Shown here: piece by piece, positions 1 through 64,000 of the stretch
Layout: each line of letters begins with the position of its first letter
How positions within the stretch are numbered: the stretch's first letter is position 1
Assembly (NCBI GenBank): GCA_009746045.1
Contig: RPFO01000296.1
Span: 1,744,388-1,808,387, forward strand
Reading direction: 5' to 3'
Origin: Mesostigma viride
Taxonomy: Eukaryota; Streptophyta; Mesostigmatophyceae; Mesostigmatales; Mesostigmataceae
DNA length: 64,000 nt
Position numbers and translations under genes: made by a program
Notes under the pieces: model-generated
Told to the model about the DNA's origin: nothing
Database searches by the model: none
Seen by the model: only the letters and a program-made list of their open reading frames with translations

Positions 1-11
1 CCACCCCCCAG

Positions 12-253
12 GTACAACACCTGCTGGTCCCCTACTCCTACATGGCCACCAACTGGCCGCTGCAACACGTGGCCGCCAACGACGACAGCACGGACATCGC
101 GGTGGCGGGCCGTAATGGTGTCGCCCTCTACAACCCGCGTAGCAAGAAGTGGCGTGTGTTCGGTGACGTGATGCAGGAGCGAGCCATCCGCTGCGTGGGC
201 CTTATGTGGTTCCACCGCACGGTGGTGCTCTGCAACCACCGGCCGGACAACCG
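12..253 (+). CDS. RIC1: RIC1 exon a (N-terminal beta-propeller)
   Basis: The acceptor is the AG at 10-11 after a C-run and the donor GT is at 254-255 (gtgagt). The frame is set by the RIC1-like NWPLQHVAAND and VALYNPRSKKWRVFG stretch. It ends in phase 2 and joins a C at 1138 to restore Arg. Confidence 0.85.
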
Positions 254-3200
254 GTGAGTAGGACCTACGTTTATTCTTATGCTAGCGTATGTGCCGCATA
301 TGTTTATTCTCATGCTAGCGCATCCATGGTGGCTATTTTGCGCGGTGGTTCTCGCAACCACCTGCAGGCGCAACAGTGCGCGTCGGAGAACCATTGCTGT
401 CCTGGCGCATCCCTAGTATTCCTATCCTAGTATCCCTATCCCTATCCCTAGTATCCCTGTTCTAGTATTCATAGTAGTATCCTAGTATACCTATCCCTGT
501 TCTAGTATTCATAGTAGTATCCTAGTATACCTGTCCTAGTATTCCTATCCTAGTATCCCTATGCTAGTATTCCTGTCCATCCCTAGCATTCCTATCCTAG
601 TATTCCTATCCCTACCCCTAGTATCCCTGTTCTAGTATTCATATCCTTGTATGCCTGTCCTAGTATCCCTATGCTAGTATCCCTATGCTAGTATTCCTGT
701 CCATCCCTAGCATTCCTATCCTAGTATTCCTATCCCTATCTCTAGTATCCCTGTTCTAGTATCCATATCCTAGTATGCCTGTCCTAGTATCCCTATCCTA
801 GTATCCCTATGCTAGTATTCCTGTCCTAGCGCATCCTTAGGATTGAAGTACAATATCGGTCACTGCAGCTACCAGCTGGATAGCCGGTGTGGGGAGGTAT
901 CGCTCTCCTGGCGGCGTTTCTCCCTCCCTGTTTTCTTTTCGAATCGCTGGCTCTTCCTTTTCCCTTGCGTCCTCCCATGGGTTCTAACGAAAGCTTCCCC
1001 CATCCCTTTTTGTGAGAACCTCACCTCCCACCAACCCATTTACTTCAAATTAGATCACATGCCCCCCAACATGCTGACTCCCCCCCTCCCACGGCGCCCT
1101 TCCTCTGCCCCTCCTGCGCTGCCCCCCCCCCTCCCAGCTTCGAGCTGCTCTTCTACCCCCACTACCACCTCGACGAGTCCTCGCTCCTCTACCGCCTCCC
1201 GCTGAAGAAACAGCCGCTCGCCCTCGACGTCTGCGGCCAGTACCTGCTGGTCGCGACCCCCCCTCTCGAGATCCGCGTCTACCACGTGCGCATGGACGGC
1301 GAGCTGTCCCCGCTCGGATCCCCCTCCGTCCACATGACCATGGTCCGGGACCTGTCCATCATGACCGTCCGGAAGCCGCCCGTGTCGATGCGGTTCGTGC
1401 CAAAGGGAACGTTGATCGAAGACGCGTTGCCCGAGCCCTGGTCCGCGAACAACTCCAGTTCGGCAGGCGTGGGTCTCGCCTCAGGGACTGTACCGTCTGC
1501 TCCCGTGACCCCCGACATGAATGGCCCGAGGGGAGTATCCGCGCAGCCACCCGCAGGGGCAGTGACGGGGAACAGCATCTCACAGGGAGGGCGGGGGATT
1601 GGTGTGCCCGTAGGGCCACATTCGGAGGACGAGGGGGTGGCGAGTCACGGGGTGGTGAGGGCCGCCCCCGATGATGCCCAGCTCCAAGGGGGCTCGGAGA
1701 GGCCTGGTCGGGGACGGGGAGACGCGCATGACAATGTGTCGGGTACCAGCATGACATCGGTGGTGGCTGCCAGCAGCGCATCCCCCGTGAAGTGCATGGT
1801 GCTGCGCACGGACGGCGAGCTGTCCCTGTTGGACCTCGAGCAAGGGAGCGAGCGAGCGCTATTGGAGGACGTGGAGCATTTTTGGCTCACGGTTGGGCGG
1901 CCCAAGGCCGACCCCTGGCTCGTGGAGGAGCTTCCTTGGTGGGCATATGGTCATCGGGGCATGCAGCTTTGGTTCCCGACCGTGCGCTCAGAGAACTCCC
2001 ACCATGGGCGGCCGTTTGGGGACCCCTCGGCCAAGCCCCCCGGTGGCACTGTCATGAACGGGGGCGGGGGACAGCTCGACCCAGAGCTCGAGTTTGACCG
2101 TGAGGTCACCCCCCTTGGTATCTCCCCCGCAGTCGGCGTCATCGTGGGGGTCTCCCAGCGCATGTCGTTCGCCCCCTTATGCTCGCAGCTGCCTTGTTTC
2201 GAGCCGATGCCCAGCGCCCAGCCCATCCTCCCCTGTCTACTTCGGCACCTGCTTCAACGCGACGCGCTCGACGAGGCGATTCAAGTGGCCCGTCTATTCT
2301 CGGTACACATGCACTTCTCGCACTCCCTCGAGTGGCTGCTGTTCACAGTCTTGGACGCGGAGGTGGCGCGCGTGGGGGCGCTCCGGAAAGCAGGCTCGCT
2401 CATGGCGCTGCCCAGCCCCGCAAAGGAGGGGGCCACGGGGAAGAAGCCGGGGGGGGGCATTCCCGCGGCACCGTCACCGATGACACCAGGTTTCCACGGG
2501 TACGTGAGCTGGATGGTGAGGGTAGGTGGGTGTGGATGGCAACGTTAGGCGGGTTGGAATTCGAGGGAAGGTGGGTTAGATGGTAAGTGTAGGTGGGTTG
2601 GATGGCAAGCATTGGTGGATTGGATGGCAAGGGTAATCTCTGGCTAAAACCCCTCCATTCTCCTTGCCTGTTAGGGTTTAGGGTAAACTCTCCTTGGCTG
2701 TTAGGTAAACCTTAAACCCTGCCTTTATGCCCCTTTGTGCAACCACCCATTCTCCGCGCCAGGAGCGGCGCGGGCGGCAGCAGCAACTCGCTCCTGTACA
2801 AGGCTTCGGAGCTGATCCGCAACTTCCCGATCTTTGCCGACGTGGTCGTCTCGGTCGCGCGCAAGACCGACGAGCGGCACTGGGCTCTGCTGTTCGAGGC
2901 GGCGGGCAAGCCCACGCTGCTTTTCGACGAGTGTTTCACGGAGGGGCTGTACCGCACCGCCACGTGCTACATCCTGGTGCGTGCTTGCGTGTGTTTGCTA
3001 GCCCCCGCCACGTGCTACGTCCTGGTGCCTGCTTGCGTGTGTTTGTCGGCCCAGCATGGTCGTCTGTGTGTGTGGCCCGCACTAGCAGCAATGACGTATC
3101 CATCCCTGGCTCCTCGACGAGTGCTTGACCAAAGGGCTGTACCGCACCACTACATCCTGGTTTGTGGGCCCTAGCCTGGCATCGGTGTGCGCCCAGTCCT

Positions 3201-6200
3201 CAAGAATGCTAGCGCCATCCTCTGTTGGTTCAGCCCAGCATTCAGCACTGCATGCATGTGCGTTTTTTGCAGCCCTTGTTACTGTGTTCTTGTTCAAAGC
3301 CCTCAACTCATCACTTTGCCCAAGAGCCTGTCGTGCACGCTTGCGTGCCATCAATTCATCTTGGCCTGCATCTCGTTGGCCCCCATCGCGTTTGCTCTCT
3401 GCCTACCCTGCCCCCTCCCTGCCACGGCGCACATGCAGGTCATCGACAAGCTGGAGGGGGCCACGGTCGGGCAGCAGAAGGCATTGTTGCTGCTGCAGGT
3501 GAGGGCCTGTGCGGTGGGGGGGGGGGGGGGAGGGGAGCAGAAGACATTGCTGCGGCTGTTGCTGCGGCTGCAGGTAAGGGCGTGCAAGGCGTGCAGGGCG
3601 TGCAGGGCGTGCAGGGCGTGGCGTGTCTTTCATTCTTGACCTGTGGCATGGTTTTACGTGTCACGTCTCCTTTTCGAAATCATTGGCTGGCAAGCAGCAA
3701 GTGTAGGGGGTTGCGCTTTCCAACCAGCTAGCTGTGGGGTTGTTTATGCGTGCATGTCCCCCACGCTTGCTGTCTACCAGTCCCTGTTGACGAGTCCCTG
3801 TCAGAACTGTTTGTTTCCCTTGCTAGACAACTATAAATGTTCTAGCCAATGCTGCGTCAAGGCTTGCTTGTCTCTGCCCCATGCCACCCTGACCCTTGCG
3901 TCTGTCCGACACCACGCTCACTCCTGCCACGTTTACAGTAATAGAGCTTGTATGACAGAGGCCTTGGGACAGTTACTTGTATACGGGTATAACGGAAAAA
4001 ATTACTTGTATAGGTGCTGAAGCCAAGGTCCATTGGAGTGCCTTCCAACCAGAGAAACAAGTTTATTACAATGAAGTGCGTGCAGTCTTTACAGTTGAGC
4101 CTAGCGACACCCTCAAAATCAGTGCACAAGTCATTTTAAAGTTAGGCCAGTTCACCATGCTGTGGCCCAGCACATGCCCCCTTGGTCCAATCTTGTCCCA
4201 ACAGCAGCGTGGGTGGGTGGGTGGGTGGGTGGGTGGGTGGGTGGGTGGGTGGGCGGGCGGGCGGCGGGCGGCGCGGGCGGGCGGGCGGGCGGGCGGCGGC
4301 GGGCGGGCGGGCGGGCGGGCGGGCGGGCGGCGCGGCGGGCGGGCGGGCGGCGGGCGGGCGGGCGGGCGGGCGGGCGGGCGGGCGGGCGGGCGGGCGGGCG
4401 GGCGGGCAGGGGGTGGGCGGGCGGGGGGTGGGTGGGTGGGGGTGGGTGGGGGGGGGGGGGGTTGGTGGGTGGGTAGGAGCTACAAAAAGGCCTCCCTACG
4501 TTCACCACACCACTCCTAGTCCCTTGTGAAAACGAGTAACAAGGCATATGGTCTCAAGGCGCCGCGCCCCCCTCAAAAGGGCGGGCACAGTTGACAGTAG
4601 GCGCTAGTAGCGGCGCAATGCTGGTCCCCTCTACCCTAATCCTGTGTAACACAAGGACCTCACATGGTGTAGGTGAAGTACAGTAGAGCTACGCTACAGG
4701 CGGCAGATCCGCCCTCTTTGAGCCCACCACAACATAATTATCAAATGAGCATATAGCTCAAAAACTACAGGTATAGCGGAAGGTTTGTAATGGAATTTCG
4801 TTTAGTGATAGGTCATGTAACAGAAGTTTGTCTCACGAAGACAAAAAGTAACGATGTTGCCTCCCCCTTCAATCTCACCCCCCCACTCCCCCTTCCCCCC
4901 CACCCGCTCACCCCTCTCTACCCCCCCAGGCCACCCTGGAGGAGAAGCAGTACGACCTGGCGGGGGAACTGGTTCGTTTCCTGGTGCGGTCGGGGCGCGA
5001 GTACTCCACGGCCGAGGCGGGCGAGGGCAAGCCCAGCCGCACCAACTCGGAGGGGAGCATGTTCAGCTCCTTCTTCCACTTTGGCCTCTCGTCTGGGTAC
5101 GTGGATTTTGACGGTCATGTGTTCCACTTTCGCTGAACACCTTGTGTGAGTTGTGCTGTCTCTCGGTTCGGACCTTTCTTCCCCTTGGGCTTGACATCCA
5201 CACTGTGCATTTGTCCGTTGGGCTTCACTTCTCTTATAAAACTTTTGCCCGACATCGGGGTAGGTGCAGCTCCTTTCACTCCCCCCGTTTTCAACCTCCC
5301 AGCGGCATGCCCACGAACTGATGCCAAGGCCAACAGCAACCGTGCTGATTGGCCCATGCACGTTGTCCTTCCCTCCCCATTTCCCTCCTTTTCCCCTCCC
5401 CCCCATGAACCTCCTCCCCCAGTGGCCCGCCCTAGAACTGCCAATGCCAACTGTAACCCTGCTGAACAGTCCAAGCTAGTTGTTCTCTCCGCCCCCCCCT
5501 TTCCCCCCCCCCCGGCTTGGCCTTCCCTTCCATTTTCCCTCCCCCCCAGCGGCGCGCCCAAGAACCCCGCGCAGCGCCTCCACCGGACGGTGAAACACAC
5601 GCTCAACAACCACGCGCTGTCGCTGCTGCGGGACTACGACCTGCTGTCGCTGGTCGCGTTTGCAAAGGGGACGCACTTCAACCTGACGGTGAGGCGTTGG
5701 CTGTGGCTCGCAGTTCGTGGTCTGGATGGGATCCGCATGCACAAACGGATTCTGGTTGCAAAGGGGACGCACTTCAACCTGACGGTGAGGGGGTGGCGGC
5801 AATTTAGGCATGGGCTCATGAATCTGGACCTCATGAACCCGGCGGTTAGCGACAAAGGACCTAGTGTCGGTAGGACCTATCGTCGCTGACCGTGTTTGCC
5901 AAAAGGGGCTGTGGTGTTGCGAGGCAACCATTCCTTGAATGAGGCACGCTCCTGTGTCTGGTCGTATTCATATTGTGTGCAGTATATATAATAATGCATA
6001 TAGATCAGTGATGCGGATATATACTATAATAAGCAGTATATATGCGCATAGATCAGTGATGCGGAGACTGTTATGTGTAGTATCTGTACAACTAGTAGTA
6101 TACATATATGTATCCAACCGCTCACGGAGCGTGCTTTACTTGAGAGATGGTTGCTCCAATTTATCATTATCATTCAGTGTATAAATATATTCTTAGAGTT

Positions 6201-9200
6201 TATTGGGCCCATGTCAACCTGATCTTGAGTGGTGGCAGCTCGAAGGGAACGTCTGGCGCCCGGAAGGGAAAGCTGCACGTATGACGTACGTCACCCCTTG
6301 ATGTCTTGCAACTGCCATTCAGGAAGGCAGACGGCACCCTTAACCCTAGACTCTAAGCACAAGGCACCTTTTTTGCTGCAGAACCATCACCTGTGCGATG
6401 CTGGCCTAGCGGATAGATGCTGGCCCAGCTGAATGCTAACCGACACGGAAAATGGCATGCTTGCTGTGATGGTGGTATGGTTGCCGCTCCTTGATATCCC
6501 AATGACCCGACATGCCAGGATTTTTTCTCGAGCCAAAAGGCAAACTCGTCGCCACCGGACTTCACCAGCGCGCTCACCGCGGTGTACGAAAGTGTAAGTG
6601 TGGTCACCGGGAGTTGCCTTGCTCCTTGTTTTTTTCCACACAAGGTTGCATGAAGATTATTACCAGAAAAAAATAGATGAGTTGTCGCCTTGGGCGCACT
6701 CCACTGCAACCACCTGGCCAGCGTTCCTGTTTACCCTTCACCAATCACAGGGGCATCATTTCACTAATCACTGGAGTAGTAGATTACCATTCATCCTTCA
6801 GCAATTATCATCTGGGCTAATTGTCGGAGCAGCGGGTGACGGAAGGTCGAATGCTAGTTAATGGTGCATAAGCAATTATTGGAGCAGCAGGTGACGGAGG
6901 GTCATATGCTAGTTAACGGTGCATCACGGTAAGCAGGTGTGTGACGATGCGTTGCTAGTTAATGGGTGCATTACAAAGATATGTAAGACAATATGTAAGA
7001 CGTGTGTGTGTAAGAAGGATAGGTGGGGCCTAGCAGAATTTTTTTAGAGGAGCTACGCAGACCCATGGGATGAGCCATGGGATGAGGATCCCGAGGCCCC
7101 ATCGCCGGTTCATAGGGGATGGTGACCTCTCCTACGGTGATCGAGCATGGGTGAGCTCACCATCCAATGGTCATTTGACCATCCAATGGTCATTTGACCA
7201 TCCAATGGTCCCCATTCGATGGCGGTACAGCACGTATTGGGACCTGGGGATGGCAAAGGTTCGTGGCGTTGGGTGAGCTCAACGCAGATGTACGAGCATC
7301 GATCTGCCTGACGGCTATACTGCCATTGCGTACTCACATGTGCTGGTTTGTCCCACTTGTAACCACGGTGGCCTGTCTGCTGTGTATTTGCTGCCTGTTT
7401 CCGGATGAAGGGCTGCAGGCTGCAACCGCCCACACGTGCCCCACAACCATCCTCACGCATTTGGATGGATCGGCATCATGCCAACATCTAACTGCCACCA
7501 ACAGTTAGGGTTCTCTCGCGTTCTGCGCGCCAAAATAAACCTGCACCCGTTGACTTGCATCTCCTCTTGTACTCGGTTCTCCACCGCCCGTGCGCCCACC
7601 GTGCATCTTATTTACTTATTTTGTTTATTTATTTGTCTTAATTTGGTCCCCCCAGATCAACCTGCAGCTGCTCCAGGCACGCCTGGACCTGGAGTTCCTG
7701 CTGGCCCACGTCAACGCGTCGGGGTGCACGGAGTGGACGCTGGTGCTCGCCACGCTGCTGCAGCGCCGCGCGGTGGGTGGGCGTTGAGGTTGCTTGCTGC
7801 TGCCACGATCACGTCCCACAATACGTGCTAGACACTGTCGCCGCAGCTGCTGAAGCGCGCCGCGGTGGGTCGGCATTAAGGCGTGGCATTCAGATCGCTG
7901 TCTGCCTTATCACCATCATCAATTTGTGTATGGAAAGGGGCACATGGCTGCAGTGCCTGCGGTGGGTGGTGGTTACAGCTAGCTGCTGTAATTGCCACAG
8001 TCAGTATAGTCTCGGCAATAGTTTCACAGCGCATCGCTGCAGCGCTGCACAGTGCGTGGTGTTCTTTTCATTTTTGTCTCTTGTTGTTGCTGCTGCTGCT
8101 GCTGCGCTGAGCGGTCAGTGGCGGTATTTGCTGCTGGCTTCTGCCACGATCATGTCCTACCATAGGTGCTAGACACTATCATGTCCTCTATAGCTACTCG
8201 TACGATCATCTGCTATGCTGAATCGGAATTCACTCTTCCAGCCCCGCGTACGGTAGTGTTTGGCCTTTTTGTTTGCGGCTGTCATATAGTGCCACAGTGC
8301 ACTGCTGCAGTTCTGGGCAGTGCATGTCATGTCCTGGCGTGGGGCGCCGCTTCAGCACTTTCACAATCCAACCCCCATGCAGCCTTGCGAAGCTGTAGTT
8401 GTGCATGACAACGTTGTGAGTGAAGTCCTCATGCGTTCTCGGCGGCAGCGCCGGGCAGCACGCCGGCATTACTGGTTGCTGCTGCCACCCGATCATCTGT
8501 CTAGATTGAAGTGTTCATCACAGAAGCATTATGGATGTTGGAACGCATGGCTGCAATCGAGCGACTCTGTATTGTATACTGTTGCGCACGTGGTATCCTT
8601 CGACACTATTGCAATAGCCGTACGATATGTAATGCATGCATGCTGGGGCTCTGACTGCTCTTATATCACACTGTTTTTTCGCTCCTAAATCACACTAATG
8701 ATTACCAAGCCTGTGGGCTCTAGTTGCCGCTTCAGTTCCGATAGCTTGTTCATGTGTGTCAATATGTTTCTACCAAGGATGGAGTGTTGCTGTGAGTGCC
8801 AATATGGATGCAAATCGTGGCTATCTCAGGTACAAAGCTTTGTGAAACACTTGACCTCCTGGCATGGTCGCAGCAGGGGGAGTGACGCCTTATTTCCAAG
8901 CACTGTGTTTCGAGTGCCTGCTGCCTTGCTCAGTTCAACTTTTGCCGCCACGGTGCCATTATTGTTCGTGGTGCCTGTCGTCATTCCTAGCTGCGGCTGC
9001 ACCTGCTTTTCGCTCTGTCGACACACTTGCCCTATGACATGGCTGCGTGGCTCACGCAAGCAACCGTATTCTCATGCTTGGTCCTCTATATACCTTCCTC
9101 TGCGTAAACCTTCTGCTGCTGTCCTCGTTATACCTTCTGTTTATACTTTATGCTGTTTCTGTATACCTTCTGGTGTTCTCCATATACCTTGTGCTCTCCT

Positions 9201-10718
9201 CTACTCTTCCCAATTCCCATCCACCCCCTCTCCGGCAAACAGCTGCTGCGGGATCTGTTCAAGGGAGCGCCCGCGCTGTGGGCTGGTTATCAGAAAACAG
9301 TGCAGGTGTGTCCTTGGAGCATGCAAAGGAGGTTGTTGATGTTTCGCCCATGCTGAGGATGTTGTTGTTTCACCATTCTGCTGAGGACGTCATCGTTGTA
9401 TCATCGTGCCTTCCCACAAGTCGGGTAAAGCAACCTATGACTCGGTTAACACCACCTTGGGACGTAGGCTTTGCCATGTCTTGATAGGAGATAGGGGTCT
9501 GTGACGTATTTGCCTATAGCACGTGGAGGACGCGAGTCCATTGGGCAGGGTGCCATTTTATGTTTGGAAACATACATCATGAGGCTGACTAGTATTCGCT
9601 TTGAAAGTCTACTTGGCTGGATGAAGAGACCTTGTTAGATAGAAGGGTTTGTTGCCATTCTTTCCCATTCAGAAAAGGTACGGTACGTCTGATGCCTGCG
9701 TCGTGCCAGCTGTCAGCACTGTGGTCAGGTCCGCGCGGACTTGTGTGACTGTGCATGGGCGTTTGCTTGGCCCTTGAACTTAAAGAGCGGGAGCCCCCAA
9801 CGAATCGGGTTGCCTTGTGAAGCCGTAGAGGCCCTTTGCTCAAAGGGACAAGGGTGTGCCCTCGGGAGGACTGGGTTGAAGGGTGGGCCTTTCCGAGGCG
9901 TGGTGGTTTCCCTGGTCGGTGCCCCTCATTTTTGCTTGTAGGCGTGTCGCTTCATCCCTCTCCCCAGGGGATCAACCTGGGTGTGCGAGTACTGAGCACG
10001 GTTGGCCACCCGGCCAGTGTGGCAGGCCAAATGCTGCTCCAAGGCACACAGGGACGTGCTTGGTCCGTGCGACGGACGAGATTGAGACTCCCATGCGCCA
10101 GCCTCCATAGCCGTGGATTACCTTGCCTGTGTATGTATGTCACGTGATGTGTCATCCAAAACGTGTGCCGTAATGACGTGATGTGATCATTGAGGCGATC
10201 CCCTTGCATCCTCTCCCTTCTTTTCCTATTGCCCATGTCCTTTCGTTCTCATTAGGGCGATCCCCTTGCATCCTCTCCTTCTTTCCTAATGCCCATGTCC
10301 TTTCGTTCTTATTTGGGCGATCCCCTTGCATCCTCTCCTTCTTTTCTACTGCCCCTGTCCTGTCGTTCTTGTCGTGCCTTTCTTACTTAGTTATCCCTAT
10401 CCTTCCTTGAAACTCCGCCAGTGTCAGGCCTGTCTATTCAGGCCCTTGTCATGTGGCTCACGGTCTATCTATTCATCCATTCAGTCCACCACGTGCCTCC
10501 GCCAGGAGAGTCGCGTGGGTTTGAATTTTGCTTTCCCTGACGACTTGAAGTTGTCACCGATGTCATAACCCAACGCCTCTCACTGGTGCCACCCTTAACT
10601 TGCGTCCCTGCCACCACGGCCACACACTGCTCCCTGCCAGGCCGCTCCCTGCGGCGTGCTCTTCAAGGGCCTTCTTGAAGACGTGAGCGAAACAATCGCG
10701 CCCGGCGACAGCACGTGA
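12..10718 (+). CDS. RIC1: RIC1 homologue (Rab6 GEF complex partner), 3' part, nine exons
   Basis: Spliced CDS, 5' end outside the window. Exons: 12-253, 1138-2499, 2763-2976, 3439-3498, 4930-5096, 5550-5688, 7656-7772, 9243-9305 and probably 10641-10718. All borders are AG/GT and phases agree; the in-window CDS is 2442 nt, 813 codons plus stop. The first exon matches the RIC1 N-terminal beta-propeller (motifs NWPLQ, VAVAGRNG, KKWRVFGD). Later exons match the RIC1 domain: RHLLQRDALDEA, then NFPIFADVVVSVARKTDERHW, then the helical C-terminus. In known systems RIC1 pairs with RGP1 to activate Rab6/Ypt6 at the Golgi; that role here is inferred from family. A large low-complexity Gly/Ser/Pro insert (about 1430-1790) separates propeller segments. 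The neighbour downstream on the same strand is importin-11, with no functional link evident. Family assignment is firm; the last exon is less so. Confidence 0.88.
254..1137 (+). other. RIC1 intron with a CCTAGTAT-type degenerate minisatellite
   Basis: This intron opens with an echo of the exon end at about 338-368 (ggtggttctcgcaaccacc against ggtggtgctctgcaaccacc in the exon). Positions 404-835 are a degenerate array of short units such as cctagtattcctat and ccctatccctag. Nothing coding is seen. The acceptor follows a C-rich tract ending at 1137. Confidence 0.7.
1138..2499 (+). CDS. RIC1: RIC1 exon b, large propeller-to-RIC1-domain exon
   Basis: 454 codons. It starts FELLFYPHYHLDESSLLY, continuing directly from the first exon in alignment with animal RIC1, then ALDVCGQYLLVATPPLEIRV. 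A low-complexity Gly/Ser/Pro-rich insert follows. It ends with the conserved RIC1-domain start: LPCLLRHLLQRDALDEAIQV and HFSHSLEWLLFTVLDAEVAR. The donor gtacgt lies at 2500. The 3' part is again low complexity (SPAKEGATGKKPGGG). Phase 2 at both ends. Confidence 0.85.
2763..2976 (+). CDS. RIC1: RIC1 exon c
   Basis: Encodes LLYKASELIRNFPIFADVV and ARKTDERHWALLFEAAGKP, matching the RIC1-domain segment around the human [20 protein letters not shown]. The acceptor is the AG at 2761-2762 and the donor gtgcgt is at 2977. Phase 2 in, phase 0 out. Confidence 0.88.
3006..3160 (+). repeat. Two echoes of the RIC1 exon c 3' end plus donor
   Basis: The exon end plus donor (cacgtgctacatcctg|gtgc) recurs at 3006-3052 with the following intron sequence. 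A longer echo at 3114-3160 repeats about 45 bp of exon sequence (gacgagtg..ctgtaccgcacc..tacatcctgg). Both keep the GT after the exon-like end, so they are potential decoy donors. Confidence 0.85.
3439..3498 (+). CDS. RIC1: RIC1 exon d (20 codons)
   Basis: A 60-nt exon, phase 0 at both ends, encoding VIDKLEGATVGQQKALLLLQ. It bridges the TATCYIL end of the previous exon to ATLEEKQYDL of the next, as in animal RIC1. The donor is gtgagg. Confidence 0.85.
3499..4929 (+). other. RIC1 intron with an exon echo and a GGGT/GGGC array
   Basis: 3535-3580 echoes exon d plus donor (gagcagaagacattgctg then gctgcaggtaagg), followed by a gcagggcgt repeat at 3586-3620. 4209-4470 is a GGGT then GGGC array, strongly G-rich on this strand and likely to form G-quadruplexes. 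No coding sequence is seen elsewhere. The open frames through the array (for example poly-GGWVGG) are repeat artefacts. Confidence 0.75.
4209..4470. repeat. (GGGT)n/(GGGC)n microsatellite
   Basis: About 260 bp of tetranucleotide units, GGGT at the left end and GGGC with interruptions (GGC, GGCG) over most of the rest, then GGGT again. All G runs lie on the plus (coding) strand of the RIC1 intron. Confidence 0.95.
4930..5096 (+). CDS. RIC1: RIC1 exon e
   Basis: Encodes ATLEEKQYDLAGELVRFLVR and SGREYS, matching the human [20 protein letters not shown] region. It ends in a Ser-rich segment (SMFSSFFHFGLSSG). The acceptor follows seven Cs; the donor is gtacgt. It leaves in phase 2. Confidence 0.87.
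5297..5455 (+). repeat. Two echoes of the RIC1 exon f acceptor and exon start
   Basis: At 5297 (cctcccagcggcatgcccac) and 5419 (cccccagtggcccgccctag) the polypyrimidine tract, AG and first exon bases of the true acceptor (5548-5570, ccccagcggcgcgcccaaga) are repeated. The two echoes also match each other further downstream (gccaatgccaac / gccaaggccaac). Spacing between successive sites is about 120-130 bp. Confidence 0.8.
5550..5688 (+). CDS. RIC1: RIC1 exon f
   Basis: Encodes GAPKNPAQRLHRTVKHTLNN then HALSLLRDYDLLSLVAFAK, the helical region corresponding to human [21 protein letters not shown]. The acceptor follows a C-run; the donor gtgagg is at 5689. Phase 2 in, 0 out. Confidence 0.85.
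5689..7655 (+). other. RIC1 intron (about 2 kb)
   Basis: 5757-5790 is a near-identical copy (about 34 bp) of the exon f end plus donor; a weaker copy lies at 5877-5910. 6000-6070 carries a short direct repeat (gatcagtgatgcgga). 6820-6970 has three degenerate copies of a unit with gctagttaa..ggtgca. 7150-7205 repeats a catccaatggtcatttgac unit. Nothing coding is seen. Confidence 0.7.
7656..7772 (+). CDS. RIC1: RIC1 exon g
   Basis: 39 codons, phase 0: INLQLLQARLDLEFLLAHVN then TEWTLVLATLLQRRA. It matches human VQLRYLLHIFMEAGCLDWCIVI. The acceptor is ccccccag; the donor is gtgggt. An echo of the end (cagctgctgaag..gcggtgggt) lies at about 7845-7875. Confidence 0.85.
7773..9242 (+). other. RIC1 intron (about 1.5 kb)
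   Basis: Contains the exon g echo at 7845-7875, a diverged direct repeat pair (7790-7840 and 8130-8180, ctgccacgatca..tgtcc..gtgctagacact) and a short GCT run at 8087-8106. 9085-9190 repeats tatacctt units before the acceptor. No gene seen. Confidence 0.6.
9243..9305 (+). CDS. RIC1: RIC1 exon h
   Basis: 21 codons, phase 0: LLRDLFKGAPALWAGYQKTV(Q). It resembles the human C-terminal LLQNIKTGLHAVDRWAS segment. The donor gtgtgt is at 9306. Reading through would stop at 9354-9356, an alternative end of the protein. Confidence 0.75.
9306..10640 (+). other. Last RIC1 intron with a 3-copy repeat
   Basis: No coding signal is seen. 10190-10375 has three copies of a ~63-bp unit (gggcgatccccttgcatcct, then ctccttctt and cccatgtccttt) with small changes. 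Confidence 0.6.
10641..10718 (+). CDS. RIC1: RIC1 probable terminal exon
   Basis: After the acceptor ccctgccag the frame (phase 0, as required by exon h) reads AAPCGVLFKGLLEDVSETIA then PGDST and stops at 10716-10718. The GVLFKGLLEDVSE stretch fits the end of RIC1 (human KPFLNIIKPQLQKLSE). The exon is short and has only modest similarity, so another terminal exon or the read-through stop at 9356 remains possible. Confidence 0.5.
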   Translation, partial: AAPCGVLFKGLLEDVSETIAPGDST

Positions 10719-12890
10719 TGACGTGACGCAGGTGAGCATGATGTGGCTGCATGATGTGGGGTGGTGGCTGCATATTGTGGGCGGTGGTGGGTGCATGATG
10801 TGGTGTGACAGGGGCAGGCGGGTAACTAAGTCACACGGTGGGTTTATATCGCCTTGCTGATGACAAGTGCGGTAGGCAATGAAGCGATCACCGCCGGTGG
10901 CAGCAGCGAGCTGCTAGAATTTATTAGCAGGTGATGGTTTAATTAGAAGCATCAACGTGGTGGGTCGCGGATGCCAGTGATTGCAGCATGTGTTGGGGCG
11001 ATGGGTGCATCGATTCATTAGTTAGTCACGCGGTCCCATTGGGGAGCCGTGCATTAACCCTTGTTGAAAGGTGCATGTTGTGGGGTGAGCAGCCCCGGTG
11101 GTGATAGCCTCTATACAACTAGTAGCTACTGTAGCTACTGTACTGGTTAGAGATTCGTAGTAAACAATAGCGGTGGCATTGATAGCGACTGATTGCAGTA
11201 CTGATTGCTGTACCTCTGGTGATGCGGAAGCTTAGCGACGTCTACAAGGGATAAGTTAACGTCACGGGGACCTAGCGATGTCTACAAATGACAAATGTCA
11301 TGGGGATGTTCATGCCCTTGTTCGTGCCTCGCGTCTACTTGACCAGCTGCCGGGGGAGGCAGACATTTCTCTTGGAGGGTAAGGTTTGGGGGAGAGGGGG
11401 CTGTCGCAAGCATTTTGGGTGGCAGTAGGCCATGAAGATAAAAGTGCATGCAGAGTTGTTCCGTACGCCCTGGTAAGATTATTCGTGCGTGCTGAGTTGT
11501 TCCGTACGCCCTGGTAAGATTATTCGTGCGTGCTGAGTTGTTCCGTACGCCCTGGTAAGATTATTCATGCGTGCTGAGTTGTTCCGTACGCCCTGGGGAT
11601 GCCTCGGCTGCCCTCAGCCTTTGGCATTCTTATCTCACCGGCATCATCGCAGGTTGCGCTGTTCCCGGCATGATCGCGACGGCCCGGCCGACCAACCATA
11701 CAACGGCAGGCACAAAGTAGGTATAAGAGGAGCCGACCAACCATACAACGGCCAGCTCGAGCTACCATGGTCCGGACTCTCCAGATGTCTGGCCTGCGCT
11801 GGCTGTCTCATGGATACGGCGGTCACTATGCTACAGTGTGCTGGCCTGCGCTGGCTGTCTCATGGATACGGCGGTCACTATACTACAGTGTTCAGTCTTG
11901 CGCTGGTTGTCTCCTGGATACAACAGCCGGCACGAAGTGCGACACCAACTAGTACGGAAACCAACCGTAGGCCTCCAGCGAGGAAGAGGCCTTGCCCGTT
12001 GGTCCACTCATGCTCTGGGGCAGGAAGAGGCATGCTGCAGCTGCGAGGGGCCTGCGGCCCACCAGGGTGCCCATGCATGCCCACGCGATATCCCTGGGGC
12101 GCCCTCGGGGTTACCCTCGTGGAGTGTAGCTCTGCCGTGGACAGTATCTGGGGAGACTGCGTGGCGCACGCCAGCAATAAAGGGGCTCGCATACAAAAAG
12201 GGGCCGTGCCATCTGGTGCTTCAGTTATGCCCATCACTATGCGGGCCGTACCGGTGGTGGGCTATTGGGGACTGCTGGTGCCCGTACCAGTTGTGGTCGC
12301 ATGGGCTATTGGGTAATGCTTGTGCCCCATACAGGTGGTGGCCGCATGGGTAATGCTGGTGCTTGTTTTCTTGACCGTTTGCTGCCGCTGTTGCCGGCGC
12401 CGCGGTTCATGGAATCCACCTGCGCAGAGCGAGTGTGGCATGACACCGCCATCGCAAACGGTTCGGGTGTCGCGGCTCACTTTTGCACATGCGGTCGGTT
12501 GAGCAGGGATGCCACCGCGGCTTGCATATCAACGAGACAACCAGCGCAGGCCAGAAATCTGGAGCATATGCTCTCCTTAGCCCTTGTTGTTAAGATGATG
12601 TCCGTGACGAGCCCACCCGGAAGGTGACCATCCGATGGATGGGATGGTGGTGACCTGAAGAAAGTTGGTGAGAGTTTTTGCACGGAAACTTTATGATGTG
12701 GCAAAGGTTTTTGCACGGAAACTTTATGATGTGGCAAAGGTTTTTGCACGGAAACTTTATGATGTGGCAAAGTGACCCCAACCCGGGGGGGCACCCTCGC
12801 GAAGCGTTGCACCAGTTTGGTGTTTGACCAACCAGCGGCAGGCCTGCAGGCACTGATAGGCTATTCAATAAAACCGAATAATGTCCTTTT
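10719..12890. other. Intergenic region with tandem and dispersed repeats
   Basis: No convincing gene. 11451-11596: three to four copies of a ~52-bp unit (gagttgttccgtacgccctg). 11690-11765: two copies around gaccaaccatacaacggc. 11783-11920: two full copies and one partial copy of a ~57-bp unit (ctggcctgcgctggctgtct). A related dispersed copy is inverted at about 12510-12570, and another lies at 52560-52640. 12674-12772: three identical 33-bp units. An open frame at 11567-12316 runs through these repeats and is not supported. Confidence 0.6.
12674..12772. repeat. Three identical 33-bp tandem units
   Basis: Units begin at 12674, 12707 and 12740 (gtttttgcacggaaacttta..). The copies are identical, so the expansion is recent. 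Confidence 0.95.
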
Positions 12891-12904
12891 CCCTAGTAGT
12901 ACTA

Positions 12905-14050
12905 TAAGGCTTTGACTGCGTCATGTGGGTACCTTCAACCCTTTTACAAACAAAAACGAGAAAAGGGAGGGCGCGCTAGTTTCTCTCGTACTGCCTCAAG
13001 TGGGCAGGCCACAGAGTCCTAGTGGAAGGGGCTATAAACGCACTTGAGGGGGCCCACTTGTCTTCCTTGGTTGACCAACCTGCTAGCATGGCTGGTAAAG
13101 GCGGACAATTATCTGGATGTAAATTATGCCAGCATTATTATGCCGGGTTGGAGATTAGTGTCAAAACCGAGGCGACGGTGATTGGGGCCTCCAGTAAACC
13201 ACCGCTGCCGCGCCTGCTCGACGGGACGGAGGTCCCGTTCCGCGACCGCTTCAAGCTGTTGGGGAGCTGGCTTCCTGACACTGCCGACGATGTGGACACC
13301 CGCATCGGCCTTGCCTGGACCAAGCTCCGTTCGCTCACACCCTACTGGCGCTCGAAGGGCCTGGGCGAGCACCGCAAGCGCATGCTCTTCAAGGTCCTCG
13401 TCCTCACGGTGCTCACGTATGGCGCCGAGGCGTGGACCATCCCACCCAAACTGGCAGCTAGGCTAGACGGCACGGTTTACAGGATGCTCCGACAGGTCCT
13501 TAACGTAGGTTTTTCCGAGCATCCGTCATCAGAGTCTTTGTATCATGGCATGCCTCGTGTTTCGGACGAGATTAGGCAGTGTAGGATAGCATTTGTAGGA
13601 CACCTTGCCCGCACCAGCCAGGTCGACACCACCCTTGGTCTGGCCGGCCCCCAGCGGCTTGGCCAGCCAGGGCAGCACATTCTGACCTGGCCTGGCCCCG
13701 AGGGCATTCCCAAAAGGGTAGGGAAACCTGTCACGAACTACGTTCAGATGTTGCTGGACGACCTAGTGGTCCCAGCCCAGTTTGAGCACCGCATCCACTC
13801 TCTCTCCCGTCTTTGGACTGCCGTGCAGGACAAGACGCGGTGGAAGAAGATTGTCAAGGCGCACACGCCCGACCCTGTGGGCAAGCCACCTCCCCCCAAG
13901 CGGAGGAGGCGTTTTGATGAGTAGTGCAGTTAGGATTTTCTAGATAGAGTTAGGATAGTTCGATCACGCGGCTTCCTCCACCCCATCCATCATGAAATAT
14001 GTGCTACATGACCTCCCCACGGAGGCATGTTATAATTTAATTTAATTTTT
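12905..14050 (+). mobile_element. RTE-like LINE copy: 5' leader joined to ORF2 C-terminus
   Basis: 12905-13030 matches 43556-43680 (gactgcgtca..gtgggtgcc, then gggcaggccacagag), probably a LINE 5' leader. It is joined directly to the end of ORF2. The 3' UTR ends in hairpin catgacctcc-ccac-ggaggcatg and an AATTTAATTT tail (to about 14050). The whole EN and most of the RT are missing, so the copy is an internal-deletion derivative. Confidence 0.75.
13022..13924 (+). pseudogene. RTE-like LINE ORF2 C-terminal fragment
   Basis: Open for 300 codons, but only about 13148 onward is ORF2-like: ISVKTEATVIG, FKLLGSWLPDTADDVDTRIG, LFKVLVLTVLTYGAEAWTIP, RLDGTVYRMLRQVLN, then MPRVSDEIRQCRIAFVGHLA. This is the thumb/C-terminal region shared by RTE-clade reverse transcriptases (LGSW.., LF+..V..VLLYGSE.WT, LDG..TRMLR, R...GH..R). 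It lacks the catalytic YADD. The C-terminus is basic (PPPKRRRRFDE). Confidence 0.85.
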
Positions 14051-14054
14051 TTTT

Positions 14055-14335
14055 AATCCACTCTCTCTCCCGTCGATCTTTGGACTGCCATGCAGGACAA
14101 GACGCGGTGGAAGAAGATTGTCAAGGCGCACATGCCCGACCCTGTGGGCAAGCCACCTCCCCCCAAGCGGAGGAGGCGTTTTGATGAGTAGTGTAGTTAG
14201 GATTTTCTAGATAGCTTAGAGTTAGGATAGTTCGATCACGCGGCTTCCTCCCATCCATCATGGAATATGTGCTACATGACCTCCCCACGGAGGCATGTTA
14301 TAATTTAATTTAATTTAATTTATTTATTATGCCCT
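14055..14335 (+). mobile_element. Second, 5'-truncated RTE-like LINE 3' end
   Basis: Starts at about 14058 within ORF2 (cactctctctcccgtc) and repeats the last ORF2 codons, 3' UTR, hairpin and AATTTAATTT tail of the preceding copy, with a few differences. It lies directly after the first copy's tail, so either two insertions occurred in tandem or template switching happened. Confidence 0.85.
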
Positions 14336-14425
14336 TCCGCGCATTGTAGTTACTACGTGCAGCATTTCCCATTGTTTGGAAATCTGCCATCTTTAGTTTG
14401 AGTATATATACTGATCAGAATATAC

Positions 14426-14808
14426 GCTTGGCTGATTTCGATAGTACCGGCTACGCCCCCTTCTACTAAAAAGAAGGATTCAGCCGTGTTCAGCCCGTCT
14501 CACGGTGCGAGACTGAACAAGTCTCGCGTGCAGACACGTGTGTAGTACTCCTACACACAGATCTCGAGTGATTTATCTAGTACCAAATCCGAAAGGCTTG
14601 CATCACTCCCCGGACAGGAGAACTTTTGCGGATGACTGTAGGTGTAAGTTGGCGATGCCATGGTATCCGGAGACGTCCGTCCTATAGTCAGCAAAATTGG
14701 TGCGAGAGGTCCCCAGTTCGATTCCGGTCGGATTCATTTGCAGATCGCGTTTTCCGCGTTTTCCGCGGCCTGGCACTGAACGCAAAGGTTTTCACCTTTG
14801 CGGAGTGT
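14426..14808 (+). mobile_element. SINE-like insertion with tRNA-related segment and hairpins
   Basis: A 383-bp insert bounded by a perfect 15-bp target duplication (CTGATCAGAATATAC, 14411-14425 and 14809-14823). It holds a tRNA-like block ending with a B-box-like agttcgattcc (about 14718) and a 5-bp acceptor match (atccg near 14670 / cggat near 14730). Perfect hairpins are tcgcgagact-like cgagact/agtctcg, gtgtgtag/ctacacac and a 3'-terminal cgcaaaggt/acctttgcg. No ORF. It is probably a retroposon; the A-box is poor. Confidence 0.7.
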
Positions 14809-15245
14809 CTGATCAGAATATACTGGAAAGTATTAGCCACTCTGCAGTTTCACAAAAATGCGTCAAGGCCTGGCAAAAAGTATCACTCTGACAATCCGGA
14901 AAAAACTTTGAGGTGGGGGGAGGCGGGGCAGGCCGCCGGATCTGGCATTACCGGGGCCATGCCGGGGCTCATTCATTCATTCTGTAGGCATCTTCACATC
15001 AACTCGAGGGTGCTCCGCAAGCCGTTTTGTCAGCCTGGGTAATTTACGGAGGCGGTTTACCTCCGTCACTGACCTCGTTGGATCACGGGTGGGTCAGCGC
15101 AGGGCTAGCCGGCCGCCGAGTCACTACAATCGTTGTCCTCAGCATCAAGCCGTAAGGTGCATTCTTAGTACTAGTTGATAGTGGAAAATAACATTCCGCA
15201 GGCCACATCCCGTTTGCTTGCGAAGAAGCGCAAATTATCTGGATG

Positions 15246-15405
15246 AATGGACGGACAGACGGACGGACGGACGGACGGACGGACGGACGGACGGACGGAC
15301 GGACGGACGGACGGACGGACGGACGGACGGACGGACGGACGGACGGACGGACGGACGGACGGACGGACGGACGGACGGACGGACGGACGGACGGACGGAC
15401 GGACG
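15246..15405. repeat. (GGAC)n microsatellite
   Basis: About 40 perfect copies of the tetranucleotide ACGG, inside the L1-like fragment. It gives open frames in all registers (TDGR/RPSV repeats), which are artefacts. Confidence 0.95.
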
Positions 15406-15707
15406 GGGTTTGGCAATGGTTACTGGGTATCGGGGCAATGAAAGTGGATTGGTCAATTACTTCACCACCGTACCCCCGCCCTGTCACCGTCGGTCTCTAC
15501 GGTCGTCTTCGGTATCGATGTGACACGGGAAGCGAGCCGCACGGCCAACCGGATCAGATGGCCTGGGTATGGCTTCGTACGACGATGCTCCACACCATTT
15601 GGCGAGCCGTACGCAACGAGACCGTCTTCAAATTACGTTCCGAGTACACTATAATAGAGGGGGCGTTGGTGGTCCGCCGGTTTATATCCTCATGGGTATC
15701 TGGCCAT

Positions 15708-15869
15708 TAAAATTAAAATTAAATTAAATTAAATTATAACATGCCTCCGTTGGGGGATCATGTAGCACATATTCCTTGCTGGATGGGTGGGGTGGAAGGA
15801 GCCGCGTAATCGAACTAACCTAACTCTAATCTAGCTAGTCTAGAAAAGTCCTAACTACCCTACTCATCT
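15708..15869 (-). mobile_element. 5'-truncated RTE-like 3' end, minus strand (1 of 2)
   Basis: On the minus strand this is the RTE-like 3' UTR, hairpin and AATTTAATTT tail. It is flanked by the target duplication TATCTGGCCAT (15697-15707 and 15870-15880). Confidence 0.88.
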
Positions 15870-15880
15870 TATCTGGCCAT

Positions 15881-16036
15881 TAAAATTAAATTAAATTAAA
15901 TTATAACATGCCTCCGTGGGGAGGTCATGTAGCACATATTTCATTATGGATGGGGTGGAGGAAGCCGCGTGATCGAACTATCCTAACTCTATCTAGAAAA
16001 TCCTAACTACACTACTCATCAAAACGCCTCCTCCGC
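15881..16036 (-). mobile_element. 5'-truncated RTE-like 3' end, minus strand (2 of 2)
   Basis: A second short copy inserted in the same orientation at the same target. TATCTGGCCAT is present a third time at 16037-16047. The L1-like frame resumes at 16048. Confidence 0.88.
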
Positions 16037-16199
16037 TATCTGGCCATGCGTCGGTCATATCATCGGCATTGCCGCTCCTCATGACGACGGAATTTGGAGC
16101 ATCCAGCGCTTCACACGCCCCTTGGAGGCCCTCCTGTCGTACTATCTACAGCTGCTCTGATGTTTCAACTCTTGGATACTTGGCTTTGAAGTAAGCCTA

Positions 16200-16466
16200 G
16201 GCCGGCTGCGGGGTCCCGTTGGTCGGTTACTGTAGTGCGTAGTAGGACTACTGCTTATGTAGGGGTGTAGTAATTAGTGATGCTTTTAGATAGAAGTTGT
16301 AGGTAGCTGATGTAGATAGATTAGACCGGTAGGACTGTTTGCATCCATCCATCCATCCATCCATCCATCCTCCGTGACTCCCCAACGGGAGCACGAGTCT
16401 AATTAATTAATTAATTAATTAATTAATTAATTAATTAATTAATTAATTAATTAATTAATTAATTAT
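16200..16466 (+). mobile_element. RTE-like 3' UTR with stem-loop and ATTA tail
   Basis: Matches 58535-58703 (gaccggtaggactgtttgca, CATC repeats). It ends in the stem-loop ctccgtgactccccaacggg-agcac and 16 TTAA units (16401-16465). The 5' limit is approximate. Confidence 0.75.
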
Positions 16467-17135
16467 GTGGGGGTCAAGTCCTTTTCTCACCTGTTTGCCA
16501 CCGGCCCGCGTAAAAGGTCGGACCAGCCTATGGAACCCTGTCGGTATACCGGCGCGCGAATAAACTCAACTCCGTCAACTCAACTCAACTCAACTCGTGA
16601 CGACAGAACTGAACTACACACTGAAAGCCGTGGGACCTCGGCTGCAAGGCCCTCCAGCATTAGCCGGTGACTATGTCCCAAGCCCGCCCATCGGACGGCC
16701 GGGAAACAGTTTCATGAACTCATGGGGATGCCAATAAGGTCTTGCCGGACGATGATACATCTTCCGTCGGTACAATGCCTGGCCCTACCGGCCGTCGGTA
16801 GGCCGGGGGGTGACCATGATGGTGGCCGGGTCGCCGGGCGCAAGGTGGGCGAAGCGATGACCTTATCATTAATGCGGGCAACCCTTGGAAATTAGGTCTA
16901 ACTAGGCTTTTGGCTTTTCTGGCATCCCTCGGTGGAAATAAATAACACCCATTTCCCCGGGAAATTGTTGAGGTCCCCGCACTTGCATGTAGTCGGCACT
17001 CAGCACGCCGCAGTGCTGAGTTGAGTTGACAGCGCGGAGAGCCGACAGAGTTGAGTCAGTTGACACATATGACTCGAACAGTTTTCTTCCCAAAACTTCG
17101 GTGAAGTTGCGAGGCCGGTGGTATCAATTCCTGAT
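16467..17135. other. Probable retroelement remnant, unassigned
   Basis: Moderately GC-rich sequence with CAACT repeats (16566-16597) and their complement near 17020-17055 (gagttgagttgac). No frame with recognisable homology. It may belong to the element whose (AAC)n tail lies at 17192-17213. Low certainty. Confidence 0.35.
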
Positions 17136-17146
17136 ACTAAATCTAT

Positions 17147-17213
17147 CCGGCCCTCGGCCACTATAGATCTCTGCTGCCCTTGGGCGGCGTGGGAAACAAC
17201 AACAACAACAACA
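17147..17213 (+). mobile_element. 67-bp retroposed 3' end with (AAC)n tail
   Basis: Flanked by an exact 11-bp duplication ACTAAATCTAT (17136-17146 and 17214-17224). It ends in AAC repeats, so it looks like an extremely 5'-truncated retrotransposon insertion. Confidence 0.75.
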
Positions 17214-17224
17214 ACTAAATCTAT

Positions 17225-17525
17225 GTGGCGGTTACCTCATGGCCGGCAATAGCTAACTCGCTAGCTGCTGACATGCTCGCTCCGACGACTTCCGTCAGTC
17301 AGGAGTTGGAAGCCTTCACTATCGTTATGCCTTCGGCAGTTAACGGGGTTTTAGTCAACATGCCAGCACCATCGCCAAAAACCCGGCCACTACCGCTCTG
17401 CTATCACACCTTTGTGTGCTGGTAGCCACCATTTTGTAACAGTAAGCCCACGATGCGAGCTAGCAAAGTTTGCTGATATATTTGCAGTTAGTGTGTTTAT
17501 ATATCGCCAGGTCGGCATTGCACAA
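17225..17525 (+). other. Upstream region of the importin-11 gene
   Basis: About 300 bp before the chosen ATG; the promoter and 5' UTR should lie here or further upstream. No clear TATA element is seen. The frame stays open back to an ATG at 17412, but the importin N-terminus aligns best from 17526. Confidence 0.4.
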
Positions 17526-35994
<18,469 letters not shown>

Positions 35995-36463
35995 ATGGGC
36001 ATGGGCTGGTTACAGACCAAGAGGCTTCAACGGGCACGGGCTGGTAACAGACCAAGAGGCTTGACTTGGCACGGTCAGGCACATGTCATTAGGCTAGACG
36101 GGGCTAGCTTCCTACCCTTTAATTTGAACATGTCGAGGGCCCACGTAACGCTGCTACGTGTTAAGTAATTAATGAACTAATTTATTAGTTAATTAATTAA
36201 TATTGAGGGCTGGTTCGGGTACTGGTAATCAGGCGGCAATAAATAATTACTTGAGCCGTGTGTCGAATAGGCCGTTTACTTACATTAACCCGTGTTTTTT
36301 TAATTAGAACGCGATATATCGCGTTGTAAGATTTTTTTAGAACGCGTATAGCACCTAAGGAAAATTTTTTTTCATGGTCATGTATATACTTTCCTGAAAG
36401 CCCATAAATCAAAGGATTTTTTGAGCTACTCAGACCTACAAAATGCTTATTCATTAGAGAGAT

Positions 36464-36882
36464 TCGGGGTTCTTTGAACGGAGTTTCTTCTATACGTGAA
36501 TGCGGGAACAAGGGGCCGCTGGATGAGCGGCTTATAGGTCGTAGTGTTTACTCGTAGCTGTTTGGCTAGAGCTTTTGTGATTAGTAGATGCAATATAGTG
36601 CATGGTTGAAAAATGAATTAAATAAAATGTGCGTTCCGCGCTTGGGTTGATTATACCCGGGCGGAACGGGGCGTGAGGTGCAGTGCCCCTGAAAAGAACA
36701 ACCTACGCATTATTTAATACTAGCCGTGCAGATTCGGGATATTCTACCCCCGGTCTGTACGGTTAGCGTCTTACTAGCATCCACTAAACATAAGGGTTTA
36801 ATGACGTCAGTTAGCTAGGGATAAGGGAGGTTTTGCGACTAAAAGCCGCTCTGGCTGGTTTTGTCGGCCTCTTTCTTTGCTC
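36464..36882 (+). repeat. Repeat A1 of the split-direct-repeat element
   Basis: 419 bp, appears identical to 37846-38264; begins tcggggttctttgaacgg and ends ctttctttgctc. Confidence 0.9.
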
Positions 36883-37717
36883 GTTGTCGTTGCGGCGGCA
36901 GCCGCAGCTATGGGTGCTGCGGAGCAAAATCCCAAAAGCACTGGTTGCACTGGCCACTTGGCCAGTGGTGAGACTTCCAGTTGTTAACCGGCCAGGCGTA
37001 GTTCCTCGCTCGGTTAACTAAAAGAAAAGGAAATGATTACCTCCGGTCCGCACCTTTTCCCCAGCTTGGGGTCTTTGGTGGGCCGGATGCCGTGACAGGT
37101 GCTCAACTGTCGCTTGGTCGGCCCAGTGCGCGAGCTGGTGCTCCGTACCTGGGGATGCTTGCACCCCGGGTTGGAGCCGGATGGCTGGCACTGGCGACCC
37201 GTGTCTCGGTCCGCGGCCTGCGGCTTTTTCTTCGGAAATTGCTGCTGGCCAGCAAACTTTGCAATTGCCTTCCGCCGAGGGGGGGTGGTTGGGGCTGGGG
37301 ACGGCGATGGGAAAAGCGCCTAAGCTAGAAATTTTTTCCCCACGCATAGAAACCTCGGGGGGAATGCGGTCTTGGCTGAACGGACTCTCGTTCAGCCAGG
37401 TGCCTGGGGCTGTGGCCTCGGGCATCCGGGCTGGCGGGGCCTGGGCTAGGTCCACGTTTTTTCTCGAAGCACCCCGGGTCTATGGGGAGACGGCCATAGC
37501 GGTACCGACTCGGGGCCCCGAGAGGGGTCATGATAGGCTGGCCGTGCGCAATCGCAGTGCAAATGCGCTGGGCCTTTTTGGGCCTGGCCATGCATCCACA
37601 GCCGCCGGGCACACGCCTCCCGATGTGGGGGGGCTCCCGTTTTGCGGCAGGGCGGTCACTTGTGACAACGAGCAAGGTGGAGTGCGGCTTCAAGGGAAAG
37701 CCAGGGCGGGGGTGATT

Positions 37718-38425
37718 GGGCAACGTACTTCATGAAGGGCCTTGAACGGCGTGCCTCCGGGCATGTCAATTAGTGTCACATGTATGCTTCCACTTATTGT
37801 TTTAATGAAGATGCTGGTTTTTGTGGGAGCTACGTGGGACATGAATCGGGGTTCTTTGAACGGAGTTTCTTCTATACGTGAATGCGGGAACAAGGGGCCG
37901 CTGGATGAGCGGCTTATAGGTCGTAGTGTTTACTCGTAGCTGTTTGGCTAGAGCTTTTGTGATTAGTAGATGCAATATAGTGCATGGTTGAAAAATGAAT
38001 TAAATAAAATGTGCGTTCCGCGCTTGGGTTGATTATACCCGGGCGGAACGGGGCGTGAGGTGCAGTGCCCCTGAAAAGAACAACCTACGCATTATTTAAT
38101 ACTAGCCGTGCAGATTCGGGATATTCTACCCCCGGTCTGTACGGTTAGCGTCTTACTAGCATCCACTAAACATAAGGGTTTAATGACGTCAGTTAGCTAG
38201 GGATAAGGGAGGTTTTGCGACTAAAAGCCGCTCTGGCTGGTTTTGTCGGCCTCTTTCTTTGCTCCCCACCCACCCACCCGTGTCTTGGTTGCCTCTAGGG
38301 CAACGTACTTCATGAAGGGCCTTGAACGGCGTGCCTCCGGGCATGTCAATTAGTGTCACATGTATGCTTCCACTTATTGTTTTAATGAAGATGCTGGTTT
38401 TTGTGGGAGCTACGTGGGACATGAA
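37718..38425 (+). repeat. B1-A2-B2 block of the split-direct-repeat element
   Basis: B1 (37718-37845) abuts A2 (37846-38264) with no spacer; 33 bp of mostly C-rich sequence separate A2 from B2 (38298-38425). Confidence 0.9.
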
Positions 38426-39033
38426 ACACTGGTTTGAATACAGGGGGGTCTGACCATGACCGCGATTTCTTGACCCTAGGTCACAAGTCATGTGCTTATT
38501 CACAAATGGTTCATGAAAAAAATCTGGCTTCTTGCACGAGCTATGGGCAACATATGCAGGCTCTGTGAAACAAAACTCAGGCCCATTGGGCCACTGGAGC
38601 TATTTTTCATTAGCATCACAATTACAACGCAGTACAACGCAGTGGGAAACATGAGAGCCCTTGACAACATTACGCAACGACCCGAGCCCCATAAACGGGG
38701 CCATAGTGAGCTTGGAGGGTCAAAACGTTGAACATAGGCGTTGTATAAGTTATACAGCATCAAACATGCATCAAACATCATGACTGGATGACTGAATCAG
38801 GCAGCCATAGCCAAAGCATCATCCACTCTCACAACGTGTTGAGCACATGCCTCGTGGGAATGGAGGTGCTGGGTTTTCATTCCATAACGCGTGCAATACT
38901 GAAAGAAAGAGGCACGTGTAATGCAAGGCTTGGATAGGTTGAGTGATCCATGAGCTTACATGCAGGCAAAGATGACGCTGGAATGCATGCTAGCAAATGG
39001 TGGCAAGATGCCAACAACACATGATTATACACC
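38426..39033. other. Unassigned sequence inside the TTAA-bounded element
   Basis: No gene or repeat recognised. The 5' limit of the following ORF1 element may lie here. Confidence 0.4.
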
Positions 39034-40307
39034 ATGATTATTCCTGCCTCGCCCTCAGCCTCGCCTGAGCCAAAACGCAGCCGCCCAACCGAACCGAGCT
39101 GGTCTGAGCGCGACTTTGACGTTGACGGGTTATTTTCCACCTTCGACGAAGCCAGACCCAGCTATTTCGACATGCCACCCATCAAGATACTGGAGCTCGT
39201 GTTTTATGGGTCATACGCCTCCCTTTTCGACCTGTGCAAGCGCCTTCAAAGCCATAGCCGCCTCCGCACTGGACCTGACGGCCGGTTTTCAATCCGACAA
39301 CATGCTGAGAACCTGGCCCGCTGGTCTCGCCCCCGTCTTCAGCTCGCCGCCCTCTTTTCCATCCTTCAGCGCTGTATCACGGACCTCTGGACCCCCTCCC
39401 CCTTGACCGAATCCACCTTCCTCCTCCACCTCCAAGAAACCATCTCACAGCACGTGACGCCCCTAGCTGCAGATGTGGCAGCTGTGGGTCGCACGCTGGC
39501 TGCTGAGCTCCCCACCATCCCCACCGCCACCGCCACCCTCCTCGCCTCCACCCCCCCCCCTCCGCCTCCACCGACTCCATCACCGCCCAGCTCCGCGACA
39601 TTGACCAACGTCTTAAGGATAATGCCATCGCTATCGAGGTCCTGCAGAACACCGCGGGCCTCACCGCCCAGGCGGTGAAGGACATTGCCGCCAAGCCAGC
39701 CTCTGCTGGCCTGGCCGGCGATGCTCCTCCCATCACGACCTGGGCGGACATGCTTAAGCAGCACACCACCTCCACCACCTCCGCCGTCGCAGCCCAGCTC
39801 CAGCGGCAGACGCTTGACCTCCGTGAGGAGGCCGAGCTTGCCAAGCGCAGCCTTAACGTCATTGTCAAGAACCTCGACATGGAGGAAGGTGAGAATTCCG
39901 AGAAGCTTGCACGTGCGTTTGAGAGAGAAATTCTTAGTCGCATGGGCCTTACTGGTGAGATCGACCTGGTCGCCCACCGCCTTCCCCGCGCGCGGGGTAA
40001 GGCAGGGCCGCCCCCGCTCCTTCTCACCTTTAAGACCCCGGCGGACAAGATTTCTTTTCTCCGACGCCGCAAGCGGCTCGAGAAGACTCTCTTCACCCTT
40101 GACGACGACTTGACCCTGGCGCAGCAACAACGCCCGACGGGAGCTATGGCCGACCTACCTCCAGCTCCGGCAGAGCAAGGCGGGGCAGCCGGTGTACTGG
40201 AAGGGGGCGGCCATCTACGTCGGCCACAAGCCCTGGCAGGCGACCCCCGCGGCCCCAACGACTCCAGACGCCCCAGCTTAGGGGACTACAGCAGTATAGT
40301 AGTGTAG
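39034..40307 (+). pseudogene. LINE ORF1 (gag-like), frameshifted
   Basis: The N-terminal part reads IIPASPSASPEPKRSRPTEP and ILELVFYGSYASLFDLCKRL; after a Pro-rich stretch (about 39540-39590) the frame changes at about 39600-39680. The second part reads ITTWADMLKQH, REEAELAKRSLNVIVKNLDM, RLPRARGKAGPPPLLLTFKT and FTLDDDLTLAQQQ. The R-x-VIVKNL and FLRRRKRLEKT blocks recall the RNA-recognition-like core of LINE ORF1 proteins. Related copies: 43938-44393 (minus) and 54380-55121. Confidence 0.65.
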
Positions 40308-40736
40308 AACAGATAGACCGTGGCCATGTACATGTACGCCTCCTAGAGGCACTATCCTAGCTAGCTAAGCCACACGCTTTATTTAATCATGTACATGTGT
40401 GCCTATGATGTGCCACACTCCAGATGATGCCTAGCTTTATTTAGTTATGTTGTGCCCATGCAGGGAGTAACTCTCTGCTGAGACGCCATGCCCTAGCCTT
40501 TTTGTATAGCTATGCTGATCTTCCCCCCCATGACAGGCTCCCCCTTCGCTGGGCATAGCTTGAAGATCATGGGGATGCAAGTGCCCTGGTGCACCTAGAG
40601 CAAGGGTCCTTTACATCCCCACCCTTGCAGGAAGTAGCTTAGGATGTATGATAGGCCATATGCCCCCTCTCAAGGGCTATGTGCTACATATACTCCCAAC
40701 GGAGTTATGTTACAATTCAATTCAATTCAATTCAAT
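39034..40736 (+). mobile_element. ORF1-only RTE-like LINE derivative
   Basis: ORF1 (39034-39678, then shifted frame to 40307) is followed directly by a 3' UTR that ends like the full LINE: atgtgctacatatactccc, hairpin actcc-caac-ggagt, tail (AATTC)n to 40736. There is no EN or RT between. It resembles half-LINE elements that depend on the parent's RT. Confidence 0.72.
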
Positions 40737-41616
40737 TATGGGCACCCAGCTGATCTTCTTGCACAATCAACGCAGTATAAACCATCAACATCTAATCCTC
40801 ACGATATATGCACGGCTTGACGACGTATACAGCACCTAAATACTGCACAACTGCAACCTGCTATGGCTGACATGCAAGCAACGTCGAGTAGGATGGCGGT
40901 CTTAGAGAGGCTGGGCAGAGGTCGGTAGAAATAAGTGGAAAACTGGCAGAAACTAGGTAGAAACACGATATACTTACGCATGCAAGCACTATTGAGCCGG
41001 TGGCAGAGGCCATTTCCAGGAAAATACAGCATACCGTAGCAATAGCCACGGTCACGCCTTATACGCTATTTGCAGGCACCATCATGCCCGGAGCTAACCA
41101 ATAAAAGTCTGCACAAATCTCGGTTTAGCCGAGAGTCCGGGCGTTCGGAATGAATAAACATGTGTTAAGAAGTCGAAACACCATGGAAATACCAAGCATG
41201 GTGCCGCAGCAGACCCGAGTCTTGACGTAATAATATGTATGCCGGTTTCCAGGGTTTCCGCATGAAAGTTGGGTGAGAAACTGGAAAAAACTACGTTTCC
41301 TTTGCCCCAGTACCTCAACAAACTCGTAGAAACCTAATTATCAACCTTTGAACGCATCATCATGGTCGTGCTACCCAACAGCCACTGAAATTCGCGCGAA
41401 AACTGGCGAGATCTACCTGCCGCCATCGCCGTCGTCTTCACCTTCGTCCCGCGAATATGCCTGATTTCAGTGGTACATATTGGTTTGCAGCTGTCACAAA
41501 AAAAATACCAAAAATACCAGGATTTTTTCTTGAATTCTATGAGATGTTTCTGACCTATCTTGAAAGTTTCAGACCAAAAATCGCATGTTTAATAGGTTTG
41601 CCACGTGTCAGATTAC
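40737..41616. other. Right arm of the TTAA-bounded element
   Basis: About 880 bp, AT-richer, no coding signal. Confidence 0.4.
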
Positions 41617-41689
41617 AACGCGATACATCGCGTTCTAACCCTACAACGCGATGTATCGCGTTGTAAAAAAACACGGGTTAAGTGAAACG

Positions 41690-42400
41690 ACTATGCTATT
41701 ACTTTTGGTCAACCCGCGCCATTGGTCATCGCCACCTTCAACGCCCGCGCGCTCCAGCCCGACGCTGACCGCTGTCACTGCCTGCGCAGTGACGACCGTC
41801 AGTGCCATCGAGTCTTCAATCTTATTGGCCGGTTTCTGTATCGACAATAACATCGCCAGTCCTGGGAATCCAAGAACACCGGCACATTGCATTGGCTCGT
41901 GGACCGATCCGCCCTTGCTGCTGACGACATCGACGGCATGGCGGTTTTATTATGGAGGCGGCGACGCGGGCACCGGGAACGGGGGCGTCGGTCTCGACCC
42001 TCTGCTCCCCGATCGCCGTACGCCACATGGGTGAAACCCAGCTGGTCATCGCTCGCCTCTTCGTGGCCACCTTCCATTCGGTGGATCGAGGGCCTCTCGA
42101 CCTACGCCCTGACGGTGGGCGTCAGTTACGCACCACAGATCGATCCGGCCACCCTGAACAAGACCGCAAGGACTTCTTTGCTGCTCTGGAGAACCAGGCG
42201 AACGGCATCCCTGGTCGCAACTACCTCGCTCTGCTACTGGACGCCAACGCAACACTACCACAGGGTACTGGCGGATGTCAACACGCCCCCGACGGTACGG
42301 TCTCCAATGCCAACACTGAACTATTTGCTGATTTGCTTACGACATACGATTTGGTAACTGCCAACACCCGCTTTCCGCATAGTCCAGATGCTCTAATGTA
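41690..42400 (+). pseudogene. LINE endonuclease N-terminal half, broken
   Basis: Begins just outside the TTAA: VIATFNARALQ (EN motif), later LVIARLFVATFHSVDRG and LALLLDANATLPQGTG (the GDFNA-like block), ending NTRFPHSPDALM. Several frame changes occur. It joins ORF1-like sequence at about 42401, out of the normal order, so copies are rearranged. Confidence 0.6.
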
Positions 42401-42823
42401 ATGTGGCGGCCCTACCCCGGCCGGGAGACGGGGCTGAGCCTCCGCGTCAAGGTGGAGAAGGAACTCATCACCAACTTCCGCCTAGAGGACAGTGTCGCAA
42501 TTGACACCGTCCGCCGCCTACCGGGGCGCACGGACGCGCCGGTGGCACTCGTGCTTACGCGCCCCATCGGCAAGCACTGTATCCTCAATCACCGCACCAA
42601 GCTACCACGAGGCTTGGGTTGGAGTCTCGACGACGATCTGACCCCGGCGCAGCTTCGCGCCCGCAGGGACCGGCTGGCACACGAGGACGCGAAGAAGGCC
42701 CTCGCTGACCGCACGAAGAAGGTGCGGCTGCGGTGGAAGGACGACGCATGGCACATGGAGGTTACCTCGCGGGAGGTTACCACGCCGAGGGGAGACCGGC
42801 GCGCGGGGGGGTATAGGGAGTAG
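42401..42823 (+). pseudogene. LINE ORF1 C-terminal fragment
   Basis: LRVKVEKELITNFRLEDSVA, LVLTRPIGKHCILNHRTKLP, LGWSLDDDLTPAQLRARRDR. The SLDDDLTPAQ block is shared with the other ORF1 copies in the window. Confidence 0.65.
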
Positions 42824-42903
42824 GCCCGGCCTCCCCGCCCCCTCACACCGCGCCGCAGCTACCGGGGGCTTAGCTAGAACCCACCCCCCACACCCGTCGT
42901 CCG

Positions 42904-43535
42904 ATGGCCGAGCGTGTCTTGGATACAGTAGTCCAATCTCACGGACGACGCAACGGAGTCAAAGCCGCGACCTTCATTGCCAACTTCGCAACAAGGAGCG
43001 CCTGCTGGCTTTCGCAACCCGGCACTCCCAACGGTATGCTGCATTCTTTGACCCAAACGGACCAGGCGAGCAAGTCGCGCCGCCCGCCTGGAGGGTGCCC
43101 TATGCGCGTTGAAAAGTACTATGTTATCTCACGCCGCACACCCGTCCCCGCCAGCCTCTCCCCAACCCCCTGCCGACACCGCGGGTCGATCCCGGCGCCC
43201 CCTAGCTGCTGGGCCAACGCCGGCACCACTCGCTACGCATCGCTACCTACAATGTCCACACCCTGCCCGGGGGAGATGCCCCCCCGCGGGCCCACGAGCT
43301 TGTCCACTACTGCCGCCTATATGGCATTGATGTGCTTGGGGTCCAAGAGCACTGACGCTCCTTTGAGGGCCCCGTTCAGCGTGTCACCCTCGCACTACAA
43401 TGGCAACTGCTGCATGTGCGGCCCGGCACATGCACCGGGTCAGGGAGTATAGTGGGCCTGCTGTGCTCCCCCACCGCTGCCGCCCAGCTCGTGGACCACA
43501 TTTTTTCTAATGAGATTAGCATAGTACTCCGTGGC
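42904..43535 (+). pseudogene. RTE-like LINE ORF2 start (endonuclease N-terminus)
   Basis: Around 43225-43350 one frame reads RIATYNVHTLPGGDAPPRAH and GIDVLGVQEH, the first two EN motifs (N and E residues). It ends at 43535 in a piece of 3' UTR (aatgagattagcatagtact then ccgtggcat), followed by TTAA repeats, so most of ORF2 is missing. Confidence 0.65.
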
Positions 43536-43555
43536 ATTAATTAATTAATTAATAA

Positions 43556-43937
43556 GCACGTGACTGCGTCACGTGGGTGCCAATACAGAGTAAATGAACC
43601 TTCAACCCTATATACACAGCGAGAAGGAGGGAGGGCGCCCTAGCTTCTCTCACTGCCGCAGGTGGGCAGGCCACAGAGCGCTCTCTCCACGGCATGGTGC
43701 CGGGGCGCAACACTGTGGGTGCAATGCAACCAATGCAATACCATAGGTAGGCTGACGCATAGCTTATGCTACAAATGTGAGGTGGGCTGAAGACGTCGGC
43801 TCGCAAGATTATGGCCACAAGGTGCCAGAGCTAATTGAAGGTACTATAACGCTGTGCGCTAATATCGTTTCAAGTGCTGTAATGCCTAAGCTATCCCATA
43901 ATCGATTGCCCCCATCTAGACAACTAGCTGGAGTGCT
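43556..43937 (+). mobile_element. LINE 5' leader sequence
   Basis: 43556-43690 matches 12905-13030 (gactgcgtcacgtgggtgcc and gggcaggccacagagcg), probably the RTE-like family's 5' end. 43690-43937 has no further assignment. Confidence 0.55.
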
Positions 43938-44393
43938 CTATCCCGGGGAAGCCCGGGGGGGCTTCCACAGTTTCTTGTTGACATAGAGGTCCCCGCCCCG
44001 CCAGTACACTTGGGGCTTCTCGGGGTTGGTCTTGTGGCGGATGTAGTCGGGCCACTGATCGCGGCGTTGCTGCTGCTGGGCTGGCGTCAGGTCGTCGTCA
44101 AGCGACCAGGAGGTGTCCACCAGCTTCTTGCGGCGAGAGAGGAACCGAACTCGGGCTGTGATGTCGCTGAAGGTGAGGACCACTGGAGGGGGCCCAGCCT
44201 TGGCCCGTGGATGGGGCAGGCGGCAGGCGCCCTGCAGTATCGCACCTGGCAGCAGCATGCACGCCAAGAGCTGTTTCTTCAGCTCGTCGAGAAGAGAGTC
44301 TGGGGTCTCCTCCGGCGGCATGTCGAAGCGCCTGGGGATGACCCGGCAGCGGCGACGGTCGCGGTCAGCGGCCTCGCGGCGCGTGTCTTCCAA
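43938..44393 (-). pseudogene. LINE ORF1 C-terminal half (inverted)
   Basis: REAADRDRRRCRVIPRRFDM, LLDELKKQLLACMLLPGAIL, RLPHPRAKAGPPPVVLTFSD, VDTSWSLDDDLTPAQQQQRR, then PQVYWRGGDLYVNKKLWKPP. Open over 151 codons. Closely related to the ORF1 at 54380-55121. Confidence 0.75.
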
Positions 44394-44445
44394 CTCCGTG
44401 GCATGCCTTCGCGCATGACACGCAAGTACTTACTTACTTAGTTAC
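43938..44445. mobile_element. RTE-like insertion with inverted 5' part
   Basis: 43938-44393 is ORF1 on the minus strand; it abuts a plus-strand 3' end (aactccgtggcatgccttcg, then cacgcaagtacttacttact). An inverted upstream half joined to a correctly oriented 3' tail is the signature of twin priming in LINE integration. Confidence 0.7.
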
Positions 44446-44459
44446 ATATGCTCTGGTCA

Positions 44460-46870
44460 CACACACCTCGCCATCTGGCACTGAACGCTGCATCGACTAT
44501 GTTGTATATGTAGTGCATGCGCAAGCGTCATCAAGAATCTCTACTAGCTGCTCGCTCGCACGTGATCCCCCTGCATGGTGCGCTCCAATCATCGCATCGT
44601 CACCGCCCGCATCCGCCTGCGATTCCCCTCGCACTTTCGTAAGCACGTGGCACCACCTGATGCGCACACTGCAGTTGCTTGAGAAATCTGACGACGCTCG
44701 ATCAGGAGGACTGCCCTGCAAAACTCGCCCACAAGCGCGCGGCAGAGGAGTTCGTCAACGCGCTGGATCGGTCGACATCCCGGCCAGCCACGCCCAGCTG
44801 CCCGCTGCCGGCCCGGGGCATCGGCCCTTCGGCACCTCGCTGGCAAGCTGCCCGCGGTAGGGCCCCTCAGTCATGCTGCCCCCCCGCCGCCCGCCCCGCT
44901 TCACCATGGCCTGCACCGGCTCCCCGCCGTCATCCAGGCCTGGCAAGCTCTGCGCGACAACCGCGACCCCGCCCGCTACGCCCGCCTCAAAGCCGAATAT
45001 ACCACTCGGCCATCCGGCAGTCGACCAAGGAGCAGGAGGACCTCCATGTCCGCGAGTACTTCGCCCACCTCAAGGACCAGCACGTACGGCAAGTACGCCT
45101 GGACCCGCCTGCATGACGCCCAACGGCCAGCCGGCCGGCCGCGCAGCCGGCGCCGCAAATGCCGGCTCTCTGGCTCACCGCAGCAGCAGCTTGACCATTG
45201 TTGGAATTCCTCCCAGTCCCGGCTGCTCGGCGCCCCCCCGCCGCCGCCTCCGCTCAAGTGGCCCTCTGGTGGCCGCGCGCCTGGCGCCTGCGGGCGTCCC
45301 TGCGCCGCCCACGCGTCGCCCGCCGCTGAGCAGGACTACACGCACCCGGCCCTGCATGACGGACCCCCTGGCCGACCCCAATGTCGGAGCTTCCGCTGTT
45401 CACAGAGCTCGAGCTGACCACCGCCGCCAAGCAACTCCGCTTCTACGTACGCCGCCTTTGGACCTGACCAGCTCCCCGCCCCGGTGCATGGGGCTCACGG
45501 GGTTCCTGCTTGACGGCTGCAACCGGATCCTGCCGACGCGCCGCCGATTCTTGAATGGCAACTGGCAGCACAGCCACCGTATTATGCTGTACAAAAACAA
45601 AGGTTCCCCTGACGACCCGGCCAACTACCGCGGAGTCTGCATCCAGAGCGCCGCAAGTCAAGTTGTTCATGCGCATGATCCTCAACCGCCTTCGTTCTGC
45701 TCTCGACCGTCACCTTGGGGAGAGTCAAATGCATGGGCTTTCCTCCTGGGCACAACACCGTCATGGCCATCTTCGTCGCGCGCGGCATCTAATCGAGGAA
45801 ATCGCTCTCCTGGCAGCAACCTGGTGAGTTTCCCGCCATCCTGATCTGCGTCGACTTCATCAAGGCTTTTGATTCTGTCCTCTGGGCCGCTCTATGGGCT
45901 GTCCTTGCTCGCGCTCGCGTACCCACTCCCCTGATAACTACTGTCATCCGCACGCTGTACGTATGAGGAGTCGACCACTTCGGTGCGCACTCAAGACGGC
46001 TTTTATACCCCGCCGCGGCCATATGTCCACGTACTGCATGCAGACCGGCGTCTGCATGGCAGGGTTGTGTCCTGTCGCCGCGTACCTGTTTATTATTGTC
46101 TAAGTGGATTATGTTATGCGATGATTACATCCCCATCTAGTGCTTAACGGTTGGGGGATGATGCAGACGATATTTGCTTAAACTTTTGTGTAAATATTTT
46201 AATGAGATTAGCATAGTACTCCGTGGCATGCCTCTGCGCATGACACGCAAGTACTTACTTAGTTACTTATGTTATGCGCCAGGCACGTGCCCGCTTTGCT
46301 AGCATTGCAGGCCGTGCCCCTCCTGGCCTACATAGTGATCACGAACAAGCTTGGGGAAGGGGGGCCGACTATTAACAAGCAAAATTTACTATCTGGCCGA
46401 CGACATCACGCTCATGGAGAAGCCAGAGTCTGCCCAACTTTGGCTGGACTGCCTGCATGGCGCTCGAGGCTCGGGCGGTTGGTCTACTAGAAATCAGCCC
46501 CAAAACGGAGGCCCTGGCTCTCGGCATGCATGGCCGGGCCCCCGCCCACACTACGCCTCTTAGCTCCGACACCGAGGTCAACTACCCTACTTCAGGCCGC
46601 TTCAAGCTGCTCGGCAGTTGGCTTCCCGCATTAGCTGCGAGGACGACCTGACGACACGGATCAAATCATCGGCATATGGGGTGGGCGCAACTCCATGACC
46701 ACCGCCGCTGATGGAGCAACCCCACCCTACCCCGGATCTTCAAGCATGACCTCTTCATGAGGTCGTCATTCTGATGATCCTGACCTACGGCACCGAGATC
46801 TGGACAGTGACGCAGGAGCTGGAGCGCTGGAGCAACGACTCGACGGCATTGTCACCAAGATGCTGCATGC
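44460..46870 (+). pseudogene. RTE-like LINE ORF2 (EN end to RT), heavily decayed
   Basis: Frame fragments: CIDYVVYVVHAQASSRI (EN end), QEDCPAKLAHKRAAEEFVNA, then RT: IMLYKNKGSPDDPANYRGVC, FMRMILNRLRSALDRHLGES, ILICVDFIKAFDSVLW, WQGCVLSPYLFIIV. An insertion follows (46121-46266), then RQARARFAS, AVGLLEISPKTEALALG and FKLLGSWLPALAA. Many stops and frameshifts. It ends near 46870, where a different sequence begins. Confidence 0.75.
46121..46266 (+). mobile_element. 146-bp RTE-like 3' end inserted in ORF2
   Basis: Flanked by the exact 12-bp duplication TTATGTTATGCG (46109-46120 and 46267-46278). The sequence equals the 3' end at about 53970-54118: gcttaacggttgggggatga, hairpin catgc..gcatg, tail (ACTT)n. 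Confidence 0.92.
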
Positions 46871-47682
46871 GCGATTGATTAATTCATTAAGGGGACAGGA
46901 CACCCCCGAATTTTTTGGCGCCAAAAAAATCGCGCCGGAACCTATGTAAGGTCACAAATTTCATGAGCACGGTGCGCGCACCCCTTGCGCGGATCGAAGT
47001 GGCCATGGCGACTGCGTTCAGGAAAAAATACCACAATATGGCAAGCGAAATGCAAAAATTTTACTCGAATCTAAAAGGCTGTGAGTTTATGAATTGTTTT
47101 TTTGTGGCGGAAATCAGCTTGTTTACAACATGGCCGTTGTTTTTTTATGCCATCGGCATGCATGATGGGGGGTAATCTGAATTTTTTTAATTTGGTCGCG
47201 CGGAATGAGATATAATTCATGATAGCGGCAGTAAAATCGCGTTTTGGGGGGTTGTTCTGACCGTGAGGCAAGCATGAATATCGGTTGCATCGAATTCTAA
47301 ACCGAGCTGGTGCTCCAGGTTGGAAAATACGTGTGCGGGGTATAATACGTGGACTTAAAATACGCGTATTATACGTGGGGGGTATAAAATACGCGGCGGT
47401 AAAATGCGTGACAGTTTTTTGTGGTCCAATTGTCAGCAGTCACCCAATAAGCACGCTCCTTGTTGATGATGGTCATGCAGTTATTACAACTGAAATTTGG
47501 TGTATATGCTTATTTATTAACATCTTCCATTTATGCCCTGCAATCCTATCTGATTATGATTTGATAAATGCAGGGGGGAGCATGCTGCAACGGGAATTGT
47601 AAGGAATCAATTAATTAATTTATTGTAAGGAAAGCCATCCACTATATAATGCATGAGAGGACATAAGACACAACTACGGACC

Positions 47683-48122
47683 ATGCTCTCAAGGATCCCA
47701 CAACAAGCTCCATACACATACACATACACACACATTCATCATTGACAAAATGCACAACAGCAGAGGATATAAGACACAAGGACCTTATTGTGGGATCCTT
47801 GAGAGCAAGTGCTCTCAAGGATCCCACAACAAGCTCCATACACATACACACATGTGCACACACATTCATCATTGACAAAATGCACAACAGCAGAGGATAT
47901 AAGACACAAGGACCTTATTGTGGGATCATTGAGAGCAAGTGCTCTCAAGGATCCCACAACAAGCTCCATACACATACACACACATTCATCATTGACAAAA
48001 TGCACAACAGCAGAGGATATAAGACACAAGGACCATGCTCTCAAGGATCCCACAACAAGCTCCATACACATACACACATATGCACACGTAACATTCATCA
48101 TGCATAGACAAAATGCACAACA
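47683..48122. repeat. Tandem repeat, ~97-129-bp units
   Basis: Four units starting near 47683, 47812, 47941 and 48038: ctctcaaggatcccacaaca, agctccatacacatacacac, attgacaaaatgcacaacag, gacacaaggacc. Where units join, gtgggatccttgagag meets ctctcaaggatcccac, a near-perfect palindrome. Confidence 0.88.
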
Positions 48123-48541
48123 GCACCCCCGCTGCCATGGAGATTACTCCACGTTGGTCCATGCAATTATTTAAGCCAGCATGGCCATGCTTTCTTAACG
48201 GCAGCGCATGCAGCCCTTGTTCTCACTATACTATTGCTAGTAACTTGTGAGTTATAACTTAATGTCCCATCCATCACATGGGTCCATGCAACCATCGGCC
48301 ATCACCCACTGCCATCACATACTACACCGGCTCAAGATGGTATAAGTATTAAGACAAAAGACTCCTTCATAGATCATGCTAAGCATGACCCTTTAGTTCT
48401 TGTCTGGCGGCTGCAGCGGCAAGAACCGCGGCTTCTTTGCCCGGGCTGTGCAGGCAGCGCGAACCTTGCGCCGCAGGCGCAGGTCCTCCTCCTCCGCCTC
48501 CTCCTCCCCCACCTCCTCCTCCAACCGGGAGGAGCCAGGCC

Positions 48542-50776
48542 TTAACTTCCCACAGTGGTGCCGTGACCACGGTGCTTGCCCTGCACCTCCTCCTCCTCCT
48601 CCTCCTCCTCCTCCTCCTCCTCCTCCTCCTCCTCCTCCTCCTCCTCCTCCTCCTCCTCCTCCTCCTCCTCCTCCTCCTCCTCCTCCTCCTCCTCCTCCTC
48701 CTCCTCCTCCTCCTCCTCCTCCTCCATCTCCACCTCATCCCCGCTGGCCTCATCATCGGTGGCGTAGCCGTCGTGCCTGAGGAACGCCTCCGCGTACTGC
48801 GCATCGCGGGCCTTGTTGACAGCCCTGATGTTGTGATACATGTACATCAAGTCCACCGCCTTCTCCTCGGACAGACGGTTCCGCAACTTGGTGTGCAGGA
48901 ACTTCATGTTGGACCAACAACCCTCGGCCGCACCCGCGGACGTTGGCGCCGCCAGCACAGGCACAGCCACCATCTTCAGCTCGATGGCGCCTGCCATGCC
49001 CCCAATCTGCTCCCAGTATCCAGAGGGCGTCTCCTTCTCGATCCAGGTCATGGACATCTTGGAGCCAAAGGCGCCCTCCAGCCTCCGGAACCTGTGCCAC
49101 TGGCTCACAGCCTCTGCACCCCTCTCGCTGCCCAGGAGCTTCTCGCAGATGCGCGCCAAAGCCACCATCACCTCCTGATTGTCCTCAATGCCCGGCCGGC
49201 CCACCTCCACCTGCCTGCCCTTGTCGTCCTGGACGATCCGAACGACGTGCTGGGGGTTCAAGGCGAAGCCCGCCATCTGCAGGTCGTTGTTCATGCATTC
49301 CCACCGGCTGCGCCAGATGTCCAGCACGTCGCCCCTGCGCTTCTTGTCGGCGTGAGAACCTCCTCCCTCTGCGGGTTGGATGCCTCCAAGGCCTTCTCCA
49401 CGTCCAGCATGGACGCGTAGATCGTGCCCATGCTGGCCCGCCGCCCATCGACCTCGCGCAGGACCTTGTACATCAGCTGCAAGACCTGAAGCACATTGCC
49501 GAGCTCCTGCCACAGCCCCTCGTCCAGGATCAGCGAGCGCACCTCCCTGGCCTCTGCCGTCCAGTCCTTGTTGGCGGTCGCCTTCCTCCACTGCTTGGAG
49601 GCAACCATAGTGGCCAGCGTGTCCCGCTCGTCGTAGCACTTCTTCGCGCACAGGAAGTTCTTGGCGAACCGCGTCTCGGGCGGCAGGTTGAGCGCGCCCC
49701 TGTCGTAGCTGCGCCAGAGGGAGAGCGTCGCATCGTGGGCGCGGATGAACTTGGAGATCTGGCGACACGCTGCCAGTTGCTCCTTCACCCATGGCAGGTC
49801 GCCCACGTCCTCGAACGCCAGGTTGATGACGTGAGCAGAGCACCACGCGGGCGTGATGTGCTCGAAGCCCTTCGTGGCCGCCACCTCGTCGCATGCATTC
49901 TGGCACGCACTTGCTACATCCATCAAGATCTGGATGTAGTTCTCAGGCCCGTGCCTCCTCGATCATGACCACCTTGCAGGCCTTGCCCAGATAGGCAGAG
50001 TTCTTGTACTGGCCAGAGGCGTCCAGCGCGTCCTCAAAGATGGCGATGCCGTTGGTGACGCTGAGAAAGTTGACGATGGGCTTCTTGTTTACATTCGTGG
50101 CGGAATCAGAAACGAGGGTCCAGCTGTAACGGTTGTTCTTGGCCCTGAGATCCTCGACAGCCACCTGCACGCTCTCCTTCTTCTTCACGAGAAGCTCGCC
50201 ACCCAACAACTTCCGAGAAGGAGGGGTGACGTGCCCTCCTCTGTACTGGACCATGCCGGCCACCATCTGCTTGAAAGAGGCGCTCTCAGCCGCATTGAAG
50301 GCAATGCCGTTCTCGATAAAAAATTCGGCAGCCAGCAGCTGGACACCTTTCTCGTCGACGGGAACCAGCCATTTGGTGATGCTCAGCTGGCCTTTGCTGG
50401 GAACCGACGACAAGTCAGCCGGCGCAGCCCCTCCCATCTCCGCCATTGCCCTGTTCAAATTGTGCTGCTTCTTGGCGTCTGACTGCTGCGACTTGTTGTT
50501 ATACATCCTGAGAAACTTGCTCCGGATATTCGGTGGAATTTTGTCGCAGGGTAACATCCCTTCCCCTGCGATTCCGGCAAAGTGTGCACGGACTCGGAAT
50601 ACGCTGATTGCCCCCGCCCCGTATGAGAACTTCTTGTTGCAAAATGAGCAGAACTTATTCGACACAAACTGCGTTTTGTTACTAACAGCATCTGTGACTG
50701 CTTCTTTCTTCTCGAGAACGAAATCCCATTCAGGCCCTTTCTTCCTCATGGCTGCAAATCGAAGATGGCTGCACAC
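48542..50776 (-). pseudogene. hAT-type (DUF659) transposase with two frameshifts
   Basis: Minus strand from 50776. A BED-like zinc finger (FCSFCNKKFSYGAGAISVFR then RAHFAG) is followed by the DUF659 region (NGIAFNAAESASFKQMVAGM, WTLVSDSATNVNKKPIVNFL). A one-base shift at about 49940 joins VMIEEAR to GPENYIQILMDVASACQNAC. The middle reads HITPAWCSAHVINLAFEDVG. A second shift at about 49340-49375 enters the C-terminal frame ending with a dimerisation-like segment (SAGAAEGCWSNMKFLHTKLR, LSEEKAVDLMYMYHNIR). A run of about 46 Glu follows (CCT repeat, 48583-48728) before the stop. Short introns cannot be ruled out in place of the frameshifts. Confidence 0.8.
48583..48728. repeat. (CCT)n repeat encoding poly-Glu
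   Basis: About 48 perfect CCT units; on the transposase strand they are GAG codons, giving an acidic tail. Confidence 0.95.
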
Positions 50777-52140
50777 TGTCGCACAGTCGCACTGGCCTCG
50801 TCGTCGCTATATTGCATTACACCGTCAGTAGCACAGCTGGCATTTGCTGGCACACTGTTATTATGCGTTATGTACCTAGTCCTAGCTGTCTCCTACCGGC
50901 CAAACATTTTGCAAGGCTTGCGCTTTATGAAAAGAACTGTACGCATCTACTTCTAGTAGTAAAAAATTCTCAAATGTGCAGTGAGCGCGCCGCGCCCAGA
51001 ACCTGGGCACCGCGCCAGTGCCCGCTGCCCGCTGGTACCCCCGAAAAATTCTAAGTCCAAACCGCGTGGTCAGACGTAAAATACGCCTAAAATACGTCGA
51101 GGCTCATAATATGCTTTATCCCGCATTTTATCGCAAAAATGCGGTGTACAGACCAACCCGGCTGGTGCTTTTTGCCAGACTTTCGGCCATTATCGGCAAG
51201 TAATCGTTCAGACCTGTGCAGTGCGTGTCTGACCTGTCCATGGAAGAACGGCTGTTGTTGCGCACCTGGGCGAGGGATTTAAGGGGGCAAGGTACAGATT
51301 TGTCGCGAATGTTATCTGCTATCAGTGTTTTCTTCTATATGAGCAGGCTGCCTCATCGTTCGAAGTTTTTTGCGTTCTTTTTGGGCAGTTTCCGCCAGCT
51401 ATCTCGCCGTCGCCTGCCGTTTTGCGAGTGTCGAATACCTGGCAGCTTTAGATTGTTTTCGATGATGTCGTGATCAGGGCCGCTTCAGTCGCAGCCTATA
51501 GCTCTTCGGGAAGGCCGTATATAAGGCATTTCATAAAACGTGTTCTTGCAAGGATAATATGTTAAGTGCGTATGGACGCTTCTTGTTGTGTGAGAGAGAC
51601 GCACGTCCCTCTCTTCGCAGGCCGCAGCGGCATCACAGTGCTCATGCTCGATCATGCGCTGAAGGGTCGCCAATGTTTTCTTTGCATTTTATCGTGCAGG
51701 GATGGAAGTGTTACTATAGTGATGATGATGTTGGAGATATTGAATTTGTGTGACTGCATGTAGTAGATAGCTGGCACCATTGGTTGTTTGAGCTTTAATC
51801 CTTTGTTATAATGATGTGACAAGAGTACAATGTGCTGAGCCAACCATGGTTCAGTGATGTATGTATGCATGACTGCATGCAAGCTATATATACCATAACC
51901 GCAAAATATGGTGTTGTTCTTAGTCATGCAGTTGCATCGTATTTCCCGTCTTTGTTCTTATTATCGTGTCGATTGTCGATTTCATGCATCACGACTCTTG
52001 TTGAACTCTTGCATCGTTTGTTGGTCAAAGACTATGACCGAGACATTATTCTCCGTCAAGTCCGGTGTTTTTTGCAACGTCACCCACTATCTGATGGGTA
52101 TTGCTAAGCAACACGATGTTTTCTGGCATGCGCGGGCTTA

Positions 52141-53015
52141 ATTTGGTTCCCGCCGCGCGCGCACATTTGAAAGTGCCGTCCTCCGGATTTTCGCCTTTGC
52201 ACCGTGTGCAGTTCTTGTTGGACGTTTGGAATCATGGCAAGTGGCTAACGTAGTAATGACTGACTAGCTAGACCTTTTCAGTGGTTTTCCATTAGCGGGT
52301 GTTTCCTCGTAAATGGTCGGAGAGCGATCGCAGCAATGGTGCTCACCACTAGACACTCCCGGCCAGTTAGGCTCGAAACACACGCCCTGATCAAGCAAGC
52401 TGTTTCCGGCCCCACCGTCTAGGTCATCTAGTCGCTCTATGTACATGTAAGCCAGCCATAATTTCAATGCACACGGCTATTTGTGGTCTGTACACATTTC
52501 CATCTCCACTCATATTCATCATCCTGAACGACTCGAAAACGCGGACAAGATAACAGCAGGCTCGAGCTAGTAACCCATGGTCCGGATTCTCCCGATTTCT
52601 GGCCTGCGCTGCATGGTTGTCTCCTTGATACCATGTTCCTACTAGTAGCTAGTAACTTGGTTCCTTGCCCTCCATAGTCTCAGTTTGTCATCCACATTGC
52701 CGGGGACGACAGTTTAGGATCGTTTGTTGTGTTGCAATTAGCTTGGTTGGCATGCATCAACCTTACACTCTTCTAACCAGGCTGGGAGAAACATAGGAAA
52801 TGCTGCTTAGTAGGCATGTTAGGGCTTCCATGCATGAGTATACCATCGTCAAGGCTATGCACATATTTACAACAAGGCTGGCCATGCTCAAGGGACGATG
52901 AAGACGTATGACGGTGCGTGGCCACCCCTTTGTACTTTGTAAACATACTCAGCATGGTTTGGGTGCATGGTGGAATATGAAGTGGCATTATGGGGTTACT
53001 AACTTACTGCTCCCT
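52141..53015. other. No gene seen; one dispersed-repeat copy
   Basis: 52560-52640 matches the repeat at 11757-11830 (ccatggtccgga.tctcc, tctggcctgcgctg). Nothing else recognised. Confidence 0.5.
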
Positions 53016-53019
53016 CCCT

Positions 53020-54124
53020 CTGCAATTAGGATGACCTCCGAGCAGTGCTGGAGGCCGGAGCACGTGACCTGGCCGTTGGTCGAGAAGCTGACCTCGCTAT
53101 AAACACGACGCTCAACACGGTGGAGGCCGGCCCGGGTCTCCAATGTGGAAACCAAGGTCGTCCACAAGCTCCAACCACAGTTCACGGCGCTGCACACCGT
53201 GGCGCAGGCATCTGAGACACACGCTGCACTTGTCTCTCGCCTAAACCAGGTGGACTAGGGCAAGTGCGGCGTGCTCATGAAGAAGCTTAATTGAAGCCAT
53301 CACCGCCCAGTGACACCGAGGCCCTGGTCTCACAGGTCCCAAAGATAGCAGAGCAGACGGCCACCATCGCATCCCAGCTGGCCACCCCGGCAGGATCCTA
53401 GATCGATGCTGGCGACCTCCCGCCCCTCTCCTACATGCGGACCTGCTGCGGACAGCGACCGCCTCCACCACCGACGCCATCGCTACGAAAGTCCAGGAGC
53501 TTGAAGACCTTCGCCAGGCACAACAACGGGAGGCCACCGACCGCGCCCGCCGCAACTGCCGGGTGGTGCTGCGTCGTTTCCCCCAGTTAAGACGGGCCAA
53601 CCAGGTAGACACCTCCTCCTATGGCAGGGTCCCCTTGTCCCATCGCAACCCACTGGCAAACTTGCGCGCGCCGGGCACGTACCGGCGCGGCGCGACCCGG
53701 ACCTATGTGACACAACTGCTTGAAGATGCAGGGCTTCTGGGACTATCCGTACTCCGCGCCCGCATGATTGACAAGGAGAAATGGGCTGCCATCTGCGATA
53801 AGCACCTTCCCGAGGGGTATATGCTCCTGTTTTCTCCCCACGGGCCCCGCGGCCCGTTGCTAGCCAGGGTAGAAGTCTGCAGGTGGAGGTTATTGGTCCT
53901 GAGGATAGCCGCTACACTACCGCCTCATCTGCCATTACAGTAGAGGACAGCTCGGATGCATATGAGGATTACATCCCCATCTAGTGCTTAACGGTTGGGG
54001 GATGATGCAGACGATATTTGTTTAAACTTTTGTGTAATTATTTTTCTAATGAGATTAGCATGCATACTCCGTGGCATGCCTTTGCGCATGACACGCAAGT
54101 ACTTACTTACTTACTTACTTATAC
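53020..54124 (+). mobile_element. RTE-like ORF1-ORF2 end chimera with (ACTT)n tail
   Basis: 53020-53600 is ORF1-like but broken (compare 54340-54690: same kakl-type coil and LPPLSY.DLL.TATASTTDAI). At about 53600 it switches to the last ORF2 codons (TYVTQLLEDAGLLGLSVLRA then RMIDKEKWAAI, compare 58340-58430). The 3' UTR follows (53965-54118), ending hairpin plus ACTT units. An internal deletion of about the whole ORF2 made this unit. Confidence 0.72.
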
Positions 54125-54318
54125 TTACTTCCCCGAGCATGTTGCGGTCGTGCTGTAGGGACAAAAGCAGCACCATTCACCAACTTTATGGGGGGCACGG
54201 GGGGAAGTCATGAGTGTGTGCCAGCGGGGAGGTATGGCTTGTACTAGCGCGGCCCGGGCAGCATAAGTAGGCATATTGGGGACCCACGCAGCCAATTCGT
54301 TATATGTTAAGAGGCGGT
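54125..54318 (-). pseudogene. L1/Tx1-like C-terminal fragment
   Basis: RLLTYNELAAWVPNMPTYAA then IPPRWHTLMTSPRAPHKVGE. Nearly the same sequence occurs at 63834-63940 in another copy. Confidence 0.8.
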
Positions 54319-54379
54319 AACAGTCACCGCGGCGCAGGCTTCGGAAACGCATGCTGCACTTGTCTCTCGCCTTAACCAG

Positions 54380-55121
54380 GTGGAGGGCAAGTGTGGCGTG
54401 CTCCTGAAGAAGCTTGAGGCCATCACCGCCCACACCAAGGCCCTGGCCACACAGGTCCCCAAGATAGCGGAGCAGACGGCCACCATTGCATCCCAGCCAC
54501 CCCGGCAGGATGCTGGCGACCTCCCGCCGCTCTCCTACGCGGACCTGCTGCGGTCAGCGACCGCCTCCACCACCGACGCCATCGCCACAAAGCTCCAGGA
54601 GCTGGAGGACCACCGCCAGGCCCAACAACGGGAGGTCACCGACCGCGCTCGCCGCGAGTGCCGAGTGGTGCTACGTCGCTTCCCCCAGAAGCCAGGTGAG
54701 ACGTCAACCTCTCTTGCTGACGAGCTCAAGAACCAGCTTCTTACCCTCATGGGCCTGGTAGGTGAGGTAGAACTGCGTGGGTGCCACCGCCTTCCCCAGT
54801 CACGGGACAAGGCGGCTCCCCCACCAGTCCTACTCACCTTCCCCTCCCCTGAGGATAAGCAGCGGTTCCTCTCTCGTCGTGCGAGCGGGGGTGAGGTCGT
54901 CATCCAGCGTCCAGGTGAGGTCGTGCAACCGCTTGCGCAAGCGGTTGCACGACCTCACCTGGACGCTGGATGACGACCTCACCCCCGCTCAGCAACAGCA
55001 GCGACGCGACCTGTGGCCGGAATACCTCCGCCATAAGCAGGACCCCCAGAAGCCCAAGGTGTACTGGAGGGGCGGGGACCTGATGATCAACCACAAGATG
55101 TGGACGCCCGCAGCGGGCTAG
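54380..55121 (+). pseudogene. LINE ORF1 with palindrome-induced break
   Basis: KKLEAITAHTKALATQVPKI, LPPLSYADLLRSATASTTDA, RARRECRVVLRRFPQKPGET, LRGCHRLPQSRDKAAPPPVL; broken at the palindrome (54883-54990). The second frame continues RLHDLTWTLDDDLTPAQQQQ, PQKPKVYWRGGDLMINHKMW to the stop at 55121. An N-terminal coiled coil is likely. Confidence 0.8.
54883..54990. repeat. Perfect 108-bp palindrome (54-bp arms, no spacer)
   Basis: Centre between 54936 and 54937 (cttgc|gcaag). The right arm is the normal ORF1 sequence (DLTWTLDDDLTPA codons); the left arm is its exact inverted copy and breaks the frame. Confidence 0.97.
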
Positions 55122-55550
55122 AATAGCAATAGCCCTAGCTTGTAACCATTGGCGTCACTGCCGCTAAGGCAGCCATGCCTAGAATGTTGCCTAGCTGTGC
55201 CAACACACCTAGTCACGTGCCGCCAACGCACGGTACACAACCAGCCATAGCCTTAGCCTAGTCCTAGTACAGCCATGCTACGCCCTGGCTATGTTCAGAT
55301 TACTTGCCCACGCTCCTTGCTATGATATGCTCACATGGGTCTTATTGCACCCACAGTTTGCCGGATCGTTAGCCTGTCCTTTTAGCTAGCCGCGCCCGAT
55401 TGCAGCTGTGGCATGCCTTTGGCATGAAGGAGACTGGGGGTCTCTGCCCTTTCTCCTGTAGTGCACACACAGGGATTAAAAGCACTTCGGTGCTCCGTGA
55501 CTCCCCAACGGGAGCACGAGTTTAATTAATTAATTAATTAACAGTCACCG

Positions 55551-56753
55551 TGGAGAATATACAGGTGGAGGATAGTGGTTACAGGGTGGGGGGATGTTAT
55601 GAAGCCTTCATTCATAGGGGTTAGGGCCACTTAAGCATCCAAAGGGGCAAGCATCCAAAGGGTTGAGGTATATATCATTGAAGAATAGGGGTTGGCGTGC
55701 AACTTCCTCATGTAGTGTGGGGAATAGTAGGCGGTCGGGTTTAAGTGCCATAAAGCCTTGCCATATACGAGCCCAGTATACCAAGGAAGACCTCTGGTGA
55801 GTTTGGGGGAGGGGAGGCGAGCAGTAAGCAGTGCGGCTCCAGTGTGCCAGGACATTCCATTTGAGTGATGAGTAAGACGTGAGAGGGTTACACGTTCCAA
55901 AAGACATCCAGGGTGTGTGTTGACACCAAATTATGTGGGCAGAAATAACTTGTTTGGCATACACAGACCATAAACGCCATTGCATATTGTGTAAGCCTAG
56001 TCCTCCAAGAGGCCACGGCATAAAAGACATTGCCTCTCTGATCCATCCGTGTACCTGGCGGTTGAGATCGCTCGATTTTTTCCAAACAAAGTTATGCCCC
56101 AATCCTTGAATAAGCGACACGGTGTGTTCATCCGGTGGGTGGGCCTGACCGAAGTACAGCAGCTTGGAGAATAGCAGCTGCATGGTTCGTAACGAGGACC
56201 TTGCCCTGGAGGCTGAGGCGGTGTACGCCAGCCCATCCGACGGTTGGCCACCTGTTGTATACACCAGTAAGTTTGCCCAGTTGTAGTGATTCGTCGTATA
56301 AAAAGGTTTTGACTTCCAATAACCTCCCTTCGGCTGTCCGGCCGATAGTGCAGTTATGTAAAAGGTGGTATCCTCCCGGCGGGACCCATGTCACCGCCAG
56401 GTTAGTAGGTTGGAGAGTCGGGTTGGTTGTTCTGCCAATATGCAAGCCCGTGGACTTTTGCACGTTGCAGCGTTGTTGGGAGGCGGTACAGTATGTAGAT
56501 ATGTTGTCAAGCACAGCATCAACATCACACAGGGAGGTGCAAATGTTAGTAGTGTCATCAGCGTAAGCAGTTTGAAACAGGCCACGTGTGCGGTGAGGGA
56601 GGGGGTAGCCTTGAATACGGTTGTCCTGTTGATGAAGAAAGAAAAGGCCAGCGTGAGCGAGCAGAAAGAGAAGAGGAGAGAGACAGTCGCCTTGTGGGAG
56701 AGAGCGTGTGCTATGGCCTATTTGAGATTTATGTCCATTAATTAGTAGGTGCC
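55551..56753 (-). pseudogene. L1/Tx1-like RT catalytic and C-terminal part
   Basis: SLPQGDCLSPLLFLLAHAGL (RT block 4), GLFQTAYADDTTNICTSLCD (catalytic YADD), then VQKSTGLHIG. A frame change follows to LLYFGQAHPPDEHTVSLIQG, HNFVWKKSSDLNRQVHGWIR, PWPLGGLGLHNMQWRLWSVY, the typical post-RT region with F-W and GGLGL. Confidence 0.88.
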
Positions 56754-56819
56754 AAGTGAGGGATTTAGGGTTGCGGGAAAGCGGGAGGGTTGCTGTCAAC
56801 TGCCACTTCCAACGTCCCT

Positions 56820-57316
56820 CACAGGACTTGGTCACTTTCCGTGGTCCTAACGGCCGACAGGCCTGTCTGGACTACGTGGTGGTACGGCAGCCCAGGTGCA
56901 CCTCGGTTCTGGACACCCGAGCGTTTGACACGCCCACGGTGTGCTCTGACCACTGCCTGGTGCGTGCGACCAGTCGGCTCCGGTTCCACGCATCCAAGCG
57001 CCGCGCCCCAGTGGCCCGTCCTGACTGGTCTGCTCTACGCCCGGTCCGAGGAGATCCTGAGGACTGGACGGACGCCGAGCGCGAGCGGAACCGGTGCCGA
57101 CTGGAGTACCTGTCGGCCCTGGACGCCCGGGCGGACGTCGACGAGCTGGACCATGGTGCTCCCAACGCCGCCATTTTTGCGGGCTTTGCTGCCCGCGGCC
57201 CGTTGCTGCATGGCGGCCCGGCACCTGCCGGTCATGCCCCGCCACCGCCCCGGCCCGCTCTATACCGCCAGGACCCCAAGGTCTTGCTTGGCCGCCCGGC
57301 ACCGCCTCAAGCGTAA
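56820..57316 (+). pseudogene. RTE-like endonuclease C-terminus and linker
   Basis: LVTFRGPNGRQACLDYVVVR then TPTVCSDHCLVRATSRLRFH; the SDH triad of the apurinic-type endonuclease is intact in this piece. The linker follows in shifted frames (DPLLKPVLLAALGEAYAHAQ at about 57320). Confidence 0.8.
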
Positions 57317-57599
57317 CCGGGACCCATTGCTGAAACCGGTGCTCCTGGCCGCCCTTGGGGAGGCCTACGCCCATGCTCAGGACGCAGAGGCGGCCCAGTG
57401 CATCGCAGATGCCAAGGCCTGCCAAGCTCGCAACCAGGGCAAGGACATGTGGTACCACCTCGACCGGCTCGGCGGCCGGCGGCAGCGCACCCCGGTGGAG
57501 CACACGGGGCCGGACGGCACGGCGCCGGTCAGCCTTGACCGCTGCATGGTTGCATGGCCCACAACAATGTTTCCTTGACAGGTGGGGCTCGCGCCCCTC

Positions 57600-59187
57600 C
57601 GGCCCCCGCCGCTTCACCCCGAGACGGCCACCCGTCTCGGTGTTGCCGGACCCCCGCCGCCGCCTGCGCCACCCTCCTCGGCCGCGGACTACCAAGTCCC
57701 CGGCCGCCTTGCAGGAGGGCTGCCTTGCCACCGACGACGTCGTCCCCCCCTTCACTTTGAAGGAACTGGACGGCGCCCTTGCTCGCCTGCGGTACGATGC
57801 GGCGGTCGGTGCCGACCACCTTTCTGCTGAGCTGCTGAAGACCCCTGATCCGGCGGTTAGGGATCTTCTGCTGGCGTTTTGCAACCGTGTCCTGCTTAAT
57901 CTGACTAGCCTCCGCCTGCTGAGTGGCAGACGGCCATCCGCGTCATGCTGTACAAGAAGGGCTCTGCTGCTGACCCCGGTAACTACCGGGGTGTCTGCCT
58001 CCAGAGCGCCGCGCTGAAGGTCTTCATGCGCATGATGCTGCACAGGCTCCGCGCCGCGCTGGACCCACACCTGGGTGAGTCTCGGATGGGTTTCCGTCGT
58101 GGTCGTAACACTGTCATGGCTGTGTTTGTCGCGCGCCGGTTGATGGAGGAGGTGCGTCGCCTTCCCCCTGACAGTTTGCCGCTGGTCTTCATTTTTGTTG
58201 ACTATTATATCAAGGCCTTTGACACGGTAGACACCTCACGTGCCCCCCCCGCAGGTCTGCGACCAGCTCAGCCTGGCCGGCACCTCCTGACGTGGGCCGG
58301 GCCCAGTGATGTTAGACGCCGCAAGGCCCGTACCTTCAAAGAACAGCTAGTAGAGGACATGGGGGGCCTAGGCCTCTCCGTGATTTGGACGAAGATGATG
58401 GACAAGGCCAAGTGGGCCCAGGTCATAGAGGACAACGAGCCCCCCCCTGTGGGGCAGCGCCCGCGTACGTGTGCAAATTATAACCCGTGGGAGGCACGCC
58501 AGACAGGTCCCCTAGGGCAGCGTGAGGCGGTCTAGATAGATGTTGTAGTTAGAATGCTGTTAGATAGATGTCATAGGTAGCGGATGTAGTAGATAGCTTA
58601 ATTATAGACCGGTAGGACTGTTTGCACCCATCCATCCATCCATCGGTGTTAATGCTCCGTGACTCCCCAACGGGAGCACGAGCCTAATTAATTAATTAAT
58701 TAATTTGACACGGTCCTCTGCTAGGCTCTTTGGGCCATCCTAGCTCTGGATCGAGTGCCACCTGCGTTTATTGCTGCCATTCGCCGACTGTATGATGAGG
58801 GCTCACAGGCAGTAGTGCCGACTGCGGAAGGCACCACCCCACCATTCCCCCTTCACCACGGGGTGTGGCAAGGTTGTGTCCTGTCCCCATATCTGTTCAT
58901 TATTGTCGTTGATCACGTCATGCGCCGGGCACGTGCGCGCTTTACTGCTCTTAAGGGGTTCGAGCCTGGCTTGGGCATCCTTAACGACAGCGCGCACGGC
59001 GGGGTTAAACCTGGTTACCGCCTGGCCGACTTGATTTATGCGGACGACACCACCCTCATCGCGCGCCCCGAGCACATTCAGACCTGGCTGGACTGTCTGG
59101 GCTTGGAGGCGCGGGCGGTGGGGTTGGAGAGTAGTGTCAAAACTGAGGCTATGGTGATTGGTGTCCAAAAACCAAATGTCCTCATTT
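57600..59187 (+). pseudogene. RTE-like reverse transcriptase, interrupted
   Basis: FTLKELDGALARLRYDAAVG then VMLYKKGSAADPGNYRGVCL, FMRMMLHRLRAALDPHLGES, MGFRRGRNTVMAVFVARRLM, and IFVDYYIKAFDTV. The insertion 58229-58703 follows, then VPPAFIAAIRRLYDEG, HHGVWQGCVLSPYLFIIVVD, LADLIYADDTTLIARPEHIQ, LESSVKTEAMVIG. All main RT blocks including YADD are present, but with shifts. Confidence 0.85.
58229..58703 (+). mobile_element. 475-bp RTE-like 3' end nested in RT
   Basis: Flanked by the 11-bp duplication TTTGACACGGT (58218-58228 and 58704-58714). It encodes the last ORF2 codons (FKEQLVEDMGGLGLSVIWTK then MMDKAKWAQVIEDN), 3' UTR, stem-loop ctccgtgactccccaacggg-agcac and TTAA tail. Confidence 0.94.
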
Positions 59188-60941
59188 GAGGACATAGTCC
59201 TCGTTTGAGACGGGGGGGGTCAGGGGCGCGGTTTTGGCGCCAAATTTGGTCCTAGGGTCACTTGGTGGGTTTTGGCGCGACACTGGGATAGGTACTGAGC
59301 GCGCCAAGCCCCTGGGGTCGACAGGGGTCGACCGTACCTGGAAAATATGAGGCAACGAAAAGTACCTACAATAGCAAGAACATCGCAATGCAATCGAGTG
59401 TTTTGTCGAGTGGCGGCTATGGGGTCGTGCCAGTTCCGAGGCTTGCCTGAATGTTATAGGGCATTATTTTGCCCCGGACGAAGACAGCATTTTAGATCGT
59501 CATCTAGTGATTTCGAAGATGCTAGCTATTTTTCACGTGCAGGTGCTTTGTATATGTCGAAAATTTTGTTCATGAACGGATTTTGGCATTGTTGAAGAAA
59601 ATCTGAGAGCTACGTAGATCGCAAGATAGGTCAGTTCGCAGTTCGGTTTTACAATTTCTTTTTCTGCCCAGGCGCTGCGGATATCACGAGTATGGGTTAT
59701 GGTACGCTTCTGGGCTTATGGGCGACATGGGGAGAAGAGGGACCTGGGCAGTTGCATGCGTCAAAGAGTCTCTATTTTTTCGTCGTGATGTCGCAGTCGC
59801 GCCTGGCAAAAACCAGGGCGAGCGCGAGCCATATTTTTCTTTTGCCGCGAGGCTGGGTGCTTCCCACGCGTCACCGTCCTTTAATATATATTTCTTGAGC
59901 TGGCCCGCGCAGCTGGCGGCCTGGGCGCACGTCAACAGCAAGGTTCCGACTGTCATTCTCAACCGCATCGTTCTAAGTAAGCGTGTTAAGCGGATTGTAA
60001 CCTATTACTCTCGCAGACGTGATAATTCCGGTTGCTTTCAATGCCCAACTTCGTGGTTTTGATTACGTTTATGTCCGGGGAATAACGGAAGTTTGCTGGG
60101 CAGTACTAGTACTTTCTTTTCCCGCTGCGTCACTGAAAAGGTAAACGGCCTTGCGTTATCAAAACAGCAGCGACTAGAAGTCGCTGTGCTTAATTGCGAT
60201 GTGCTAGTTTGATTCAACACATATACTGGGCCTTGTTGCTGAGAAGTTTTTCAAGGCTTGCTGGTATGTTGCCCATACGTTTCTAATGCTTTAACTCATG
60301 TCCAAGTGATCAAGACTGGCTTGGAAACTTGAGCTTGTCATGTTTACATTGTGCTTGTGTTACAACTTGTGCCTCTTTGCAGTATATGTTTCATATATAA
60401 CGTAAGGGTTCAGCATCATGGTTTAGCACCGTGGTGGCAGCCGAGCCTCTACCAACGATCATGGACCTAACCTTGGCGAGTATTTGCTTCATATTTCACT
60501 CGTTGGACTGAGCTAGCTTTACACCTGCTGTATGGCCTGCACCATGGTCCCTGGTTGCCAGTTACATTTTGTCCCCCATGCACCCTGGCCGGCTGCAGGG
60601 TCTAGGACTGCGAGGGTGTAACATAGACATGTTGTGGTCACCCTGGGTGCATTTTCAGGGCCAGCCATGACCTGGCCATGCCTTCTTTCTTGGCATATTG
60701 TTGACTTGAGTGCTATTTAATTTGGTCACTCGCGTAGCGACCCCCCTGCATTCATAAATCATAAACAATTATACAATGAGCATATTTCATGGATGTTAAG
60801 CATTGCAACTCTTGAACATATCATAAATGAACATGGTTCCATATACCGTACATATGGATGTGTTGACATGTGTTAGTTATTACAAATGGTATCCATGCTT
60901 AAAAATGTCCTCATTTGAGGAGATTTTCTTGGTGATTAGAC
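59162..60941. mobile_element. Candidate DNA element with imperfect TIRs, no transposase
   Basis: The RT frame stops at about 59161 and resumes at 60942 (attggggcttccag). Both ends contain AAATGTCCTCATTTGAGGA (59174-59192, 60903-60921). The outer ends are imperfect inverted repeats (gtgtccaaaaaccaaat / gtctaatcaccaagaaaat on the complement). Possible duplication ATTGG (59157-59161, 60942-60946). About 1.78 kb with no clear ORF. Confidence 0.55.
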
Positions 60942-60947
60942 ATTGGG

Positions 60948-61692
60948 GCTTCCAGTCGCCCGCCGCTACCACGGCTGCTAGACGGGACGGAGGTCCCATT
61001 TCGGGATCGCTGCTGGGAAGCATGCTTCCTGACACCGCCGCCGATGTGGACACCCGCATCGGCCTGGCCTGCAGGCTCGGCATTGTTCGCTGAAAACCTA
61101 CTGGCACTCGAAGGTCCTCGGCGAGCACCGCAAGCGCATGCTCCTCAAGGTCCTGGTCCTCACGGTGCTCACGCATGGCGCCGAGGCATGGACGCTCACG
61201 GACACGCTGGCGGCCAAGCTAAACGGCACGGTAACCAGGATGCTCCGTCAGGCCCTGACTGAATGTCGGGTTTTCCACGCATAGGCATCTAGAATCTTTG
61301 TACCAGGGCATGCCTCGCATTTCGGACGAGATCAGACAGCGTAGGATAGCATTCGTAGGACATCTTGCTCCCACCAGCCAGGTAGACACCGCCCTCGGTC
61401 TGGCCGGCCCACAGCGGCTTGGCCAGCCAGGACGGCATAATAATCCTGACCTGGCCTGGCCCTAAGGACATTCCTAAGAAGGTAGGCAAACATGTCATTA
61501 CCTACCCACAGCAGTTGATGGCTGACCTAGTGGTCCCAGCGCAGTTTGAAAATCGCATTCACTCCCTCTCTCTTGCTTGCATGGACTGCTATGCAGGACA
61601 AGAGGAGGTGGAAGACTATAGTCCAGGCTCACACGCCCGCCCCTCATGTGGGCAAGCCCCCTCCCCCCAAGGGGAAGGGGCGCTTTGCTGAG
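60948..61692 (+). pseudogene. RTE-like ORF2 C-terminus
   Basis: MLPDTAADVDTRIGLACRL, then in other frames LLKVLVLTVLTHGAEAWTLT, KLNGTVTRMLRQALTE and DLVVPAQFENRIHSLS. It matches 13170-13924. The stop is near 61692 before the 3' UTR. Confidence 0.8.
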
Positions 61693-61858
61693 TAGAATAA
61701 GTAGGGTTTTCTAGATTAGATAAGCTTAGAGTTAGATTATAGTTCGGTTTCGCGGCTTTGCCCCCCCCTCCATCCATCCACGGGAATATGTGCTACATGA
61801 TCTCCCAACGGAGTCATGTTATAATTTAATTTAATTTTTTTTTTTAAGTGAGGGATTT

Positions 61859-62670
61859 GATCATGCCTAGGCTGACCTTTATGAGTAATTGGGTCCAAAT
61901 CCAAGACTGTGTAGTATAGCCTCGAGGTATTTCCAACATATGCGGTGGAATGCCTTTTCAAAATCCCAAAATAAAATGATACCTATAATATTGTTACGCC
62001 AGACGTCATCAACAATGCCCATGATCATGGTGATGCTGTCGTTGATGTGTAGGTTGGACCTGAATCCAACTTGTTCTGGGCCGATCAGATTATCTAGTAC
62101 ACTGTAGAAGCGGCGTTGCAAGAGTTTGCTGGCTAGTTTGTAAGGGACTGTGAGCATGCGAATGGGTCTATAATTTTTCCAACTGGTTTTATCCCCTTTT
62201 TTGTATAAGAGGATGATAATTGTTTCCAACCACTGGCCAACAACAGTTTCGGTGTTCCAGATTTCCAAGATGCACTGGTATAGATCCTTGCCTATGAGGG
62301 GCCAAGACGTTTTAAAAAACTCTACAGGAAGGCCATCTGCACCAGGTGCGCTACCGGTTTTGAGATGTTGGAGTGCTAGCTATAGAGATGTTTCTTCCGT
62401 AGTGGGGCTGGCGTCTAGTAGAGCTTGTTGTGACGAAGAGAGGCGGTGGGGAAGTGCATCTTGGATTTTTTGTGTGGCTGTATTTGCAGCGGGGTCGGGT
62501 TCATTTGTGTCCGGAAAAGGGTGGAGAAAAAAGCATGTCCCGATTGTAGGATGTCTTGGGGGCCGGTGCCAGTCTCGTCTGTAATTTCTGTGATGGTGGT
62601 TTGTGAGCACGGGGGTGGGATAAATGCAAAGAATTCCTTATTCATTCCAAAAGGTACCTTTTCCAGATAA
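61859..62670 (-). pseudogene. L1/Tx1-like RT, N-terminal part
   Basis: NKEFFAFIPPPCSQTTITEI (linker), HAFFSTLFRTQ, then after a shift LPVEFFKTSWPLIGKDLYQC, ETIIILLYKKGDKTSWKNYR, PIRMLTVPYKLASKLLQRRF, GPEQVGFRSNLHINDSITMI, WDFEKAFHRICWKYLEAILH. These are RT blocks 0-3; the YADD block is in the other piece. Confidence 0.85.
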
Positions 62671-62779
62671 ATAGGTGTACGTTTATTCCAAATATAGCCA
62701 ATAGTTAATCCCTGCTAAGCCTATAGGGTATCAAGATGTCAGTGGCTAAAACGGAGCCTTGCTAGACCACGGAAGCCAC

Positions 62780-63960
62780 TGGACTTCTCATGGGTTGTCA
62801 TTGGGCATGTGGGTAAAGATCCTGTTTTTGCCCATGAGGTCATGAAAGATCTCAATTAAGTGGGCTGGGCTTATCCTGGTCCGCGCCAGGGTCCCAGATT
62901 TTGTTTTGTTCATTTGCAACCATCCAATAGCGTCGCATGCCAGAGTTCCATAGGTAAATGAAGCGTGAGAGAATCCCAGCTTTGTCGAACACTGTGCGCC
63001 TATTGAACACCACATCATTTCGCACCGTCCAGATTGTATATAACATGCATGTGCGGAGCCATATCCACGCTTGTTGTGCAAAGGTGAGCTCAAGGCCAGG
63101 GGTGCCAGTGATGCCAAAGATAATTGAGCGGGTAGACACCGGTATGATAGCTAGGCTCAGACGTCCAGGCTGCCCATAAACCAATCAACCAGGTCCAAAC
63201 TCGATCCCTGGAGGTTACACCATAAAAATCGGTGTTCCAATGTTTCATTTGGGTTGGTACATAAACATGTGGCAGGATGTTGAAATCGCCGGTGGAGGAT
63301 CTCCCCGACCCCGATGGACCGGTGCATCAAGAGCTGTTAATTGTACGTCGGTCGCGCGGCGGTTGACCAGCGGGTGGTCAGCGGCGAGGGTGATGTTGCG
63401 GACCCAGGTGTGGCCAGGCCACTCAGTAGCGCCCCAGCGTGTCCGTCCGGGGTGGAATTGATGGTTTTTATGCAAGAGCATTGTGTAGCCCCACTCTGCC
63501 GGGTACTCGTAAAGGCCTTTTACAATTCTGCTGTCACCCTGATTTAATTAGCACCCAGCCAAATTCCACTGGATCCAATGACAACATGTCCAGGCGGGTT
63601 GATCCCACATGTAGCCAAATAATAGCAGCGTCGGGAAGGTTGGGGTTGGGTTGGTATACACATGATTGTTCAAGGGACCAAGGTACAACCCGAATCCAGT
63701 GGCATAGCTGAGTGGGGAGGAACACAACTGCAGGTGTAAGTTGAGCCTGCAGACAGCCGTTATATGGCCGCTCAGCGGCGCCAGTAATTGAACGTGCAGG
63801 GTTCCAGGGGGGAGATCTGCGATCACAGCTTCCCCGAGCATGTTCGGTTGCGGTCGTGCTGACATATGGACAAAAGCAACACCATTCACCAACTTTATAG
63901 GGGGCACGGGGAGAAGTCATGAGTGTGTGCCAGCGCGGGGGTATGGCTTGAGTTAACGTA
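62780..63960 (-). pseudogene. Second L1/Tx1-like C-terminal domain copy
   Basis: Minus strand: WHTLMTSPRAPYKVGEWCCF, WIRVVPWSLEQSCVYQPNPN, then GITGTPGLELTFAQQAWIWL, RTCMLYTIWTVRNDVVFNRR, GILSRFIYLWNSGMRRYWMV. Several stops lie between. It sits just upstream of the split element in the same orientation, so two L1-like copies are in tandem or one was duplicated. Confidence 0.75.
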
Positions 63961-64000
63961 AAGGATTTACGTTAGATGGATAGAGATTGTTACGCTCTTT

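Follow-up and report, generated by a model that had tools for sequence, protein, structure and literature searches.

In a 64,000 nt stretch of the Mesostigma viride genome (contig RPFO01000296.1; hereafter the window), two forward-strand genes, RIC1 and importin-11, contain introns in which short copies of the adjoining exon end and its splice site recur. An earlier, sequence-only reading proposed that such introns are built from copies of their own exon borders, by tandem duplication starting at those borders. The question raised by this locus is whether these copies, termed echoes herein, reflect a process tied to splice sites or a more general duplication of local sequence. The exon maps used to address this rest on annotated protein models and sequence (Table 1). 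For importin-11, the 16-exon map gives an open spliced product of 1135 aa, which is collinear at 100 % identity with EukProt (jgi/Mesvir1) protein P0001 through residue 1075, and collinear with P0002 except for one skipped exon. The RIC1 map matches P0041 of the same source, with the start of the gene lying outside the window. A first-pass RIC1 map carried several different boundaries (2515 for 2499, 2762 for 2763, 6540/6591 for 6519/6593 and 9242/9306 for 9243/9305). This version, with 23 window introns, underlies the per-echo scores, copy offsets, flank homology, hits in foreign loci, GT/AG retention, repeat fractions, counts inside and outside helicase introns, and gene-finder training. The comparison of own with other introns (23 introns) used RIC1 boundaries corrected except for 6519, and the masked counts (24 introns) and position profiles are based on the fully corrected map.

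Each donor was represented by a probe of 40 exon nt plus 10 intron nt, aligned locally (match 1, mismatch −1.5) to its own intron and, as a control, to length-matched pieces of every other window intron, with a threshold score of ≥14. This score is reached in their own intron by 13 of 23 donors, compared with 1 of 506 comparisons to foreign window introns, and 16 of 23 donors beat all 22 other introns (18 of 23 with the first-pass map). Once the tenth RIC1 exon is added and simple repeats are masked, the count stands at 13 of 24. The thirteen donor-side echoes originally listed are exactly the 13 donors that reach the threshold, and adjacent exons clearly match above non-adjacent ones, the reverse of the outcome set in advance as refuting the proposal. 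That copies derive from the adjacent exon only is likewise upheld: of 1914 comparisons between donor probes and introns at other loci, 1 gave a match. Some copies are mostly intronic tandem units, such as the 57-nt unit at 30149, of which ~22 nt are exonic.

Acceptors scored in the same way reach 14 in 6 of 23 cases, both before and after repeat masking with the corrected map, whilst 9 of 23 beat all others and foreign window introns do so once in 506. Amongst the acceptor echoes claimed from the sequence, those of 5550, 27210, 31491, 34223 and 35111 attain the threshold and that of 33008 does not; acceptor 35809, which was absent from that list, does. The importin-11 stop codon lies within a tandem array, an echo like the others but formed at a coding edge that lacks a splice site, which shows that such a site is unnecessary for echo formation. 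By the same probe scoring, neither the RIC1 stop edge nor the importin-11 start edge has an echo; of the predicted stop edges in other loci, 0 of 2 usable examples carry one, and no start edges were usable there.

Table 1. Host genes, exons and border echoes in the window (positions counted from the first nucleotide of the window).
Feature	Position	Strand	Remarks
RIC1 gene, 3′ part	3..10718	+	Annotated Mesostigma protein P0041; frame closes with one stop
RIC1 exons	3-253, 1138-2499, 2763-2976, 3439-3498, 4930-5096, 5550-5688, 6519-6593, 7656-7772, 9243-9305, 10641-10718	+	
Importin-11 gene	17526..35994	+	16 exons; open spliced frame; annotated Mesostigma proteins P0001/P0002
Importin-11 exons 1-8	17526-17684, 18633-18745, 21268-21340, 22014-22075, 23003-23147, 23713-23970, 24934-25000, 26075-26684	+	
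Importin-11 exons 9-16	27210-27888, 28417-28647, 29832-30149, 31491-31748, 33008-33117, 34223-34279, 35111-35192, 35809-35994	+	
Echo of RIC1 donor 253	340..368	+	Score 16.0; highest in any other intron 11.0
Echo of RIC1 donor 2976	3005..3034	+	Score 25.0, offset 48; second at ~3127-3161, offset 183
Echo of RIC1 donor 3498	3532..3558	+	CTG-rich, weakest case; score 17.0, best foreign 15.0
Echo of RIC1 donor 5688	5756..5790	+	35 identical nt, −29 to +6; flank homology not significant
Nearest echo of RIC1 donor 7772	7838..7874	+	Four echoes, offsets 92, 189, 279, 341
Echo of importin-11 donor 21340	21379..21400	+	More copies at offsets 159, 331; 52-nt tandem array 21327-21442
Echo of importin-11 donor 22075	22108..22130	+	Score 15.5
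Echo of importin-11 donor 25000	25066..25113	+	Score 28.0; more copies at offsets 209, 384; right-flank homology p = 0.029
Echo of importin-11 donor 26684	26855..26890	+	Score 26.0; GT changed to GG
Echo of importin-11 donor 27888	27927..27961	+	Score 27.5
57-nt tandem array, 5.7 copies	30128..30441	+	TRF; first unit spans donor 30149; offsets 57, 114, 171, 223
77-nt tandem array, 4 copies	30579..30889	+	TRF; diverged echoes of donor 30149, at least 2 detected, offsets 455, 610
Nearest echo of importin-11 donor 31748	31817..31860	+	Four echoes, offsets 102, 267, 387, 560
Echo of importin-11 donor 35192	35260..35282	+	Score 18.0; flank homology
Echo of RIC1 acceptor 5550	5416..5438	+	AG kept; second ~247 nt upstream of acceptor
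Echo of importin-11 acceptor 27210	27089..27107	+	Score 16.5
Echo of importin-11 acceptor 31491	31375..31406	+	Score 14.5
Echo of importin-11 acceptor 33008	32908..32925	+	Score 13.0; AG lost
Echo of importin-11 acceptor 34223	34142..34155	+	Score 14.0; AG lost
Echo of importin-11 acceptor 35111	35013..35044	+	Score 19.5; AG lost at aligned place
Echo of importin-11 acceptor 35809	35648..35692	+	Score 14.0
35-nt tandem array, 2.7 copies	35982..36074	+	TRF; spans importin-11 stop codon; stop-edge score 15.5

The copies themselves were characterised in several respects. All are direct, with no inverted version at any of 64 donors or 60 acceptors. Amongst the nearest donor copies, homology continues past +10 into the right flank in about half of the testable cases (10 of 19, uncorrected p < 0.05; 24 introns have a copy, five of which were left out as too short or masked). 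The other 9 display no significant flank homology, the clearest example being donor 5688. The orientation, and the homology that continues in about half of these cases, support the tandem part of the proposed duplication. Nearest donor copies are positioned 38–248 nt away (median ~90; 37 cases) and nearest acceptor copies 51–151 nt away, plus one at 542 (15 cases); a copy closer than 80 nt exists for 14 of the 37 donors and 1 of the 15 acceptors. Copies were also said usually to keep their GT or AG. Across junction-aligned copies from the 64 introns of all sets this is so for GT in 44 of 52 and AG in 10 of 16, close to the retention of ordinary dinucleotides in the exon part of the same copies (80 and 68 %, respectively); on these comparisons retention appears to be about what neutral drift would give, with selection to keep decoys not visible. 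The exon part of the copies diverges from its source by ~10 % for donors and ~16 % for acceptors. At RIC1 donors 2976 and 5688 the annotated protein P0041 uses the first donor despite in-frame echo donors at offsets of 48 and 96, respectively, with the reading frame open up to both.

The window was chosen because echoes had been seen there, and the genes sampled outside it were picked blind to them. An exact set comprised kinesin, CCT and two helicase genes, with exon joins fixed by profile positions, giving 41 introns; those with a profile join more than 3 residues off or a weak site were dropped, such that 25 of 37 kinesin introns and 16 of 21 from CCT and the helicases were kept. Probes whose targets were short, or in which simple repeats had been masked, were removed, leaving 40 usable donors and 37 usable acceptors. 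Echoes are present for 12 of the 40 donors and 4 of the 37 acceptors (p = 0.05), with no inverted copies (0 of 40 donors); the donor rate is approximately double that of intron interiors (63 of 428, p = 0.02). The second set consists of 20 helicase loci of 10 kb, with exons predicted by a purpose-written gene finder. Here, 22 of 105 donors and 5 of 101 acceptors have echoes, versus 9 of 1050 and 1 of 1010 in control loci, a comparison that left out probes matching two or more controls. Within predicted helicase introns only, the figures are 18 of 81 donors and 5 of 77 acceptors, with interiors at 91 of 1103 and 84 of 1088; the donor rate is 2.7 times the first of these. Pooling the unselected introns gives 30 of 119 donors against 9 of 112 acceptors (Fisher p = 0.0007); two helicase loci belonging to both sets (L021 and L027) enter the 30 of 119 once and the pooled position profile twice. 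Echoes therefore extend beyond the window to other Mesostigma viride genes, and donor echoes are about threefold commoner than acceptor echoes.

When run on the window, this second gene finder recovered 17 of the 25 mapped starts of exons and as many of the 25 ends amongst 34 predicted exons, in a test where six RIC1 reference boundaries were first-pass. The window supplied the training for its site matrices and not, at that stage, for its coding model. A gene finder based on codon bias only was dropped for its weak boundaries, with 4 of 8 kept window donors correct. On the helicase loci it gives no asymmetry (donors 12 of 86, acceptors 11 of 86; intron probes 12 of 142 and 6 of 150).

Whilst the border copies are real and widespread, the notion that introns are built from them does not hold. 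Exon-derived sequence makes up 3.0 % of intron sequence (4.2 % in the window, 2.2 % elsewhere), compared with ~22–23 % of intron bases that lie in local direct repeats, as source or copy. Probes from intron interiors have local copies downstream in 93 of 689 cases and upstream in 102 of 666, against 0 of 1220 for an unrelated intron. Nor is the process evidently confined to introns. In the helicase loci, local copies are found for 303 of 2109 probes outside predicted introns versus 274 of 2964 inside. Predicted exons there come close to predicted introns, at 100 of 1218, and the middles of exons have copies in 3 of 52 and 5 of 54 cases. For mapped window exons the rate is 1.6 % of 387 probes. 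Either the copy-bearing helicase exons are false predictions, or the process also reaches coding DNA. The intergenic stretch of the window shows local copies at 2.5 % versus 15.8 % for introns, and by eye this stretch is largely transposon sequence; the idea that introns are richer in local copies than intergenic DNA was dropped, as other loci are richer outside introns.

The claim that duplication starts at exon borders fares less clearly. It is weakened by the interior copies and by the unselected genes, where +25 to +90 past the donor (45 of 630) has no excess over +120 to +300 (31 of 483). It is favoured by the window, where the frequency at +25 to +90 is 0.13–0.22 (highest, 0.17–0.22, at +25 to +75) versus 0.09–0.12 in the deep interior, and by an excess of donor echoes over a neutral simulation. 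The position profiles centre on the donor itself. In the exact set, the frequency of a downstream copy is 0.30 at −5 versus 0.07–0.11 from +25 on, and in the pooled unselected introns a donor peak of 0.22 stands over a background of 0.04–0.09 from +25 on. Unselected acceptors have no peak (0.07–0.08).

The simulation in question modelled introns with tandem duplications at any position, together with decay, deletions and frozen exons. It yields an edge-to-interior echo ratio of 1.3–1.5, equal for donors and acceptors (six settings, 400 runs each; an earlier version, with five settings of 160 runs each, gave 1.04–1.55), because the exon preserves its copy of the source whilst both halves of an interior duplication drift. 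The result is a junction-centred peak with the shape observed at donors, only lower. In the exact unselected set the observed ratio is ~2.0 at donors and ~0.7 at acceptors, and in helicase introns it is 2.7 and 0.8, respectively, placing donors above the neutral expectation (by ~1.4–2-fold) and acceptors below it. Interior rates were computed with transposon sequence unmasked, which probably lowers them; if so, donors would move nearer to the model and the acceptor deficit would be larger. The published M. viride genome (441.8 Mb) has a mean intron length of 1142 bp, with 30.1 % of intron space repetitive (PMC6947507).

These observations are, in our judgement, probably best explained by generic local tandem duplication, with copies that overlap an exon recognisable through their conserved source and with duplicated acceptors mostly lost. 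Mesostigma introns and their surroundings would undergo frequent local tandem duplication followed by decay. A unit overlapping the 5′ splice site would leave exon tail and intron head twice in succession; were the spliceosome to stay with the first donor, the protein would be unchanged and the second copy would drift as intron, to be seen as an echo. The apparent centring of echoes on borders would follow from conservation of the exonic source, set against the drifting apart of both halves of an intron-only duplication. A duplication at the 3′ splice site would instead place an extra acceptor upstream, which splicing would probably choose first, with loss of the reading frame. Alleles of this kind would mostly be lost, and donor echoes would therefore be about three times as frequent as acceptor echoes. 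The use of the first donor at RIC1 2976 and 5688, and the scarcity of acceptor copies within 80 nt, are in agreement with this proposal. Replication slippage or break repair may be the mutational mechanism, the preference for the first donor would operate in the cell much as it does in the annotated protein, and the purge of acceptor copies is suggested by counts. Counting against the proposal are donor ratios (2.0 and 2.7) above the simulated range, the richer near-donor stretch of the window, the lack of flank homology in 9 of 19 copies, predicted exons with copies nearly as frequent as in introns, the echo-free RIC1 stop and importin-11 start edges, and an asymmetry that stands at p = 0.05 in the exact set alone and is absent with the codon-bias-only gene finder.

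Part of this tells in favour of duplication anchored at donors, whereby an event linked to the donor would copy approximately −30 to +10 and paste it downstream; one candidate is polymerase or R-loop stalling at that site, with subsequent slippage or templated repair. Donor sites would then be hot spots from which the last 20–30 exon nt and the donor are copied repeatedly into the intron; decoy donors of full strength would build up in arrays, and position would be the spliceosome's sole cue for passing them over. We regard such anchoring, and donor hot spots with it, as rather unlikely. The sharp donor peak in the exact set, the donor excess over the simulation, the flat acceptor profile, the raised +25 to +75 stretch in the window and the echo of donor 5688, identical over 35 nt (−29 to +6) and lacking significant flank homology, all suit it; the neutral simulation, however, gives a like-shaped if lower peak, the unselected genes have no excess in the adjacent stretch, and tandem homology continues in 10 of 19 testable copies. 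The near-donor richness of the window and the copies in predicted exons add weight to donor anchoring and take a little from generic tandem duplication.

The remaining accounts carry far less weight. Selection might keep decoy donors, for instance to tune splicing or intron retention: 41 of 52 copies score ≥2 on a donor matrix, 19 of 52 match or surpass the true donor on it, and two annotated importin-11 isoforms, one with intron 15 retained and another without exon 11, each adjoin an echo-bearing donor. Two isoforms are too few, however, and GT retention (44 of 52) is close to that of neutral exon dinucleotides (80 %), making this very improbable. It is more improbable still that the introns are recent gains, through tandem duplication of exonic AGGT (the Rogers model) or introner-like elements. 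Tandem duplication is indeed involved and many sites read AG|GT, but the Rogers model places the donor and acceptor in two copies of one exonic segment and needs a copy at the 3′ end of the intron, and the listed donor copies sit within it. Introners, in turn, disperse like intron sequence across genes, a trait at odds with the 1 hit in 1914 comparisons to other loci. Hardly credible, lastly, is an artefact of misassembled long reads, even though the published assembly is PacBio-based and repeat-rich (PMC6947507), since the ~10 % (donor) and ~16 % (acceptor) divergence of the exon part is unlike a false duplication and the same pattern is seen in independent genes across many contigs. Polymerase-theta end joining leaves templated insertions that include inverted as well as direct local copies, and the inverted kind is absent (0 of 64).

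Minisatellites and other tandem repeats in introns resemble the echoes in having direct head-to-tail units of tens of nt, sometimes in several copies, that decay. In Mesostigma, by contrast, the units span exon–intron junctions, many are low-copy and diverged, and only some are reported by TRF. Human introns that arose from tandem arrays were reportedly the subject of a 2007 paper. Tandem duplication in genes, including intron gain, is already known (PMC3443670 and PMC4974935, with Rogers 1989, Gao and Lynch 2009 and Hellsten 2011 as cited in them). In the gains so described (Hellsten 2011; potato RdRp, PMC4974935), duplication within a gene likewise yields extra splice sites, but a new intron arises from a duplicated exon, or exon plus intron, whereas in Mesostigma an existing intron acquires unused copies of its own donor. 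The dual-specific splice sites of tandem-repeat genes such as polyubiquitin (PMC10809524) also involve repeat units with splice sites whose expansion is tolerated by splicing; those repeats lie in coding sequence and a single element acts as both 5′ and 3′ site, in contrast to intronic copies of one donor. Direct repeats of 4–30 bp close to splice sites (PMC11782384) pair the 5′ with the 3′ border, whilst those of Mesostigma pair a border with the inside of the intron. Amongst the open-licence matches listed by title and start of abstract, no description was found of an intron carrying arrays of its own donor, or of splice-site copies being unevenly split between donors and acceptors; both appear undescribed within that literature.

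With about one-quarter of sampled donors in unselected Mesostigma genes (30 of 119) having a recognisable decoy nearby, and with 19 of 52 junction-aligned copies equal to or above the real site by a simple matrix, the echoes offer a natural library of decoy splice sites in which to follow how a spliceosome chooses amongst near-identical donors. The imbalance, were it to hold across the genome, would put a figure on the extra cost of duplicating an acceptor over that of duplicating a donor. With about one-fifth of sampled intron sequence in local direct repeats (source plus copy), local duplication is also a plausible contributor to the long introns of this alga. As a minor observation, the second gene finder set two RIC1 donors precisely on echoes, at 3024 and 5784.

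Two annotated isoforms of importin-11 depart from the 16-exon gene beside echoes, the imperfect copies of an exon end and its splice site that lie within the neighbouring intron. In P0001, intron 15 is retained and read through (region 35193-35400), with an echo of exon 15 being translated in the tail of the protein as QRREL and then QRRERL. The second isoform, P0002, skips exon 11 (29832-30149), the exon to which the largest donor-echo array belongs. Both events, which are only two cases, adjoin echo-bearing donors.

Tandem repetition elsewhere in the window includes six-base arrays totalling approximately 1.8 kb in importin-11 intron 2, alongside four further long arrays. The array across the importin-11 stop codon represents an echo where the coding sequence ends but no splice site is present. 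By eye, one L1-like fragment, near 13100-14300, is situated between RIC1 and importin-11, and the minus-strand coding-like stretch may be a transposase-like gene.

Tandem arrays and transposon-like sequence in the window
Feature	Position	Strand	Remarks
Six-base arrays	18746-21267		importin-11 intron 2; GTGACC, AATCGG, TAGTAT and variants
Further long array	4211-4440
Further long array	15249-15406
Further long array	22428-22754
Further long array	28779-29097
35-nt tandem array	35982-36074		across importin-11 stop codon
L1-like retrotransposon fragments	13100-14300, 39000-40300, 53000-61800		AT-rich tails; by eye
Long coding-like stretch	48400-50800	minus	(TCC)n run; by eye

Elsewhere in the M. 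viride assembly containing the window (G000), a CCT gene occurs in two copies with equal hit scores (C887:345845-347056 and C1641:63548-67934), one intron of which differs in length by approximately 3.2 kb between them; these are perhaps alleles, one carrying an insertion. Contig C2011 (>1.3 Mb) harbours five helicase matches and a nearly full-length Cpn60 domain within one open frame, which together suggest a bacterial contig inside the assembly.
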